From assembly GCF_011382965.1 (NCBI RefSeq), contig NZ_CP049934.1:1240001-1304000 (forward strand): a stretch of DNA of 64,000 bases, read 5' to 3'. Below are positions 1-64,000 of the stretch, one piece after another. The stretch's first letter is position 1. Each line of letters begins with the position of its first letter. A program made the position numbers and the translations under genes. Source of the DNA: Leucobacter insecticola. GTDB lineage: Bacteria; Actinomycetota; Actinomycetes; Actinomycetales; Microbacteriaceae. The notes under the pieces were generated by a model. That model was not told the DNA's origin. It ran no database searches and saw only the letters and a list, made by a program, of their open reading frames with translations.

Positions 1-2377
1 GTGACAGCACCGATCCGGCCTTGTCGTACAGCGTCTCAACCCAGTACACGTTGCCTGGCTGGTCGACGCTCGTGCTGCCGGAGCGATAGAGACCTGCTTG
101 GGTGACAGGGACTCTCTTCGAGGTGAAGAATGGGCTCTCGCACACCGGGGCGGCATCCCCTGACTGGGGACCGTAGGCACGGAACACGAGGTAGGAGCCG
201 TCGGGGATCGTGGTACCTTGCACGAGCGCTGTATCCTCGAACTCCTCACCCACCAGCGCGGTCGGGGTGGCTTGCGTAATGACCGACACAGGCTGTTTAG
301 CGCCCGGGACGAAGAACCGCTCCCAGATGTCGCCCGGTGAACTGATGTAAGGCTGTACCCGGTCGTCGCCAGCGAAGCTGGTAACGATGACGTAATAGCC
401 GGGCTCGGTCGGCTCGATCCGTTCGGTGTCGTCGTAGCCGATGTTGTAGACGCCGTTCTTTGCCGGGGTCTCTATGCTCGTCAGCACAGGAGCCGAGGCC
501 AGGTCGAGGTCCGTAGTCAACTCTGTGTCGGATGCGAACGGCCCGTAGACGGTGTGGGTGAGGGTCTTCGTATCCGGCTGCCAGTAGCCGTCACCGGTGA
601 AGTCAGGATGGTTATCAGGGAACCCCGTGACCGTGATTTTGTCGAACGCCCGACCTCCCTCGTGCACGTTGTACTCACGCATTTCCGAAGTGATCGTCAA
701 CGGCCAACGCACCGAATGTGTTTCCACGTTGATGCCGTACTGGTCTTGCCAGTCGGCGGCGAGGAACGGGCGCACCCATTCCGGCTGCGCGCTCTTGCGC
801 ACCTGCCAGACCCACGTCACGAATCCGCCAGACAGGACAGTCGCTTTCGGGGATGTGTAGGTGCCTGGGCCGGTTGCGGTCACCTGCACGGTGCCCAGAG
901 CAACGGCATCCACAGGAATTTGCGTGCCTTCGACAGGTGGGAGGGTGCCGGGCACCTGGTAAGCGGTGCCCTCGAACACGACCGGGATGTGCGTGCCGCC
1001 CTGCTTGAGCCAAGCCCCATTCGTTGAGGAGACAGTGATGGTGTCGGTGACCTCATCGCCCGGCTTCACGAGCTTCCCATTTGCCTTCGATACTGCTTCC
1101 GGCTGGAACGGCACGACGTTGGTCTCGGCCACACGCCCATACCGGTCGGTGAAGAAATCAGCCAGGTACTTCGCATTGCTGCCCTGCTTTTTCTTATCGA
1201 TCTGCCACACCCACGTGTAGAAACCCGACTCCGGTGCCGTGATACCGGGAGAAACGACCGTGCCTGCTCCGGTGAGAGTGGCCTGCACCCGACCCGCGAC
1301 CGGAGTACCCACCGGAGGTGCGTCCGCTTCGGAAGGCTGCTCATCCAGCGGCCCATACAAGGTGCCATCCGCTACAACGGGCACGGGCTTGCCGTTCACG
1401 ACAATCCAGGTGCCCTTCGTGACAGTGACGGCGAGTCGGTCGGTGAGCTGGTCACCCTGCTGTACGAACTTCGTTACCACCTGGGTTCCAATTTCGGGTT
1501 GGAAGTCCAGTGGGATTACCGGGGAGGATGCCTGGGCGGTCAGCGGCTGGAACGATGCGGTGGCGAGGATGCGTTGAGCGCCGGGCGTATAGAACAAGTC
1601 CACACCGGCTCCGAACCCAGCAGCCTGCGACGACATGACCGCGCTGATCCGGTACTCCGGTACCCCCACCGCAGGAGTGCCGATGATCGGGTAGGTTCCG
1701 GCTCCGAGCGCCTTGGTGCGTGAGCCATCGGCGAAGGTCGCGTCCGTGAGCGTCACCGGCCCGGTCAGCGACCCCGGTGTGGTCCCGATGGTGAGCGTGC
1801 CCTGGTACTGGTCTGCCATGGTGACCGCCAGAGCCAACGACGGGTCCGCCACTGCTTCCGTGCGGGCTGCCTCACGAATCGCGCCAAGGTTCGCCATCAC
1901 GATTGCCTGCTGGCTGGCAGGGACTCGCGTGAGCAGTCTCGCGTCGCCACCGTAGGCGACATACGGGTCGTGGTCCGCGACGTCCCACACGAACATTGCT
2001 ACCGCTGAGGTGATGTTCGGGTCACGCGACTCGCCCCACCGTCCCATCACGTAGTTCAGCTCAGCAAGCTGCTGACGGGTCAGGCCGTCCAGCGCGGTTT
2101 CCAGTGACGGCGGATTCGTTGATCCCCACGGGCTCGACGCACCGAGGTCCATGCAGTACGCCTGCCGACCATGTGAACTGTAGGCACCGATGAACAGGTT
2201 TTCGTCGCCATACCCGGTACCCAACGTTGCCGCCTGCGCCACGGACGGGCTCAGAATCAGGCCACCCAACATTACGAACAGGGCGAGCAGAACCGACACC
2301 AGCCGAGCGGACGGGCCGCGTCTCTCTGGCGGGTGGGTGGCCCCGTCGTGGGGTGGGCGGGTGATAGGTCGAGCCAT
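1..2377 (-). CDS. LPxTG-type thioester surface adhesin, 3' part beyond window
   Basis: The minus frame is open from an ATG at 2377 to the window edge (792 codons) with no stop, so the C-terminus is missing. The N-terminus has an Arg-rich stretch, a hydrophobic core and a signal-peptidase-like site ending in VAQA. A segment with R-Q-A-Y-C-M-D follows and resembles the Cys-containing start of Gram-positive thioester domains. The rest consists of repeated beta-rich units with recurring YGPF, GxGxYxS, GFYTWVW and WxETLY motifs. It is paralogous along its whole visible length to the complete adhesin at 21153-24176, which carries a C-terminal sortase signal, so a wall-anchored fate is inferred here. 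Likely role: adhesion or mating-surface contact for the conjugative region. The thioester assignment is by motif only. Confidence 0.75.
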   Translation of the reverse strand, partial: MARPITRPPHDGATHPPERRGPSARLVSVLLALFVMLGGLILSPSVAQAATLGTGYGDENLFIGAYSSHGRQAYCMDLGASSPWGSTNPPSLETALDGLTRQQLAELNYVMGRWGESRDPNITSAVAMFVWDVADHDPYVAYGGDARLLTRVPASQQAIVMANLGAIREAARTEAVADPSLALAVTMADQYQGTLTIGTTPGSLTGPVTLTDATFADGSRTKALGAGTYPIIGTPAVGVPEYRISAVMSSQAAGFGAGVDLFYTPGAQRILATASFQPLTAQASSPVIPLDFQPEIGTQVVTKFVQQGDQLTDRLAVTVTKGTWIVVNGKPVPVVADGTLYGPLDEQPSEADAPPVGTPVAGRVQATLTGAGTVVSPGITAPESGFYTWVWQIDKKKQGSNAKYLADFFTDRYGRVAETNVVPFQPEAVSKANGKLVKPGDEVTDTITVSSTNGAWLKQGGTHIPVVFEGTAYQVPGTLPPVEGTQIPVDAVALGTVQVTATGPGTYTSPKATVLSGGFVTWVWQVRKSAQPEWVRPFLAADWQDQYGINVETHSVRWPLTITSEMREYNVHEGGRAFDKITVTGFPDNHPDFTGDGYWQPDTKTLTHTVYGPFASDTELTTDLDLASAPVLTSIETPAKNGVYNIGYDDTERIEPTEPGYYVIVTSFAGDDRVQPYISSPGDIWERFFVPGAKQPVSVITQATPTALVGEEFEDTALVQGTTIPDGSYLVFRAYGPQSGDAAPVCESPFFTSKRVPVTQAGLYRSGSTSVDQPGNVYWVETLYDKAGSVLS

Positions 2378-2643
2378 GATTCCTCCTGAGAGCAGCAGAC
2401 GGCCGCCGACAGGAATGACGACGCCCAACTCTCAGGTGCGCACAGCAACGCTCGGCCTTCTCTCGCCTACCCGTCGGAACAGGGGGTGATCGAAGACGTG
2501 TGGGAGCCATAGTTAGCGAGTCGCCAGAAATTTGAAGGCATCGGACCCATCTTCGCTTGCAAGATGATCGATGAATCAGCTTGCCAGGTCAGGAATCACA
2601 CGCAACTAAGGGGCGTCAGATCCCGAATGTCAAAGGCAGGCTG

Positions 2644-4542
2644 TCAAGACCGTGTACGCGCGGCGCGGAGCCCGTTGAGGATGACGATAACCTCAGCAAT
2701 TTCGTGGACCAGCACGACAACGGCGAGCCCGAGGACACCAAACAGCGCCAACGGAAGCAGTGCGACGATGATCAACAGTGACAAGATGATGTTCTGGTTG
2801 ATGATGCGCCTGCCACGTCGTGCATGCGCCAACGCTCGCGGAATCAGGCGCAAGTCGTGGCCGGTGAACGCGACATCGGCGGACTCGATCGCCGCGTCCG
2901 AACCAGTCGCACCCATCGCGATGCCGACATCTGCGGCAGCAAGTGCGGGGGCGTCATTGATGCCGTCCCCGATCATCGCCACCGACCCAGTCGCAGCAAG
3001 CTCGTTGATCGCGATAGCCTTGTCCTCTGGCCGCAGCTCAGCACGCACGTCCTCGATGCCAGCTTGGCTGGCGAGAGCGTGAGCGGTGCGGGCGTTGTCG
3101 CCGGTGAGCATCGTCACCCCGATTCCCTGATCGGCGAGTGTGCGGATCACTTCCGGTACCTCGGGTCGCAGCTCATCGCGCACTCCAATCGCACCGACTG
3201 GTTGTTGGTTTCGGTGTACGACCACGACAGTCATGCCCTGCCCCTCCAACGCTGCAACTTGACCGGCGAGGGCTCCGGTGTCCAACCAGCGAGGGCTGCC
3301 AACGGTGACCGTTGCGCCGTCAACGAAGCCGGTGATGCCGTGTCCGGCCTGTTCAGACACCTCAGCGGCAGCAGGCGCGTCAGCGGCTTTCTGGGTGATC
3401 GCGTCCGCCAGCGGGTGAGTGCTGTGCTGCTCCAGCCCGGCTGCCCACTCGAGCACGTCGGCCTCAGTCGCGGTTCCTGCGGTCAGGACAGCGGTGACGG
3501 TGGGCTGATTTCGGGTCAGCGTCCCTGTCTTATCGACGGCAACGCGACGGATTCCGCCGAAGCGTTCGAAGATCGCGCCGGACTTGATAATCACACCGAA
3601 CTTGCTCGCCGATCCGATGGCGGCAACTACGGTGATGGGCACTGAAATCGCTAACGCACAGGGAGACGCTGCGACGAGCACCACCAGGGCGCGGGTGATC
3701 CACAGCTCCGGGTCACCCAACAGTGACCCGATCAATGCAACCAGGACGGCAAGGATGAGGATGCCGGGCACAAGTGGGCGGGCAATCCTGTCCGCGAGGC
3801 GGGCGCGGTCACCCTTCTCGGCCTGGGCCTGCTCGACCAGTTCAACGATTGTCGTTAGTGAGTTGTCCGTCCCTGCAGCTGATGTCTCAACCTCCAGCAC
3901 ACCGGCGGTGTTGATCGCTCCGGCCGAAACCGTGTCGCCGGGCTGGACCTCGACCGGGATCGACTCTCCGGTGATCGCTGAGGTGTCCAGGCTGCTGCGC
4001 CCAACGCGAACGAGCCCGTCCGTCGCGATCCGTTCCCCTGGACGCACCAGCATGATTTGGCCGACCGTGAGTTCTTTCGCAGCAACCTCAACCGGCGTTC
4101 CGTCAATACGAATCGTGGCGGTCTCGGGCACGAGCTTTAGCAGAGCCCGCAGGCCGCCGCGGGCTCGGTCCATCGCCTTGTCCTCTAAAGCTTCAGCGAT
4201 CGAGTAGAGAAACGCCAGCGCAGCGGCTTCTTCGACATACCCGAGGATCACGGCACCGATCGCGCTAATCGTCATGAGTAAACCGATTCCGAGCTTGCCC
4301 TTGAGTAGCTTGCGGATGGCACCGGGCGTAAACGTCGATGCGCCCGCCACTAGGCCCGCCCAGAACAACACCAGTGCAGGAGTTTCCGCCCCGGACCACT
4401 CAACGATCAGGCCAGCAAAAAACGCCAGACCCGAGAACACCGGTAGCAGAATCTCCCGGTCCCTCCACCATGGCACATCGTGATCATCGTCATCGCCGTC
4501 CAGGTCGACGTCCTCGACCTGCGGACCCGTCACCGTGCTCAT
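2644..4542 (-). CDS. cadA: Heavy-metal translocating P1B-type ATPase (CadA/CtpG-like)
   Basis: A metal-efflux ATPase of 632 residues from the ATG at 4542. It has the phosphatase TGES (about 191-194), the ion-path S-P-C motif in a membrane helix (about 293-295), the phosphorylation motif DKTGTL (about 337-342), and GDGIND near the C-terminus. The last helix carries H-E-I-A-E-V. There is no N-terminal CxxC metal-binding domain, only a short Asp/His-rich tail. SPC instead of CPC occurs in the Co/Zn/Cd-type P1B ATPases, so the metal is not settled. The start overlaps the cmtR stop as ATGA, indicating translational coupling, and the sensor next door suggests Cd/Pb. An in-frame ATG at 4596 would lie inside cmtR and is less likely. 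Confidence 0.9.
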   Translation of the reverse strand: MSTVTGPQVEDVDLDGDDDDHDVPWWRDREILLPVFSGLAFFAGLIVEWSGAETPALVLFWAGLVAGASTFTPGAIRKLLKGKLGIGLLMTISAIGAVILGYVEEAAALAFLYSIAEALEDKAMDRARGGLRALLKLVPETATIRIDGTPVEVAAKELTVGQIMLVRPGERIATDGLVRVGRSSLDTSAITGESIPVEVQPGDTVSAGAINTAGVLEVETSAAGTDNSLTTIVELVEQAQAEKGDRARLADRIARPLVPGILILAVLVALIGSLLGDPELWITRALVVLVAASPCALAISVPITVVAAIGSASKFGVIIKSGAIFERFGGIRRVAVDKTGTLTRNQPTVTAVLTAGTATEADVLEWAAGLEQHSTHPLADAITQKAADAPAAAEVSEQAGHGITGFVDGATVTVGSPRWLDTGALAGQVAALEGQGMTVVVVHRNQQPVGAIGVRDELRPEVPEVIRTLADQGIGVTMLTGDNARTAHALASQAGIEDVRAELRPEDKAIAINELAATGSVAMIGDGINDAPALAAADVGIAMGATGSDAAIESADVAFTGHDLRLIPRALAHARRGRRIINQNIILSLLIIVALLPLALFGVLGLAVVVLVHEIAEVIVILNGLRAARTRS

Positions 4543-4898
4543 GCGCCCGCTCCCAGCTCGCAGCAACCCGCGACTTGGCAGGCTGGGTCGATACACGGGG
4601 CGTGCTCATCAACCGCCAAAGTGACCTCAACCAGCGCATTAAGTGCAGCTGCCAAATGTGGGTCCGCGATCTCATAGCGAGTCTGTCGCCCCTCAGGCTC
4701 GGCCACCACGATCCCGCAATCCCGCAAACACGTCAGGTGGTTCGACACGTTCGAGCGCGTCAAGTCCAAGCTACGCGACAGCACCGCCGGATAGCTTGGC
4801 TCTTCCAGCAAGCTCATCAGAATCCTCGACCGAGTCGGGTCAGCCATTGCCCGACCCAATCGGTTCATCACGTCTAGACGAGAAGCAATAGTCAGCAT
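4539..4898 (-). CDS. cmtR: CmtR-type ArsR-family Cd/Pb sensor
   Basis: An ArsR/SmtB winged-helix repressor of about 119 residues. The recognition region reads L-T-R-S-N-V-S-N-H-L-T-C-L-R-D-C. Its two Cys, together with Cys residues in the C-terminal tail (H-A-P-C, D-P-A-C), correspond to the metal ligands of mycobacterial CmtR, which is known to sense Cd(II) and Pb(II). The start at 4898 is chosen because it aligns with the known CmtR N-terminus (M-L-T); an in-frame ATG at 4916 also exists. The stop overlaps the downstream ATPase start by four bases. An inverted repeat over the start probably gives autoregulation. Metal specificity is inferred from the Cys pattern. Confidence 0.9.
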   Translation of the reverse strand: MLTIASRLDVMNRLGRAMADPTRSRILMSLLEEPSYPAVLSRSLDLTRSNVSNHLTCLRDCGIVVAEPEGRQTRYEIADPHLAAALNALVEVTLAVDEHAPCIDPACQVAGCCELGAGA

Positions 4899-4909
4899 GC
4901 GATGACTAT
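4888..4909. promoter_or_regulatory. cmtR: Candidate CmtR operator (inverted repeat)
   Basis: A perfect 7-bp inverted repeat ATAGTCA/TGACTAT separated by 8 bp covers the preferred cmtR start codon. Its position suits an autoregulatory operator of the cmtR-cadA pair, perhaps on a leaderless transcript. No protein-binding evidence exists here; the assignment rests on symmetry and position. Confidence 0.45.
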
Positions 4910-5062
4910 ACAGCATTCGCTGAATCGTGGCGAGCGTGCACCCTTCTGCCCCAGCGTGAAAGCTCGGGTTCTAAGAATTTAGGCAATCAACTGCGCTTGA
5001 GTCTGGGTAGTGAGCACTTCAGTTTCTGAGATTCACGAACGGTGTCTGGGCAACCCGTGAAC

Positions 5063-6547
5063 TTATCCGTTCATGCGTCCAGTGGTATCGAACGCGGCGA
5101 GCTCCGCCGGGTGGAGCTGATGCTGCACGACGAAGGAGCGATCCTTGATCCGCCAGAGACCCTGACCGGTGCCGAGTGTGGGGAGCAGTTTCTGTTCTGT
5201 GCCAGTCAGTCCGAGGGCTGTCGCGGTCGAACCGAGCTGGTCGGGTTCCTGGCGGTAGACGATCCGCGTCTCCGCATTGGCAAGGAGAGAAGAAGCAAGG
5301 GCGCGCATGGCCGAACCCTGGTCGCCCACGTTGTCGAGATCGGTGAGCTTGTGGAAGATCAGCATATTCGCAATGCCGAAGTGCCGTGCAAGGCGCCACT
5401 GCGCATCCATGCGCCGGAGCAGAGCGGGGTATTGCATAAGCCGCCAGGCTTCGTCGTAGATCACCCACCGTTGCCCACCCGCCGGGTCTGAGAGCGCCGA
5501 TTCCATCCACGCGGATGAGCAGGTCATCAGTACGGAGATAAGCATCGAGTTCTCGGCCACCCGCGACAGGTCGAGCGACACCATTGGTAACGAAGGATCG
5601 AACTTCACCGTCGACGGGCCATCGAACAAGCCTTGGAGATCGCCTGCAACGAGCCGGCGGAGGGCGTGGCCGACGAGCCGACCGTCTTCCGCAAGTCGTC
5701 CGTCCTCGCCTGTCATCGGATCAGGGGCGAGGATGCGGTCTACGATCATCGGCAGAATCGGTACCTCTGCTGATCGCACCGCATCCGCCAACGCCAGATC
5801 GATCGCGGTGTGCTCCAACGGCGACAACACCCGGTCAAGTACCGTCTCCGCGAGCGCGCCGATCAGGTCACGGCGACGCGAAGTCACTTGCATGGCCCAC
5901 TCCGCGTCCGAGATGCCTGCGGGACGGTGCCCTTCATCGATCGGGTTGAGCCGGTTGGACAGCCCGTGACCGAGGACGATTGCGCGTCCGCCGACGGCTT
6001 CGGCCACGGCGGTGTGTTCCCCTTTGGGATCGCCAGGAACATAAACGCGCCGCCCAAAGGGCAACGACCTCGTGTACAGCGACTTCGCCAGTGACGATTT
6101 CCCGGAGCCGACGATGCCCGCGAGCACAACGTTGGGCGCGGTGATGAGCCCTCGTTGGTAGAGCACCCACGGGTCATACACGAAGCTGCCGCCCGAGTAG
6201 AGGTCCTGGCCAACAAACACACCGGCTGAGCCCAGGCCCCCTTCGGCGAGGAACGGATATTGCCCAGCCAACGTTGCCGAGGTGTCTTGGTGCCTGGGGA
6301 GCCTGAGCCTTCCCGGTGTTCGGAGCATCGCCGGTCCCAGATCGCCGGCGGCGGGTAGGTACGTGGTGGCGCGCTTCTCGGTTTGTTCGGACTCCCGCTT
6401 TTCCTTCGCGGCGGCCTTGCGGGTGTTGCGTGCTGCGGTCTCGATTTGGGCAGCAGCACGACGGCGAGCTTTACGGTTGCGGCGACGTTCACCTTCGGGG
6501 TCGATGAGCGTCGAGGTGTGCAAGCGCTCCCCGTCAGGGGTAGTCAT
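5063..6547 (-). CDS. VirB4/TraC-like conjugation ATPase
   Basis: A 494-residue P-loop ATPase of the type found in actinobacterial conjugative elements (SCO6880/VirB4-associated). A basic N-terminal tail rich in Arg/Lys/Ala (about 20-60) is followed by Walker A GIVGSGKS (144-151) and Walker B V-I-Y-D-E-A-W (about 361-367). A C-terminal stretch resembles the nucleotide-pocket closure of VirB4 proteins. It would power DNA or protein movement through a type IV secretion-like channel at the membrane. It is shorter than full-length VirB4, as usual for the actinobacterial ICE version. The start overlaps the stop of the upstream gene (ATGA), so the two form an operon. That operon is cut at its 5' side by the IS3 element. 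Confidence 0.85.
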   Translation of the reverse strand: MTTPDGERLHTSTLIDPEGERRRNRKARRRAAAQIETAARNTRKAAAKEKRESEQTEKRATTYLPAAGDLGPAMLRTPGRLRLPRHQDTSATLAGQYPFLAEGGLGSAGVFVGQDLYSGGSFVYDPWVLYQRGLITAPNVVLAGIVGSGKSSLAKSLYTRSLPFGRRVYVPGDPKGEHTAVAEAVGGRAIVLGHGLSNRLNPIDEGHRPAGISDAEWAMQVTSRRRDLIGALAETVLDRVLSPLEHTAIDLALADAVRSAEVPILPMIVDRILAPDPMTGEDGRLAEDGRLVGHALRRLVAGDLQGLFDGPSTVKFDPSLPMVSLDLSRVAENSMLISVLMTCSSAWMESALSDPAGGQRWVIYDEAWRLMQYPALLRRMDAQWRLARHFGIANMLIFHKLTDLDNVGDQGSAMRALASSLLANAETRIVYRQEPDQLGSTATALGLTGTEQKLLPTLGTGQGLWRIKDRSFVVQHQLHPAELAAFDTTGRMNG

Positions 6548-6960
6548 AGGGCTAGCCCACGCGATGAGGAAGCGGCACCCGGACGTTGCCCAAGTCGGCT
6601 TCCCCCGATCTGGGCCGCGCGCGGCGCGCGAGCTCCACGAGCCGGGACGAGTTCGTCGTGCTCGGCTGAGACAGCACGCGCGTCAAGTTCGAGCAACGCA
6701 GGGTCGGGTGTTCTGTCGTAGCGGCGTAACAGAGAGACGTGCCCGAATAAAGGGCTGAAAGTTAGCGAGTAGATACCCTTTGTCGCTGTATGGTCATCGG
6801 GACCGGCTGGAGGTTGGTCGTAGACGTACCCGTGGGCAAGTGCTGCTTGCTCGGTTTCGTCTCCGAAGTCGTATCTGGCCAGATGGTTGATTGCCGCATT
6901 GGTGCCTTGTTCTTCGATGAGCCTCAGCACGCGGTCTGCATCTTCACCCTGGAGGAACAC
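6544..6960 (-). CDS. ICE-associated protein, 5' end lost at IS3 insertion
   Basis: Up to 138 codons are open from the exact left edge of the IS3 element. The first readable codon is GTG at 6960, directly against the terminal inverted repeat, so the true start has probably been removed. The sequence begins F-L-Q-G-E-D-A-D-R and contains ITxL-like and GYVYDxPP segments. Similar short proteins sit just upstream of the VirB4-like ATPase in actinobacterial conjugative elements, from memory; no function is known to me. It overlaps the ATPase gene by four bases. With its promoter replaced by IS sequence, expression of the whole conjugation operon is in doubt. Confidence 0.6.
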   Translation of the reverse strand: MFLQGEDADRVLRLIEEQGTNAAINHLARYDFGDETEQAALAHGYVYDQPPAGPDDHTATKGIYSLTFSPLFGHVSLLRRYDRTPDPALLELDARAVSAEHDELVPARGARAPRAAQIGGSRLGQRPGAASSSRGLAL

Positions 6961-7041
6961 GGGTCTGCTGAGGGTTTGGTTGAGTCTAAGATTGCATAGC
7001 TTTGAGGCTGTGCTGGAAGGATAACAACCCTGCCAAAGAAT

Positions 7042-7323
7042 GTGTTTAGTGATGAGTTCAAGCGAGACGCTGTCGCGCTGGTCGAGTCGGGCATCTCGCA
7101 GAAGACGGTGTGTAAAGATCTTGGCGTCTCGAAGTCCGCGTTGCAGTCATGGGTGCGCGACGCGAGGTTCCAGTCCCACGGAATGACCCCGTCAGCTGAT
7201 CCTGTCGAGCGGGCCGAGATGGCGAAGGCCGTGAAACGGATTCGTGAGCTTGCGATGGAAACCGAAGTGCTCCGTCGCGCGGCAGCATACCTGTCACAGA
7301 TACACATCACACCCCCAAAATGA
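7042..7323 (+). CDS. IS3 transposase OrfA
   Basis: A protein of about 93 residues with an N-terminal HTH_Tnp_1-type helix-turn-helix (F-S-D-E-F-K-R-D-A-V, then ISQKTVCKDLGVSKSALQSW) and a leucine-zipper-like tail, which binds the terminal repeats. The frame starts with GTG at 7042. The family usually begins M-P-K-x-F-S-D-E-F; here that position is CTG (7030), behind a GGAAGG ribosome site, so the true start may be the CTG. The stop overlaps the orfB start (ATGA). Confidence 0.85.
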   Translation: MFSDEFKRDAVALVESGISQKTVCKDLGVSKSALQSWVRDARFQSHGMTPSADPVERAEMAKAVKRIRELAMETEVLRRAAAYLSQIHITPPK

Positions 7324-8204
7324 TCTCCCCGCTCGTCCAAGAGATGGCTGCGCCAGGTGCCCCTGTCAGGGTGCCGGTCGCGGTGGCGTGCCGGGTGTTG
7401 GGTTTCAGTGAACAGGCCTACTACCAGTGGCTGAAATGCCCGAAATCTGCGCGCGAGATTGAGGAAGAACACCTCATTAGCGTGCTGCGTGAACTCCACG
7501 AGGACGACCCCGAACTCGGGTACCGGTTCCTCGCTGACGAACTCCATGACCTCGGCTACCAGGTGAGCGAACGCAGGGTGTGGCGATTGTGTCATGTTGC
7601 AGGCATCAGTTCAGTCATTACGCAGCGTAAGCGCCGCTACCAGCAGGCTGGCCCGCCCGTGGGTGATGACCTCGTGAAGCGTGAGTTCACCGCTACTGGC
7701 CCGAACCAAGTGTGGCTGACCGACATCACGGAGCACTGGACAGGTGAGGGGAAGCTGTACCTGTGCGCGATCAAGGACCTCTGGTCGAACAAGATCGTCG
7801 GCCAGTCAATGGGGCCGCGCATGAAGGCCAGGCTCGCGGTTCAGGCGCTTACGAACGCGGTCCAGCAGCGCGGCTACCCTGAAGGCGTGATTGTGCATTC
7901 GGATCGCGGAAGTCAATTCAGGTCAAGGAAGTTCCAGAAGGCCCTGAAACGGTACAGGTTGAGAGGGTCGATGGGCAGGGTGGGGGCGTGTGGGGATAAC
8001 GCTGCGATGGAATCCTTCTTCAGTCTGCTGCAGAAGAACGTGCTCGATCGTAAAGCCTGGCGTACTCGGCAAGAGTTGCGGCTCGCGATTGTGCACTGGA
8101 TTGAAGCGAAGTACCACCGTAAACGCAGACAGCGCCGGCTTGGGAAGCTGACGCCGGTCGAGTTCGAAGTGGTTATGATGGATGCTGTCGCGTTGGCGGC
8201 ATAA
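7320..8204 (+). CDS. IS3 transposase OrfB (DDE integrase domain)
   Basis: A 294-residue catalytic subunit with an N-terminal HTH_21-like region followed by an rve integrase core. Candidate DDE residues lie in W-L-T-D-I-T-E-H, V-H-S-D-R-G-S-Q-F and N-A-A-M-E-S-F-F. The ATG overlaps the orfA stop. In many IS3 elements OrfA and OrfB are joined by a -1 frameshift; here an A-rich stretch (CCAAAATGA) precedes the overlap, so coupling or frameshifting is possible. The reading frame is full length and appears functional. Confidence 0.93.
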   Translation: MISPLVQEMAAPGAPVRVPVAVACRVLGFSEQAYYQWLKCPKSAREIEEEHLISVLRELHEDDPELGYRFLADELHDLGYQVSERRVWRLCHVAGISSVITQRKRRYQQAGPPVGDDLVKREFTATGPNQVWLTDITEHWTGEGKLYLCAIKDLWSNKIVGQSMGPRMKARLAVQALTNAVQQRGYPEGVIVHSDRGSQFRSRKFQKALKRYRLRGSMGRVGACGDNAAMESFFSLLQKNVLDRKAWRTRQELRLAIVHWIEAKYHRKRRQRRLGKLTPVEFEVVMMDAVALAA

Positions 8205-8238
8205 CAACCTCTGACTCAACCAAACCCTCAGCAGACCC

Positions 8239-8462
8239 ATCCCGATCAGCGACTCACGAAACCCTGAGGCATCGTCCCAGCCCTGGGCACCGAGACTCAG
8301 GCCATAGGGCGGGTCCGTAACCAGAGCGTCCACAGAGTCCGCGGGTATGAGACCGAGCAGCTCAAGAGCATTCCCGTGATGCAAGGCCAAGCCCGCTTCG
8401 CTGAGCACAGCGGCCGGTAGGTCACCGGACGACGGAGACGGGACAGGGTCGGGCTGGGGCAT
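8239..8462 (-). pseudogene. 5' fragment of a DNA adenine methyltransferase cut by IS3
   Basis: The first 74 codons or so of an N6-adenine/N4-cytosine methyltransferase. An ATG at 8462 has a strong ribosome site (CAGGAG, six bases upstream). Then come L-H-H-G-N-A-L-E-L-L and the catalytic motif D-P-P-Y-G, after which the frame runs into the IS3 right end. The AdoMet-binding motif that would follow is missing, so this piece cannot be active. No matching 3' fragment is present left of the IS, so the rest of the gene has been deleted. It lies on the same strand as the VirB4 operon. Confidence 0.75.
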
Positions 8463-9007
8463 GGGCAACTCCTGAAAGGGTGGCGGGTCGACGCAGCGCG
8501 CGACGACCCTCGTTAACCACCAGGTACGTGCCAAAAGAGAAATAATTGAGCCCTGAGATGAAACCGTTCTACCGATGCACGCGAGCCGTGGCCCCTCAGT
8601 GATCTTCGCGGGCCAGCCAGGTTGTCCTGCTCACCTGAGTTTAAGAGCAGTCCACACGATCGGCAATCAACGACCAAGGCCCCGAGGTAACTCTGACTTG
8701 CCAGTCGGCTGATACACGGTGGGAGGATGCCCAAGCGTTTCTTCGCCTCGGGTCAAGGAGCCGACAGGTTGAAGGCACCAGGCGATATCGGAGCCCCTAA
8801 GTCCCAACGATCGGTTGGTGCTCTCGCTCCTAGGGATCTGAACCCAAACACCCAGTCTTCGTTATCTGCGCGACACTCTCCACTTGAAGGAAAGCCTTCG
8901 CCACTGACGAGCGATACACCAGACGTCTATCGACACTCCGGTCAATGTTGACTTCACTCGTCAGCATAATGCGACCTCCCGTGAGCGTGTTCGATAGACT
9001 CTTGCAT
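8463..9007. other. Gene-poor spacer left of lasso cluster
   Basis: About 540 bp with no convincing gene. Short frames here lack ribosome sites or recognisable sequence. A near-palindrome GTCAATGTTGAC lies near 8940-8951 and the right end merges into the TetR promoter. This is probably the junction between the conjugation module and the transferred lasso cluster. Confidence 0.5.
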
Positions 9008-9021
9008 ACTGTCCGGTCAGT
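9008..9021. promoter_or_regulatory. Candidate TetR operator upstream of regulator gene
   Basis: ACTGTCCGGTCAGT is a 14-bp imperfect palindrome (12 of 14 positions symmetric), ending 24 bp before the regulator's ATG. It shares ATAC and TCAGT elements with the palindrome in front of the lasso precursor gene at 14097-14118. This suggests that one TetR protein controls both promoters. Assigned from symmetry and position only. Confidence 0.45.
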
Positions 9022-9044
9022 CAACGAAGGTGAAGAGCTGCATC

Positions 9045-9656
9045 ATGACCCTTAACAAGCGCGAAGCCCAAAGGGGCGCCACTAAGGCCGCCATTCTCCA
9101 AGCCGCCAGCGAAGAGTTTGACGCGCGAGGCTACGCAGGTACTGCCATCAGCGACATCGCAAACCGGCTAGACCTAACGAAAGGCTCCGTTTACTTTCAT
9201 TTTCCGTCGAAAGCCCTACTCGCCATCGAGATCGTAGACAGATACTTTTCTGCGTGGGTACCAATGCTGGAGGAGGTCGAATCGCGCGGATTGAGTGGAC
9301 TCACAGCAATTAGATGGGTTAGCGAGCAGGCAGCCGCAAGCTATCGCGATAATGCAACTATTAGAGCGTCGGTGCGGCTTATGCGTGAAGCCTCACTGAT
9401 AGATGCAGAAATGCCAACGCCTTTCGTTGACTGGATGGAGAACACCCATCGCTGGCTCATCCAGGCGCGAGATGCTGGCGAGCTTAGGGACGGACTCGAT
9501 CTCGAGGACGCGGCCTGGCATATTGTTGCGGTTTTTCACGGTATCCAGGAAGTCGCGAGTCGACTAGGCGAATGCGCTCAACTAGCGTCGAAAAATGCGA
9601 CGATCTGGTCGCTACTACTAAAGGGCATCGAATCTGGAAATGAAACCAAGGCCTGA
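9045..9656 (+). CDS. TetR-family regulator, gamma-butyrolactone-receptor-like
   Basis: About 203 residues. The N-terminal TetR HTH (about 10-55) includes D-L-T-K-G-S-V-Y-F-H-F, followed by a ligand-binding domain. The motifs R-A-S-V-R-L, P-F-V-D-W and the overall spacing resemble the ArpA/ScbR group of autoregulator receptors from Streptomyces. The ATG at 9045 is preferred because GAAGAG lies seven bases upstream; a GTG at 9030 is in frame. It converges on the exporter gene of the lasso cluster and is the only regulator adjacent to it. A butyrolactone-type synthase (AfsA) is not in the window, so the ligand is unknown. It could also sense the peptide or another small molecule. Confidence 0.7.
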   Translation: MTLNKREAQRGATKAAILQAASEEFDARGYAGTAISDIANRLDLTKGSVYFHFPSKALLAIEIVDRYFSAWVPMLEEVESRGLSGLTAIRWVSEQAAASYRDNATIRASVRLMREASLIDAEMPTPFVDWMENTHRWLIQARDAGELRDGLDLEDAAWHIVAVFHGIQEVASRLGECAQLASKNATIWSLLLKGIESGNETKA

Positions 9657-9698
9657 ACAGGGTAATTTTCTCGCGCTTATCGAGCCAGCTCCCATTGG

Positions 9699-11471
9699 CT
9701 ATGATGCACCTTTCATCGCACGGACAAGGGTATCGTTGTCACTCAGTTGCTCAATCGGCCCCGATCCGGCCACTTTTCCACCTTCGAGAACTACGATCGA
9801 GTCAGCCGATTGAATTAGCGCCGCACGGTGAGTTATCACGAGGACTAGGTGCGCCTTGGCCAAACGGCGAATTGCTTCCGCAACGAGACGTTCGTTCTCG
9901 ACGTCGAGACTTGAACTAGGTTCGTCAAAGAGATAAATGGGTGAAGGTGTTAGAAGTGCGCGGGCTAGCGCGACACGTTGTCTTTCACCGCCTGATAATG
10001 CATGGCCACGCTCCCCAACCCTCGAATCTAGGCCGTTCGGCAATTCCGAGATGAACTGACCGAGCCCACTTTGAACAAGTGCCTCAACAAGCCGTTCATC
10101 TCCAGCAGCAAGTTCACTGGCAATCCTTCCATAGAGCAAGTTCTCACGAAGCGTTCCATCAAGAAGCGGCGAATCCTGATCAACCAAGGTGAGCATGCGG
10201 CGATGATCAAACGGATCCAAATCCAGGATACTCGCTCCATTCACAAGTATGCGACCAGAAGAAGGAGTCATGAATTGTTCAAGCAGATTGATAATGGTGG
10301 ACTTGCCAGCGCCCGACGGACCGACAATTGCGGCAATTCCTGGGCCTTGAAGACTAAACGTCACATTGTCTATCGCGTTCCTTTCATCGTCATAGCTTGC
10401 GGTGACGCCCTTAAACTCAATGGACGTCGGTGCGTGGAGGTTGTAGTTCGCTGCGCCTCTATCTTCGTAGTCCCGTCTCCTTTCGGAACCGAGCATCTTC
10501 GTATCCTCAATTCGCTGGAGCCCCGCGAGGCCCTGCTGCAACGTGGCCAAAGCGCCGAATAGTCCAGCAAGAGGCATCACGAGATAAGTGGCGTAGAGCA
10601 GGAAAGCGACAAGGTCACCGATATCCATTTCCCCCTTCGCTACTCGGATTCCACCGAGCAATAACACAATGAGCAAAGCACCATTGACTGCGAGCTCGAT
10701 CGCGGGACTCACCAAGGCACCTAGGCGTGCCGCACGAAGACCACCGTTATAGGCCTCATCGGTAGAGGCGTCGAGGCGAGTTCGCTCATCTTCTTCCGCC
10801 GAAAATGCTTTGACTGTGCGAATCGAGCCGAGAATACGTTCAAGATCAGCAGCATACTGTCCAACGGCTCCTTGGGCACGCTCAGTGGCGACTCGAATAC
10901 CAGCAAGAACAGTTACAACAAGTAGCGCAGCGACAACGATAGTGACGACCATTACCAAAAGAAGAGTCTTGTCAAGGCTGAGCATTAAGATCAGTGTACC
11001 TACACCATAAATGGCAACGGAGAACAACTGCACCAGACTCGTCGAGAGCATTTGTCTCACTACGGTGGTGTCACTAGTAGCCCTCGCCAGCAAGTCACCG
11101 GATCTGAATCGAGAGAGAGCCTTCAACGGCGCGCTGAGTATGCGCTTTCCGATGGATTTACGAAGATCGCGGGCCACGTTTTCGCTAACGCGTTCAAGTA
11201 GATATTGGGAGAGCGCGTCAATCACGGCACCAACTACAAACAGCCCGGCAAGAGCTACGATAAGCCCGCCAATTCTACCTTCATTGCTAACCTTATCAAT
11301 GAGCGTCTTTGTCAGCCAGGGTTGCGTAAGTGCCACCACCGCACCGACAGCCGTCAGTGCGAGCGCGAACACGAGTGCCGTTCTGTGACCTCGAAACAGC
11401 CGAACCGCTGACCATATGTTAGCGCGCGGCTCTTCGTTTTCAAGGCTCGTGGGCTTGGAGGAGCGCATCAT
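9699..11471 (-). CDS. Lasso peptide ABC exporter (protein D)
   Basis: A 590-residue half-transporter with about six membrane helices (residues 20-300) fused to a nucleotide-binding domain. It has Walker A G-P-S-G-A-G-K-S-T, signature L-S-G-G-E-R-Q-R-V and Walker B I-Y-L-F-D-E-P. In lasso clusters such proteins export the mature peptide and give self-immunity. The start at 11471 overlaps the protease stop (ATGA) with GGAAGGAAGA in front; an upstream ATG at 11483 is in frame. It is the last gene of the lasso operon. Base composition is clearly lower in G+C than the MobF or VirB4 genes. Confidence 0.9.
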   Translation of the reverse strand: MMRSSKPTSLENEEPRANIWSAVRLFRGHRTALVFALALTAVGAVVALTQPWLTKTLIDKVSNEGRIGGLIVALAGLFVVGAVIDALSQYLLERVSENVARDLRKSIGKRILSAPLKALSRFRSGDLLARATSDTTVVRQMLSTSLVQLFSVAIYGVGTLILMLSLDKTLLLVMVVTIVVAALLVVTVLAGIRVATERAQGAVGQYAADLERILGSIRTVKAFSAEEDERTRLDASTDEAYNGGLRAARLGALVSPAIELAVNGALLIVLLLGGIRVAKGEMDIGDLVAFLLYATYLVMPLAGLFGALATLQQGLAGLQRIEDTKMLGSERRRDYEDRGAANYNLHAPTSIEFKGVTASYDDERNAIDNVTFSLQGPGIAAIVGPSGAGKSTIINLLEQFMTPSSGRILVNGASILDLDPFDHRRMLTLVDQDSPLLDGTLRENLLYGRIASELAAGDERLVEALVQSGLGQFISELPNGLDSRVGERGHALSGGERQRVALARALLTPSPIYLFDEPSSSLDVENERLVAEAIRRLAKAHLVLVITHRAALIQSADSIVVLEGGKVAGSGPIEQLSDNDTLVRAMKGAS

Positions 11472-11896
11472 TCTTCCTTCCATCGGACGCTGTCAAGGAC
11501 AGCAAATTGACCCGGTTCGATCCCTTCCGCCACGGGATGACCGTTGACTTCGACCCATGCGTGCGCACCAAATGGCGCAGTAGTTCGCACACCAACACAC
11601 CAGTCAGCAAAGCCGCCTTCTGCGCGGCAGAGTAGGGCGACTGCTATTGACCGCGGGACGCATCCTTCACGATGGGCACAGCGCACGCTTAATGCGATCA
11701 CTTGAGCCCTCGCTTGTTTTGCATCATCCAAGCTTGAGGGCTTTCTGCTGGTGTTGAGGAGCTTCAAAAACCAAATGATTCGTCGAGGCTTGAGTTTGCA
11801 GAGCAGAAATGCGACCCCAATTGCAGTGCGTACTTTTATCCTACGGAGAACGCTCATCGGACTCTTCGGCTGAGATATCGTCACTTCATAGCTCAT
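11468..11896 (-). CDS. Lasso peptide leader peptidase (protein B2)
   Basis: A 142-residue transglutaminase-fold cysteine protease that removes the leader peptide before ring closure. The Cys nucleophile is in R-E-G-C-V-P-R-S (Cys79) and the catalytic His in G-A-H-A-W-V-E-V (His112). The usual third acidic residue is not in its standard form; E124 in P-V-A-E-G is a candidate. The N-terminal half (10-70) is the mostly helical region usual for B2. The start at 11896 overlaps the B1 gene by 11 bp (ATGAGCTATGA); an earlier in-frame ATG at 11917 is less likely. It works with B1, which delivers the substrate. Confidence 0.9.
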   Translation of the reverse strand: MSYEVTISQPKSPMSVLRRIKVRTAIGVAFLLCKLKPRRIIWFLKLLNTSRKPSSLDDAKQARAQVIALSVRCAHREGCVPRSIAVALLCRAEGGFADWCVGVRTTAPFGAHAWVEVNGHPVAEGIEPGQFAVLDSVRWKEE

Positions 11897-12146
11897 GGGT
11901 AAGACCGGCCTTTTCAAGTTCTTTTAGAAGCGCCAACAGGTCTTGCTCGATTAGCTCGACGGGGGCCTCGTATTCTTGGCCGAGTGCAATCGCGACCTCG
12001 CTCACCGACATTCCTTGTCGGAGCATGGTTATCAGTTGCAAGCCTGTCTCAGTTAGGTTCCAGTAGGTCCCGGTTTTCTTGTCAAGTAAGATCGCACCAT
12101 ACTCGGTTGGTGCAATCGACACCGACTCCTTCAGACTCGTCCCCAT
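11886..12146 (-). CDS. Lasso peptide RRE protein (PqqD-like B1)
   Basis: An 86-residue RiPP recognition element. The PqqD-like fold signature Y-G-A-I-L-L-D-x-x-T-G-x-Y-W-x-L-N/T-x-T-G runs across residues 16-35, followed by a helical region. In two-part lasso systems this protein binds the leader motif YxxPxLxxxGxxxxxT and presents the precursor to B2. The ATG at 12146 overlaps the end of the cyclase gene by 16 bp; the in-frame ATG at 12179 would add an 11-residue Gly/Lys tail unusual for the family. It is tightly coupled to both neighbours. Confidence 0.92.
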   Translation of the reverse strand: MGTSLKESVSIAPTEYGAILLDKKTGTYWNLTETGLQLITMLRQGMSVSEVAIALGQEYEAPVELIEQDLLALLKELEKAGLTHEL

Positions 12147-13945
12147 TGAACCTCCTCCTCCCTTTGTGCTCTTGCCCACATTTCCACGGCAAGTGTTTGG
12201 TCAAACATCCCCAAATCCATCCTCGGATCGGTAGGCCATTGAATCAGGCGACGAAGTAGAGGTTCGTCGATCAACCCTTCTCTGCTGAGGACAGAGTTTG
12301 TGAAGACTTGAATGAGTTTTTCTGCATTTTGCTCGAGTCCGCGGTATTCGTCACTCACCGCCATGCCTTTGGTGTTCCGTGATGTTGTTTTGTCTGAAAG
12401 GAACGGGGATGCGACTTCCGCTAATAACGGCTTGTATCGCCTAAGCGAATACCGAAGGCGCGGAGACAGCCCAAAGGCTGCTCGGGCGACACGATCATCA
12501 AAGTATGGGGAAGCAAGATGAACGCCGAGAGCCGCAGTTGCTTGCTCAAGCGGGCGAAGGGCTTCGGTTCCTGATTGGACTGAATTCCACTGGAGGTGAT
12601 CCAATAGTTTTCCAGCCCTAAGATCATGCCCCTCCTCGAGGAGTTCGGCGGCAACCTGAGCACGCGCATCGGTCGTCACCCATGATGGCACGGATGGCAA
12701 GAACTCCCACATAAGAGCATCTGGCACAGTCTGATCTGAGCTGATGGCGTGCGCGGAGTGTCTCAGCCAATTGGAGTAGGTGCGACGACTAAAGGCCCCA
12801 CGTATGATCCCTGAGAGGCCGACTCCTATTGAGGTACGAGCTTCCCTTCGCTCTTTCCACCACATAACTGGATCGCCGAGGTAATGCTGTGGCAATGGAG
12901 TAAACAGATGATCGCCTCCCATTCCAGTGAAATGGGTCCTTGATCCTAGTTTCGCCATGTCAAGGTACCCAGCAACTTGCCGAGGTATATCTAGGATGGT
13001 GGGAGTTGGCTCATCGAACAACAAGCCAGAATCAGAGATGTCAATGTGGTCGTAGAAGAATGGCAACTCCGCTGGTTCTATTACGGTATGCCTCACTGCT
13101 GAACCTAGTTCTCCGACAACCTGCCTTGACCAGGTGAGATCATCGTCCCCGGGGTCGCGACTCGCCATGGTTAGTGCTTCAAGTTGACCCACGCACTCCA
13201 ATCCGATTGAGGCAACGCAAGCAGAGTCTATTCCCGATACGTCGGCGCTAACGAGGCTTGCATTTGAGGAGTGGGCTTTCACGGACTGGCGAAGTTCCTC
13301 TCGTATCACTTCGCTTCCACTTGAGAAGGATAGAGAAATCGACTCCTGAGGGCTCCGAGCCAGTTCTGTTGCAAATGGAGCGCCTCGATTCGCGATGATG
13401 AATGAGCCGGGAGGAACGGTGCTCACTGAGGGCCACATGGTGTTCTGACGTGATCCCGCGTGGACACCGAGGAGGCGCGATGCAAGGCGGGACTTTGAAT
13501 ATGTTTCGTTCAATACCCACGCAAGCAACTGAGCGTGGCTTGCGATGATCCAGCCGTTTCCGGTTTGGGTGACATATACGCGCTTGGTGCCGCTTCGGGT
13601 TCCCTCCACTCGGACGAACTCTTCATCATGCGCCAAGGAATGAAAACTTCCGCCTGCCATGAGTGGGTCAAGCGCCCTGACGCTAGAAGCGCCGTGCAAG
13701 CTGTCGCGTATCGCCTGGGGGCTGGCGCTGATCGAGCCGAGTAGAACTATCGACCGGTCGCTAGTGGTCGCATGGATGACTTCATCCTGGTCCCAGCTGC
13801 CGACTAGCCATGTGCGCCCGGATTGATATGAAATTCTGCTGCTTTGCGCCTTAAAGCCTCCAGGCGGCCGGGGTGAAGGCATGGCGGGAGCCGACTCAAT
13901 GTCGGGTAGCGCCACAAACCAGCTCTCGCCATGTCTTCTGGTCAT
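12131..13945 (-). CDS. Lasso peptide cyclase (asparagine-synthetase-like, protein C)
   Basis: A 604-residue homologue of asparagine synthetase B. In lasso biosynthesis it adenylates the side-chain carboxylate of the ring Glu/Asp and closes the macrolactam with the core N-terminus. The N-terminal half keeps the glutaminase-like fold but lacks the Cys2 nucleophile, as expected. The ATP-pyrophosphatase motif, normally S-G-G-x-D-S, reads S-G-I-D-S at residues 237-241, one residue short. The start at 13945 has CAGGAG six bases upstream and follows the precursor stop by 18 bp. Context leaves little doubt about the role; whether the shortened loop still works is open. Confidence 0.92.
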   Translation of the reverse strand: MTRRHGESWFVALPDIESAPAMPSPRPPGGFKAQSSRISYQSGRTWLVGSWDQDEVIHATTSDRSIVLLGSISASPQAIRDSLHGASSVRALDPLMAGGSFHSLAHDEEFVRVEGTRSGTKRVYVTQTGNGWIIASHAQLLAWVLNETYSKSRLASRLLGVHAGSRQNTMWPSVSTVPPGSFIIANRGAPFATELARSPQESISLSFSSGSEVIREELRQSVKAHSSNASLVSADVSGIDSACVASIGLECVGQLEALTMASRDPGDDDLTWSRQVVGELGSAVRHTVIEPAELPFFYDHIDISDSGLLFDEPTPTILDIPRQVAGYLDMAKLGSRTHFTGMGGDHLFTPLPQHYLGDPVMWWKERREARTSIGVGLSGIIRGAFSRRTYSNWLRHSAHAISSDQTVPDALMWEFLPSVPSWVTTDARAQVAAELLEEGHDLRAGKLLDHLQWNSVQSGTEALRPLEQATAALGVHLASPYFDDRVARAAFGLSPRLRYSLRRYKPLLAEVASPFLSDKTTSRNTKGMAVSDEYRGLEQNAEKLIQVFTNSVLSREGLIDEPLLRRLIQWPTDPRMDLGMFDQTLAVEMWARAQREEEVQWGRV

Positions 13946-13963
13946 TTCAACTCCTGTGTTGAA

Positions 13964-14080
13964 CTAGAGCCCGAGAGGGACCCGGATGCGGGGCTCGGGG
14001 ATACCGCGCCGAAGGAACCCTGTGTCCTTCTCGAATGATCCCACTCGAATCAGCCAAGGCTGGATATACGTCTTCTTCAT
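13964..14080 (-). CDS. Lasso peptide precursor (protein A), 38 residues
   Basis: A small gene with an ideal ribosome site (AGGAGGTGA) in front of the ATG at 14080. The leader (21 residues) fits the RRE motif YxxPxLxxxGxxxxxTx exactly: Tyr5, Pro8, Leu10, Gly14, Thr20. With Thr at leader position -2 the core is FLRRGIPEPRIRVPLGL. The predicted ring is an eight-residue macrolactam between Phe1 and Glu8, with a nine-residue tail. The layout parallels the fusilassin precursor, whose leader also ends T-G before an aromatic residue. The alternative, Gly as residue 1 and Glu9, would place Thr at -1 and fits the motif less well. It is first gene of the operon A-C-B1-B2-D. With ring closure assumed the peptide has four Arg and no free acidic side chain. 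Confidence 0.9.
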   Translation of the reverse strand: MKKTYIQPWLIRVGSFEKDTGFLRRGIPEPRIRVPLGL

Positions 14081-14096
14081 CTCACTTCACCTCCTC

Positions 14097-14118
14097 ACAT
14101 ACCGTACGGCTAGTCAGT
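14097..14118. promoter_or_regulatory. Candidate ARE-like operator upstream of lasso precursor
   Basis: ACATACCGTACGGCTAGT, continuing CAGT, lies about 17 bp upstream of the precursor start. Its ACATACC...CGG half resembles the autoregulatory elements bound by butyrolactone receptors. It shares ATAC and TCAGT blocks with the palindrome in front of the TetR gene (9008-9021). It lies in the 141-bp spacer that also holds the divergent relaxase start. Confidence 0.45.
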
Positions 14119-14221
14119 AAATAATCGCACATGATGACGCTCTGCACAAGAGGTTCGTCAGAATTGCCTCGTTGAACTCACGCGTCCCTCAGCCGCTCAA
14201 CTGACAAAGGAGTAGCCATAG

Positions 14222-17200
14222 GTGAACCCAGATCGGATGCCGCCAGATCTGCCGTACCTGCATGACATGACGGTGTCGATCAGAGTGATGAGCGCTGGTC
14301 AGGGGTACCGGTACTTACTCAGTTCAGTTGCGGTCAATGATGGGGACTTAGGCTCCGTGTCCACGTTGACAAGGTATTACACCGAGACTGGAACCCCGCC
14401 GGGGCGCTGGCAGGGTGCAGGTCTCGCCGGTCTCGCCGGTCGAATCTCGAGCAATGATGAGGTGAGCGAGCAGCAGCTTCGGTTGCTCATGGGGGCTGGT
14501 AAGGATCCCACCACTGGTGAGTTGCTTGGACGTCCCTATCGGCAGTTCGCCACCGCAGCGCAGCGGGTCGAGCGTCGGATCGACAGACTTCCAAAGGGTC
14601 TCTCCCGAGACGAGAGGGACGATCAGGTCGCATTGATCGAGACGGAGGAGGCTAAGAAGCCTACTGCTGCTCCTGTGGCAGGCTTCGATCTGACGTTTTC
14701 GGTGCCGAAGTCGGTGTCCACGCTGTGGGCGGTCGCTGATGCTGGGATGCAGGCGTTGATCGCGCAAGCACACCACGCTGCGATCCAGGATGTGATCGGG
14801 CTGCTCGAGCGCGATGTTGCGATGACCCGTGTCGGTGCAGCTGGACCGCGCGGTGCTGTTGCACAAGTTGAGGTGCACGGTGTGGTGGCGACCGCCTATG
14901 ACCATTACGACTCTCGCTCTGCAGATCCTCAGCTACACACCCACGTCGTTGTTGCGAACCGGGTACAAGCAGTACGCGACGGGAAGTGGCGGACCTTGGA
15001 CTCGCGCGCGCTGCACGGTGCAATCACGGGGCTGTCCGAGCACTACAACGCAGTTCTCTCCGACCACCTAGCGGCGCTGGTCGGTGTTAGTTGGGAAGCC
15101 CGGGAACGTGGCCCAGGGAGGTCGACCGCGTGGGAGATCGCCGGGGTGCCACAAGCGTTGATGGATGAGTTCTCCTCCCGCACTCGTGATCTTGAGCTAG
15201 TCAAGGAGCGACTGGTCGCGGAGTACCGCGAAAAGCATGGGCGGGAGCCGTCCTCGAAAGTGCTGTGGAAGTTGCGTCAACAGGCGACCCTAGAGACTCG
15301 GCCAGCCAAACAGCACCATTCACTCAATGACCTCACCACCATGTGGCGCAGCCGCGCCGAGGGCTTCTTCACCAAGATGCTTCGACCTGGGCTCGCACGC
15401 TCATCTCAGAGAGCACACAGGAGCCGATGCTGCGCGCCGACGACCTCGCTCTCGACGACTTGACCGATGTCGCAGAGGTAGTGGTGGAGGTTGTGGGAGG
15501 TCGTCGTGCGACGTGGAAGCGATGGAATCTGCACGCCGAAGCCGTCAGGCAAACGATGGGGCTTCGGTTCGCTTCGACCGCTGACCGGGACGCGGTAGTG
15601 GGCATGATCGTTGACGCTGCCGAACGAGCCTCGCTCCAGCTCACGCCCGGCGAACTCGCATCCACCCCAGCAGTGTTCCTCCAGCGCGACGGTTCCAGCG
15701 CGTTTCGTCCCAAGGCATCGCTTGTCTACACCTCGGAGAAGATGCTGGCCGCCGAGGACCGCCTCCTTGCTGCCTCATCGCAGCGAACCGCCCCAACCCT
15801 TCCGATCGCGCTCGTCGACCATGTCGCACAGAAGCCTGGCCCCAGCGGGCACACCCTGTCTACAGAACAGCAGCAGGCGGTCGCGAAGATCGCCGTCTCC
15901 GGACGAACCCTCGATCTCCTCGTCGGTCCGGCAGGCACAGGAAAGACCACCACTATGAGCGGACTGCACCGAGCTTGGGAACGCGCACATGGACGCGGAT
16001 CGGTGATTGGCCTGGCCCCGTCGGCCGTGGCCGCTGAGGTGCTCGCAACAGACCTCGGGATCAGCACTGAGAACACCGCGAAATGGCTACACGAGCACCA
16101 TCACGGCCGATGGAACCTCACCGCCAATCAGCTCGTCATCATTGACGAGGCCTCGCTAGCCGGCACCCTCGCACTCGACGCCATCACCGCCCACGCCGCA
16201 GAGGCCGGGGCGAAGGTGCTGCTGGTCGGTGACTGGGGCCAGTTGACCGCGGTGGACGCGGGCGGCGCGTTCGGGATGCTGGTGCGCGACCGCGGCGACG
16301 CCCCGCAACTGATGGATGTGCGCCGGTTCCGCAACGACTGGGAAAAGCAGGCTTCGCTCGCCCTGCGCATCGGTGACACCGACGTCATCGACACCTACAT
16401 TAACAATGACCGCATCATCCACGGTGCCTACGAGACGATCCTCGACCAATCCTACGGAGCCTGGCTCACCGACCGTGCGGCAGGTCTCACGTCCGTGCTC
16501 ATCGCAGAAACCCTAGACACGGTCGCAGATCTCAACGCTCGTGCCCGCACCGACCGGATCGTCGCAGGAGAAGTCGCCCCCGACGGCCTGCGCCTTCACG
16601 ACGGCAACGAAGCCTCCGCCGGTGACATCGTCATCACTCGCCGCAACGACCGGCGCCTCTCGCTCGGGCGCGGCTGGGTCAAGAACGGTGACCGCTGGAT
16701 CGTCACCGCCACCAACAACGACGGATCCCTCACCGCCCGCCGAGAAAAGTCCAAATGGCGCACTACCATCACCCTCCCCGCTGCCTATGTCGCCACCGAC
16801 CTGGAACTCGGCTACGCCATCACCACACACCGTGCCGAGGGCTCAACCCTCGACACCGGTCACGCCATCGTCCATTCCCCAGAGATGACTCGAGAAGCCC
16901 TCTACGTCTCAGGCACCCGCGGACGGGAAGCCAACCACATCTACGTCGCTACCGACCAACACCACCTCGAGGAACACCAACATCGCGACGACCTCACCAT
17001 GACCGCACGCAGCATCCTGTACGGAATCCTCCAACACGAAGGTGCAGAGAAGTCAGCACACGAGACCATCCGCGCAGAGCAAGATACGTGGGGTTCACTG
17101 TGGCAGCTCGCTGCTGAGCACGAAACAATCGCCAACGAAGCCCAACAACAACGCTGGATCACGCTCTGCGAAGAAGGCGGCCTCACCGCCGAACAGATCG

Positions 17201-17787
17201 ATGACCTCATCGATTCTGAATCCTTCGGGATCCTCGCCACAGAACTACGCCGCCTAGAAGCAGCCGGGCACCGCATCGACGCCCTCCTGCCGAGGGTCAT
17301 CCGGGCAGGCCGCCTGAATGAGGTAGAAGACCTTGGGTCATTGCTGCGATACCGGGTCACCACAGTGGCAGCCGCGTACCCGCCAGTGAAGTCACCTGAA
17401 GCCGGTCTCATCGCAGGGCTCATCCCCAGGGCTATCGGAATCACCGACGACGACATGGCACGTGCCCTCACCGGACGAGAGGAACTCATCACCAAACGTG
17501 CCGCAGCCCAAACCCGGCTCGCCCTCGAGCAACGCGAGCCCTGGATCGAGACACTGAACCCCCGACTATCGCCTCCGGAGCTGCTAGCTCAGATGGAACT
17601 CATCGTTGCCTACCGCGACCGCTGGGGTATCACTGCAACAAGCCCCCTCGGAACGATCCCCGATGACGACGCCCAACGCATCGACTACAAACGAGCCCAA
17701 GTGCACCTGAAAACATCGAGCACACAGAAAGCACCCGTTGAGCGCGCCAAACAAAGTCAGTCACGGATCTCTCAACGCGCCTTCTAG
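14222..17787 (+). CDS. MobF (TrwC/TraI-like) relaxase-helicase, one-base frameshift
   Basis: Nicks the transfer origin, stays bound to the strand and unwinds DNA during conjugation. The N-terminal relaxase part (14222-about 15376) has candidate catalytic tyrosines (Y-R-Y-L-L, R-Y-Y-T-E) and the metal-binding triad in P-Q-L-H-T-H-V-V-V. The C-terminal RecD-like helicase has Walker A G-P-A-G-T-G-K-T-T (15925-15951), L-V-I-I-D-E-A-S and the motif T-T-H-R-A-E-G-S-T. The two parts lie in different frames and meet near 15376; one extra G there (AAG-GAT) gives a seamless protein. No slippery heptamer is visible, so this is a mutation or sequence error. The start is GTG 14222 behind AAAGGAG; ATG 14267 is an alternative. 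Confidence 0.88.
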
Positions 17788-18009
17788 TATCATCTCGTAT
17801 GCCTACTCAATTTCTTACTTGGTGTTATGCAGGCGCACTAGTCCCAGTTCTGCATTTTTGCGTGAGAAACTCGGCACGGCACGGACTTTCGGAACCAAAA
17901 CGGTGATCTCAATGGCGGCTCAAATGGAAAAAGTCATACTACGAGCGTGTTCGGCTAGTCTATCGGTGCATAGCTAATTTGAGGACTGTCGCTGTGATTG
18001 TGAGGAATA

Positions 18010-18474
18010 ATGTTCACCCCATGTCCAAACGAGCCGTCCAAGCCCTATTCGTTTGCAGATGAGCCGTCATGGCCGACGGTGATCGATGTGAGCACCGGTG
18101 ACCGAATTTCCGTCCCTCCCTTTGCTACAACCAAGCAAGCGTGTGAGCGTGCGGAAATGATCCGAAGTGCGCGTCTCCGCAAACTACGAGTCTTTCCGGA
18201 TCACGGTCGTGACTGGCCACTGTGGGACGATTCTGAGCAATACACAGTATGTCCTAGCGACTATGGATTGTCTGCTCAGTTAACCGATCGGCTACGACTC
18301 TGGATGGACGAATGGATAGCGCTGGCAAATGCTGCTTTGCGTTCTGACGACCAGTACGAGGGAGCAAAGGTGAGTTCAAGCTGGTTCGATCTGGGCGACG
18401 AGATCACTCGGGAGATCGCCATTGAGGTGTGGAATACTGCGGATGTCTACCCGGAATTTCGGCGTTTTTTTTGA
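18010..18474 (+). CDS. Hypothetical 154-residue protein
   Basis: An acidic, Trp-rich soluble protein with no recognised family. It starts at ATG 18010 with a GAGGAAT ribosome-like site. Repeated Trp residues (S-W-P-T, R-D-W-P-L-W, L-W-M-D-E-W) and a compact size resemble immunity-type proteins of polymorphic toxin loci. It converges on the secreted nuclease-like gene at 18636-19388, with a shared hairpin between them. A role as the cognate immunity protein is only a guess from size, composition and position. Confidence 0.6.
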   Translation: MFTPCPNEPSKPYSFADEPSWPTVIDVSTGDRISVPPFATTKQACERAEMIRSARLRKLRVFPDHGRDWPLWDDSEQYTVCPSDYGLSAQLTDRLRLWMDEWIALANAALRSDDQYEGAKVSSSWFDLGDEITREIAIEVWNTADVYPEFRRFF

Positions 18475-18566
18475 GAAGATCCACCCTATTCGAGCAAGCA
18501 TGCACCCCTCCTTTGAAAAGCTCGTCCGATCGCAAAGAAGCAACACCCAATAGGTACTTCTCTAAC

Positions 18567-18614
18567 AGGTGGCTTGATCGCGGCGTGATCTCCTACGCCA
18601 CTATCAAGCCACCT
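18567..18614. terminator. Bidirectional terminator-like hairpin
   Basis: A perfect 12-bp inverted repeat, AGGTGGCTTGAT with ATCAAGCCACCT, and a second inner stem GGCGT/ACGCC. It lies between two convergent genes ending at 18474 and 18636. There is no clear T-run, so it may act as a bidirectional barrier. Confidence 0.65.
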
Positions 18615-18635
18615 TGTAGACCGTGTTGGAGGCGT

Positions 18636-19388
18636 CTACGTGTTGCAGTTTTGACGCCTTGATGGGAATGCAGTAATCAGTCTCTTATTATTCATGGAGA
18701 CTACGGCTTCTGATCTGAAGCTATACACGATTTTGTTTGTTTTCGTATTGTAGAGGCCAAGCGTTACTGAGCCACACGCCTTCTGTGAAACATTGCTGTA
18801 ATTCATCTCGAACCCGGTCAGAGCGTTATTTGCCGATAGCCACATCAGGTCATCCCAAGAACTCATAGCGTAGGTACTGGGGATCCACCCTTGTGCCTTT
18901 GCGTTGTCGAAAACTTTAGACCAGTGCTCACCATGGGTTTCTGAAATGTGTTTGTACCCCATGCTGCTGTTGCCAAAGGTGAACGATGCCTTATACCAAT
19001 CAAACTCGCCTCTGTATTGAAATTCTCTGATAACGAAGTTCGAGTTGTTAAACGAGTAGCATTGATTCCACTGATAAAGATCAAGAAGGTACGGTGAAAT
19101 GTCGCTACTCGCCGGGGCCTCAACCGGGTCAGCAGCTGGGACCCAAGTGCCATCAGCCGCTAGCATCACTATCTCAATTTCTCCTACCGTGGCCCCATTG
19201 CTCTCTACCGGCCCCTCCTCTGACTGATCGGGCGGCTCCTCCTGTAACTCAGGGAGTATCGTCTCCAGCTCGTCTTCCACGTCTGGAGACGAAGAGGTTG
19301 CCTGGGCAATAGAAGGCGTCAGGGCTAGCGCCAAAGAAATACATGCACCTACTGCTACTACAGCACTTTTGCGGCGTTTGGTTTTCAT
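18636..19388 (-). CDS. Secreted protein with BECR-like nuclease C-terminus
   Basis: 250 residues from the ATG at 19388, which follows AAAGGAGCAG. There is a basic N-region, a hydrophobic core and an A-Q-A cleavage site (about residue 30), so it is exported. An acidic Pro/Glu-rich linker (35-65) is followed by a globular domain. Its last 110 residues carry Y-K-H-I-S-E-T-H-G-E-H-W (His147, His152) and end with R-L-I-T-A-F-P. A paired-His motif with a terminal ITA(Y/F)P strand is the pattern of BECR-fold (barnase/EndoU/colicin E5/RelE) RNase toxins. The domain assignment is motif-based; no secretion-system adapter domain is present, only Sec export. Low G+C compared with neighbours. Confidence 0.7.
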   Translation of the reverse strand: MKTKRRKSAVVAVGACISLALALTPSIAQATSSSPDVEDELETILPELQEEPPDQSEEGPVESNGATVGEIEIVMLAADGTWVPAADPVEAPASSDISPYLLDLYQWNQCYSFNNSNFVIREFQYRGEFDWYKASFTFGNSSMGYKHISETHGEHWSKVFDNAKAQGWIPSTYAMSSWDDLMWLSANNALTGFEMNYSNVSQKACGSVTLGLYNTKTNKIVYSFRSEAVVSMNNKRLITAFPSRRQNCNT

Positions 19389-19810
19389 ATTCGATCTGCT
19401 CCTTTGAAGATTTCGAACAAGACCCCGCAATAGAGCACGACGCCTTTCTCTGACAGTAACAGATATTTACTACAAATGTAAAGTAGCTCGCTGCAGCAAT
19501 TGGGCCTGATCTGCTGGCCTATGGCGGCGTCTAGCCTCGCGTTGATCGTTGCGTGTCACCGAACGACCAGCTAGTGTTCGAGAGAATCGCCTGTGCGGTG
19601 GAAACGATGCGCAGGTTTGGCGCCGATCTGAGTACCGCCCTCGTTCGGTAGAAGTTAACTGCACGTGATGCGGCCGGGGTTGGGGCGTTTTCGCCCAACT
19701 CATTACCGGTGATTGGGAGAGGCGGTCCGCGCATATCGAGAACTCCAAAGTGCATCTAGAGGTGATGCAAATGCCTGAGAGGGGTTACTTCTAGTACGAG
19801 TCAATGCACG
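19389..19810. other. Gene-poor spacer
   Basis: About 420 bp. The first 90 bp upstream of the secreted gene are A+T-rich and likely hold its promoter. A 74-codon minus frame (19531-19755) has no ribosome site and no family resemblance, so I do not call it a gene. Confidence 0.5.
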
Positions 19811-20472
19811 CTAGACCGGTCCTGCTGCCCTCGTTGCAGCCATAGCCAGCGATTCCTCCTTAGAGGCATGTTGCGCTCGCGTAACCAAATCTAGGTCGCC
19901 TGCTTGGTCAGGATTTGGCCATTCGGTGCGGAGGTCAGCCGGAATCAGCAGGGGCATGCGGGACTCCCCACGGGAGGAGACGACGGTTGAGGCTTCGCCG
20001 ACTCCGTGTCGGGTGACCATCGAGTAGCTCGTACTCTCGGTGCCGTCGTCTTCAACCCGGGGTGCGGTGATTGCTGCGATCGTGAACAGTTCGCCTCCTG
20101 GCAGCGCCCACTGTTTCTTGCCTTCGGAGTACCAGATCGCCGGGATGAGTGCCCTGTGCTGGAATGCGGCACTCCACCGCTTGACCAATGCGTCGTCTCG
20201 GGAGTTGAACGCCGTGAACCTCGCTGGCCGACCATCGATATGGAGCCACCACCAGGCGAGCTGCACCCTCGCTGCACCGTTCTCAACCAGGATCAGGGGT
20301 TGCGGTTGGTGCCTCGTTTTTGCTCTCGGGTGGTGATCGCTTTCCCGCCCCAGTCATGCATCCACTCGTCCAGCGCCGCTGGACCTTCGTGCACATCAAG
20401 TGGTTCCAGCCCAGATAGCGTCTGGGCGGACCTGTCGTATGGGCCTCCGCCCAGACCATAGCTTGCGCACAT
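19811..20472 (-). CDS. SRAP/HMCES (YedK-like) abasic-site crosslinking protein, one-base frameshift
   Basis: SRAP proteins form a covalent bond between Cys2 and abasic sites in single-stranded DNA and shield them; they are common on plasmids and ICEs. The N-terminal frame starts ATG 20472 as M-C-A-S-Y-G (Cys2 present) and runs 59 codons to a TGA at 20293. The rest is in another frame from about 20296 and contains the family's T-A-F-N-S/A-R, W-Y-S/E-x-x and M-P-L-L-I-P segments. One additional C in the CCCC run at 20296-20299 joins them (R-N-P-L-I-L). Without that base the gene is broken. It runs divergently from the DUF6907-like gene. Confidence 0.85.
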
Positions 20473-20670
20473 ATCCTCAGCGTAAGAACCGCCAAAGATC
20501 TGGTCTACCCCAATCGCGATTCGACGCCCAGGCCCCTCTCAGCTGCCCGCTTCCCGTCGACGACCGTCTGCAGATTTCGGCTCGTCGTGGTGTACGAAGT
20601 TTGCGCTGGAATGTGGCAGTGTCTTGTGTCGCCCGCGGCACACGTCATCGCGGGTAGAACGGATATTCAC

Positions 20671-20988
20671 ATGACACAACCGACTCCAGCACACTGCCCA
20701 CCGTGGTGCACGGCCGACCACCCGGCGGACGAACTTCCCGATGACCAGATACATCGAAGCGATGGGGCGCAGTTTCCGGCCGTGACTCGCCGCCGAGTCT
20801 ACGCAGAGGGCCGGTTCCGGCCAGAGAGCGAAGCCGCCGAATTCCATGTCGAGGCATCCTCTCCCTTCGGGACAGAGGAAATCTGGGTGACAATCGCCCA
20901 CGACAACGGTGCGATCGAAACAACGGTTGACGGTATCCCGCGGCTCCAACGAGCGCTCGAGGACGTGATGCAGCAACTCCGACAATGA
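20671..20988 (+). CDS. DUF6907-like small protein
   Basis: 105 residues from the ATG at 20671. It opens with the Cys/His pattern C-P-P-W-C-T-A-D-H-P-A-D-E, typical of the DUF6907 family that is frequent in actinobacterial plasmids and ICEs. A predicted all-beta body ending in a helix follows. The Cys/His cluster may bind a metal. Function is unknown. It ends just before a strong bidirectional terminator. Confidence 0.75.
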   Translation: MTQPTPAHCPPWCTADHPADELPDDQIHRSDGAQFPAVTRRRVYAEGRFRPESEAAEFHVEASSPFGTEEIWVTIAHDNGAIETTVDGIPRLQRALEDVMQQLRQ

Positions 20989-21040
20989 CCACAAGCCCGA
21001 GCCTGTAGGCCGTATCGTCAAGCGACCAAGCCGTAAGCTC

Positions 21041-21081
21041 GTGGAGGCGTGGAGAACCGGCTTGGTTCTCCACGCCTCCAC
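21041..21081. terminator. Strong bidirectional terminator
   Basis: A perfect 18-bp stem, GTGGAGGCGTGGAGAACC with its complement at 21064-21081, closed by the five-base loop GGCTT. It lies between the convergent DUF6907-like gene and the adhesin gene and probably ends both transcripts. Confidence 0.85.
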
Positions 21082-21152
21082 TCCAGGAACGGCTACGCTT
21101 CCTCCGCCCCGCTTACCAGCTGCGCCTCACCGTCCCCTACCTTCGCGCGTTG

Positions 21153-24100
21153 CTAACGTGCACGACGCGCCCACAGTGCCGTGCCGCCAGCAGCGATCAG
21201 TGCGAGAGCGAGACCAGCTGCAGCCCACGCCTCGCGGCCAGCTCCGGTCCGCGCGAGAGGCTCGCTCGGGGACGGTGGTGGTGTGTCAAGGACTGTGGTT
21301 GTTTCGTTGTCAGCTCCGCAGGTGCCGCGGTGCAGCATCGTCCCATCGGCGGTGTAGAGCGTCTCGATCCAGAAGTAGGTGCCAGCCTGCTCAAAGACCG
21401 TCTCGGCGGAGGTGTAGTCCCCGGGACCAGTGACAGGAGTGAGTGTGTCATGGGTGTCAAACGCGAGGTTCTTCGCCTCACAGACCGGTGTCTTCCCGGT
21501 CTGCCGGTAGGCCTGGAACGCCAACACCGCACCCTTAGGCACGTCGCCGGTGACCGTTGCGACGTCGTGGGCAGGCTGACCCAAAGTCACCTCAGGGACG
21601 GCTCCCGTCGATACCGTGAACTCCGCTGGTCTTGCGGAGATGATCGTGGTCTCGCCTGGTGCCCCGAAGAAGCCCTCCGCGAGCACTTGTCCGTCCGGGC
21701 CGTAGAGCGTCTCGATCCAGAACACCAGCCCCGGCTTGTCGACTTTCGTCTTTCCTGAGTCGTAGGTGCCCGGCCCATTCACCGGTACCGGCTCAGATGT
21801 GTAGAAGGGCTCCGGCTCATCGGCTGCTGCTGGCTGCTCCGGGAAGGGACCGTAGGCGCGGAACACCAAGGTCGACCCTGCCGGGACCGTGCCGGTGACG
21901 ATCGCATGGTCACGGATCGGGTCGCCCACCAACGCGTCCGGGGTCGCCTGAGTCACCACTGACACAGGTGACGGCGGGGGCGGCGGGACGTAGAAACGTT
22001 CGAGGATGTCACCCGGTGAGGACCGGTACGGTTGCACCCGGTCATCACCAACGAAGTCTGAGACGACCACATAGTACCCGGGATCTGTGGGGCGTATCTC
22101 GTCGGAGTCTGTGTAGCCCAACTTGTAGGTGCCGTTGCGTGCCGGAGTGGACAGCTCCATCAGCACCGGTGCGCCTTCCAGCTCGATGTCGTCGGTCAAG
22201 ACCGTATCGCTCTCGAATGGCCCGTAGACGGTGTGGGTGATCACGTCGACGTCGGAGCCCCAGTATCCGTCTCCGGTAAAGTCGCCGTGGTTGTCGGGGA
22301 ACCCAGACACCGTGATGGTGTCGAAGGCGCGACCTCCCGGGTGCACGTTGTACTCACGCACCTCTGAGGTCACCCGGCCGGGCCATCGCACCGACGTTGA
22401 CTCAACTGGGATCCCGAAGTTGTCGGCCCAGTTGTCAGCAATGTAGTCCCGATACTGTGCGGGCTGGCTTGAGAGCTTAACCTCCCACACCCATGTCACA
22501 AACCCAGCATCTGGGTGGAGCACGGGCGGGGAGGTGTAGATCCCGGGACCTGTCGCCGTCACCTGCACCCGGCCCAACACTTTCGCATCCGAAGGGACCC
22601 CTGTTTGCTCAATCGGTGGCAAAGATCCGGCGACTTGGTAGGCCGTGCCATCGAGCACTACCGGAATGTAGACGCCCGCGATCTTGAGCCATGCCCCATT
22701 GGTTGACGACACCGTGATCGTGTCAGTGACCTCATCACCAGGAACCGCCAAGCGTGCATCCGCTTTCGACACTGCCTCTGGTTGGAACGGACCCACATGT
22801 GTCTCGGTCACCCGTCCGAAATGGTCGATGAACGAGGCACGAATGTACTTCCCATTCTGCCCCTGCGCGGCTTTGTCGATCTGCCACACCCACGTGTAGA
22901 ACCCTGACCCCGGCGCTCGAAGCGTTCCCGGTGACCGGTATTCGCCCGTCCCACGATCGAGCAGCACCGTCTCCGATCCCACCACAGGAGCACCATCGGG
23001 GACCTTTTCTGACTGTGCAGGCTGTTCATCGAAAGGCCCGTACAGTGTGCCCTTCGCAGTCAGCGGCACGGGGTGACCGTCGACGTTGATCCATGCCCCG
23101 GTGCCCACTGTCGAGACGGTCAAAAGATCAACGAAGGGCTCACCATCAGCAACGAACTTCGCCGCCACGGTGGTGCCGATGACGGGTTGAAAGTCCAGTG
23201 CGATCCAGGGCGTTTGTGCGGCAGCCGTCACCGCGGCCGGTGTTCCATTGGCCAGCAACCGTTGCGCCCCCGGGGTCTCGTACAGGTTCACGCGAGCGCC
23301 GAGTCCCGCCCCACTATATGAAGCAGAGGCTTCAATCTGGTACTGCGGAGCCCCAACAGCAGGCTTGCCGACAATCGGATACGTGCCGCTGCCCAGCGCC
23401 CTCGAACTCGTCCCATCTAGGAACACCGCGTCTGTCAAAACCACGTTCCCGCTCAACGCTGGCGTTGAGAGAGCAACGGTCAATGACCCGTTGAACTGGT
23501 CTTGCATCGCAATCGACAAACTCACCGTCGGATCCACCGCGTGATTGGCTTCTGCCTCCGCTCGCATCGCGCCTAGATTCGCCAGAACTGCGTCACGGTA
23601 GGCCGTAGGAACCCGGCGAATGAACCACGCATCACCGTGCATCCCATGCGAGTGATACGTGTCAGGGTCGCCGATATCCCACACGAAGAGTTGGACCGCT
23701 GCAGTGATGTTCGGGTCTTGGGAGTCACCCCACCGAGACAAGACGTAGTTGAGCTTCGCTAACGCCGTCTTGGACAGCTGCCCGCCTGTGTGATTGGTGA
23801 TATCAGTGACTGTCGTTGGTCCTGAAGTGGGTGAGTTCAACGGTGATGGCGCACCTGAGTCCAGGCAGTACACCTGACGACCGTCCGACTCTGCAACGAA
23901 CGCGCCCACGGTCCCGGCACCATTGAGATCACCGTGTCCTGGCCCCAAGAGCGCCGCCTGCGCACTCATACCCAGACCCAACACGCCACTGGTCGCAAGC
24001 ACCGCGCTAACCGCCACAACACTTAGCAAACGTCGCAGCCCCCGACGCAGAGATCTCACCCCGGTGGAGACGCGGCAGCGATTGGTGGATGAGTTGACTG

Positions 24101-24176
24101 GGGACGCATGATCTACCTCGTTTCCGCACCACATCGCACAACAGCCAATGTGGTCGCCTGAGCTGACGCGATGCAC
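21153..24176 (-). CDS. LPxTG-type wall-anchored thioester adhesin
   Basis: Up to 1007 residues. After an extended N-terminus come an Arg-rich and hydrophobic signal peptide ending M-S-A-Q-A and a G-R-Q-V-Y-C-L-D segment like the Cys of Gram-positive thioester domains. Repeated beta-sandwich-like units follow, with recurring YGPF, GFYTWVW and WIETLY motifs. The C-terminus has a sortase signal L-A-R-T-G, a hydrophobic helix and an Arg-rich tail, so sortase would attach it to peptidoglycan. The exact start is unclear: ATG 24134 and GTG codons nearer the signal peptide are alternatives to 24176. It is paralogous to the adhesin at the left edge. Likely role: attachment of donor cells to recipients or host surfaces. 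Confidence 0.85.
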   Translation of the reverse strand: MHRVSSGDHIGCCAMWCGNEVDHASPVNSSTNRCRVSTGVRSLRRGLRRLLSVVAVSAVLATSGVLGLGMSAQAALLGPGHGDLNGAGTVGAFVAESDGRQVYCLDSGAPSPLNSPTSGPTTVTDITNHTGGQLSKTALAKLNYVLSRWGDSQDPNITAAVQLFVWDIGDPDTYHSHGMHGDAWFIRRVPTAYRDAVLANLGAMRAEAEANHAVDPTVSLSIAMQDQFNGSLTVALSTPALSGNVVLTDAVFLDGTSSRALGSGTYPIVGKPAVGAPQYQIEASASYSGAGLGARVNLYETPGAQRLLANGTPAAVTAAAQTPWIALDFQPVIGTTVAAKFVADGEPFVDLLTVSTVGTGAWINVDGHPVPLTAKGTLYGPFDEQPAQSEKVPDGAPVVGSETVLLDRGTGEYRSPGTLRAPGSGFYTWVWQIDKAAQGQNGKYIRASFIDHFGRVTETHVGPFQPEAVSKADARLAVPGDEVTDTITVSSTNGAWLKIAGVYIPVVLDGTAYQVAGSLPPIEQTGVPSDAKVLGRVQVTATGPGIYTSPPVLHPDAGFVTWVWEVKLSSQPAQYRDYIADNWADNFGIPVESTSVRWPGRVTSEVREYNVHPGGRAFDTITVSGFPDNHGDFTGDGYWGSDVDVITHTVYGPFESDTVLTDDIELEGAPVLMELSTPARNGTYKLGYTDSDEIRPTDPGYYVVVSDFVGDDRVQPYRSSPGDILERFYVPPPPPSPVSVVTQATPDALVGDPIRDHAIVTGTVPAGSTLVFRAYGPFPEQPAAADEPEPFYTSEPVPVNGPGTYDSGKTKVDKPGLVFWIETLYGPDGQVLAEGFFGAPGETTIISARPAEFTVSTGAVPEVTLGQPAHDVATVTGDVPKGAVLAFQAYRQTGKTPVCEAKNLAFDTHDTLTPVTGPGDYTSAETVFEQAGTYFWIETLYTADGTMLHRGTCGADNETTTVLDTPPPSPSEPLARTGAGREAWAAAGLALALIAAGGTALWARRAR

Positions 24177-24404
24177 CCATGCCGAGGCACCGCCAAAAGA
24201 CAGGTACGGATACCACCTCCACCACGAAACCGACCTGTCGTTTCCCCACGATCAGGGGTAAAATGGTCAGTAGCTGGAAAGACCAAACGCCGAGCCAGGC
24301 CAATAGCCTGGCAATGCAGACCTCTCCGCCAGGGGAATCCCACCACACAGGACCAGCCGCAAACACTGACGTTCGCCCCTGCGCCTGAAAGCGAGAACCT
24401 GGCC

Positions 24405-24743
24405 ATGCTCATGACTACTTTGTGGAACCTGTCCACCCGCACGTTCCTGCTCCTGCGCCGCACCCCAGTCAACCGGCTCCTCGACAAGATCCGCACCCGT
24501 CAAGGACTCAAGTGGGGCGTGCCCGCTATGACGCTCGGCCTCGTCTACTTCCTCGCCGCAGCCATCTGCACGACGCTCATCGACGGGGGCTGGAGCACAT
24601 GGCTCTACCTGCCCTTCCTGCTCTTCGCCTACAACGGCATGAAGCTCATCCTCATGGGACCCATCAGCCTCATACTCCTCGCCCGCGCACGCACACGAGA
24701 AGTCATCGCACACCGCCGAGAAAAGAAGTTCACCCGGGTATGA
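24405..24743 (+). CDS. Small ICE-type membrane protein
   Basis: About 112 residues. A basic N-terminus (R-R-T-P-V-N-R-L-L-D, G-L-K-W-G-V-P-A) is followed by two hydrophobic segments (about 40-60 and 68-100) and an Arg/Lys-rich tail. Proteins of this shape recur beside relaxase and VirB4 genes in actinobacterial conjugative elements and are often misnamed sulfate permease; they are too small to be transporters. The start ATG 24405 is chosen because translation upstream has no hydrophobic or conserved content; ATG 24411 is also possible. It reads away from the adhesin. Confidence 0.7.
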   Translation: MLMTTLWNLSTRTFLLLRRTPVNRLLDKIRTRQGLKWGVPAMTLGLVYFLAAAICTTLIDGGWSTWLYLPFLLFAYNGMKLILMGPISLILLARARTREVIAHRREKKFTRV

Positions 24744-24795
24744 ACACCGCGCAGCAATTCCCCAGGCGTAGTCAGTCGTTCACCACGGATGCCGC

Positions 24796-25452
24796 TCAGG
24801 GCTCGAGAAGGTCCTCCCACGCCTCAGGGGCGACGATGTCAGAGACAGGTTGACTAAGCAAACCCGTATCGATGACGTACTCGTGCTCACCACGAGCCTT
24901 ATTGAACGTAGCCAACACTGCCACCCGTGGTGCATCGATCTCATAGATCCTGAGGGGACGACTCCCGAAACCGTCGAACCGCGTCGCAAACCAGTGTGCC
25001 TTCGGAAAACTACTCGTCCACGACAGGTCAGCCTGATGCCCCTCTGTAGCTGCCCGATACAGATGAACAGTCTCGGGCAACAAAAGTCGAGCACGAAGCT
25101 CCGTCTCTCTGAGATAGTGGCCTTCATCCACGCCTGCCATCGCGTACAGCGTCAGCCACGACTCCTGATCGGCCATCCGGCCCGGCCACTCACACGTCGT
25201 CCACGCATCTTCAAGCCCTTTACGCAGCTCACGATCGCTTAGTGCCCCCGCGACAACCGCCGAGAAAAGCAGCTCCGGCTTCTCATTGCGACCGATACGT
25301 GCAGACAACGCCTCCCAACTCACCCCTGGACGAATGGGATTTCTTGGAGGTCGCGCAAGTCCAGCTCTTCCCGAAGCCCACTCAACGATGTCCTCAAACC
25401 GATCTTGACCTTGTGGGCCGATCTGCCGATCGCCGCTTAGAGAACGTTCCAT
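24796..25452 (-). CDS. Hypothetical protein with ADP-ribosyltransferase-like residues
   Basis: 218 residues, soluble, no signal peptide. The C-terminal half has the order expected for an R-S-E type ADP-ribosyltransferase core. Arg133 is in H-L-Y-R-A, the S-W-T-S at 144-147 precedes an H-W-F-A strand, and E-H-E at 189-191 falls in R-G-E-H-E-Y-V-I-D. The N-terminal half (1-115) is helical and unassigned. It could be an intracellular effector or toxin of the element, but no antitoxin-like partner is evident; the short frameshifted gene at 25590-25765 lies upstream on the same strand. The fold call rests on three motifs only. Confidence 0.6.
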   Translation of the reverse strand: MERSLSGDRQIGPQGQDRFEDIVEWASGRAGLARPPRNPIRPGVSWEALSARIGRNEKPELLFSAVVAGALSDRELRKGLEDAWTTCEWPGRMADQESWLTLYAMAGVDEGHYLRETELRARLLLPETVHLYRAATEGHQADLSWTSSFPKAHWFATRFDGFGSRPLRIYEIDAPRVAVLATFNKARGEHEYVIDTGLLSQPVSDIVAPEAWEDLLEP

Positions 25453-25589
25453 GAGCGGGTCCCCCTCCCCATTGAAGCTGGCCTGTGTAGTATCTCGTAC
25501 TCCACAAACAAGTATGAATTGTGGACACCGGACCCGGCGGGTTCATCGCAAAAGCCAGCTTCTGACGCTGAGCGTCAGCGACCGCTCTG

Positions 25590-25765
25590 CTACTGGATCC
25601 GCCACTCGCCGACCGCCTCATACCGGGAGTCGCTGATGGTCTCTCCGGCCCCGGCTCCAGCGTGTAGTGCTTGAGGTTCCCGGCCCAGTACCGCAAGATG
25701 CGCCCCAGTTCCTCCTGCACTGTGCCATCGAGCTGTTCGAGATCCACCTCGAGTCGAAACTTCAT
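25590..25765 (-). CDS. Short conserved ICE protein, one-base frameshift
   Basis: The ATG at 25765 follows GGAAGG. The first frame reads M-K-F-R-L-E-V-D-L-E-Q-L-D-G and continues R-I-L-R-Y-W-A-G-N-L-K-H-Y. The expected ending E-T-I-S-D-S-R-Y-E-A-V-G-E-W lies in another frame, stopping at TAG 25590. One extra C in the CCCC run near 25648-25653 restores a 58-residue protein. Similar short proteins are frequent in actinobacterial mobile regions, from memory; function is unknown. It is divergent from the MerR gene. Confidence 0.7.
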
Positions 25766-25880
25766 GTCACGTCCTTCCCTGTCGAATCGGTAGTTCAAGT
25801 GTGACATTCAAGTGCTGTTATAAACTTTGGGGAACTCGTCAGGCGGGGAACGGGTGAAGAGTTGTGAGAGAGGTAGCCTT

Positions 25881-26606
25881 GTGAGGCCGGTGGACGTGGC
25901 TCGGGAGGTGGGGGTGACCCCGCAGACCATCCGCAACTGGGAAGCTGATGGTGCATTGCCACGCGCGGAACGCACCACGAGTGGATATCGGCGATACGAC
26001 GAGAACCATGTGCGAGCCGCTCGCGCGTACCGAGCTTTGTCAGCGGGCCACGGCCCAGCAATCGCTCACGAGGTCATGACCCTGGCTACAGCTGGAGGCT
26101 TCGACGAAGCGTTGGCTCGGCTCGACGCCAGCCACGCGGTGCTGCATTGTCAACGCCGGGAACTGCACGACCTATCGGTAGCGCTGCACTCGGTGCTCGA
26201 CGACGCACCCCTTCCCGCCCCGACCGTAGATCGGGTCAGTATCGGCGAACTGGCGAAGATGCTCGGCGTGAAGACATCCACGCTTCGCGTCTGGGAAGAC
26301 GCGGGGCTACTCAGCGCAGAACGCGATCCGCATACCCAGCGCCGCTCCTACACAGAGCCTCAAATGCACATCGCCCGGATCATCCGCCTGCTGCGACAAG
26401 GAGGGTATCTTTTCGAACGCATCAGCCCTATCGTGGTGGTCATAAGCAGCGCAGGATCGCTAGCAGCACTGGAACGCGCGCTCGACGAGCGCTCTCGCTC
26501 CCTCAGCGCCCGTTCACGCCAGGCGCTCAACGGAGCCGCCGAGCTACACAATTACGCCGAGCAACTGGCCTCAGACGGAGCCGGATACATTCAGCCACAC
26601 TCCTAG
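25881..26606 (+). CDS. MerR-family regulator with two MerR-type DNA-binding segments
   Basis: About 241 residues. The first MerR HTH (R-P-V-D-V-A-R-E-V-G-V-T-P-Q-T-I-R-N-W-E) is at the N-terminus. A second complete one (I-G-E-L-A-K-M-L-G-V-K-T-S-T-L-R-V-W-E) starts near residue 120 and is followed by a helical tail. The doubled arrangement resembles TioE-like regulators. GTG 25881 is preferred (AGAGAGG seven bases upstream); GTG 25854 and the codon at 25827 are in frame. No effector-binding domain is visible. It probably regulates genes of the mobile region. Confidence 0.85.
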   Translation: MRPVDVAREVGVTPQTIRNWEADGALPRAERTTSGYRRYDENHVRAARAYRALSAGHGPAIAHEVMTLATAGGFDEALARLDASHAVLHCQRRELHDLSVALHSVLDDAPLPAPTVDRVSIGELAKMLGVKTSTLRVWEDAGLLSAERDPHTQRRSYTEPQMHIARIIRLLRQGGYLFERISPIVVVISSAGSLAALERALDERSRSLSARSRQALNGAAELHNYAEQLASDGAGYIQPHS

Positions 26607-26814
26607 CCATGCGTCCCTGGAAGCTCGACCTCACACGGGTGCGCAGCAAGGTGCACATACTCTTCGGGGCCGACGACCGCTCTCCTTTCTCCGAACCACG
26701 GCGAGACACTGAGTCAACGAATTCCCGGTGCCGTCCGTGACGTGATACCGCAAGTCGGCGGCGCACTGTTGTGGACACACTCCGCGAAAGCCCTCACCAG
26801 CACCCTTGGCTAGT
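26607..26814 (+). pseudogene. C-terminal remnant of an alpha/beta hydrolase
   Basis: Immediately after the MerR stop, translation gives P-W-K-L-D-L-T-R-V-R-S-K-V-H-I-L-F-G-A-D-D-R. After a one-base shift it gives H-G-E-T-L-S-Q-R-I-P-G-A-V-R-D-V-I-P-Q-V-G-G-A, ending at TAG 26814. This is the usual C-terminal part of alpha/beta hydrolases (Asp loop and His strand), but the final His is G-G-A and the N-terminal catalytic half is absent. It has no start of its own. Confidence 0.55.
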
Positions 26815-26982
26815 GCTCGGATGATCTGAGATGTGCTGGCGTGGGGCGCAGACGTGGCAGCTCCTGGAGTAGGCAGACCCCGGCAAGTGAGTTGAAGCTA
26901 GGGCGAGGATGGTTCCTGAGGAATGAGATGATTAAGTGTGGTGACAGCCACACAAGAGTCATCTTCAGGCTTGGAGGACACC

Positions 26983-27630
26983 ATGGGTCAACGCCCCGCG
27001 AGGACCGCTGCAGTTAGACGTCCTGTGGGCGGGAGTAAACCGACGATGGAACTGCCCGCACTCCGTCTGCTGCACCAGCGCATGAGACAAGAGAGTGTGG
27101 ACCGCACGACTTTCAGCTATCGCAACAATCGAGCCCGCCTGGATGTGGTCTTCCTTGTTGATGAAAACCCATATGTCCTCCTCATCGGTGCTCGCAGCGA
27201 GGCCCCTTACTCCTTCGAACTTCCCGTCCTGCCGGGTTACCGAGTACCGTTACTGTTCAATGAGCGATTGAAGCCTTTGATGGACGCCCTCGGTGTGCGC
27301 CCAAACCCTGATTCTCCCTTCCGAACGAGCCTGTTCCTCAAAGACCTCAATGAGCACATCCCAGACTTCGTAAACGCGCGCGACCTACCGACTGACATGC
27401 TCTCTCGTCGAATCGCAGCATCCAACGTGGAAGAGGCCGACAAGATCTACTTCGTCGGATGGATTGCACACAATGACGGGCGGAACGTCAGCCCGAAGAA
27501 CCTTGACAAAACGCGCCGGATCTTGGGCGCTGCAACCGCAGACCGATGCCAGCGCAGCAACGTGAGTACCCGATGGAGCGCCGTCGCGGCAGACCGTTCG
27601 GCCATTGGTCCAGTCCCTGACCCAAGGTAA
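26983..27630 (+). CDS. DUF6037-like hypothetical protein
   Basis: About 215 residues. The ATG at 26983 is preferred because GGAGG lies six bases upstream; a GTG at 26938 is in frame. The middle part (L-R-L-L-H-Q-R-M, Y-R-N-N-R-A-R-L-D-V-V-F-L-V-D, P-Y-V-L-L-I-G) resembles the DUF6037 family as I recall it. The last 40 residues are Arg/Ser-rich and may result from a frame change. A decayed small gene follows. Function is unknown. Confidence 0.65.
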   Translation: MGQRPARTAAVRRPVGGSKPTMELPALRLLHQRMRQESVDRTTFSYRNNRARLDVVFLVDENPYVLLIGARSEAPYSFELPVLPGYRVPLLFNERLKPLMDALGVRPNPDSPFRTSLFLKDLNEHIPDFVNARDLPTDMLSRRIAASNVEEADKIYFVGWIAHNDGRNVSPKNLDKTRRILGAATADRCQRSNVSTRWSAVAADRSAIGPVPDPR

Positions 27631-27661
27631 TGCATCGAGCAGCGAACCTAGGAGGTTGACG

Positions 27662-27914
27662 ATGAAGAACGCAATCGAAACGCTGCTCACTTAAGCCTCA
27701 TACCAAATCCAAGAGGCGTATTCCCGACTGCATGGCCTCACTTCAGTTACTACAGCACACACGAGCCTCCGGCGCGGATGTCGGTGAGGCAAATCGCGCA
27801 CTAGACGTGTCCATTGCATCCGCGCTGACGCATATGACGGTCCGTTGAGCAGCAGCACGCCTAGGCCTGATCACCGCGCTCGAACACACAGCACCCACCG
27901 TGATCTGGCGTTAA
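27662..27914 (+). pseudogene. Decayed small gene downstream of the DUF6037-like gene
   Basis: Pieces of one protein can be read across frames: M-K-N-A-I-E-T-L-L-T, stop, A-S-Y-Q-I-Q-E-A-Y-S-R-L-H-G, shift, E-A-N-R-A-L-D-V-S-I-A-S-A-L, stop, A-A-A-R-L-G-L-I-T-A-L, ending at TAA 27914. Two in-frame stops plus one frameshift make this real decay and not a single sequencing slip. The last piece has a helix-turn-helix look. Confidence 0.5.
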
Positions 27915-28008
27915 CGTGCAACTGGGCGTAGTCCGAAAAGGAAGCTTAGGATTTCAGCGCGCGGAGATGCGAAGATGAGAGAGGTCGAAGCAGGAGTAAG
28001 GGGTAGAT

Positions 28009-28929
28009 ATGCCAGATATTGGAGATGAGCTGATCTACCGGTTGCGGGACTACTCGACGTCGGAACATGTTCGGGTCATCGAGATCGACTCTCGCAAGAA
28101 GACTCCGCGATACGTCGTTGAGTTCTTGGCCAGTGACAAAGCAGGGGTGCAAGAGAACGTGCCCCGGGGTCGACTTCGCGGGCCATGGTCAGATGTCGTG
28201 GCTTACGACGAGCTTATGGCGAACTGGGAGCGGATCGATCAGACGGAGCTGACTGATCCAGAACAGTCGGCGGTCGCCCAGGTCTTCGAGCTACTGATCC
28301 CCGAAGACGTCGCTGAGTGCGAATGGTCACCCGTCCGGGACTCGACGCGCATCCACAAGCGAGAGGAACTGCAGGCGCTGATCGGTATCACCGTTGATGA
28401 CCTTCTTGCTCAAGCAGAGGGCTTCGAGCTCGATGGTGACGTCATGCTCTCCGTAGACGGAACCCTCGCAGTCGCCGAGTACGCCTGTCGTATCAACCCC
28501 ATGCCGGTGCTCGACTGGGTCCTGGAAGACGAGAAAGAACATCGAGACAACAGCAAGAACGGCCGCCCGGCCGTCAGCTACGACAAACGCGCCTACACGA
28601 CCTCCCCTGAGTGGGAGTACCAGTGGTATCTCGAGCATGGACGTCCAGTTCACGAACTGTTGCGCTCTTGGTGCGGGCAGCGAGCTGCAACCCTTCAAGA
28701 ACGGCTTGGCGCTGCCGAAGCTGAGAATCGGCGCCTGGATGAGCTCATGACCCGCATCTTCGATGAACTCAAGCGGCTCGGTCACACGCAAGCTGTTGAG
28801 CACCTCATCCGTACATACGAGGAGGACCGGATTACCCCTGCCAATTACCGGCCTGTCGTCGATCGTCCGCTCAAACCTTCCGAGATCCCAGTCCGCTACG
28901 TCAAGGCACCGCGGCGCTGGGGATACTGA
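28009..28929 (+). CDS. Hypothetical 306-residue protein
   Basis: The ATG at 28009 follows AAGGGG. A small beta-rich N-terminal domain (D-E-L-I-Y-R-L-R-D-Y to about residue 60) precedes an acidic helical middle. A coiled-coil-like helix lies near 225-265 (L-Q-E-R-L-G-A-A-E-A-E-N-R-R-L-D-E-L) and the tail is basic and Pro-rich. No catalytic motif or family was recognised. Stops converge with the next gene four bases away. Composition suits a structural or adaptor protein of the mobile region. Confidence 0.75.
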   Translation: MPDIGDELIYRLRDYSTSEHVRVIEIDSRKKTPRYVVEFLASDKAGVQENVPRGRLRGPWSDVVAYDELMANWERIDQTELTDPEQSAVAQVFELLIPEDVAECEWSPVRDSTRIHKREELQALIGITVDDLLAQAEGFELDGDVMLSVDGTLAVAEYACRINPMPVLDWVLEDEKEHRDNSKNGRPAVSYDKRAYTTSPEWEYQWYLEHGRPVHELLRSWCGQRAATLQERLGAAEAENRRLDELMTRIFDELKRLGHTQAVEHLIRTYEEDRITPANYRPVVDRPLKPSEIPVRYVKAPRRWGY

Positions 28930-28932
28930 ACA

Positions 28933-30365
28933 TCACTGCCTGTGGTAGGGCCTGGAGGGAGACAGGTCGCTTCTGGAAGGCTTGGGAATCGCCGGGAACT
29001 TTGCCTCCTGCGGAAGCGGATCGATCCTGCAGGCTTCAGCTTCAACATGTCGTGCCCACTCCAGAGCTTCTTCTCGTTGCTGCCCCTCGCATGCCGCGGC
29101 GACCTCGTGGATAGCCGCCGCGTACCGGCGCAGACGACCCGCTTCCTCCCACCTCTTCGCCTGAGCCTTCATAGCATCAGCAACGAACCGCTTCCGGTAC
29201 GCGGCTACTGCGACCATCCGGTCGTTGTCCTCCTGCTGGCGTCGAGCGATCTCGCGTTCTTCTACCGCTTGACGAAGCTGGACACAGCGTTCACGACGCA
29301 GGCTCATCTCCTCCAGCACCTGGGCCAAATCATCTTCCATCGCATGCTCGTCGGTGTCATGCCAGCTGCTCGCCCAGAACTTTCCGCCCTCACCCTCAAG
29401 CACCAGCCCGAGATGCTTTGCAGGGACATCGTCGAAGTCAGGGAACAAGAACCCTTGCTGCACTCGTTCGATCTCCCGGCGCGTTGGTTCGTGCGGCTCC
29501 ATGAGCATCTGCTGGGTAAACCACAACCGGAAGCTGTCGCGTTCGATCGTGAACACGATCTCGTCCCGGCGCGTCGCGTCGCGGTAGGAGTAGCCCGGGT
29601 TCAGCGGCTGGTTCAGGACTGCCTTGACAAACATCCCGCGATCACGAGCTGCAGCAGTCAAAGCCTCGACTATGCGTAAGGCGCGTTTGCGAGGACCGCC
29701 AACAACCTGAAAAGTCTTGCTTTCGGAGAGCGCTGTAGTGACATCACTCGGATCATGTAGGCGACCGGGCACAAGGATTGGGTCGAGCACCCGGGTCTGC
29801 CACTCCGGGAGCGGCTCAAGACACACCGACAACTCGTTGCCGGAGAGCCGCAAGATCGTGATCTGCATCCCCTCGGGGACGAGCCCGCGTCGTCTCGCCA
29901 GTGCAGCAAGACGACTGTAGCTAGCTTCTTCGCTTCTGGGCACTACAAGCCGATGATCTTCAGCAGCATCAAGAGTGAGCATCAGCTGCACGGTCTTAAC
30001 CGGCTGCTTCACCCGCGCTGTAGATACGGCACCCTTTTGTGACACTGACGCCGAGGTAGTCTCCCCGGTACGCGACTCGTCTGGAGGAACGGCATCCACA
30101 CCCAATGCCGCTCGCGGGGACTGGCCTCGCGTTCTTGACCGTCGTCTGGGTGTGCGCCGTGCTCAACGTAGTAGAGACCGGCGTCAGTGAGCGACGCAGA
30201 CCAACCGTCGCCATGACCACTCACTTTCAGAAGGCCCCGGTTGTGGAGTGCTCGAGCAGAGACTCGATGCGACCAATCGCTATACACACCGGCAGGGCAG
30301 CCGTTGTGCACCCACTTCAGCACTTCCAACTGGATCGAGTTGATTGGAACCTCGCGACTGCTCAT
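28933..30365 (-). CDS. Winged-helix plus coiled-coil hypothetical protein, one-base frameshift
   Basis: The N-terminal frame from ATG 30365 (S-S-R-E-V-P-I-N-S-I-Q-L-E-V-L-K-W-V) has a winged-helix look with A-L-H-N-R-G-L-L-K-V. It changes frame near 30110, where one extra G (GAG-GCG-GCA) joins it to the long frame ending at 28933. Joined length is about 477 residues. The C-terminal 150 residues are charged and strongly helical. If the frame is really broken, the downstream part could start at GTG/ATG codons near 30105. Function unknown; such proteins accompany actinobacterial ICEs. Confidence 0.65.
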
Positions 30366-30700
30366 GCCCCATCATCCCAGGGGCGTGCCGCACCAGAAAC
30401 CACGCGGCAGCAGCTTGGCAGAGTGCGGTCGATGTGTAGTTGGATTGGCGTGCTCTGGAGGCAAGTTCGCTGAGCTCGACCAAGACGTCAACCCGCAACC
30501 GTCCCTTGTGCACGAAGCACTTGCTCGACTCGTCCGCGCAGGTGTCAGGACTTCGCTGTCACTCGCGAGCTGGCCTCAGCCGTCAGGTCCTGAAACTCCC
30601 TGACTGCAGACTGTTCTTCCAGGGTCCGGAGACCTGAGCTCGACTCGCCTGTCCGACACGCGTCTTCGCGAATGTCGGTGGTGAATGAGAGAATCGAGCC
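30366..30700. other. Intergenic region before type III R-M operon
   Basis: 335 bp between divergent genes. No gene with a ribosome site or recognisable product was seen on either strand. It should hold the promoters of both flanking genes. Confidence 0.5.
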
Positions 30701-32473
30701 ATGACTGACCACGCTATGCCGGAGACAGAGTCCGTGCGCGAAGAAGCCGGATTGCACCTGCATTGGCAGGGGCGTCGATCGTACAAGTCGCTCATCCCGG
30801 TGCCTCGCGTCCTTGAACGTGACGATGAACTCTCGTTCCAGTCGGACCGTGGCAGCAACCTTGTGATCGAGGGTGACAACCTGCAGGTGATGGTCTCCCT
30901 GCGAACGCAATACGCTGAGTCCGTGGATGTGATCTACATAGATCCGCCCTATAACCGTGGCGGCAATGACTTCCGTTATAGTGACGCTCGATTTCAAGAC
31001 CCAGATGCCGACGGAAGCGATTCGGAGTATGTTTCGAACGTTGATGGCGGGCGACACACCAAGTGGCTTAACTACATGGCTCCTCGTTTGGTCGCAATGA
31101 AGTCGCTTATGTCCGAAAATGGCGTAATTTTCGTCTCGATTAACGACATCGAGCTCGGGCGCTTGCTCATGCTAATGGACGAGATTTTTGATGAAAAGAA
31201 CCGTATCGGCGTGATCACCTGGCGCGGATCAGCAGACAACAACCCTTCGCGAATTCAGATCGAACATGAGTACGTCATCTGCTATGCCAAAAACGTAACT
31301 CAGGTCCCAAAAGCCTGGACCACACCGGCCGACGAGATGAAAGAGACATTGCTTGAGCAGTTCGAGGAGCTCCTCGAATCTGAGCCCGACGTCAAAAAAC
31401 GCGCTAAAGCGTGGGCATCGTTGGTGCGCGCGAACGGTGAATCGTTGGGGCGCCTCAAGGCATACTCACTGGTCGATGAGCACGGCCCCTATCAAAGCGC
31501 GCGGCGAGTGCACAACCCGAAGAAGGGCGGCTACCAGTACGGCGTTACCAAGAAGGGGGTAGTTGAAGACACGAAAGCGCGCGGCACCTATCGGGTGCCA
31601 GCCAACGGCTATCGCTTTCCTGCACAGACCATGCAGCGTTACATCGACGAAGGTCGTATCGTTTTTCCGGCTCGTCTTGAACAGATCGTTCAAATGAAGG
31701 ACTACCTGAAGGACTTCCGAGGCACGCTCCGAAGTGTCATAGACCTAGATGCGCGTGCAGGAAGCTACCGACTCAAACAGCTCTTTGGCAAGGACTTCGA
31801 CGGATTTCGATACGCGAAACCGGTCGAACTGATTGAACTTCTCGTAGGTGCCGCTGGTTCAAAGGACGCTCTGGTCCTGGATGCCTTTGCCGGCAGCGGT
31901 ACGACCGGCGATGCCGTGATGAGCCTCAACGACAAAGACGGCGGTCGCCGCCGGTTCGTCATGATTGAGGAAGGTAGCGAGGAAGACCCGTACGCAAGAA
32001 CCCTTGTAGCGCGTCGCCTTCGGTCCGCCATCGAAACGGACGGCTTCGATGCAGGGTTCACCTTCCTGACAACTGGTGCTCAGCTCGACCGCGAAGCCAT
32101 CCTGACACTTGAAAAAGACAAGATTACGGCCGTGATCTGTCAGACCGACAGATCTGGTACGCGTTCCGGCATCCGACAGATCGACGGCAGGAAATGGGTC
32201 ATCGGGGCGAATCAACGGGGCGAGGCTCTCGCCCTTGTGTGGCGCGGCGCTACTAACAGCCAGGTCAACGCTGACGTTATCAACGAGGCGCTCTCGGAGA
32301 CGAAGGCGCTTGGGCTTAAGACTCCGATCCGCATCTACGGCACGACATGCAACATCAGCGAGACGAAGTCCTTCGTCTTTTGCCAGATTCCGGATGAGAT
32401 TCTGGCCGCATTGCAGATCGAGGACGTAATTCCTGAAGACATCGAAGCCGAGCTGGAAGCGAGCAACGCGTGA
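30701..32473 (+). CDS. mod: Type III restriction-modification methyltransferase (Mod)
   Basis: A 590-residue N6-adenine methyltransferase of the beta order. The catalytic D-P-P-Y-N (81-85) precedes a target-recognition region of about 250 residues and the AdoMet-binding F-A-G-S-G-T-T (about 397). In type III systems Mod sets the recognition sequence for both modification and restriction and forms a complex with Res. The C-terminal 150 residues are probably the Res-contact part. The last codons overlap the res start (GTGA). The recognition site cannot be predicted here. Confidence 0.92.
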   Translation: MTDHAMPETESVREEAGLHLHWQGRRSYKSLIPVPRVLERDDELSFQSDRGSNLVIEGDNLQVMVSLRTQYAESVDVIYIDPPYNRGGNDFRYSDARFQDPDADGSDSEYVSNVDGGRHTKWLNYMAPRLVAMKSLMSENGVIFVSINDIELGRLLMLMDEIFDEKNRIGVITWRGSADNNPSRIQIEHEYVICYAKNVTQVPKAWTTPADEMKETLLEQFEELLESEPDVKKRAKAWASLVRANGESLGRLKAYSLVDEHGPYQSARRVHNPKKGGYQYGVTKKGVVEDTKARGTYRVPANGYRFPAQTMQRYIDEGRIVFPARLEQIVQMKDYLKDFRGTLRSVIDLDARAGSYRLKQLFGKDFDGFRYAKPVELIELLVGAAGSKDALVLDAFAGSGTTGDAVMSLNDKDGGRRRFVMIEEGSEEDPYARTLVARRLRSAIETDGFDAGFTFLTTGAQLDREAILTLEKDKITAVICQTDRSGTRSGIRQIDGRKWVIGANQRGEALALVWRGATNSQVNADVINEALSETKALGLKTPIRIYGTTCNISETKSFVFCQIPDEILAALQIEDVIPEDIEAELEASNA

Positions 32474-34788
32474 GTAGCACGATGCGCCTGTTTGAGTTTC
32501 AGGAGAACGCTGCGAATCAGATTGTCGAGGCTGCGGCGGACTGGGTTCATTACTACGCCGAAGATGGACCACTCATCTTAGGTAAGACCCCGATTCCCTT
32601 CATTGGGCATCTGAAAGCAGTCACCGGTGCGGGAAAGACTCCGATCCTCGCCAAAATTGTTGCTGACCTCGGCCCAAGCATCGTGCTCTGGACCTCAAAG
32701 TCGAGTGCCGTCGCAGATCAGACCTACCGCAACCTCCAAGGCAAATATGCCCATCTGCTTCCGGCCGGAACGAGGATTGTTCGCGAGCGACCCAGCAAAT
32801 CGGAATGGGAAGAACTCCTCGAGGCGACGACGGGCCTGACGATTTGGGTTACGACGGTAGGCTCTTGGAATGAGGTCGAGTACGCGGCCTCCGAAGGTAG
32901 TGAGACTGCGCGACTCAATATGCATCGCCCCCACACCGACTGGGGTGGTGATCGATCGCCATGGGATCAGCTTCGCAACGAACCGCAGCGGCCTCTCTGG
33001 ATTGTCTACGATGAAAGCCACAATCAAACCTCGACTCAGCTCGAGCAGCTGATCGGACTGCGACCTGTGGGCTTTCTGCTTGCGTCCGCAACACCTCCGA
33101 GTGGCGGACAGTTCGATCGATTCGCCGAGGTCGTTGAAGGGGACGACCGTGCTCGGGAGATCGCCGCCCGCGCGCGCTACCACGTGAGCACACGCGATGT
33201 GGTTGAGAACGAGCTGCTCAAACACACGATCATGGTCGAGAACTTTGATTCCGACCCCGATCAACTACTCGACTCCGCGGTGGCGCTGCACAAGGAACTC
33301 ACTCAGGCCGCCACAGCCGAAGGCGCAAGCATCACGCCGAAGGCGCTATACATAGTCGAGCGCTCTAACCCGACCAAAGACGAGGTCATCTCCCGCCCGG
33401 TTGCTATCTGGGAACACCTGCGCGCCAGAGGTGTTCCGGCCGAAGAGATCGCAATCTATACGCAGACGAAGATCGTCCCAGACGATGCTGTTCGCGTCTC
33501 ATCCTTGGCAGAGCTCCAGCCTCACCACACGCACATCATCTGTAATCGCGCATTGCAGGAAGGCTGGGACGATCCGGAAGCGTACATCGAGTACTTCGAC
33601 GACGAGTCCAACTCCTATATCCGCATCGCGCAGGTCATCGGGCGTGCACTGCGCCAGCCTGGTGCGCGTCATTACGAGGACGACCGACTCAACACCTCAA
33701 CATTATTCGTCCGCGTGCCGAACCGTACCTTCGAAGGCATTGTTGACGGGTTGAAGGCCGAGCTTGCGCTCTATGCCATTGATGAGACGAACCCAGGCGC
33801 AAACCCGTCCATCCGCATAAAGACACGCAAGCAACCGTTGCCTGATGTGCCTCTGAAGACAGACCTGCCGGTCGTCCTTTCGTTGCCGCAGTATGTGCTG
33901 GGCGAAGCGGAGCTCGAGGGTGAAAAGACGAAGATCCAAGCAATGTCGCGCCAGATGTTCGCAGAGGAACATCTCCTCGCGAGAGGGCGAAAGAGCATTC
34001 AGAAGATCTCCTTGCGCGGTGAGGATGATTCCACACGCTACGAACAGATCGCTGCGAGCATGCGTCGCAAGAACGGCGAGTACCTCCGACGCCGAGTTCA
34101 GCTTCGCGCTCGCCACTGCGCTCACCTGCTCGAGCCCGAGCTCTTCACCGGGCCCGCATTCGATCAGTGGGCCTGTTCCGGGTCCGCAGCGCAGTCTCTG
34201 CTATCTGACCGTGCGGACGCGATTGCAGAGGCGTTTGAGAACACAGTGGAGCTTGTCATCAACAAGATCCATGGCGAGGAAACCTGGACGCCTGCGGCAC
34301 ACACGCCCAGCGTCGACAAGTACTACTCGTTCGAGAACGCAATACACTCGCGATACGCCCAGAATCAATTCAACACCGAGGAGCTTGAGTTCGCGAAGGC
34401 TTTGGACTCCCTCGGACGGGGGGTGTGGATGCGGAACCCGACACGCGGCGACGGATATGGGGTGCTGCTTCCCGTCAAGGTTGGAAGCTCCAACACCTTT
34501 TACCCAGATTTCCTGTGGTGGGTTGACGGTGAGTGCTTCGCAATCGATCCGACAGGTAAGCACATTCTCGAAGAGAAGGTTCGTGGAAAGTTGCTGACGA
34601 TTGACCGGCCAAGAATTGCTCTGCTCACCCGAGGCAAGGTGAGCAGGGACTTCCACTCTCTTTCGGACACTGACGGATACACGCTGGTGCGCCCTAGAAA
34701 AAACCGCAGTGCGGCTCCGGAATATTTTTCAACGATTTCGGACGCGCTACTCCGACTTGCTCCCGATCCCACTCTTGAAACCAGCTAA
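32470..34788 (+). CDS. res: Type III restriction enzyme subunit (Res)
   Basis: A 772-residue SF2 helicase-nuclease. Walker A reads V-T-G-A-G-K-T-P (about 52-58), motif II is D-E-S-H (about 180-183), motif III S-A-T-P-P, and motif VI Q-V-I-G-R-A-L-R-Q. The C-terminal part has P-D-F-L-W-W followed by I-D-P-T-G-K-H, consistent with a divergent PD-(D/E)xK endonuclease. It cleaves when two unmethylated sites meet. The GTG start overlaps the mod stop. DESH, not DEAH/DEAD, is usual for type III Res. Confidence 0.92.
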   Translation: MSSTMRLFEFQENAANQIVEAAADWVHYYAEDGPLILGKTPIPFIGHLKAVTGAGKTPILAKIVADLGPSIVLWTSKSSAVADQTYRNLQGKYAHLLPAGTRIVRERPSKSEWEELLEATTGLTIWVTTVGSWNEVEYAASEGSETARLNMHRPHTDWGGDRSPWDQLRNEPQRPLWIVYDESHNQTSTQLEQLIGLRPVGFLLASATPPSGGQFDRFAEVVEGDDRAREIAARARYHVSTRDVVENELLKHTIMVENFDSDPDQLLDSAVALHKELTQAATAEGASITPKALYIVERSNPTKDEVISRPVAIWEHLRARGVPAEEIAIYTQTKIVPDDAVRVSSLAELQPHHTHIICNRALQEGWDDPEAYIEYFDDESNSYIRIAQVIGRALRQPGARHYEDDRLNTSTLFVRVPNRTFEGIVDGLKAELALYAIDETNPGANPSIRIKTRKQPLPDVPLKTDLPVVLSLPQYVLGEAELEGEKTKIQAMSRQMFAEEHLLARGRKSIQKISLRGEDDSTRYEQIAASMRRKNGEYLRRRVQLRARHCAHLLEPELFTGPAFDQWACSGSAAQSLLSDRADAIAEAFENTVELVINKIHGEETWTPAAHTPSVDKYYSFENAIHSRYAQNQFNTEELEFAKALDSLGRGVWMRNPTRGDGYGVLLPVKVGSSNTFYPDFLWWVDGECFAIDPTGKHILEEKVRGKLLTIDRPRIALLTRGKVSRDFHSLSDTDGYTLVRPRKNRSAAPEYFSTISDALLRLAPDPTLETS

Positions 34789-34803
34789 AACCGAGAGCGG
34801 GGA

Positions 34804-35834
34804 ATGGCAATGAGCTCACCAAGTTCAAAGGCGCGACGAGCTGCGCAGTCAGCGAAGGTGACAGCTCGCAGCGCCCAGAGCTCCAGCATCGTCAAGTGCT
34901 ACATCGAACGGTTCAAGAACGCCGCTGGCGCTCCCGACCTCCGTCTTCGCGAGAAGTCAACCCAACGGCTCGTGAGGGTCCTGACGAGCAATGAACTGGT
35001 CAGGTCATTCGCGCCATTGTCAAACCTGCTGCGGGACTGTTATGAGCATGGGGCGGCCTTGTGGAGCCGTGGAGTCGTGCGGAGCACATTGCCATCTCCG
35101 CGCCAATCGTGACGCAAAATGCTCGGGAGATCGCTGTGGCGTTCGACTGCTTATCGGTGCATGTCCACATCGTAACCGCGGACATCACGGCTCCTCCGAC
35201 GTCCGTGTGGGCCTACATCGAGGAGTACACCGCCGAGGAAGGTGGCCTCGGACTGCGTCTTCGGGAAAAGATCACCGGCCGGAAAATCGAGATGTACGGC
35301 AAGAACCAGGACCATTTGCTCACATTCCTTAGCAGCCCGCGCTTCATTGGTGCCCAAACACTTATGGCGAACCTTTACCAGAAGGACGGCTTCGACGACT
35401 ACGTCCTTGTCTCTGGAGGCACAGCCACAGATTCCTACGACGTTGTGCTGTATATGGATAGCGCCGAACTCACCTACTTGCTTGGCCCAACTCCTGATAC
35501 CGCATACCGGGACGCGTTCCGAGCGCTGACGGAGGAGTCAGCGCCTAAGGCACACGCGCGTACTGCGCAGACGCACTTCGATAGGGGCCTTTACCGCGAG
35601 GCCATACTCTCCGCGCGACTCGCTTTCGAGACGGCGTGTGGCGGACGGGGGGCCGATGTGAAGCGCCGACTCGCCGATGCCCCCGCGGAAGTCAAGAAGG
35701 CTGGTGATGCCCTTTACGGGAAGCGTAACGTCGCTGTTCATGAGGGCGACACGCGAGTCGAGCAGCCGGACGCGATACAGGCGATCCGTGCGATGCACCG
35801 CGTGATGGACTACCTGGCTGACTACCGCTTCTGA
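34804..35834 (+). CDS. HEPN-domain accessory protein of type III R-M operon, one-base frameshift
   Basis: Begins 15 bp after res (ATG 34804, or 34810 with GGGGA seven bases upstream). The first 86 codons and the rest lie in different frames meeting near 35060; one extra G (TTG-GTG) gives a continuous 343-residue protein (A-A-L-V-E-P-W-S). The middle is alpha/beta and unassigned. The last 90 residues are helical and carry Y-G-K-R-N-V-A-V-H-E-G, an Rx4H motif as in HEPN ribonucleases. Being third gene of a restriction operon, it may be an RNase effector or a regulatory partner. The HEPN call is by motif and helix pattern. Confidence 0.7.
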
Positions 35835-35980
35835 GCCGTCAGCCCGGTGTGGCCACGTTCGGTTGGACCCACCGCACGACGTTGCTTCGATACGTGTGTT
35901 GGGCGCACCTTGAAGAGAAGGCATAGGTGCTTCGGGCGCTTCCATAAACTCCCGACCAAATCGTCGCCGATTGTAAAGAG

Positions 35981-36140
35981 CCGGGACCTGGCCGGGACCT
36001 GATGCATGCAAACCATGCAATCCATGACGTGAAATGGTGCCGTTTGAGGGGCAGGGAACCCCGGAAAGTCAAGGATCTGGGCTGAACCGTCTACCTGGGG
36101 GTCAAGGGGTCGCAGGTTCAAATCCTGTCAGCCCGACCAA
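35981..36140 (+). repeat. 160-bp direct repeat, left copy, ending in tRNA-Pro 3' half (att-like)
   Basis: Matches 42494-42653 over exactly 160 bp with about 90 percent identity by eye. The last 46 bp are the 3' part of a tRNA. The first part contains the nested repeat GGGACCTGGCCGGGACCTG and GCATGCAAACCATGCAATC, which may be recombinase arm sites. It looks like an attachment-site end of the 36.1-42.7-kb module. Confidence 0.75.
36094..36139 (+). tRNA. tRNA-Pro(GGG) 3' half, partial
   Basis: Runs from an anticodon loop CTGGGGG and 3' stem TCAAG through the T-arm GCAGGTTCAAATCCTGT to the acceptor end and CCA. The 5' half is absent, as the preceding bases do not pair. It is therefore an att core, not a working tRNA. 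The second copy (42607-42652) differs by one base, GTTCGAAT. Confidence 0.65.
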
Positions 36141-36172
36141 GAGAAAAGTTCCTGATCAGAGGGACTTTTCTC
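36141..36172 (+). terminator. Hairpin after tRNA remnant
   Basis: GAGAAAAGTTCC pairs with GGGACTTTTCTC across an eight-base loop (one wobble pair), with T residues in the 3' arm. It resembles a terminator just behind the tRNA end. Confidence 0.5.
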
Positions 36173-36251
36173 GGTCGATTATTTGAGTGGTTTGTAGCTC
36201 TAAAGGGGTATCTGGACCCGAATTTGGACCCACTAACCCACTTGACTGCGC

Positions 36252-36425
36252 ATGGTTAAGCGGCTGATCGCTGAACCGCGTGACGAATACGAAGCTCGCA
36301 TCGCTGCGCGTCACGAGCGTATCCGCGAGCTCCGTGCTGACGGGCTCTCGATGCGTGCAATCGCTGCGGAGCTCGATGTCTCCGTTGGGACGGTTCACTA
36401 CGCGCTCAATAAGGTCGCGGCGTAA
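36252..36425 (+). CDS. Small HTH DNA-binding protein
   Basis: 57 residues, too short for most gene callers. It reads M-V-K-R-L-I-A-E-P-R-D-E-Y then R-I-R-E-L-R-A-D-G-L-S-M-R-A-I-A-A-E-L-D-V-S-V, a resolvase/homeodomain-like helix-turn-helix. It ends two bases before the next HTH gene and is presumably co-transcribed. Such pairs occur near integration sites as excisionase or replication-control genes; the exact role is unknown. Confidence 0.7.
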   Translation: MVKRLIAEPRDEYEARIAARHERIRELRADGLSMRAIAAELDVSVGTVHYALNKVAA

Positions 36426-36427
36426 GT

Positions 36428-36721
36428 GTGGCCGTCCGTCCGAGACTGACCGTAGCTCAGGCAGTCGCAGCATTCGACGTGACTCGTCGCACTCTGCAAC
36501 GTCGTCTTGCAGCTGGCGATCTCGAAGGCGCAAGTAAAGACGATGCTGGGCATTGGTCTATCCCAGTTGAAGCGCTCCATGCACTCGGTTTTGGCGCGCG
36601 CCATGGCGCGCCAAACAGTGCGCCAAATGATGCGCCACCCGCGCCAGAAGTCGCGTCACTGCGCGCCATCCTTCACGACACGCAACAGCAGCTCGAAACA
36701 GAACGACGTCTCCTGAGTTGA
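36428..36721 (+). CDS. MerR/excisionase-like HTH protein, 3' end truncated by IS1634
   Basis: GTG start at 36428. The HTH (V-A-Q-A-V-A-A-F-D-V-T-R-R-T-L-Q-R-R-L) and the binding part W-S-I-P-V-E-A-L-H are complete. The frame then enters the IS left end and stops at 36721 after 97 residues. The missing C-terminal coiled coil and basic tail are kept in the second copy at 38358-38773. The truncated protein may still bind DNA. Confidence 0.75.
   Translation: MAVRPRLTVAQAVAAFDVTRRTLQRRLAAGDLEGASKDDAGHWSIPVEALHALGFGARHGAPNSAPNDAPPAPEVASLRAILHDTQQQLETERRLLS
36438..36712 (+). repeat. Long target-site duplication, left copy
   Basis: 275-276 bp identical to 38358-38632/3 and directly abutting both ends of the IS1634-type element. 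Duplications of this length are a known habit of IS1549, a member of this family. Confidence 0.85.
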
Positions 36722-38357
36722 CCGGTTTAGTGACCACCACCCATGACAGTCAGACCCTTCAGTAGCAATGCAACTTCGTCAGTGATAGCCGCGGGAATTG
36801 TGTGCTCGATGCCCTCAACCACGATCACCGCGTCTTTCACCGGAGCCAACACCTTTACGAACCGCTTAATCGAGACCCCGGTGACTTCCTGGATATGCCG
36901 CGATACCGCGATTGCACAAAACACGACCGTGAGATGCGCCTCGATCTTTTCCCGCTGTCGATGAAAAATTGGGCGAGCCCGTAGATCAGTCTTCGCCATC
37001 CGAAACGACGCTTCCACGTTGAAGAGCTGATGATACGCATCAATTACTGTCGTTGCTGAGGCTGTCAATATCGGCAGATTTGTCACATACCCCTTCACCC
37101 CGGCTCGCTGCTTCGCTGATTCCACGAGCGCCTCATCAATACTCTTCTTGGCATCCGTGATCTTCAAGAATCGGCCCTTCTTTACGGCACTCGTCCCCGC
37201 AACCACGTTGCGGGCCTTCTCGACTTGCTTCTCAATGTTGCGCAGATCGAGACGGGCACGCTTCTCGCGATACTGGTACACCACCCGACGTTGTCTGCGG
37301 GTCTCACCTCGACCAAACCACTGCTGTGATTCAAAGATTTGACCATCGTTCAGGATCCCGCCATCGTTCTGGAATTCGGCAATATCGTATGGAGTTTTCG
37401 CGATCCTCGACCCTACAATGAATGAGTAGCCGGCGTCCTCTAACGCGAGGAGGTTCGCGGCAGAAAGCATGCCCGCATCACACGCCACACTTACTGCCAC
37501 GTCGGGGTGCTGTGCTCTGAACGCGTCAAGCACCGGCACCAGGGTGAGCGTCTCTGCTTTGTTCCCCTCGAAGGAGTGCAATTGCAGGGGGAACCCCCGC
37601 TCATCAACGAGAAGACCAACCACAATTTGGGGTTCCAACCGGCGTTCTTTGGAGAGCCCCGGGATACGGTAGTCGTCTTCTTGTTCAACCTGGAAGAACA
37701 ATGTCGTAACGTCATACAACACGAGGGTGAGTTGCTTGGTGCCACGAAACTCGACACACGCCTTCGAGAACTGGTCACGATAGTTCTCATCGGCAGCACG
37801 ATTGAGGGAACGGTGAATGCCTGTGTTCGAAGGCGGGGTGAGCCCGAGTTCGTCAAGGATTCGGATGGTGTCGAGCTTTGAGGCGGGTTCGATGATGCGT
37901 GCGATCACCAGGTCACGGAACACGGCGTCATCGACGGCGGAAGCGAACCCGAGCTGCGCATATACGCCCGCGAGGGTGTCGTAGAGCAGTCGCGAGTATG
38001 CGCGTGCCAGCAGCGCAGTCGACGCGGGAGACGGGGCAAGACCGAAGTCGAACTCACCTTGCCCGGCATCGCGCTCACGTTCACGGATGCGTTGTCTCGC
38101 GATATCGGTCAGGAGTGCCAAGTCGGTGTCAGTGTGCGCGGACCCGATGTGATCGATTCCGGTGACCTGTCGCCCCGTTTTGGTGACGATCTGAACCGCG
38201 GTCGCACCAGATTTCGTCTGAACTTTCCGAACGAATACTGACATGCGTTCAGCCTACATAGGGGCACGTTAGTAACCACATTCTCCGCAGAGACCCGCAT
38301 AAAATCAACGTTCTCGCGTTCAAATCCCACAAAACCACCCCAAAGCGGTCAACTCAG
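36713..38357 (-). mobile_element. IS1634-family insertion sequence with about 275-bp direct repeats
   Basis: 1645 bp. Terminal repeats start CTGAGTTGACCG at the left and the same in complement at the right end (...CGGTCAACTCAG); similarity continues imperfectly for some further bases. It carries one transposase gene on the minus strand. It is inserted in the second of two small HTH genes, and the insertion copied most of that gene on both sides. Confidence 0.88.
36727..38244 (-). CDS. IS1634-family (IS4-like) transposase
   Basis: 505 residues. An N-terminal unassigned region is followed by a DDE core with long insertion. Landmarks are V-L-Y-D-V-T-T-L-F-F, V-G-L-L-V-D-E-R-G-F-P-L, S-V-A-C-D-A-G-M-L-S and, near the C-terminus, I-D-A-Y-H-Q-L-F-N-V-E-A-S-F-R-M-A-K, which holds the Y-R-E-like signature of the IS4 superfamily. 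It is full length with no internal stop, so the element is probably active. Confidence 0.92.
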   Translation of the reverse strand: MSVFVRKVQTKSGATAVQIVTKTGRQVTGIDHIGSAHTDTDLALLTDIARQRIRERERDAGQGEFDFGLAPSPASTALLARAYSRLLYDTLAGVYAQLGFASAVDDAVFRDLVIARIIEPASKLDTIRILDELGLTPPSNTGIHRSLNRAADENYRDQFSKACVEFRGTKQLTLVLYDVTTLFFQVEQEDDYRIPGLSKERRLEPQIVVGLLVDERGFPLQLHSFEGNKAETLTLVPVLDAFRAQHPDVAVSVACDAGMLSAANLLALEDAGYSFIVGSRIAKTPYDIAEFQNDGGILNDGQIFESQQWFGRGETRRQRRVVYQYREKRARLDLRNIEKQVEKARNVVAGTSAVKKGRFLKITDAKKSIDEALVESAKQRAGVKGYVTNLPILTASATTVIDAYHQLFNVEASFRMAKTDLRARPIFHRQREKIEAHLTVVFCAIAVSRHIQEVTGVSIKRFVKVLAPVKDAVIVVEGIEHTIPAAITDEVALLLKGLTVMGGGH

Positions 38358-38773
38358 GTCCGAGACTGACCGTAGCTCAGGCAGTCGCAGCATTCGACGT
38401 GACTCGTCGCACTCTGCAACGTCGTCTTGCAGCTGGCGATCTCGAAGGCGCAAGTAAAGACGATGCTGGGCATTGGTCTATCCCAGTTGAAGCGCTCCAT
38501 GCACTCGGTTTTGGCGCGCGCCATGGCGCGCCAAACAGTGCGCCAAATGATGCGCCACCCGCGCCAGAAGTCGCGTCACTGCGCGCCATCCTTCACGACA
38601 CGCAACAGCAGCTCGAAACAGAACGACGTCTCCGAGAAGCCGCCGAACGCAACGTAGAAGACCTCAGAACCGCCATGCGGATGATCGAAGCCGGCACAAC
38701 CCCCACACCAGACGCTGCTCCGATAGAAGCTAAGAAACCGGATCCCCGCCGGCGTTGGTGGAAACGCCGTTAA
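38358..38773 (+). CDS. Second copy of HTH gene, lacking its own start
   Basis: The duplicated segment begins ten bases inside the gene, so the native GTG is missing. The frame is open through the HTH, then a coiled-coil helix (R-E-A-A-E-R-N-V-E-D-L-R-T-A-M) and a basic end R-R-R-W-W-K-R-R. Translation could begin at GTG 38399, which cuts into the HTH, or read in from the IS end. The stop lies inside a 30-bp terminator stem. The whole gene before insertion encoded about 140 residues. Confidence 0.6.
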
Positions 38774-38838
38774 TGCGTAAATGGCCGGTACGGGTGATGG
38801 CCCGATAGCATCACCCGTACCGGCCATTTACGCATTAA
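38770..38838. terminator. Exceptionally long bidirectional terminator
   Basis: A perfect 30-bp stem: TTAATGCGTAAATGGCCGGT plus ACGGGTGATG, with its complement at 38809-38838, and a nine-base loop. It sits between convergent genes and contains the HTH gene's stop codon. Confidence 0.88.
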
Positions 38839-38839
38839 A

Positions 38840-39108
38840 TCAGGGCGAATGAGTTGACCGGCTGAGAATGCGGGCAAATGTCATGCACGCTACCCAGACC
38901 AGGATGGACCCAATCGTTGAACCAAGAAACACTGGAAGAATTGCGGCAGGAACGCTCTCCCAAGCTCTCCCCCAGCTGCCGCTTGGATTAGAAAGCCGAT
39001 AAATGTTCCGAAGACAATTAACGACCAAATAAGCCCTAAATACCGGCCTAGTTGTTTTGGGTTTTTCCAGTCGATCTTTTTGTTCAGTGATGATTTCTTG
39101 TGGGACAT
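38840..39108 (-). CDS. Small membrane protein beside Cys-rich secreted protein, one-base frameshift
   Basis: ATG 39108 begins M-S-H-K-K-S-S-L-N-K-K-I-D. A first hydrophobic helix (L-G-L-I-W-S-L-I-V-F-G-T-F-I-G-F) follows, and the second (A-I-L-P-V-F-L-G-S-T-I-G-S-I-L-V-W-V) is in another frame. One extra G in the run near 38957-38961 joins them into about 89 residues. It starts seven bases after the secreted protein's stop, so the two form an operon. A role in immunity or export for that protein is plausible but unproven. Confidence 0.65.
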
Positions 39109-39115
39109 TTTTACC

Positions 39116-39718
39116 TCACTTACAAGGCTTGTCCCAGTTGATTCCGAGATTTGCACCAATCAATGCCATGCTGCAGGCGACACCGCCTACGCCGCCAGTT
39201 CCGATGCCGAGCATCGCGCAAACTCCGCTCATCCCTACGTTAAAGATCAGATTTCCCCAGAACGACGAAGCACATGCAGACCGCTTGGTGATTCGCGGCC
39301 CGCCCGTGCTATTGACCGGAGTGACGATCAATTTGTCCCCTTCGACTACAAACTTCGCGTCAACAGGATTTTCAGAGTCCCCAAGTGTCGGGTTGACGGA
39401 GTTCAGAAGCACACCGCCGCTGGCATCCTGTAGCAAAAATGTGCGGTCATCGTCCAGAAGAACGATTTGATCAGTGGGAGCCATGTTCACGGTGGCGCTC
39501 AACCCTTGGTAGGACGTTGTATTGAGATCATCTGGAACGATGGAGCGTTGTTCTCCATCCAAGCCGACAATTGTCAATCCTTCATTCGAAACGGCTGCTT
39601 CGCCAGTTGCCAACATGGGGCTTGCGTTTAGTGCATCGGCGTGTGCGGCCATCGGTGCAAGTGTCAGACCGAAACTCAACCCGACTGCTATCAAGGTCTT
39701 ACTGAAATTCATCATCAT
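39116..39718 (-). CDS. Secreted precursor with halocin-C8-like Cys-rich C-terminus
   Basis: 200 residues. The signal peptide ends A-A-H-A (about 27). A beta-rich middle (35-145) contains I-V-P-D-D and T-F-L-L-Q-D. The last 55 residues hold four Cys (149, 167, 182, 199) in a Gly-rich hydrophobic stretch around G-I-G-T-G-G-V-G-G-V-A-C. The layout, a long pro-part and a small hydrophobic Cys-rich end, matches halocin-C8-type bacteriocin precursors. In those the pro-part gives immunity. A membrane-protein gene follows in the operon. Three possible ATG codons (39718, 39715, 39712). The bacteriocin idea is by resemblance only. Confidence 0.65.
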   Translation of the reverse strand: MMMNFSKTLIAVGLSFGLTLAPMAAHADALNASPMLATGEAAVSNEGLTIVGLDGEQRSIVPDDLNTTSYQGLSATVNMAPTDQIVLLDDDRTFLLQDASGGVLLNSVNPTLGDSENPVDAKFVVEGDKLIVTPVNSTGGPRITKRSACASSFWGNLIFNVGMSGVCAMLGIGTGGVGGVACSMALIGANLGINWDKPCK

Positions 39719-39943
39719 TGATCTACTTTCATTGTCGGTGTCATGTACCCCACCCCCAACAACGTCAACAAATGTAGCTCAAAAGGCTTAATTTGTGCTG
39801 ACAGTTCAAACGGGCTGAGTATTTGGAGGCTTGAGCAACACCGTTATTGCGGTTGAGTAACACCTACTATTGCGAGCGAGCAACACCCGATCGTGTCGGT
39901 GAGCAACGCGCCCTCATAGACTCGCCACTCACCGACACGGTCT

Positions 39944-40648
39944 TTACACCTGCCGGGCGGCGTGTTCGCGCATATTCAGCTCCCCGGTCTCGACCCAGAT
40001 AGCGCGATGCACGATCCGGTCCATGATCGCGTCCGCGTGAACGTCACCGCCCAAACGCTGATGCCAGTCCTTTCGCGCATACTGCGTGCAAAACACGGTC
40101 GCCGCGGTATCGTAGCGCCGCTCGAACAATTCCAGGAGCATCCCCCGAGCCTGTTCGCTGGGCGGGTCGAGTAGCCACTCGTCGACGACCATCATCTGAT
40201 ACGCCGTGTACTTCCGTAAGAACTTCTCCTTCCCTCCTGGCTTATCGATCGCGTTCAACCAGCCTTCTTCAAGATCGGGCATCCGTATGTAGTGTGCTCG
40301 ATATCGATGCTGGCAGGCAGCTTTCGCGAGCGCTGACCCGAGATACGTTTTCCCTGACCCGGTGAACCCTTGAAACACGACGTTCTCGTGCCTGGCAATG
40401 AAACCACACGCTCCCAACTCGGCAATCACGCCCCGATCGATGCGGCGTTCCTCGACACGGTCGAGACTGCGCAGCTCAGCGCCAGGGTAGCGCAGCCCAG
40501 CCCGACGGATGAGGCCTTCGATCTTCTGTTGACTGAACGACGCATACGCGTCATCAACACCCAGTTTCACTCGTTCACCAAACGGGATCCCAACTGTGAG
40601 GGTATCGTCTTGCGCGTCGAGCGCGTCAACAAGCACGCCGACTCCCAT
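39944..40648 (-). CDS. istB: IS21 helper ATPase IstB, N-terminus interrupted by a stop
   Basis: A DnaC-like AAA+ ATPase with Walker A G-F-T-G-S-G-K-T and Walker B M-M-V-V-D-E-W. It assists IstA in target selection. Upstream of the ATG at 40648 the frame continues as V-T-V-I-D-I-E-T, stop, R-K-L-R-E, matching the usual IstB N-terminus (E-T-Y-R-K-L-R-E-M) with TAC changed to TAA. The protein can restart at 40648 and lose about 14 residues; activity is uncertain. Confidence 0.88.
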   Translation of the reverse strand: MGVGVLVDALDAQDDTLTVGIPFGERVKLGVDDAYASFSQQKIEGLIRRAGLRYPGAELRSLDRVEERRIDRGVIAELGACGFIARHENVVFQGFTGSGKTYLGSALAKAACQHRYRAHYIRMPDLEEGWLNAIDKPGGKEKFLRKYTAYQMMVVDEWLLDPPSEQARGMLLELFERRYDTAATVFCTQYARKDWHQRLGGDVHADAIMDRIVHRAIWVETGELNMREHAARQV

Positions 40649-40686
40649 CTCACGGAGTTTACGTTACGTCTCAATATCGATCACGG

Positions 40687-42267
40687 TCACTTGCTTTCAC
40701 CCCCGTAATACGAGGCTCCGCGCACATACCCAGCTGGAGCCTCATTTGTAGCGGTCTGCTCGCCGACGGGTTCGAACCGGGAGGGACGTTTCCCTGTCTC
40801 ATCTTGTCTGCTCTCCAAGATGGGGCGAAGGTGCGCATATCGAGGGGAACGGACCCGGCTGGCAAGCGCGATCTGGCAGGCGTGTTCGACTCGCGCAGAC
40901 GAATATCGGCGGGTGAGCCGCAGGACCGCTAACGCCGCGTCCAGGCCCTGTTCTTCAACCGGCACCGACTCGAAGACTCGATTCACTACCGTTGTCGTAT
41001 GCTCGCCGATCCTGGCCGCCCAGTCACGGATCCTGACGGCATCCCATTCCCGGTAGCCTGGCCCGTCGGGCAGATCACCATCGCGGGTCCGATACTCGTT
41101 CACCATCCCGACGGGAGCGAGGAGGTGCGAAGCGATTCGGTCGCTGCCCATGAACACCTCAAGCGTTTGGTCGGTGACGCGCAGATCAGCGAACGCTCCG
41201 ACCTGCGTATACGGGACGGAGTAACGGTTCTTTTCCCACACCACATGCCCGTCGCGGCCCACTCTGCGCCCATACACCCACTGACTGATCTCATATTGGG
41301 TTTGCGGGAGCGGGCGAAGCAGAGGCTGCTCCTCGCTTTGGAACACGCGAAGCCTTGACCCGGCACGTTTCTGGAACGCTTCCTGGTTGAACGCGGCCAT
41401 TTGCGCATAGATTGCCGCCCGTAACTCTCCCAACGACGAAAACGTCTGGTGGCGCAGCTGAGCGATCACCCAGGTCGCGACGCTCCACACCGTGTTCTCC
41501 ACGCTGGCTTTGTCTTTGGGGTGCCGAATGCGGGCGGGGATCACTGCCGCCGAATAGTGGGCCGCGAGTTCACGGTATGCCTCATTCAACACCACCTCCC
41601 CCTCGGGAGGATTCTGGATCACACCGGTCTTCAGGTTGTCGGGCACGATCCGAGGGACACTCCCACCAAACCCGTCAAACATGGCGACATGGCAGCGAAG
41701 CCACGTATCTTGTCGCATATCAAGCGTGGGCTCCACGAACCCATATCGACTAAACGGCAGACAGCCCACAAACAAATACACTCGGGTTGTCTCGCCCGTT
41801 GCCGGGCTCGTGAGCTGCATCGTGGGCCCCGACCAGTCAACCTCAACGGTCTGTCCAGCCTTGTGTCCTACTCGGGAAGTTACCCCGAGAACGCGAACGT
41901 ACTGCGCGTAGGTCTTGCAGAACCGGTCGTACCCCATGAACGGGCTTCCCACAGCTTGGCAGGAATCAACGTACTCGGCATGGAGGAGTTTCAACGTCAC
42001 TCCCACTTTCGCGAGTTCCTTGTGTAACGAACCCCACTCGGGTTGCGTGTACACGCTCTCGTGCTGACCGCGCCCGGGGAAGAGCCGCTCGTACACGTCA
42101 CTTTCAGTCATCCCGGCAGCGGTCACCCACGACAGGCCTTCGGCCGCGGCTGCCCGTTCGACCTTGATGACGCTATGCCCTGAAATACCTTGGGCCTCGA
42201 TTTGTCGTATCGACAAGCCCTCAGCTCGGAGTTTGAGCACCAATTTTGCGTTGATTTTTCGTACCAT
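40687..42267 (-). CDS. istA: IS21 transposase IstA
   Basis: 526 residues from ATG 42267 (M-V-R-K-I-N-A-K-L-V-L-K-L), chosen over the longer frame to 42375, which runs into the terminal repeats. An N-terminal HTH (L-S-I-R-Q-I-E) is followed by an rve DDE core with V-E-V-D-W-S-G, I-V-P-D-N-L-K-T and H-P-K-D-K-A-S-V-E-N-T-V. A basic C-terminus follows. Intact. Confidence 0.92.
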   Translation of the reverse strand: MVRKINAKLVLKLRAEGLSIRQIEAQGISGHSVIKVERAAAAEGLSWVTAAGMTESDVYERLFPGRGQHESVYTQPEWGSLHKELAKVGVTLKLLHAEYVDSCQAVGSPFMGYDRFCKTYAQYVRVLGVTSRVGHKAGQTVEVDWSGPTMQLTSPATGETTRVYLFVGCLPFSRYGFVEPTLDMRQDTWLRCHVAMFDGFGGSVPRIVPDNLKTGVIQNPPEGEVVLNEAYRELAAHYSAAVIPARIRHPKDKASVENTVWSVATWVIAQLRHQTFSSLGELRAAIYAQMAAFNQEAFQKRAGSRLRVFQSEEQPLLRPLPQTQYEISQWVYGRRVGRDGHVVWEKNRYSVPYTQVGAFADLRVTDQTLEVFMGSDRIASHLLAPVGMVNEYRTRDGDLPDGPGYREWDAVRIRDWAARIGEHTTTVVNRVFESVPVEEQGLDAALAVLRLTRRYSSARVEHACQIALASRVRSPRYAHLRPILESRQDETGKRPSRFEPVGEQTATNEAPAGYVRGASYYGGESK

Positions 42268-42493
42268 CAGAATGGCTCCTTCTGGCACGCGATTACGGCG
42301 CGCGCCAGGAGGAGCTTCCCACACCGTTGCCGAGTGAAGATACTCAGTGTTGCTATTCAGGAAGAACGCCCACAACCCCGCGTGTTGCTCAACCGCAATA
42401 ACGGTGTTGCTCAGAAGGCCAAATACTCACGCGCGCGACCCTTGCATAAACCCCACGTAAATCCCTGACGGATCAGCGGTCGACTACCAAGAA

Positions 42494-42653
42494 CCGGGAC
42501 CTGGCCGGGACCTGATGCATGCAAACCATGCAATCTATGACGTGAAACAGAGCCGTTTGAGGGACAGAGAAACCCGGAAGATCGAGGATCCGGGTTGAAC
42601 TGTCTACCTGGGGGTCAAGGGGTCGCAGGTTCGAATCCTGTCAGCCCGACCAA
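42494..42653 (+). repeat. 160-bp direct repeat, right copy, ending in tRNA-Pro 3' half (att-like)
   Basis: Right partner of 35981-36140. The 46-bp tRNA 3' part is at 42607-42652 with the standard T-loop GTTCGAAT. Differences between copies lie mainly in the middle. Together they enclose the HTH, IS1634, Cys-rich secreted protein and IS21 segment. Confidence 0.75.
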
Positions 42654-42714
42654 AATGCCCAGGTGAGAGCAGGTTTCTCATCTGGGCTTTGTCGTTTCCG
42701 TGGCGGGTGCTCGG

Positions 42715-43242
42715 TTAGGGTTGAGCGGACTTCTGCGCGGCGGCGAGGATGAGTGAAGCCGCGTCGGGTGGGGAAGTCGTGCTGGTGTCGATGTGAAGGT
42801 CCGCGGTGTTCCAAGCTTCGTACTCGCGAGCCTTGATCGCCTGCCAGTCGGGAAGCCGCAGCCCGGGTATGTCTACGATCCTGCTCTCCGCTCGCTGTCG
42901 ATGCGTGTGAGGGTCGCCGCAATACAGTTCGACCTCGAGCAGCGCGGCTCCGGATGTTTCGGCGACCTTGCGCCAGGCGGCCCTGGTGATTTCTATCGGA
43001 TTCACGCACTCAACGAGAACGTTATTGCCGCCGTTGAGGAGGTCGCTAGCGACCGCGTATCCCACGATGTAACCTGCAGCTTCGACTCCGCGCGGCCCCA
43101 TTTCCCCGGAAGTGCGGAGTGCTTGTTCGATGCTATCGATGCGCACGTAGGAGAATCTGCCGGTTTCGTTGAGCATCGATGCAACTGTGGATTTGCCGAC
43201 GGCAGGTAGGCCGCCAAGGATGATGAGCAAAGGGCGGGGCAT
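42715..43242 (-). CDS. P-loop kinase (Zeta-toxin/AAA_33-like)
   Basis: 175 residues from ATG 43242. Walker A reads G-G-L-P-A-V-G-K-S-T near the N-terminus, then R-I-D-S-I-E-Q and a central N-V-L-V-E-C-V-N strand. A C-terminal lid region contains R-Q-R-A-E-S-R. This is the size and order of small-molecule kinases such as chloramphenicol or shikimate kinase types. The substrate is unknown. A longer frame to 43296 exists without better ribosome signals. It lies just right of the tRNA-Pro repeat and may belong to the integration locus. Confidence 0.8.
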   Translation of the reverse strand: MPRPLLIILGGLPAVGKSTVASMLNETGRFSYVRIDSIEQALRTSGEMGPRGVEAAGYIVGYAVASDLLNGGNNVLVECVNPIEITRAAWRKVAETSGAALLEVELYCGDPHTHRQRAESRIVDIPGLRLPDWQAIKAREYEAWNTADLHIDTSTTSPPDAASLILAAAQKSAQP

Positions 43243-43267
43243 CTCTTCAGGATAGTCTGACGCCAGC

Positions 43268-43486
43268 CTAATGGGCGCGGGGCCTGGTGGCGTCACGGGG
43301 GCTGTGGCGCATTGTCGCTGCGGCCCGCGAGTTTGGTGATTTGGTTTTGCGGCTCAGGGATCCTTGGTCCTCGTGTGTTCTCACCTCGGAGGAAACGCTC
43401 GCCTGGACGACGGCTGCAGCGAGGCGGCGTTGGTCAGGGTGGAGGTAGCCTCGAGTAGTCTCGGCATACTTGTGTCCAAGGAGACC
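43268..43486 (-). pseudogene. C-terminal remnant of a tyrosine integrase
   Basis: The minus strand reads L-L-G-H-K-Y-A-E-T-T-R-G-Y-L-H-P-D-Q-R-R-L-A-A-A-V, the end of a phage-type integrase with its nucleophile Tyr in G-Y-L-H-P. Upstream the similarity stops abruptly at about 43486 where an SDR fragment begins on the other strand. The N-terminal and core domains are missing, so it is inactive. Confidence 0.7.
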
Positions 43487-43780
43487 ATCCTCGAGTCGTT
43501 CGAACAGGTGATCCGCGTCAACCTCATTGGGACGTTCCTCATGATTCGCGAGGCGGTGCCTGCGCTCCGACAGGGCCACGGCCCCGCCGTGGTGAACTTC
43601 AGCTCGACTTCCGCGCAGTTCGCGCACCCATATGTGGCCGCATACGCTGCAAGTAAGGGTGGCATTCAGTCGATGACTCACGCGGTCGCAGCAGAGTAAG
43701 CGGCAGACGGCATTCGCTTCAACTCAGTACAGCCCGGCTCGATCAAGTCAGGCATGACCGACGGCGGTACGCACTTCTAG
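43483..43780 (+). pseudogene. Short-chain dehydrogenase fragment
   Basis: The plus strand encodes F-E-Q-V-I-R-V-N-L-I-G-T-F-L-M, V-V-N-F-S-S-T-S, then Y-A-A-S-K-G-G, then an in-frame TAA after A-V-A-A-E. It continues A-D-G-I-R-F-N-S-V-Q-P-G-S-I-K-S-G-M-T to TAG 43780. The catalytic Ser and YxxxK are visible, but the NAD-binding N-terminus is absent and the stop interrupts it. It abuts the integrase remnant. Confidence 0.7.
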
Positions 43781-43888
43781 CGTTCCTCGTTCCACCTGAT
43801 TTCGCGGGAAGACGGGGCTCTGGGTGGAGATCTTGACCTCGTGCTGCGCGCGCAACGGCTGCCCGGGCGTTCAGATCCGCACGCGCTC

Positions 43889-44713
43889 TTACTTGACCGG
43901 CGGCTCGATCGTGACCGGCTGCCCGAGATCGTAGTACGTCTGAGTGGTCGTGCCGCTGTAGAGCCCTTCGAACTCGAGCCCGCCCAAATTGCCGACGGGG
44001 ATCCAATCCGCGGCGTACCAGAGGATGTACTCCTTGACCTGGATGCCCTGCCACGTGAACGGTGCGGCGTTTTCGATTCGATAGGCCTCGACCTGAGTGC
44101 CGTCGGGAAGGTCCTTCAACGCCATGGCGTCGTCGACGACCCAGCTGGGGTTCGCGGCGATCAGATCCCGCGTCATGCTGGGATCTGAGAAGAGCCGGTA
44201 GAGTTCCGCCGTCTGGCCGGTGATCATCTCCATGGGATCGCTGGAACCCACGTCTCCCTTGACCAACCCCTGCCCGGAGTCGATCCACATCACGCCATCA
44301 ATGTAGGTGAGTGACACCGCCTCGGTGTCGGGGTTGAGGGTGCCTTTCATCGCAAAATCCGGATCGTAGCTAAACTCGATCTCGCCGAAGAGATCGCCGG
44401 AGGTTCCGTCGAGGTTGCTGCCGATCACTTGCTCTTTGCCGGAGCCGAAGCTGCGAAGAGCCTCGGCGACACACTGGCTCAACGGCTCTCCTGCGAACTC
44501 AGCGCCGAGGTCCAAGTCGAGACTGGAGCAGGATTTCGGTACGACACGGGTGCTTTGCGAAGAACTGTCCTTGCTGGGAGATGGTGAAGCGCTGCTGGGC
44601 GGCGTTGGGGTCGTGTCCTTGTCTCCTGCGCAGCCCGTGAGGCCCGTTGCCAGCATTCCAGCGATCCCAAGCGCCGTGACGAGAGTGAGGCCCTTTCTTC
44701 TGCCAGTGCCCAC
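43889..44713 (-). CDS. Putative lipoprotein
   Basis: 274 residues with a signal peptide and lipobox L-T-G-C (Cys about 28), so it is probably lipid-anchored outside the membrane. A Ser/Thr/Pro-rich linker (30-58) precedes a beta-rich domain with D-S-G-Q-G-L-V-K and W-Q-G-I-Q-V-K-E-Y. The shape is like LppX/LprG or DUF-type actinobacterial lipoproteins; no ligand can be assigned. It is the first ordinary chromosomal gene right of the mobile region. Confidence 0.85.
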   Translation of the reverse strand: MGTGRRKGLTLVTALGIAGMLATGLTGCAGDKDTTPTPPSSASPSPSKDSSSQSTRVVPKSCSSLDLDLGAEFAGEPLSQCVAEALRSFGSGKEQVIGSNLDGTSGDLFGEIEFSYDPDFAMKGTLNPDTEAVSLTYIDGVMWIDSGQGLVKGDVGSSDPMEMITGQTAELYRLFSDPSMTRDLIAANPSWVVDDAMALKDLPDGTQVEAYRIENAAPFTWQGIQVKEYILWYAADWIPVGNLGGLEFEGLYSGTTTQTYYDLGQPVTIEPPVK

Positions 44714-44896
44714 CGAATTCCTCCTCCAAAAGCGTTTCCTGGTTGTAGCCTCTCACCAGGGCTTTCCCTCAATGGGGTGGACACGCCGCGCTAGTCGCAG
44801 GTTTCGACCAGCCTGGGCGGTGCAGGGCTCTTCCGGGCACACCATGTGTCGAAGTGACCCGCACGGAAAGCGGCACGATCGCCGCGAGGGGGCTGC

Positions 44897-45432
44897 TCAA
44901 GCTGTTGGTACCGGAGGCCCGTCGGGAAAATCTGATCGGGTCAGGTCCATGAAGAGCGCGTCTTCCAGCGCGCCACCGGGTCGCACCTGGTAGTCACGGA
45001 GCACGCCGATGGTCTTAAAGCCGAGCCGTTCGTAGCTACGGATCGCACCGGTGTTGTGGACATTCGGATCAAGTGTGATCCTGGTTATCCCCTCGCTGAA
45101 CTCGTGTCGAATCGCGAGCGCGAGGCTTTCCTCGCCGAGCCGCTGCCCGCGAAAGCGCGTGCCGATGAAAATGTGCATGACAGTGGTGGGGTACTCGGGT
45201 CGGATCCGCGGAGCACCACCACCGCGCCCGCGACCTCACCGGCGACCTGGATGACGCGGGTCGTTTCCGGTTGCTCTATGAAGTCGTGCAGCACGCGCTC
45301 CGCATTAAAATCGACCCACCACTGCGACACCTCGCGTTCCCGCAAGATCTCCAGCAGGGGCGTGGCGTCCTGTTCCTGTGGGTCGCGAAGTGTGACGCGG
45401 GGCCCGATGAGTTCCGGCTGTGTGTGGGGCAT
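44897..45432 (-). CDS. GNAT acetyltransferase (AAC(6')-like), one-base frameshift
   Basis: ATG 45432 starts M-P-H-T-Q-P-E-L-I-G-P-R-V-T-L-R-D. The acetyl-CoA-binding part, F-R-G-Q-R-L-G-E-E and the following N-T-G-A-I-R-S-Y-E-R-L-G-F-K, lies in another frame. One extra C near 45194-45199 (GAC-CCC-GAG-TAC) joins them into 178 residues. The order of motifs matches aminoglycoside 6'-acetyltransferase and RimJ-type GNATs; the substrate is unknown. Confidence 0.82.
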
Positions 45433-45523
45433 AACGGGTCACTTCCTTGTGGGTAGTCGTGCCAAGGAAGATACCATTTTCTCCTGCGCCGATGCCCGCG
45501 CAGCGGGGTCTCCCGTGGACCCT

Positions 45524-45646
45524 CTACCCCTGTCGTCCCTTGAAGCGCGGGTTCAGTTTGTTGATGACATAGACGCGGCCGCGGCGGCGCACGACCTGGG
45601 CGCCAGGCTGTTTCTTCAGTGACTTGATTGACGCGCGAACTTTCAC
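45524..45646 (-). CDS. rpmJ: Alternative ribosomal protein bL36, zinc-free form
   Basis: 40 residues, shorter than the usual gene cut-off. It reads [15 protein letters not shown] then [13 protein letters not shown] and ends P-R-F-K-G-R-Q-G. It has none of the Cys/His zinc ligands of standard L36, so it can replace the zinc-binding paralogue in the 50S subunit under zinc shortage. GTG start with AGGAGG upstream. A Zur-type palindrome lies 15 bp further upstream. Confidence 0.93.
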
Positions 45647-45661
45647 GACCTGCCTCCTAAT

Positions 45662-45676
45662 TGATAACGGTTATCA
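45662..45676. promoter_or_regulatory. Zur/Fur-family 7-1-7 operator
   Basis: TGATAACGGTTATCA is a perfect 7-1-7 palindrome, the form bound by Fur-family repressors. It lies in the divergent promoter between zinc-free rpmJ and a CobW-like gene, both classic Zur targets. The following TTTATACTATA may be the promoter for the rightward gene. Confidence 0.8.
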
Positions 45677-45720
45677 TTTATACTATAGGCTGGAGTCTGA
45701 TGGGGTTGACGAGGGGGATC

Positions 45721-46782
45721 GTGGACGAAATAAATGTGCTTGCCGTCGTGGGAAGCTGCGCGCCCGAGCGCTTCCGCCATGCGGCTCGGCTCGCCTCCGC
45801 GGCGGGGCGGGTTTTCTTTCCTGCACAGCGTTTGGGGCTCGCCGCCGATCCGATCCAGGAAGCGCTCGCTCTCATCCCCTGGACCGATCGACCCGCGGGC
45901 GCGGTGTGTGAATTTCCGACCGCGACCCATCCGACCGAGATTATCGGGGCATTCGCGGATGAGCCGACGCGCGTGAGCCTGCGCGGTATCGTCTGCGTGG
46001 CCGATGCGATGCATCTTCTCAGCGATCTGCAGCGCGACCAGTATCTGACCCGCACCGAGGTTTTGCCAGACGGCGTGGTTACTGAGTACAGAGCCCAGGC
46101 GATGCTGACCGTGACGCAGCTTGAGTTTGCCTCGATGGTTGTCCTCGTGAACTGGGAAGGTCTCTCAACGCCGGATCTTTCGACCGTGATGGCTCTTGTG
46201 AGTCACCTCAGTCCGCAGGCACGTCTGCGGCTGGATCACGGCGGTGTCGAGCTGCCCGACACGCGTCAGCAGTATGAAGCTTCACAGGATCGTCCCGGCT
46301 GGGTCTCGATCCTGAACGGCGAGCATGATCCGCACATGACCGATCTGCGGGTTACTGGCTTCCGCTACGAGCAGCTCAAGCCATTGCACCCCGAGCGGTT
46401 GCAGGTGCTGCTGAACGAGCGGATCGCGCCGGGGGAGTTTGGTACCGTGGTGCGTTCGGCCGGCATGTGTAGGCTCGCGACCCGGCCCGGCGTCGTCGGC
46501 GAGTGGGAGCATGTGGGACAGGTGTTCTCGCTCGAGCCGCTTGAGGCTGATGTGGCGATGCTCGCGGATCTTGACGAGGGCAGCCAGGACAGTGGGCGCG
46601 ATATCCTCGCGCTCGGGCAGGATCTCGCGTTCATCGGACTCGACCTCGATGCGACCGCACTATCCGAGGCGCTTGACGACGCAGCGCTCAGCGACGATGA
46701 GGTTGCTGCTGGCCCCGCTGCCTGGGCGCAGTACCATGACCCATTTCCCGCTTGGCAGGGGATCGCGGAACACTCTGAGTAG
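45721..46782 (+). CDS. CobW-like (COG0523) protein without P-loop
   Basis: 353 residues from the GTG at 45721 (GAGGGG five bases upstream); a longer frame from TTG 45661 would start inside the operator. The C-terminal part (R-P-G-W-V-S-I-L-N-G-E to V-F-S-L-E-P) resembles the CobW C-terminal domain of zinc metallochaperone GTPases. The N-terminus, where G-x-x-G-A-G-K-T-T is expected, reads V-V-G-S-C-A-P-E-R-F-R-H, so nucleotide binding is doubtful. The C-x-C-C metal motif is also absent. It belongs to the predicted Zur regulon. Confidence 0.8.
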   Translation: MDEINVLAVVGSCAPERFRHAARLASAAGRVFFPAQRLGLAADPIQEALALIPWTDRPAGAVCEFPTATHPTEIIGAFADEPTRVSLRGIVCVADAMHLLSDLQRDQYLTRTEVLPDGVVTEYRAQAMLTVTQLEFASMVVLVNWEGLSTPDLSTVMALVSHLSPQARLRLDHGGVELPDTRQQYEASQDRPGWVSILNGEHDPHMTDLRVTGFRYEQLKPLHPERLQVLLNERIAPGEFGTVVRSAGMCRLATRPGVVGEWEHVGQVFSLEPLEADVAMLADLDEGSQDSGRDILALGQDLAFIGLDLDATALSEALDDAALSDDEVAAGPAAWAQYHDPFPAWQGIAEHSE

Positions 46783-46866
46783 CGATCCCGAATGTGGTGG
46801 GTGGAGGGTTCAGCGAAGTGAGCGCGCGACGCGGGATTCGCGCTGCGTGTGGTTCGTGAACCTCGG

Positions 46867-46983
46867 TCAGCGGCAGTCGCAGCGATCAGCCTCGGGCACG
46901 CCGTAGAGTGCGTCCTCGATATGCTGGCCGCAGCCGGTCCAGGTCGGCTTATCGCAGGTTGAGCAGGTGATTCGTGCGCACAT
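46867..46983 (-). CDS. Small zinc-ribbon-like protein (38 residues)
   Basis: M-C-A-R-I-T-C-S-T-C-D-K-P-T-W-T-G-C-G-Q-H, then a short acidic stretch ending R-C-D-C-R. Four to six Cys plus His suggest a metal site. It is related to the 61-residue protein at 47415-47600 through the shared CxTCxKxTWxGCGxH pattern. It is third in the cluster with thioredoxin. Function unknown. Confidence 0.8.
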   Translation of the reverse strand: MCARITCSTCDKPTWTGCGQHIEDALYGVPEADRCDCR

Positions 46984-47015
46984 GGGGGGTCCTTTCTACG
47001 GGCACGGATGTGGGG

Positions 47016-47390
47016 TTAGGAGCTGGGCTCTGTCTCGTGCTCAGCAATTTGCCTGCGCACGTCATCCATATCGAGCTCGCGGGCTCCCTGGATGAGTTGG
47101 TCAAGTTGCTGCGCGCGGAGAGCACCAGGCTGAGCATAGACCAAGATCCCGTCACGGAAAACCATGAGCGTGGGAATGGACGTGATCTGGAACTCGGCGG
47201 CGAGTTGCTGCTCGGCCTCGGTATCGACTTTCGTGAAGAGAATGTCGGGGTGCTGCTCTGAGGCCTGCTCGAAGACGGGCGCAAATGCTCGGCAGGGGCC
47301 ACACCATGCAGCCCAGAAGTCAACGAAGACGATCCCTTCGCCCTCAACGGCGGGTGCGAACTCCTCGTGCGTGAGGTCTTTGGTTGCCAT
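47016..47390 (-). CDS. trx: Thioredoxin
   Basis: 124 residues with the active site W-C-G-P-C preceded by V-D-F-W-A-A, and the cis-Pro loop S-I-P-T-L. It is a cytosolic disulfide reductase. It lies between two related small Cys-rich proteins, suggesting that these are its partners or that the unit responds to thiol or metal stress. Start ATG 47390. Confidence 0.93.
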   Translation of the reverse strand: MATKDLTHEEFAPAVEGEGIVFVDFWAAWCGPCRAFAPVFEQASEQHPDILFTKVDTEAEQQLAAEFQITSIPTLMVFRDGILVYAQPGALRAQQLDQLIQGARELDMDDVRRQIAEHETEPSS

Positions 47391-47414
47391 GGCCTGGGGT
47401 TCCTTTCTCGTTGC

Positions 47415-47600
47415 TCAGCGTCCGAACAGGCGCGCGAAGAACCCGCCTCGCTCCGTCTTCGCCGCGTCGATCTGGGCTTGCGAATGCTTGCCCCCACACC
47501 AGTCGGATGATGGAACACTCATTTTCACCATTGCTACGTGCTGTCCGCAGCCCGCCCAGGTCGTTTTGCCGCAGGTACGACACTTGACTGCTCTGCACAT
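47415..47600 (-). CDS. Small zinc-ribbon-like protein (61 residues)
   Basis: M-C-R-A-V-K-C-R-T-C-G-K-T-T-W-A-G-C-G-Q-H followed by S-D-W-C-G-G-K-H and an amphipathic basic end (G-F-F-A-R-L-F-G-R). It is common in actinobacteria as an uncharacterised protein. First gene of the thioredoxin cluster, behind a CsoR-like palindrome. Confidence 0.85.
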   Translation of the reverse strand: MCRAVKCRTCGKTTWAGCGQHVAMVKMSVPSSDWCGGKHSQAQIDAAKTERGGFFARLFGR

Positions 47601-47632
47601 GCTGTGATCCTCAATCTCTCAAAACTCAAACA

Positions 47633-47646
47633 ATACCCCAGGGTAT
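47633..47646. promoter_or_regulatory. CsoR/CstR-like palindrome
   Basis: ATACCCCAGGGTAT: arms ATACCC and GGGTAT around CA. It is placed between TTACAT and TATTGT promoter-like elements of the leftward cluster. C/G-tract palindromes of this form are bound by CsoR-family sensors of copper or persulfide. Confidence 0.5.
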
Positions 47647-47776
47647 CGTGTGTTATGTAAGACTATACCTCCCCGGATGTCTTGGTTGTCAAACTGAATC
47701 CTGTGGCGCAGTGGCCAGGAATCGCCCCGGCAACTTTCACACTGACACGGGCGAGGATAGCTGCCAGACTGGGGGC

Positions 47777-48810
47777 GTGACTGACACTCAAAACGGCCGC
47801 GTCGCGGTCTACCTCGACTTCGATAACATTGTGCTCTCCTGGTATGACCGGGTGCACGGACGAAACTCCTATGCGCGGGATCGGCAGCGCATCGCCGAGG
47901 ATGCGACGAACCCTGAGATTTCGGCCCGCCTGGAGGCTGCGCGTGTCGATGTTGGTGCGATCATCGACTACGCTTCGTCGTTCGGCACGCTCGTGTTGAC
48001 TCGTGCGTACGCCGACTGGTCGGCCCCGGTGAACGCCGACTACCGCTCGCAGCTGGTCGCGCGCGCGATCGACCTCGTGCAACTGTTTCCGGCCGCCGCA
48101 TACGCCAAAAATGGCGCTGATATTCGCCTCGCCGTGGACACCGTGGAAGACATGTTTCGACTGCAGGATCTCACCCACGTGGTGATCGTTGCGGGTGACT
48201 CCGACTATGTGCCGCTCGCGCAGCGCTGCAAGCGGCTCGGCCGGTACGTGGTGGGGATTGGCGTTGCCGGATCCACCGCGAAAGCACTCACCGCCGCGTG
48301 TGACGAGTTCGCCTCCTATGATTCGTTGCCTGGCGTCGAGTTGCCGAAGCGCGAGCAGTCAGCGAAGCAGCAGAAGCGGGCGAAGATCCAGCCCGCCGAG
48401 AAGCCGGCATTGAAGCCGGTGGAAGAGCTAGATCCCGCGGAGCGGGGGGTGCTTGCGGATCTCACTGATCTCGCGAGTTTTCGAGGAACGGGGATCTTGC
48501 GCCGTTTGAACTTCACGATGCCGGCGACGGGTCGGAGCATCTCGCGAGCGAGGATGTTGAAGACGATTCCGAAATAGCGGTCACGGGTTTGTTGATCCGC
48601 GCGCTCTGGCTTGGGCAAGAGAAGGATGACTCGGGCTGGCTACACAGTTCCGCCGTGAAGCAGCAGATGCGCCGCATGGATCCCTCGTTTAACGAGAAGG
48701 CGCTCGGGTTTCGTTCCTTTTCCGACTTTCTCAAATCCCGTTCCGATATTGCTGAGCTTGAGGAAACGGGGCACGAGCGGCTGGTGCGTTTGCGGGATCA
48801 AGCGCCCTAG
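47777..48810 (+). CDS. NYN-domain RNase with LOTUS-like C-terminus, one-base frameshift
   Basis: GTG 47777. The N-terminal NYN/PIN-like nuclease (residues 7-180) has V-Y-L-D-F-D-N-I, G-A-D-I-R-L-A-V-D and V-I-V-A-G-D-S-D-Y-V-P-L, the acidic residues of a metal-dependent RNase. A Lys/Pro-rich linker follows. At the GGGG run 48490-48493 the frame shifts; one extra G yields D-L-A-P-F-E-L-H-D-A-G and a final winged-helix/OST-HTH-like domain (W-L-H-S-S-A-V-K-Q-Q-M). Joined length about 344 residues. Likely acts in RNA turnover. Confidence 0.82.
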
Positions 48811-48849
48811 GTGGCGCGAAGCTGAGTGTAGACCCCTATTGTTCACAGC

Positions 48850-48890
48850 TTAAGCGATATATCGTTGAGTATCGTTAGCTATATCGCTAA
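48850..48890. promoter_or_regulatory. Candidate PadR operator
   Basis: TTAAGCGATAT and ATATCGCTAA form an inverted repeat 22 bp upstream of padR, with two further ATCGTT blocks between. A+T-rich dyads with ATAT cores are typical of PadR sites, so autoregulation is likely. Confidence 0.6.
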
Positions 48891-48911
48891 GGATCAGCGA
48901 AGGAGAGCATC

Positions 48912-49457
48912 ATGAGTAATTCATTCCCTACAGGCGGCTTTGGCGCGGGTGTTCACACCGACAGCATGTGGCAGGCACTCGATCAGCTGCGGGCAAGGTT
49001 TGAGAAGCGCGCGGGTTCACGGGTTGGCCGCGGCGACGTGCGCTCGGCCGTGCTCGCGCTGCTCGCGGAGGCGCCGATGCATGGCTACCAGATCATCCGC
49101 GAGATCGACGAGCGCAGCGGCGGAAGCTGGAAACCGAGTGCCGGATCCGTGTACCCGACGCTGCAGCTGCTCGCAGACGAGGGCCTCATCGAGGCGACCG
49201 AAGAGGGCGGCCGCAAGACCTATGCGCTCACGGAGAGTGGCCGCGAGGTTGCCGCTGAAGACGCAGGATCGCTGCCCTGGGCTGATCCTGAGCCTCACGA
49301 TTGGGGTCGGCATGGTGCCCTGCCAAAGTCTGGCATGGAGCTTGCGCAGGCGGCCACGCAGGTGGGCCGCTCGGGTTCGCCCGAGCAGATCGAGCAGGCG
49401 GTAACGGTGCTTGACGAGGCCCGCAAGCGCCTCTACGCAATCCTCGCCCAGGACTAA
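48912..49457 (+). CDS. PadR-family transcriptional regulator
   Basis: 181 residues; AAGGAGAGCATC precedes the ATG. The winged helix (A-V-L-A-L-L-A-E-A-P-M-H-G-Y-Q-I-I-R-E-I, then S-A-G-S-V-Y-P-T-L-Q-L-L) begins near residue 46 after a Gly-rich N-terminus. A C-terminal helix for dimerisation follows. It sits four bases before an ABC1 kinase gene and probably controls both. Confidence 0.92.
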   Translation: MSNSFPTGGFGAGVHTDSMWQALDQLRARFEKRAGSRVGRGDVRSAVLALLAEAPMHGYQIIREIDERSGGSWKPSAGSVYPTLQLLADEGLIEATEEGGRKTYALTESGREVAAEDAGSLPWADPEPHDWGRHGALPKSGMELAQAATQVGRSGSPEQIEQAVTVLDEARKRLYAILAQD

Positions 49458-49461
49458 CGCG

Positions 49462-51198
49462 GTGCCCGAGGTTCGGCCAGAGTCGTCCACAACGACTGTG
49501 CCATCCCGAGAGGGCAAAGCGCGATACCGCAGAATCCTGCGCTTCGCCGGCTGGAACCTCGCGGTGACGTGGTGGTTCGAGCTGGTGCTGCCCCGGATCG
49601 GCCTCGCGCGGCTGGCCGAGCGCACACGCTCGCAGCGGATGCAGCGGTTCGCCAGGCGGTTCCACGGGCTGGCGGTCGAGTTCGGTGGGCTCATGATCAA
49701 GGTCGGGCAGTTCATGTCGTCGCGCCTGGACGTGTTGCCTCCCGAGATCACCGACGAGCTCGAGGGGCTGCAAGACGAGGTTCCGGCTGTGCCCTTCGCC
49801 GCGATCCGGGAGCGCGCCGAATCAGAACTCGGCATGCCGCTTGAACGGGCATTTGCCTCGGTCGACGAGACACCGATCGCGGCCGCATCGCTGGGCCAGG
49901 CGTACCGCGCCCGCTTGACGCCCTCCGACGCCGCAGACACCGGTCTCGATACGGTCGTGATGAAGGTGCAGCGGCCCGATATCGACCTCATTGTCGAGGT
50001 GGATCTGGCGGCGCTGCGCAGGGTCGCTGGCTGGTTGAGTCGCGTCAAGATGGTGTCGAAGCGGGTGGATATGCCGGCGCTGGTCGAAGAGTTCGCGGAG
50101 ACAACCCACGAAGAAATCGACTATCTCCACGAGGCGGCAAGCGCCGAGCGGTTCAGGGGTGACTTTGCGGCGGACTCTCGGATCGCGGTGCCCGAGGTGG
50201 TGTGGGAACGCAGCACGCGGCGAGTGTTGACCCTCGAAGATGTCACCGCGATTAAGATCACCGATGCGGCGGGGCTGAGAGCCGCGGGGATTGACCCGGC
50301 GGCGGTCGCGGCGGTCTTTGCCGACGTCATGTTTGACCAGTTCTTCAGCCACGGCTTCTTCCACGCCGATCCGCACCCCGGCAATATCTTTGTAACGCCC
50401 ACGGGTGTTGCCGGCGTGGATCCTGGCCCGGATTCTAGCCCGGGCTCAGAAACACCGCCGTGGCGGCTCACTTTCATCGATTTCGGCATGATGGGGGAGG
50501 TTACGGCCACGACGCGCAGCGGGCTTCGCAAACTCTTGATCGCCGCGGCCTCTCGTGACGGCAAAGCGCTCGTCGCCGCGATCCGCGATATCGGGGTGCT
50601 GATGCCATCGGCCGAAACGACCGAGCTTGAGCGTGCGATGACCCAGCTTTTCGCGCGGTTCGGTGGCATGGGGTTCGCTGAGCTACGGGATGTTGATCCC
50701 CGCGAATTCCACGATTTTGCTGTCGAGTTTGGTGAGACGGTGCGCGCACTGCCGTTCCAGCTCCCAGAGAACTTCTTGCTGCTCGTGCGCGCCATCTCGC
50801 TCACCTCGGGCGTGTGCAGCGCGCTTGAGCCCGAGTTTAACCTGTGGGATTCGGTGGAGCCGTATGCGCAGCAGCTGCTGAAGGACGAAGGTGGCAACTT
50901 CGTAAAGGATTTCGCGAATGAGGCGGTGCAGATCGCTGGGATCGCGTGGCGGCTTCCGAAACGGTTGGACGCGCTCATCGATCGGATCGAAGACGGCTCG
51001 GTCGCGGTGTCCACGCCTCAGCTTGATCGCAAACTCGCCAGACTTGAGCGTTTGGGGCGGCGCGTCGTCTCGGCCGTCATCTTCGGCACACTGCTCATTG
51101 CGGGCGCCGTGCTCACTGCAAACGATGCGGCGTTCGGGATCGTGCTGATGTCGGTGTCTGCGTTACCTCTGTCACACGCCCTATTCGCCCGCCGCTGA
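49462..51198 (+). CDS. ABC1/UbiB (AarF) family atypical kinase
   Basis: 578 residues from GTG 49462. Has the family hallmarks: K-x-G-Q motif (I-K-V-G-Q-F-M-S-S), A-A-A-S-L-G-Q-A-Y (the Ala-rich loop), V-M-K-V-Q-R-P lysine, H-A-D-P-H-P-G-N catalytic loop and I-D-F-G-M-M-G. Two C-terminal hydrophobic helices anchor it in the membrane. Members support quinone or other isoprenoid-lipid metabolism. Follows padR with almost no gap. Confidence 0.92.
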   Translation: MPEVRPESSTTTVPSREGKARYRRILRFAGWNLAVTWWFELVLPRIGLARLAERTRSQRMQRFARRFHGLAVEFGGLMIKVGQFMSSRLDVLPPEITDELEGLQDEVPAVPFAAIRERAESELGMPLERAFASVDETPIAAASLGQAYRARLTPSDAADTGLDTVVMKVQRPDIDLIVEVDLAALRRVAGWLSRVKMVSKRVDMPALVEEFAETTHEEIDYLHEAASAERFRGDFAADSRIAVPEVVWERSTRRVLTLEDVTAIKITDAAGLRAAGIDPAAVAAVFADVMFDQFFSHGFFHADPHPGNIFVTPTGVAGVDPGPDSSPGSETPPWRLTFIDFGMMGEVTATTRSGLRKLLIAAASRDGKALVAAIRDIGVLMPSAETTELERAMTQLFARFGGMGFAELRDVDPREFHDFAVEFGETVRALPFQLPENFLLLVRAISLTSGVCSALEPEFNLWDSVEPYAQQLLKDEGGNFVKDFANEAVQIAGIAWRLPKRLDALIDRIEDGSVAVSTPQLDRKLARLERLGRRVVSAVIFGTLLIAGAVLTANDAAFGIVLMSVSALPLSHALFARR

Positions 51199-51301
51199 AG
51201 CTGCGCGGTTCGTCCTCTGCGCCTGCCGGCGTCCGCCTCCTCACCCTGCGCGAACCGTAACGAAATGGATCAACGAAGGCCATTTCGGGGGATAATGGAG
51301 T

Positions 51302-51799
51302 ATGGCGTCAGGGAAGGAGCGAGACGTGACGCAGACGGCTCCCTCTGCTGAGCGTGCACTCCAGGAGATGGAAATGTTGCGCGCAATCCGCGGTTTTGGT
51401 GATGCTCAGGATCGCATGCACGGCGGCATGAAGCACGGCATGGACATGAACGCTTCTGACCTCGCAGCGCTGAGGCTCATCATCATTCGCGAGGAGCAGC
51501 AGCGCACGGTAACTCCGCGCGAGATCGCAACTCATCTGCGCATTTCGACCGCATCGACGACCAAATTGTTGGACCGCTTAACCGACTCAGGCCACGTGCG
51601 GCGGGTTGCGCACGCAACGGATCGCCGTGCACGAGTGATCGAACTCACCGACACAGCTCGCACCGAATTCTTTAGACTGTTCGGCCCGCAACTCTCGGCC
51701 ATGCGCGACGCCCTCAGCGGGTTTTCGGACGATGAACTCGCCGCCGCATCCCGTGTGATCGCGGCCGTTAGCGCGGCAATCGATCCGGAAGCTGGCTAA
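51302..51799 (+). CDS. MarR-family transcriptional regulator
   Basis: 165 residues. The winged helix contains T-P-R-E-I-A-T-H-L-R-I-S-T-A-S-T-T-K-L-L-D-R-L and the wing D-R-R-A-R-V-I-E-L-T. Start ATG 51302, with GTG 51326 as an alternative. Its end overlaps the convergent amine oxidase gene by 32 bp. A His/Met-rich stretch (M-H-G-G-M-K-H-G-M-D-M) near residue 42 is unusual and might bind metal. Confidence 0.9.
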   Translation: MASGKERDVTQTAPSAERALQEMEMLRAIRGFGDAQDRMHGGMKHGMDMNASDLAALRLIIIREEQQRTVTPREIATHLRISTASTTKLLDRLTDSGHVRRVAHATDRRARVIELTDTARTEFFRLFGPQLSAMRDALSGFSDDELAAASRVIAAVSAAIDPEAG

Positions 51800-53102
51800 G
51801 CGACACCTCGCGACCAAGGATGTTTCGGGCGGCCCTGTGGCCTGAGAGCAGCGCCGCGGTCACGGTGGCGGGATCGTCCGTCCAGGTGGCCTCGCCAGCA
51901 ATGTGCAGCACGCCCCCGACCGGGGTGGCAAGCAGGTCGTGGTCCTCGGGTGTCGATCCCACCTTCATGTATGCGTAGGAGCCGCGGGCGAAAGGATCAT
52001 CCTGCCAGTCGGTAATGTCTACCTGGATCGGCTGAGGTACCCGATCCCCATAGAGCCGCTGCAGCGCCTCCATGATGGAGGTAACGATTGCCGACTCGTC
52101 CCACTTCCGGGTCGCGACCGCGCAGGGGCCGGCTGCGAAGGTGAGGAGTGTCGGTTCGCCGTGCAGTGCCGTCAGGTCGTACCAAGAGTGCCACCACTCG
52201 CCAGCTTTTCCCTGCTGCCGAATCGCGTACACGCCATCGTCCCAAAACTTCCGGGGGAAACGGAGAAACACCTTCTCGAAGTTGTTCATTTCGAGCCGGT
52301 CGAGCGCACCAGCCACCGGTTCAGGAAGCGCGGGCGTAATCTTGAAATCAGCGGACTTGAGCACCCCGACGGGGACGGTGACCACGGCTTGGGCCGCGGT
52401 GAAGTCACCATGATCGGTGGTAACGGTGACGCCGCCGTCGGCCCACGCCACTTGCGATACCTTGTGGCCGAGACGCACATCGAGCCCGTCACCGAGGCGA
52501 GTAGACAGCACGTCATAGCCGTCCGGAAACACGACCTCGTCGCCGTCGATCGAGTCGTCATCGAGGCCGTGTGCGTCGAGGTCATCGATCCACACCCCGT
52601 ACTGCTCTTCGCTGCGGTGCCGCAGGTATTCGCGCACCCGCATAGTCCGCTCGGGATCCCACCCCTGCTGGGCGAGTGTTGCCTCGACGGCTTCACCATA
52701 CGAGGTTCCCGGAGCAGACACCGCGATCAGCTCGGCGAGCTGCGCGTCCACAGCGTGAATATCAGCGACGTAGGCAGCGGCCTCAGTATCACTCAACCGG
52801 ATGCCGTCGGGGGAGTAGTGAGCAATGGGGCGGCTGTCCGCTTGATAACCGCCAACGGTGAACTCAACGGTCTTCATGCCGAGCTGATGCACAAGATCCG
52901 CGAGCGGGCTGTTATTGATGCCGTGGATCCAGGAGGCCCCGCGGTCGGTAATCGTGCCGTCGGTGCGATCTGTCCAGAGACGGCCCCCGAGGCGGGTGCG
53001 CGCTTCGAGCACCACCACGTTCTGTCCGGCCTGAGTGAGGAGTCGTGCAGCGGTGAGCCCAGAGACTCCCCCACCAATGACGACGGTATCGATGGTGTTC
53101 AT
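51768..53102 (-). CDS. Flavin monoamine oxidase
   Basis: 444 residues. FAD-binding V-V-I-G-G-G-V-S-G-L-T-A-A near the N-terminus, L-E-A-R-T-R-L-G-G-R, and the C-terminal G-E-A-T-W FAD motif (I-A-G-E-A-T). It oxidises amines to aldehydes with ammonia and H2O2; the lack of a covalent-FAD Cys context leaves the substrate open (polyamine, tyramine, putrescine types). Preceded on the same strand by an amine/amino-acid permease 31 bp away, so uptake and oxidation are linked. Confidence 0.92.
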   Translation of the reverse strand: MNTIDTVVIGGGVSGLTAARLLTQAGQNVVVLEARTRLGGRLWTDRTDGTITDRGASWIHGINNSPLADLVHQLGMKTVEFTVGGYQADSRPIAHYSPDGIRLSDTEAAAYVADIHAVDAQLAELIAVSAPGTSYGEAVEATLAQQGWDPERTMRVREYLRHRSEEQYGVWIDDLDAHGLDDDSIDGDEVVFPDGYDVLSTRLGDGLDVRLGHKVSQVAWADGGVTVTTDHGDFTAAQAVVTVPVGVLKSADFKITPALPEPVAGALDRLEMNNFEKVFLRFPRKFWDDGVYAIRQQGKAGEWWHSWYDLTALHGEPTLLTFAAGPCAVATRKWDESAIVTSIMEALQRLYGDRVPQPIQVDITDWQDDPFARGSYAYMKVGSTPEDHDLLATPVGGVLHIAGEATWTDDPATVTAALLSGHRAARNILGREVSLSQLPDRLPR

Positions 53103-53132
53103 GCAGTCTTCTCCATCATGCTGATTCTGTGT

Positions 53133-54652
53133 TTACTCATCGGGCACCAATACAGGTGTGTCGCGGTTCAGGCTTTCCCCGCGGAAATATGCCTTGGAAT
53201 TGGGTCGCAGCCACCACAGACCCATAAGCACGAAGCCGATCAGGATCGCGCCGACGCCGATGACAAACGCGCCGCCGACCCCGAAGAGCACGGTGTAGCT
53301 GTACTCGACACTGATCATGTCGATCGCCGATTGCACGAAGGCGTATCCGAGCATCAGGCCGCCGAGGGTGGGCAGGATCCCGCGCATCCACAGATTGCGG
53401 GCGCTCTTGCCGAGAGTGTCGCGGAAGTACCAGACACACGCGAACGAGGTAATGGAGTAGTAAAGCGCAACAGCGAGGCCCATAGAAGTGAGGGAATCAG
53501 CAAGCATGTCTTCGGAGAGGATCGACATCCCGACATAGTAGACGATGGCGGCCGCACCCATCACGGTCGTCGAGAACCACGGCGTCTTGAACTTGGGGTG
53601 CAATTCCGCGAACTTTGCGGGCAGCGCGCGGTAGACCGCCATCGAGAGCGTGCCGCGGGCGGTGGGCAGGATCGTGGTCTGTGTCGATGAAGCAGCAGAC
53701 AGCATCACACCGAGCAGCAGGAACCAGCCCCACGGGCCAAAGAGCGCGCCGCCGAGCACGGTGAACACGTCATCGATGTTCTCCGGGTTAGTGAGACCCA
53801 AGCCTTCGGATTTGAAACCGGCGAACATCATGACTGCCACTGAGATGCCGACGTAGAGCACAATGAGTACCGCGATGCTTGACAGGGCGGCACGACCTGG
53901 AGTCTTACGCGGGTTCTTGGTCTCCTCGTTGAGCGCGAGGCACGTGTCCCAGCCCCAGTAGATGAAGAGTGCAAGCAGCACGGCCTCCATGAAGCCAGAC
54001 CAGGAGGTGAGCTGTGCGGGGTTGAACCAGTTCCAGTCAAAGTCGATAGAGCCGGGGTTGCTTCCGCTCAGTGAGTGGAAGAGCGCGAGGCCGCCGAAGA
54101 GTGCCATAGCGACGATCTGGATCGTCATGAGCACCATCTGCAGGCGCTCACCGATCTGCACACCGACCGTGCTCACGAAGGTCATGATCGCCATAAAGAC
54201 CACCGAGGTGATGATGACGATGGTGCGGTTCGCGGCGAACTCTTCATTGCCGAGGAGGAGCCAGAAGTACTGTCCGGTAATCTCGCCGACGTTGGCGAGC
54301 ACCATCACGGAGGCGACCGCGACCGACCAGCCGCCGATCCAGCCGGTAACGGGCCAAACGCCTTGGCACCCCATACAAACGTCGTGCCGCAGTCCGGCAT
54401 CTCACGATTCAATTCTTGGTAGGCGAAAGCCGCGAAGACCATCGGGATACACGCGACGATGAACACGAGCGGAGCTTGGGCACCCACCGCAATGATCACA
54501 TAGCCAAGTGTCGCTGCGAGCGAGTAGAGCGGAGCGGTTGAAGCGAGGCCGATGACGGTCGAGCCGACCACGCCAAGGGTGCCTTCACTGAGACCCTTGC
54601 CAACATGAATGTGGCCAGTTTCGGTGGCGTTATCCAGCGTCTTCTTCGACAT
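53133..54652 (-). CDS. APC-family amino acid/amine permease, one-base frameshift
   Basis: ATG 54652 begins M-S-K-K-T-L-D; the first frame covers three membrane helices up to W-G-A-K-A-F-G-P. The remaining nine or so helices continue in the frame ending at 53133 from about 54350; one extra G (CCG-GTT-ACC) joins them as G-P-V-T-G-W-I-G-G-W. Joined length about 506 residues. Typical APC signatures (G-L-A-S-T-A-P, N-E-E-T-K-N-P-R-K-T-P-G) are present. It probably imports the substrate of the downstream oxidase. Confidence 0.88.
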
Positions 54653-54789
54653 ACGCGTCTGCTTTCATGCTGTTCGATTTCGGTGGGCTCGATGCTGAGC
54701 CGAGCCCATCCTACTGAAGAATTGGCGAAGCCCTGAACGGCTTGTAGAAACCCATCACTGAGGATCATTGCAAACGACATACGGGAAGA

Positions 54790-54819
54790 CCCCGGCACTG
54801 CGCAGAGGTGGTGCCGGGG
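54790..54819. terminator. Terminator hairpin
   Basis: CCCCGGCAC pairs with GTGCCGGGG across a 12-base loop, 54 bp after the epimerase stop on the minus strand. It separates it from the permease operon. Confidence 0.7.
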
Positions 54820-54872
54820 CCGTCTCGAAGCGCTGGTATGCCCTTCAAGTTGGCTGGGTGTGGCCCTCGCAC

Positions 54873-55778
54873 TCAGGAGCGATGCGACATCGCTGCGGTA
54901 ATGGCGTCCGCCGCGCGGGGGTGCGCAAAGGTGAATCCGGCTGCCTCCAGCACCCGGGGTGCGGTGTTTGCATCCGTGAGGAGAAGGGACTCGGCGGTGT
55001 CTCTGCCGAGACCCAGGCGAAGCGCCCACGCGGGTGCGGGAAGCAAGAACGGGCGACGCAGCGTTCGCGCGAGTTCCGCGCCGATGTCGGTTGCGGTCGC
55101 GGGGGTCGGACCGCAGAGATTCACGGGACCGGCAACGTCCGAATCGATGAGGTGCCGGATCGCGCGCACTTCGTCCTCGAGCGAAATCCAGGGCCAGATC
55201 TGAGTGCCCGTGCCGAGCGGTCCGCTGATCCCGAGTTTGGTGAGCGCCATCATGGGTTTCAAGACTCCGCGCGGATGCAGCAGAGGCGCCGTCCGAAGCA
55301 GCACCACACGTGTCTCCGGACCCGCCTGCAGTGCGGTCCGTTCCCAATCAACGCACAGACCCGCGAGAAACGTCCTCCCCGCGTCATCCTGTTCGGTGAG
55401 AGGCTGGCCGGGCCGTGTCCCGTAGAAACCCGTGGCTGAGGCCGACAAAAACGCCGGAGCGTCAGCCCCGAGCTGCCGCAGCGCTCCCGCAAGTTCGCGG
55501 GTGGGAGTGAGTCGGGATTCACGAAGCGTCGTTCGGTACGCGGGAGTCCATGGGAGGCGCCCAATGCTCGCGCCATTGAGTCCGACCACGGCGTCCGCGC
55601 CCGCAAGGTGCGCCGGGTCGAGCGGTCCCTTGCCGGTGAGCCACTCGACCTCGTCGCTGGTGCGCGGTGGTCGCCGCACGAGCGTTGTGACGCCGATGCC
55701 GTCAGCGCGGAGCGAGCGTGCGAGCGCAGCGCCGATGAGCCCCGATCCTCCGGCGATCACCACCTGGGTCGTGCTCAT
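54873..55778 (-). CDS. TIGR01777-type NAD-dependent epimerase
   Basis: 301 residues. Rossmann motif V-I-A-G-G-S-G-L-I-G-A-A-L, N-G-A-S-I, S-A-S-A-T-G-F-Y-G and W-P-W-I-S-L-E-D motifs identify the YfcH/SulA-like epimerase group; the substrate is unknown. Ends with H-P-R-A-A-D-A-I. It lies 33 bp downstream of the MmpL gene on the same strand and is probably co-transcribed. Confidence 0.9.
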   Translation of the reverse strand: MSTTQVVIAGGSGLIGAALARSLRADGIGVTTLVRRPPRTSDEVEWLTGKGPLDPAHLAGADAVVGLNGASIGRLPWTPAYRTTLRESRLTPTRELAGALRQLGADAPAFLSASATGFYGTRPGQPLTEQDDAGRTFLAGLCVDWERTALQAGPETRVVLLRTAPLLHPRGVLKPMMALTKLGISGPLGTGTQIWPWISLEDEVRAIRHLIDSDVAGPVNLCGPTPATATDIGAELARTLRRPFLLPAPAWALRLGLGRDTAESLLLTDANTAPRVLEAAGFTFAHPRAADAITAAMSHRS

Positions 55779-55811
55779 GCTGCGCTCCTGTCTGCCACGG
55801 TGCGTCAGAGT

Positions 55812-57986
55812 CTACTCCGGCGCGTCCTTCCTGCTGAGCTTTGACGGCCACCAGATCTTCTTACCGATATCCGTCGCAAGCGCGGGCACGAGCATGGAGC
55901 GCACAACGAAGGTGTCGAGCAGCACGCCAAACGCGACGATGAACGCGAGTTGCACCAGGAACAGGATCGGGATCACCGACAGCGCCGCGAAGGTCGCTGC
56001 GAGCACGAGGCCCGCCGAGGTGATCACGCCGCCGGTGATGGTCAGACCGCGGAGAATGCCCTCGCGGGTGCCATGCTTCTGAGATTCTTCTCGAACTCGG
56101 GTCATCAGGAAGATGTTGTAGTCGATCCCGAGCGCGACAAGGAACACGAAGCCGTAGAGCGGCACCACGGGGTCGGCTCCCGGGAACTGGAAGATCCCGT
56201 TGAACACGAGCGCGGAGACCCCGAGCGCGGTGCCGAAGGACAGCACCGTCGTCAAGATCAGTAGAACCGGCGCGAGGATCGAGCGTAGGAGCAGCATCAA
56301 GATGAACAGGATGACCACCAGAATCACCGGGATGATAAGGTTTCGATCGTGGATCGACGCCTGCTTCGTGTCGACCGCTGTCGCGGTGACGCCACCGACG
56401 ATCGCACTCGATCCGGTGAACTCAGCACGGAGATCAGCGACCGTAGCGGAGGCCGCATCTGAGTCTGCGGCGTCGGTCAGTGTGCCCTGGAGCAGGACCC
56501 TGCCGTCAATTTCCGTGGGAGCCGGGGCCGGGGTACCCGGAGGGCCAAATGCCTGGATGCCGTCGGCCGTGACCGGCGCGCTTCCGCTCGGGGAATCGGC
56601 GCTCGTGACCGCCACCGAGTCGATGCCCTTGGTCGCGAGCATGGTGTCTGCGGCCTGCTGCAGTTCATCCGCGTTCACGAGGACATAGGCCGGGCTGCCT
56701 GATCCGCCAGGGAAGTGCTCACCGAGGGCCGCTTGACCATCTCGGGCTTCAGAGCTACCGAGCACCAGATCAGACTGGGGCACGCCGTCGGCCTTGAGCT
56801 GGGTCAGGCCCAGCGCGCCCACCGCAAGGACAATCGTCGTGATGATCCAGATGGCGCGCGGCTTCTTCGTAATGAAGCCGGCGACCCAGTGCCACAGCCC
56901 CTTGGAGGGCATGCCGTTTTCTGCGGTGACGACCTCGGGCTCAAAGTGTGGGCGGCGCGGCCAGTAAGCGGCACGGCCAAAGGTAAACAGGAGCGCCGGG
57001 AGCAGGGTCAGTGCCGAGAGCATCGCAAACAGGATGCCGAACGCGGCAACCGGGCCGAGAGTGCTGTTGGACTTCAGGTCGCTGAGCAGCAGGCACAAAA
57101 GGCCCGCGATCACGGTGCCGCCGGAAGCGAGGATCGGTTCAAACGAGCCTTTGATTGCGCCCTTGATTGCGGCTCCCTTGTCTTGCACTTTGCGCAGCTC
57201 TTCTCGGAACCGCGCCACAACGAGCAGGGAGTAGTCGGTGGCGGCACCGATCACGAGAATAAAGAGGATGCCCTGTGTCTGCCCGCTGAGGAGCAGCACA
57301 CCCGCCTTGGCGAGATTCCAGACAACGAGCAGCGCGACACACAGCGCGAAGAGGCTCGTAAAGAGCACCACCACGGGGAGGAGGAGTGAACGGTAGACGA
57401 CGATCAAGATGATGAACACCGCGCACAGCGCGACAAGCAGCAGAATGCCGTCGATACCTGCGAACCCAGCTACAAGGTCGGCGGTGAATCCCGCAGGGCC
57501 TGTCACGTAGACGCTGACGCCCTCGGGGACTTCCTCGCGGAGGGTCTCGCCGACCTGATTAACCACTTCCGCGACTTCGGAGTCCGCATCGATCGGCACA
57601 AAAACCTGGGCTGCTTTGCCGTCCTCAGAAGGGAGGACGGGGGAGACTCCGCTGCGAACGCTCTCGATTGACTCAAGATCCTTGGCGGCTTCCGCAATCC
57701 CGGAGCTCTGCGCGGTGGTCAGTCTGTCGCTCGACTCGAAAACGATGACGGCGGGGATCGTGCCCTCGCCAAGGTAGTCGCCGAGCACTTTCTGGACCTC
57801 GGTGGCCTCCGCTGATTCGGGTAGGTAAGCGGTCTGATCGTTTGAAGAGACCTCTTCGATCTTGCCAAAGAGCGGTCCGCCAAGTCCGGCTCCGACGAAC
57901 CAGATCAGGATCAGCACTGCGGGAAGAAACACGCGCAGCCAGCGGAATTTGGTACGGCCAGATTTGCCGTTCTGCGGCTGGTTCAT
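55812..57986 (-). CDS. MmpL/RND-family transporter
   Basis: 724 residues with twelve predicted helices in two similar halves and two large extracytoplasmic loops. Landmarks are G-A-A-T-D-Y-S-L-L-V-V-A-R-F-R-E-E in the first half and A-L-G-I-D-Y-N-I-F-L-M-T-R-V-R-E-E in the second, holding the proton-relay Asp-Tyr pairs. Such proteins export lipids or drugs. Start ATG 57986 follows GGGGTAGACC. An inverted repeat at 58015-58029 may be the operator. Confidence 0.93.
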   Translation of the reverse strand: MNQPQNGKSGRTKFRWLRVFLPAVLILIWFVGAGLGGPLFGKIEEVSSNDQTAYLPESAEATEVQKVLGDYLGEGTIPAVIVFESSDRLTTAQSSGIAEAAKDLESIESVRSGVSPVLPSEDGKAAQVFVPIDADSEVAEVVNQVGETLREEVPEGVSVYVTGPAGFTADLVAGFAGIDGILLLVALCAVFIILIVVYRSLLLPVVVLFTSLFALCVALLVVWNLAKAGVLLLSGQTQGILFILVIGAATDYSLLVVARFREELRKVQDKGAAIKGAIKGSFEPILASGGTVIAGLLCLLLSDLKSNSTLGPVAAFGILFAMLSALTLLPALLFTFGRAAYWPRRPHFEPEVVTAENGMPSKGLWHWVAGFITKKPRAIWIITTIVLAVGALGLTQLKADGVPQSDLVLGSSEARDGQAALGEHFPGGSGSPAYVLVNADELQQAADTMLATKGIDSVAVTSADSPSGSAPVTADGIQAFGPPGTPAPAPTEIDGRVLLQGTLTDAADSDAASATVADLRAEFTGSSAIVGGVTATAVDTKQASIHDRNLIIPVILVVILFILMLLLRSILAPVLLILTTVLSFGTALGVSALVFNGIFQFPGADPVVPLYGFVFLVALGIDYNIFLMTRVREESQKHGTREGILRGLTITGGVITSAGLVLAATFAALSVIPILFLVQLAFIVAFGVLLDTFVVRSMLVPALATDIGKKIWWPSKLSRKDAPE

Positions 57987-58014
57987 GGTCTACCCCTATC
58001 ACGATGATCACATA

Positions 58015-58029
58015 TAGCTAGATAAGCTA
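58015..58029. promoter_or_regulatory. Inverted repeat in mmpL promoter
   Basis: TAGCT-AGATA-AGCTA lies 29 bp upstream of the mmpL start in an A+T-rich stretch. It is a likely repressor site; the cognate protein is unknown. Confidence 0.4.
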
Positions 58030-58142
58030 GTTAAAGTTACCACCACAGGTGACCGATGTGCTATTCCTCTTCGAGTCTTTTTCGGCGGCGTCATACAGTC
58101 GTTATATTCGGGCTGAACATGTCGCTCCAGTGCCGTGCTTTA

Positions 58143-58192
58143 CCGAGCCTGCATTTCAGTACCGAACCTGCGGTCAGTACCTGCAGGCTCGG
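58143..58192. terminator. Terminator hairpin downstream of SDR gene
   Basis: CCGAGCCTGCA at 58143-58153 pairs with TGCAGGCTCGG at 58182-58192. A further GCAGGCTCGG copy follows at about 58203, offering an alternative pairing. It lies after the stop of the leftward SDR gene. Confidence 0.65.
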
Positions 58193-58223
58193 CAGTGAAA
58201 CGCAGGCTCGGCGGCGTTCTGGC

Positions 58224-59051
58224 CTAGCCAGCGAGCGCGGCAAACTTCGCCCGAATGCCCTCCTCGTTCCATGACCACACGTCATCCCCGCGCAACACCA
58301 CATCGGCGCCGCCGTCGCAGTAGATCGTCTGGCCGCAGCAGTGCGTGTTCTCAACGGACGTCAACCAGATCAACAGATGTGCGATACTCTCGGGCCCCTG
58401 ATGCGAGTTCAGGGGCATTGGCACTGCCGCGTCAACCATGGCGACGCCTTCCGGGGTGGTCAGGAGATCGGCTGTCATTGGGGTGAGGACGGTGCCGGGG
58501 CCGACCGCGTTCAGTGGGATCCCCGCCCCTGCCCACCGAGCGGTCGGTGCCTCGCGTCGCACCCAGCGTGAAATGGCTTGCTTGGAAGCCGAGTAGATGA
58601 GGTTGGCGGTCGCCGGATCGGCTTCGAGGGTGGATGCGATGCTCATGCTCATCGTCTCGTCGCCAGACAGCATTGCCTCCACGAGTGGTGGTGCTGTTGG
58701 CTGCGTCGATGCGATCGAAGAAATGAGAGCGACTCGTGGCGCGGGGGAGAGGGTGAGTGCGGGCTGCATCGCCTCCAGGAACTCCGTCATGCCAAAGAAA
58801 TTGACGGCGGCCGTGATGCGTTTGGGGATCGCGAGTCCGGCGCAAGCGATGACCGCGTCGACCGTACCGCCGGCGATCCGTGTTGCTTCGGCGGCGGCAG
58901 CGAGGCGGCCTTCGCGGCTCGAGAGGTCGCCGACCACCTCTGTGCCCTTGAGGTCAACGCCAATGACGGTGTTGCCTTGCTCGACAAGTATCTGGGCGGT
59001 GGTCTTGCCGATTCCGGATCCTGCGCCGGTGATGACATATGTGCGTGACAT
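58224..59051 (-). CDS. Short-chain dehydrogenase/reductase
   Basis: 275 residues. N-terminal T-G-A-G-S-G-I-G-K (cofactor site), Asp33-type acidic residue in G-V-D-L-K suggesting NAD, A-C-A-G-L, Ser in L-I-S-S-I-A and Y-S-A-S-K. The order resembles 3-alpha-hydroxysteroid dehydrogenase-like SDRs. The substrate is unknown. The MarR gene ends 11 bp upstream, so the two are one operon. Confidence 0.92.
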   Translation of the reverse strand: MSRTYVITGAGSGIGKTTAQILVEQGNTVIGVDLKGTEVVGDLSSREGRLAAAAEATRIAGGTVDAVIACAGLAIPKRITAAVNFFGMTEFLEAMQPALTLSPAPRVALISSIASTQPTAPPLVEAMLSGDETMSMSIASTLEADPATANLIYSASKQAISRWVRREAPTARWAGAGIPLNAVGPGTVLTPMTADLLTTPEGVAMVDAAVPMPLNSHQGPESIAHLLIWLTSVENTHCCGQTIYCDGGADVVLRGDDVWSWNEEGIRAKFAALAG

Positions 59052-59062
59052 GGTGTGTCCTT

Positions 59063-59535
59063 TCAGTGTGGGGATGGGGTCGTCTCGGTGCTGATATTGC
59101 CGAGAAAGCGCTGCATAAGCGCCGTGAGGGTGGCGACCTCTGTGGGATCCCAGGTCGCCGTGGCCTCCGCGACCATCTCGACGCCTGCCTGCACGAGGCG
59201 GCGGTAGGTGTCCGTTCCATGCGGGGTAAGGGTGACGGTGACTGAGCGGCGATCGCCCTCGGGTGTGGCGCGGGTGACGAGCGCGGCCTGTTCAAGGCGC
59301 GCGATCAGTTTCGACGTTGAGGGCGGCTGAGGTGGAGCCCATCGGCGAGTGCGCTTGGGCGCGCGGTGCCGCCCAAGAGGCCGAGAGCGTACAGCGCGTT
59401 CACGGCAACGGGGTCGAGTGTGACCCCGCACCCCGCGGTGATGCGGCGTTGGAAATCGAAAGAAGACCAGCGTGACATGAGCCCGGTCAGGGAAATGAGT
59501 AGCGGTTCATGCTGTGTGGCGTGTGGTTCGGCCAT
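59063..59535 (-). CDS. MarR-family regulator of the SDR operon, one-base frameshift
   Basis: ATG 59535 frame: M-A-E-P-H-A-T-Q to A-L-A-D-G-L-H-L-S-R-P. The recognition helix and wing (P-S-T-S-K-L-I-A-R-L-E, G-D-R-R-S-V-T-V-T-L) follow in the other frame to 59063. One extra C at the CCC run near 59321 joins them into about 157 residues. A long palindrome lies directly upstream, which suggests autorepression. Confidence 0.85.
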
Positions 59536-59541
59536 GTACTG

Positions 59542-59585
59542 ACCCTAGGGTAAATAGTTGCTTCAGGCAACTATTTACCCTAGGT
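59542..59585. promoter_or_regulatory. Long palindromic MarR operator
   Basis: ACCCTAGGGTAAATAGTTGC and its near-perfect complement surround a TTCAG centre. The inner TAGTTGC...GCAACTA resembles MarR sites. The dyad is 18-19 bp per arm and starts 7 bp upstream of the MarR ATG, so it may also fold as a hairpin in RNA. Confidence 0.7.
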
Positions 59586-59825
59586 GAGCATCAGGGCGAG
59601 CCTCGCAGCCCATCCTGATGGCGGTCGCGCAGGCCGCAAGGCGGGGATATCCAAGCTGGTAGGCGGAGAATCGAGTGATCCGCCTTGATTTGGCTTTTCC
59701 ATTGGTCTGCCTTGTCTACGTAGTGCTCTGGGTCCTGTTTTTGAGTGCGAATGCGAGGAACACCGCCCCATCCAGATAGTGTTGTTACCGCTGGTAGCCG
59801 AATGAGCGACCCGTGGGGGTGTGAC

Positions 59826-60638
59826 GTGATCGAGTTTGAACACGTATCAAAGGTGTACCCCGGTGGCTCAGAGGCCGTCGGCGATTTTTCGTGCGTGATC
59901 CCGTCGCGTCGAACCGTGGTGTTCGTCGGTTCATCGGGATCCGGCAAGACCACACTCTTGCGCATGGTCAACCGCATGGTCGATCCAACCTCCGGACGGG
60001 TGATGATCGACGGTGAGGACGTGCGATCACGCAACCCTGTCGAACTGCGTCGCTCAATCGGCTATGTGCTGCAGCAGGGGGGCCTTCTCCCGCATCGCAC
60101 CGTGCTCGACAACGTCGCGACGGTGCCCGTGCTCCGCGGAGTGTCTCGGGCGACCGCCCGCAGCAATGCGCTCGGGCTCCTCGAACGGGTGGGACTCGAT
60201 CCCGCGCTCGGCAAGCGCTACCCGGGCCAACTCTCCGGCGGGCAACAACAGCGCGTGGGGGTGGCCCGTGCGCTCGCCGCAGACCCGAATATCCTGCTCA
60301 TGGATGAGCCGTTCGGAGCCGTTGACCCCATCGTCCGGCGGGATCTGCAGCGGGAGCTGATTCGCCTGCAGGCCGAGCTCAGCAAGACGATCGTCTTTGT
60401 GACGCACGATATTGAGGAAGCGTTCCTGCTCGGCGACGAGGTGCTGGTGCTGCGGGAGGGCGGCCGCATCGCACAGCAGGGTACGCCCTCGGAAATCATG
60501 GCTTCTCCGGCCGACGACTTCGTCCGCAGTTTCGTCGGCGCGGATCGTGCGGAGCGTGAACTGAACACTGTCGAGGTAGACGGCCGCAGGCTCGTGATGG
60601 ATGGCGATGGCCGCCCGGTGGGGGTACTCGCGCCGTGA
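59826..60638 (+). CDS. Osmoprotectant ABC transporter ATPase (OpuCA/ProV-like)
   Basis: 270 residues from GTG 59826 (GGGGG seven bases upstream); ATG 59802 is an alternative. Walker A G-S-S-G-S-G-K-T-T, signature L-S-G-G-Q-Q-Q-R-V, Walker B I-L-L-M-D-E-P-F-G-A-V-D-P and the short C-terminal extension of glycine betaine/choline importers (no CBS pair visible). The stop overlaps the first permease start (GTGA). First gene of a four-gene operon. Confidence 0.92.
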   Translation: MIEFEHVSKVYPGGSEAVGDFSCVIPSRRTVVFVGSSGSGKTTLLRMVNRMVDPTSGRVMIDGEDVRSRNPVELRRSIGYVLQQGGLLPHRTVLDNVATVPVLRGVSRATARSNALGLLERVGLDPALGKRYPGQLSGGQQQRVGVARALAADPNILLMDEPFGAVDPIVRRDLQRELIRLQAELSKTIVFVTHDIEEAFLLGDEVLVLREGGRIAQQGTPSEIMASPADDFVRSFVGADRAERELNTVEVDGRRLVMDGDGRPVGVLAP

Positions 60639-61333
60639 CCTGGCTGCTTGCCAATTGGCAACAGGTGATTGACCTCGCTGTCGATCACCTGTTGCTCAGC
60701 CTTCCCGCGATCCTACTGGCCGTCCTGATCTCGATCCCCATCGGCCGCTTTGCCTTCAGGCGGCCCCGCGTCGGTGGCCCGCTGTTGTCGGTCGCGACCC
60801 TGGCGTATGCGATCCCGGCGCTACCGCTATTGGTCATTGTGCCCGCGATCCTCGGTGTTCCTCTGCGGTCCTGGCAAAACATGGTCGTGGTGCTCACGAT
60901 TTACGGCATCGCGCTGCTGGTGCGCACCACCGCGGATGCCTTCGCCTCCGTCGACGCTGAACTGCGCGACGCTGCTGTTGCGGAGGGCTTCTCGCCGCGG
61001 GGACTGTTTTGGCGGGTCGACCTGCCGCTGGCGATCCCGGTCATTATCTCGGGGGTCCGCGTCGTCTCCGTCTCGACCGTCAGCCTCGTCACCTTGGGGG
61101 CGCTCATCGGGGTATCGAGCCTCGGAAGGCTCCTCACCGACGGGTTTCAGCGCGGGATCGCCGCAGAAATCTGGACGGGCGTCATCGTGACGGCTCTGCT
61201 CGCTCTCGCGATTGATGGGATCGTGGTGCTGATCGGACGCCTCCTGACGCCGTGGGCGCGGCTGCGGCGATCCGGGCGATCACTCCGGTCTCCCTTGCCA
61301 GCCACGCCCGCCTCACCGAGGGCCGAGTCGTGA
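60635..61333 (+). CDS. Osmoprotectant ABC permease 1
   Basis: 232 residues with about five to six membrane helices and the BPD-type EAA loop (D-A-A-V-A-E-G-F-S-P-R-G-L-F). GTG start overlaps the ATPase stop. Forms the membrane pore with the second permease. Confidence 0.9.
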   Translation: MTWLLANWQQVIDLAVDHLLLSLPAILLAVLISIPIGRFAFRRPRVGGPLLSVATLAYAIPALPLLVIVPAILGVPLRSWQNMVVVLTIYGIALLVRTTADAFASVDAELRDAAVAEGFSPRGLFWRVDLPLAIPVIISGVRVVSVSTVSLVTLGALIGVSSLGRLLTDGFQRGIAAEIWTGVIVTALLALAIDGIVVLIGRLLTPWARLRRSGRSLRSPLPATPASPRAES

Positions 61334-62001
61334 ATCTCTTGAGCGACGCGCTCGCCTGGCTCTTCGACCCGCTGCACTGGCAGGGTGCGGCGGGGATCCC
61401 GTCACGCACGCTGCAGCATCTCGCGATTACTGCACTGACACTCGTCATCGCCTCCGTGATCGCGCTGCCGACGGGGGTCTTGATCGGACACACGCGGCGC
61501 GGCTCCGGGTTCATTGGTGGCCTCAGCGGTGCCGCGCGCGCGTTGCCGACCCTCGGGCTTCTGACGCTCTTCGGGTTGGCCTTCGGGATCGGGCTCACCG
61601 GGCCGTTGTTCGCTCTGATTGTTCTCGCGATCCCGTCACTACTCGCAGGGGCCTACGCCGGGGTACAGGCCATCGATCCCGATGTGCCGGCCGCCGCGAA
61701 AGCGATTGGCTTCAGCGCCCGCCAGGTGATTTTGCGCGTTGAGCTGCCGCTCTCTCTGCCTGTGATGATCGGCGGGATCCGCGCCGCAACGCTGCAGGTG
61801 GTGTCGACGGCGACGCTTGCCGCGTACACCGCAGATTTTGGGCTCGGGCGCTACATCTTCACCGGACTGCTGACTCGTGACTACCCGCAGATGCTCGCGG
61901 GGGCGTTGCTGGTAATTCTCCTCACCCTTGCGCTGGAACTGGTGCTCGCCGCCTGCCACCGCGCGGCAAAGTCTGCCTATCTGAACCGATCCACCGCGTG
62001 A
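61330..62001 (+). CDS. Osmoprotectant ABC permease 2
   Basis: 223 residues from GTG 61330, overlapping the previous stop (GTGA); the longer frame from 61252 would lie inside permease 1. EAA loop P-A-A-A-K-A-I-G-F-S-A-R-Q-V-I-L. Six helices predicted. Its stop overlaps the next in-frame GTG. Confidence 0.9.
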   Translation: MNLLSDALAWLFDPLHWQGAAGIPSRTLQHLAITALTLVIASVIALPTGVLIGHTRRGSGFIGGLSGAARALPTLGLLTLFGLAFGIGLTGPLFALIVLAIPSLLAGAYAGVQAIDPDVPAAAKAIGFSARQVILRVELPLSLPVMIGGIRAATLQVVSTATLAAYTADFGLGRYIFTGLLTRDYPQMLAGALLVILLTLALELVLAACHRAAKSAYLNRSTA

Positions 62002-62012
62002 AAGGCCCCGTC

Positions 62013-62957
62013 ATGACTGACCAGACACCGCGCACACCGCGCACCGCAGCCAAGATTCTCGCCGCAGTGTCGCTTGTGGGTGCGCTCGCGCTCGCGGGCT
62101 GCGCGGCGAGCGACCCGCTCGCCGGAGACAACGGTGGCGGTGATGCCTCGCGTGACACGATCGTGATCGCTTCTCAGACCTACTATTCCAACGAGATCAT
62201 TGCCGAAGCGTACGCGCAGGCGTTGGAAGCTGCTGGCTACTCGGTCGATCGACAGTACCGGATCGGGCAGCGGGAGGTGTACCTCACCGAGGTCGAAAAC
62301 GGGGCTATCGACCTGATCCCCGAGTACAGCGGGAATCTGCTGCAGTACTGGGTGCCAGACACCGAGGCGCGCCTCAGCGATGATGTCTATGCCGAGCTGG
62401 CCGCAAACACCCCGAAGGGGCTGCGGGTGTTGGATCAGTCTCCCGCAACCGACCAAGACGCGTACATGGTGACCCGTAAATTTGCAGACACCTGGAAACT
62501 GAAAACCATTGCGGATCTGAAGAACGTGACGGTGCCCCTGACGCTGGGATCCACGTCCGCGTCAGAGGCCAGGCCCCACGGTACAGCAGGCCTGGCCGAG
62601 GTGTACGGTATCGACGGCGTGGCGTTTACGCCGATTGAAGACAGCGGCGGGCCGCTAACCGTGAAGGCGCTGAAGGACGGCACCGTCCAGTTCGCAATCA
62701 TGTACACCGCGGATCCCAGCGTGCTTGAAAACGGTCTCGTCACGCTCGAAGACACCAAGGGTGTATTTCTTGCCTCCCACGTCGTTCCGCTCGCGAGTGA
62801 CCGGGTGGACGCTGCGGCCGCGAAGATCGTGAATGACATCAGCGCCGCCATGTCGCCGGAGGACCTGGTCGCGCTCGGTTCCCAGAGCGTCAACGAACAG
62901 CGCGCGGCGGCAGACATCGCCGCACAGTGGCTCACGGAGAAGGGCCTGCTGCGGTGA
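62013..62957 (+). CDS. Osmoprotectant-binding lipoprotein (OpuCC/ProX-like)
   Basis: 314 residues from ATG 62013 (AAAGG seven bases upstream); GTG 61998 overlaps the permease stop. Lipobox L-A-L-A-G-C (Cys about 29). OpuAC-type fold with I-A-S-Q-T-Y-Y-S-N-E-I-I, E-Y-S-G-N-L-L-Q-Y and Y-T-A-D-P-S. It captures glycine betaine/choline-like solutes outside the cell and passes them to the permeases. Confidence 0.9.
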   Translation: MTDQTPRTPRTAAKILAAVSLVGALALAGCAASDPLAGDNGGGDASRDTIVIASQTYYSNEIIAEAYAQALEAAGYSVDRQYRIGQREVYLTEVENGAIDLIPEYSGNLLQYWVPDTEARLSDDVYAELAANTPKGLRVLDQSPATDQDAYMVTRKFADTWKLKTIADLKNVTVPLTLGSTSASEARPHGTAGLAEVYGIDGVAFTPIEDSGGPLTVKALKDGTVQFAIMYTADPSVLENGLVTLEDTKGVFLASHVVPLASDRVDAAAAKIVNDISAAMSPEDLVALGSQSVNEQRAAADIAAQWLTEKGLLR

Positions 62958-62984
62958 TCCGCCGTGAACAATAGGATGGCCCGT

Positions 62985-64000
62985 ATGCACACGCTCACTG
63001 CAGATCTCGCGATCATTGGCTCAGGTTCAGGCAATTCGTTGATCACCCCGTTCTGGGATGACAAGAATGTGGTGCTGGCCGAGAAAAGCACGTTTGGGGG
63101 GACCTGTCTCAACGTCGGGTGCATCCCGACCAAGATGTTTGTGCGGCCCGCAACGCTTGCGCGCGCGCCCGAGGAAGCCGCGCGCGTGAACGTGACGCAG
63201 CACACCGACGGGGTCGATTGGCCCGCGCTCCGCGACCGCGTGTTCTCCCGGATCGACGCGATCTCGGAGGCGGGCGAGCGCTATCGCAGGGACGAACTCG
63301 ACAATGTCACACTCGTGTCGGAGCGGGTGCGGCTCTCGGGGACGCACGCGTTTGTGGCGGACGGCGGCACCCGTGTCGAGGCTGCGCAGCTGGTGATCGC
63401 TGCCGGATCCCGCCCGCTCACACTCGACGTGCCGGGCATCGATCTGCCGCAGGTTCACACGTCCGATTCGGTGATGCGGCTCGACGAGCTGCCCGCGCGA
63501 GTACTGGTCGTGGGGGTGGATACATCGCGAGCGAATTCGCGGGGATCTTCTCCGGGCTCGGATCCGAGGTGCTGCAGGTGATCCGCGGCGAGCAACTCAT
63601 GCGGCACCTGGATCATGACATCTCGGCACGGTTCACGACGGAAGCTGAGCAGCACTGGCAGATACGTCGACAGAGTGAACTCGCCGCAGTGCGGCCCGGA
63701 CCCGGCAACCGCGTCACTGCCGAACTCACCGGGCCCGCGGGGGTGGAGTCGTGGCAGGCCGACGTGATCCTGATCGCGATTGGCAGACGCCCCAACTCTG
63801 ATCTGGTGGGCGCCGCCGAGGCCGGGCTTGATCTGCACGACGACGGCCGCATTGTGGTCGACGAGTTTCAGCGGGTGCTCTCGGGTGGCGAGGCCGTGCC
63901 CGGGCTGTATGCGCTCGGGGATATTTCTTCGCCGCATCAGCTGAAGCACGTCGCCAATCACGAGGCCCGGGTGGTCGCGCACAATCTGGAACATCCCACC
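62985..64000 (+). CDS. mtr: Mycothione reductase, 3' end beyond window, one-base frameshift
   Basis: A flavin disulfide reductase that restores mycothiol from mycothione. FAD site I-I-G-S-G-S-G-N-S, redox pair G-G-T-C-L-N-V-G-C, V-I-A-A-G-S-R-P, and near the edge G-L-Y-A-L-G-D-I-S-S and H-V-A-N-H-E-A-R-V-V. S-G-S-G-N-S and the H-V-A-N-H-E-A-R-V-V end are typical of Mtr as against MerA or Lpd. At the G run 63512-63516 the frame shifts; one extra G restores V-V-G-G-G-Y-I-A-S-E-F. Start ATG 62985 (AGGATGG six bases upstream) or 62976. It follows the transporter closely. Confidence 0.88.

Follow-up and report, generated by a model that had tools for sequence, protein, structure and literature searches.

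Does the compact gene cluster beside a relaxase gene in this window (the whole 64-kb stretch of DNA that was analysed) encode a complete lasso peptide pathway, and does it belong to the surrounding genome? The preliminary description read the region as genes in the order A-C-B1-B2-D on a single strand, with tight spacing or overlaps. This reading holds, as all five frames are present and intact in the 64-kb window:

13964 to 14080, minus strand: A, lasso precursor, 38 aa, with leader MKKTYIQPWLIRVGSFEKDTG and core FLRRGIPEPRIRVPLGL
12131 to 13945, minus strand: C, AsnB-type lasso cyclase, 604 aa, matched by PF00733
11886 to 12146, minus strand: B1, PqqD-like leader-binding protein (RRE), 86 aa, matched by PF05402
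11468 to 11896, minus strand: B2, transglutaminase-like leader peptidase, 142 aa counted from ATG
9699 to 11471, minus strand: D, ABC exporter, 590 aa, matched in its membrane domain by PF00664 and in its ATPase by PF00005
14087 to 14095, minus strand: ribosome site AGGAGGTGA before A

A and C are separated by 18 bp, and the genes that follow overlap by 16, 11 and 4 bp (C/B1, B1/B2 and B2/D, respectively). The ribosome site, already singled out in the preliminary description, is strong and is separated from the A start codon (ATG) by 6 nt. We are highly confident that this is a complete class II lasso peptide cluster within the DNA of a mobile element. Judged from its encoded proteins, the cluster very probably directs the synthesis and export of a small knotted (lasso) peptide, and this reading, proposed earlier, is supported by family models, by the best 80 of 163 related loci and by conserved residues. 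The cluster is an additional member of a well-known system and brings no new principle.

The product of A is short, carries a YxxPxL...G leader with Thr at position -2, and has an acidic residue within core positions 7-9. The leader residues are Tyr5, Pro8, Leu10, Gly14 and Thr20 (position -2), and the acidic ring residue is Glu8 of the core. The fit to the leader motif YxxPxLxxxGxxxxxTx, claimed before, was confirmed: a six-frame scan of all 64 kb found the strict form Y..P.L...G.....T a single time, and 100 dinucleotide shuffles of the window gave a mean of 0.03 and a maximum of 1. PF19397 (DUF5972) matches A with 38.9 bits (cut-off 22.6), and the leader model NF033521 scores 14.9, under its cut-off of 19. 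Among 398 genomes of the host's family, a sample that includes the present genome, only the latter has a PF19397 match above the cut-off; 21 of the 398 match at E<=0.1, and 2 of 14 control genomes match, 0 of 14 above the cut-off. A search of plasmids with precursor A gave no match at E<=1. The suggestion that such a precursor is too small for standard gene calling does not stand, since precursors of 39 aa ('keywimysin-related RiPP', L042) and 36 aa ('lariatin family lasso peptide', L044) are annotated in RefSeq plasmid records. For the R. ruber plasmid L043, the PLSDB table, which is incomplete, lists neither precursor nor cyclase. Before A we found no sigma-70-type promoter and no inverted repeats of at least 8 nt, and the promoter count over the region is at chance (4 found vs 2.9 expected).

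The roles first assigned to B1 (RRE), B2 (protease), C (AsnB-like) and D (exporter) are backed by profile matches. The lasso PqqD model NF033530 gives 70.3 bits on B1, barely above its cut-off of 70, and B1 matches TfuB1 (solved structure 6jx3) with an E of 6e-12. The lasso B2 model NF033537 gives 88.0 bits on B2 vs a cut-off of 33, and at E<=0.001 PF13471 matches no other protein of the genome. Cys79, His112 and Glu124 of B2, which we take to be the catalytic residues, are invariant among 13 aligned proteins, the B2 of the window included.

C is matched by PF00733 with 88.7 bits, as the only protein in the genome to reach E<=0.001, and does not have a Cys at position 2. Its predicted model (mean pLDDT 86.7, pTM 0.90) lies closest to the solved folds of hydroxyamidotransferase, beta-lactam synthetase, carbapenam synthetase and AsnB. 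By profile match and predicted fold, C is an AsnB-type synthetase. The model for albusnodin/ikarugamycin-type macrolactam cyclases, NF033561, gives 200.6 bits, under its cut-off of 300, and a sequence search for a solved structure of a C relative gave none at E<=0.01. None of the 93 other proteins in our tree is more than 31% identical to C, which sits on a long branch there and whose placement is unsure. Relatives at E<=0.001 are found in 2 of 54 genomes of the genus, the present genome included. Used as sole query against genome contigs, C gave 10 stretches, of which 0 were confirmed, and the same was seen for 13 pattern-matched stretches in viral contigs. A four-sequence alignment query of the family retrieved 163 related loci; all counts of related loci given here refer to the best 80 of these, and 74 of them gave a readable precursor next to C. 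The order C-B1-B2-D is seen in 47 of the best 80 loci. The ATP (PP) loop of C, SADVSGIDS, is one residue shorter than SGGxDS. Relatives with shortened loops include 22 with DLGGxDS and 2 with DLSGxDS among the best 80 of the 163 loci, and L053, L122 and L124 when read by eye. Across 42 aligned sequences, C retains the invariant residues G238, D240 and K505 and the nearly invariant S241.

The cluster is flanked by genes of mobile DNA on both sides:

7320 to 8204, plus strand: transposase with rve and HTH_21 domains, presumably IS3-type
14222 to 17787, plus strand: MobF/TrwC relaxase, split into overlapping frames at 14222-15463 and 15343-17787

DNA common to three relatives from the genus starts at 14245-14266. 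The GC content of the cluster is 54.3% vs 60.4% for the window; GC3 is 0.52-0.61 for C, B1, B2, D and the neighbouring TetR gene, 0.74 for A and 0.68-0.82 for six other reading frames in the window. No tRNA that could carry an insertion site lies within the 64-kb window. The cluster was probably acquired as the cargo of a mobile element. It might then be a silent or decaying passenger, complete and either unexpressed or left with a defunct cyclase, a reading that draws on the frame-split relaxase next to it, on the high divergence and shortened ATP loop of C, and on our finding no close relative for measuring selection. We consider it unlikely, as none of the five frames is interrupted and neighbouring ones overlap or lie almost end to end, the conserved residues of C and the Cys, His and Glu of B2 are kept, and short ATP loops are common among relatives and occur, for instance, at L107, a locus with a predicted core that matches lagmysin exactly.

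The intact lasso cluster is predicted to yield FLRRGIPEPRIRVPLGL closed by a Phe1-Glu8 ring, with a mass of 1970.205 Da (linear core 1988.216 Da); this peptide has four Arg and would carry a net charge near +3. A search of 5.39 million open-access papers found neither this exact core, in line with the earlier impression that it had not been described, nor its 8-residue piece LRRGIPEP. With Thr set at -2 in the 74 precursors from the best 80 of 163 loci, 52 carry the acidic residue at position 8, 16 at 9 but not 8 and 1 at 7 only, and 5 have none at positions 7-9. Of these 74 cores, 41 start with Leu, 20 with Gly and 2 with Phe; none of 54 known lasso cores compared begins with Phe. No precursor was seen beside L012 itself, but a longer stretch (L130) of that genome has one, with core LGGQGPKDTLVKHQAL.

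Cleavage by B2 one residue earlier would give the core GFLRRGIPEPRIRVPLGL with a Gly1-Glu9 ring. Gly is the commonest first residue of known lasso peptides (37 of the 54 compared) and Gly21 is present in A; rings of nine residues exist as well, the acid being at 9 in 14 of 22 precursors with non-TG leaders from the best 80 of 163 loci. Such a cut would, however, place Thr at -1, and a penultimate leader Thr is reported as the rule in an excerpt of PMC10368454. Citrulassin and lagmysin have Leu as residue 1 (table in PMC12427821), and TG directly precedes that Leu in matching loci. In the same best 80 of 163 loci, 52 leaders end in TG; their cores begin with Leu in 40 cases and place the acid at position 8 in 46, which supports the boundary originally proposed and leaves the earlier cut decidedly improbable.

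The predicted Phe1-Glu8 peptide can be set beside several known systems. Citrulassins (LLGLAGNDRLVLSKN) share the YxxPxLxxxGxF....TG leader, a bulky residue 1 and an 8-residue ring, and most citrulassin-type loci fetched have the C-B1-B2-D order of the window. An excerpt of PMC12971885 gives the citrulassin ring as Leu1-Asp8 and Arg9 as the defining feature, whereas the present core has Phe1, Glu8 and Pro9; the C proteins are about 28-31% identical. Lagmysin (LAGQGSPDLLGGHSLL) and predicted LGxxRGPE cores share the TG leader end, the 8-residue ring and Pro7, and lagmysin-type C has a shortened ATP loop too, but their tails are unrelated to that of the present core. Our tree does not group the two types of C, and the loop may thus have shortened twice. 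Lariatin of Rhodococcus is encoded by five genes, larABCDE, with the same order of precursor, cyclase, B1, B2 and exporter, seen also in the annotated lariatin-type locus L044; this locus and the other lariatin relative, L043, are on plasmids typed MOBF. Gly1 and Trp9 are essential in the lariatin core according to the abstract of PMC4960549, whereas the present core has Phe1 and Pro9. Lassomycin (GLRRLFADQLVGRRNI) resembles the core in Leu2-Arg3-Arg4, the acid at 8 and its cationic character, but no methyltransferase is encoded between A and D in the window. The lassomycin likeness of the core is not significant, as 1454 of 20000 core shuffles match the lassomycin ring equally well; 14827 of 20000 do so for at least one ring among the 54 known cores.

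That C, B1 and B2 instead make an unthreaded head-to-side-chain macrolactam or other RiPP is very improbable, for although threading cannot be read from sequence and the solved folds nearest C are other AsnB-type ligases, with no solved lasso cyclase found, NF033530 and NF033537 are lasso models, A belongs to PF19397 and the layout agrees with lariatin-, citrulassin- and lagmysin-type loci.

For the lasso pathway we suggest the following. The leader segment YIQPWL would be bound by the PqqD-like B1, and B2 would cleave after Gly21, one residue past the conserved Thr20. C would use ATP to activate the side chain of core Glu8 and couple this to the Phe1 amino group, so that the 8-residue ring closes round the tail PRIRVPLGL. 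D would carry the product out and probably confers self-protection. The peptide most likely acts as an antibacterial or a signal directed at other actinobacteria.

The region 9045-14118, as first delimited, also encloses a regulatory gene that went unmentioned. This gene and two candidate operators, both weak and picked post hoc, are:

9045 to 9656, plus strand: TetR regulator of the ScbR / butyrolactone-receptor family, convergent to D
9005 to 9016, plus strand: candidate operator CATACTGTCCGG, before the TetR gene
14098 to 14109, plus strand: candidate operator CATACCGTACGG, just before the A ribosome site

NF041196 gives 153.0 bits on the TetR protein vs a cut-off of 150, and this model has 22 matches in the genome, 1 of them above the cut-off. 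The GC3 of the TetR gene, 0.56, is similar to that of C, B2 and D. This ScbR-family regulator probably represses the adjacent cluster and would let go upon a small signal. PF03756 (AfsA-type synthase) has no match in the genome, but control genomes gave no match either. The pattern CATACNGTNCGG has 3 zero-mismatch sites in the genome vs 2 for a reversed control, and 2 of the 3 lie before TetR and before A, the two upstream sites from which the pattern was itself derived. When the two upstream stretches are aligned locally, the top-scoring alignment falls outside these sites, and 265 of 1000 shuffles reach its score. A shared operator CATACNGTNCGG is a lead only, since the pattern was drawn from its own sites and the alignment is within shuffle range.

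A bolder reading is that of a transferable, signal-gated lasso system: a cationic Phe1-Glu8 peptide, a cyclase from an unsampled branch with an independently shortened loop, and a co-travelling TetR acting on CATACNGTNCGG at both promoters, in a host possibly without a signal of its own. We regard this combination as unlikely; if true, the host would sense the signal of neighbouring actinomycetes before releasing the peptide.

The locus adds a predicted lasso peptide with an unusual residue 1 and an isolated cyclase. Its ScbR-type regulator, similar in composition, and its mobile surroundings also allow one to test whether a peptide under signal control moves with conjugative DNA.

The genes A, C, B1, B2 and D, all intact, follow one another in that order on the minus strand at 9699-14080. 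A gap of 18 bp separates A from C, and overlaps of 16, 11 and 4 bp follow down the set. The single-strand gene set of the preliminary description is real. AGGAGGTGA stands 6 nt upstream of A.

Features of the lasso-peptide cluster and its neighbors
14222-17787, plus strand: MobF/TrwC relaxase, two overlapping frames, on the A side of the cluster
14080-13964, minus strand: A, lasso precursor, 38 aa
13945-12131, minus strand: C, AsnB-type cyclase, 604 aa
12146-11886, minus strand: B1, PqqD-like leader-binding protein, 86 aa
11896-11468, minus strand: B2, leader peptidase, 142 aa
11471-9699, minus strand: D, ABC exporter, 590 aa
9045-9656, plus strand: TetR-family regulator, convergent with D

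With C aligned to three relatives as the query, 163 related loci were found, and the best 80 of them were examined. C-B1-B2 share strand and order in 60 of these 80 and C-B1-B2-D are in order in 47; at least 3 kb of downstream sequence is present in 72. The layout is already known, since the order A-C-B1-B2-ABC exporter is shared with L044, a Rhodococcus plasmid locus annotated as lariatin family, and with the lariatin genes larABCDE as given in PMC4960549.

In brief, B1 belongs to the PqqD family (NF033530, 70.3 against a cut-off of 70) and matches TfuB1, a protein of known structure. B2 scores 88.0 with NF033537 (cut-off 33), and its Cys79, His112 and Glu124 are invariant among 13 aligned proteins. 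D matches profiles for an ABC membrane domain and an ATPase domain. C matches PF00733 with 88.7 bits and NF033561 with 200.6, below the cut-off of 300. The AlphaFold model of C, built from 42 sequences (mean pLDDT 86.7, pTM 0.90), resembles TsnB9, beta-lactam synthetase, carbapenam synthetase and AsnB; crystal structures of lasso cyclases do not exist according to a review (PMC13352647). The cyclase is the sole Asn_synthase (PF00733) match in the whole genome, and 11 of 14 control genomes have a match.

Across all six frames, the window has a single occurrence of the strict leader motif, compared with 0.03 per shuffle. A reaches 38.9 bits with PF19397 (cut-off 22.6), and no other genome in the family sample of 398 passes that cut-off; the NCBI leader model NF033521 is merely suggestive at 14.9, under its cut-off of 19. 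A locus in another genus of the family (L022, G088 contig 6) has 22.0 bits with PF19397, just under the cut-off. A second genome of the genus (L003, G030 contig 76) encodes a different lasso-type precursor with the leader YIAPVVEEVGTF..., and the adjoining cyclase is only 25% identical.

A precursor was readable beside C in 74 of the best 80 of 163 loci. An acid, counted with the conserved Thr as -2, occupies position 8 in 52, position 9 but not 8 in 16, position 7 alone in one and none of 7-9 in five. The 52 precursors with leaders ending in TG have it at 8 in 46, at 9 in two, only at 7 in one and nowhere in three; residue 1 of their cores is Leu in 40 and Phe in two (L070 and L094). The set giving this boundary rule includes citrulassin-type cores and, in L107, a core identical to lagmysin as listed in the table of PMC12427821. 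By the Thr -2 rule the predicted core is FLRRGIPEPRIRVPLGL, with a Phe1-Glu8 ring, a nine-residue tail and a computed mass of 1970.205 Da after water loss. Cleavage by B2 one residue earlier, giving a nine-residue Gly1-Glu9 ring, is highly improbable, and slightly more so because of the TG-leader count, which supports the boundary first proposed. The Phe1-Glu8 core contains no Cys and would thus be class II by the definitions of that review (PMC13352647). The core was absent from the open literature searched; the preliminary description had not recognised it as a described lasso peptide. The initial interpretation was mostly right, and on sequence grounds this is a class II lasso-peptide cluster of a kind already known.

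Counting this genome, relatives of C (E<=0.001) occur in 2 of the 54 genus genomes, 7 of 398 in the family sample and 12 of 396 in the phylum sample. Among plasmids, 35 records have a relative at E<=1e-5, every one below 60% identity. A tree of 94 proteins gives C a terminal branch of 1.94 changes per site; the best identity is 31%. C shares an open six-row fork (support 88) with L042, L043 (R. ruber) and L045, which are plasmid-borne, and with lariatin-type L044 and L013. Its place is unsure because no starred set includes C and long branches meet at the fork. Judged by its sequence, C is isolated.

The ATP loop of C reads SADVSGIDS. The loop pattern found DLSGGxDS in 50 of the 80 relatives, DLGGxDS in 22, DLSGxDS in two, and DLTGGxDS and DDSGGxDS in one each. 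It missed four: L053 and L122 have HLSGLDS, L124 has DLGGFDS, and no loop was found in L088. Shortened loops are common in relatives, including the lagmysin-type locus, and alone are no argument for a dead enzyme. Phe1, a shortened loop off the known clade and the proposed butyrolactone-receptor control are the most surprising elements, and they are modest or unproved.

The TetR protein scores 153.0 with the ScbR-family model (cut-off 150) and alone exceeds the cut-off among 22 matches in the genome. Its best known-structure match is 6srn, named just TetR-family regulator, followed by CprB, AvaR1 and a butyrolactone receptor. One further genome of the genus, G018, encodes a homologue (55% identity); C has no match in it. 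By tblastn, relatives were found in 4 of the best 80 of 163 loci (40-116 bits); hence such pairing does not hold across the family. CATACNGTNCGG lies upstream of both TetR and A; the shared motif is not significant. A genome search for an AfsA-type synthase, run without a positive control, found none. TetR is a probable signal-responsive regulator; butyrolactone-receptor control of the cluster would be a modest or unproved proposal.

Elsewhere, the window encodes an E1-E2 (P-type) ATPase and, next to it, an ArsR-type regulator on the transposase-side flank, perhaps a metal-resistance pair (2644-4916, minus strand). It also encodes a Type III restriction-modification pair (30701-34788, plus strand), in which a Res-like protein (39 bits) comes after a methyltransferase (PADLOC MTase_III, 259.5 bits). 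A 494-aa protein (5063-6547, minus strand) has no Pfam match at E 0.001 and a weak PADLOC mad8 match (39.2 bits), a 1007-aa open frame (21153-24176, minus strand) matches neither Pfam nor PADLOC at E 0.001, and a DUF6037 protein (26938-27630, plus strand; 71.4 bits) has no PADLOC match. Seven plasmid-collection records from five actinobacterial genera contain unannotated stretches 95-98% identical to about 45 bp at 36094-36139, which is perhaps a repeat end; a DDE transposase gene (36727-38244) lies about 0.6 kb away.

The GC content of the cluster is 54.3% against 60.4% for the window. C, B1, B2, D and TetR have GC3 values of 0.52-0.61, the last agreeing with the cluster, and six other window frames, the two relaxase frames included, have 0.68-0.82; A, at 0.74, is too short to weigh. 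The first relaxase piece has a match in 41 of 54 genomes of the genus, many with one frame of about 1180 aa. DNA common to the window and three of these relatives begins at 14245-14266, just past A, and these three have no match to C; one, L137, additionally shares 107 bp at 2877-2983. On the other flank, a transposase carries rve and HTH_21 domains. We infer that a conjugative element, now no longer whole, brought in the lasso cluster as its cargo.
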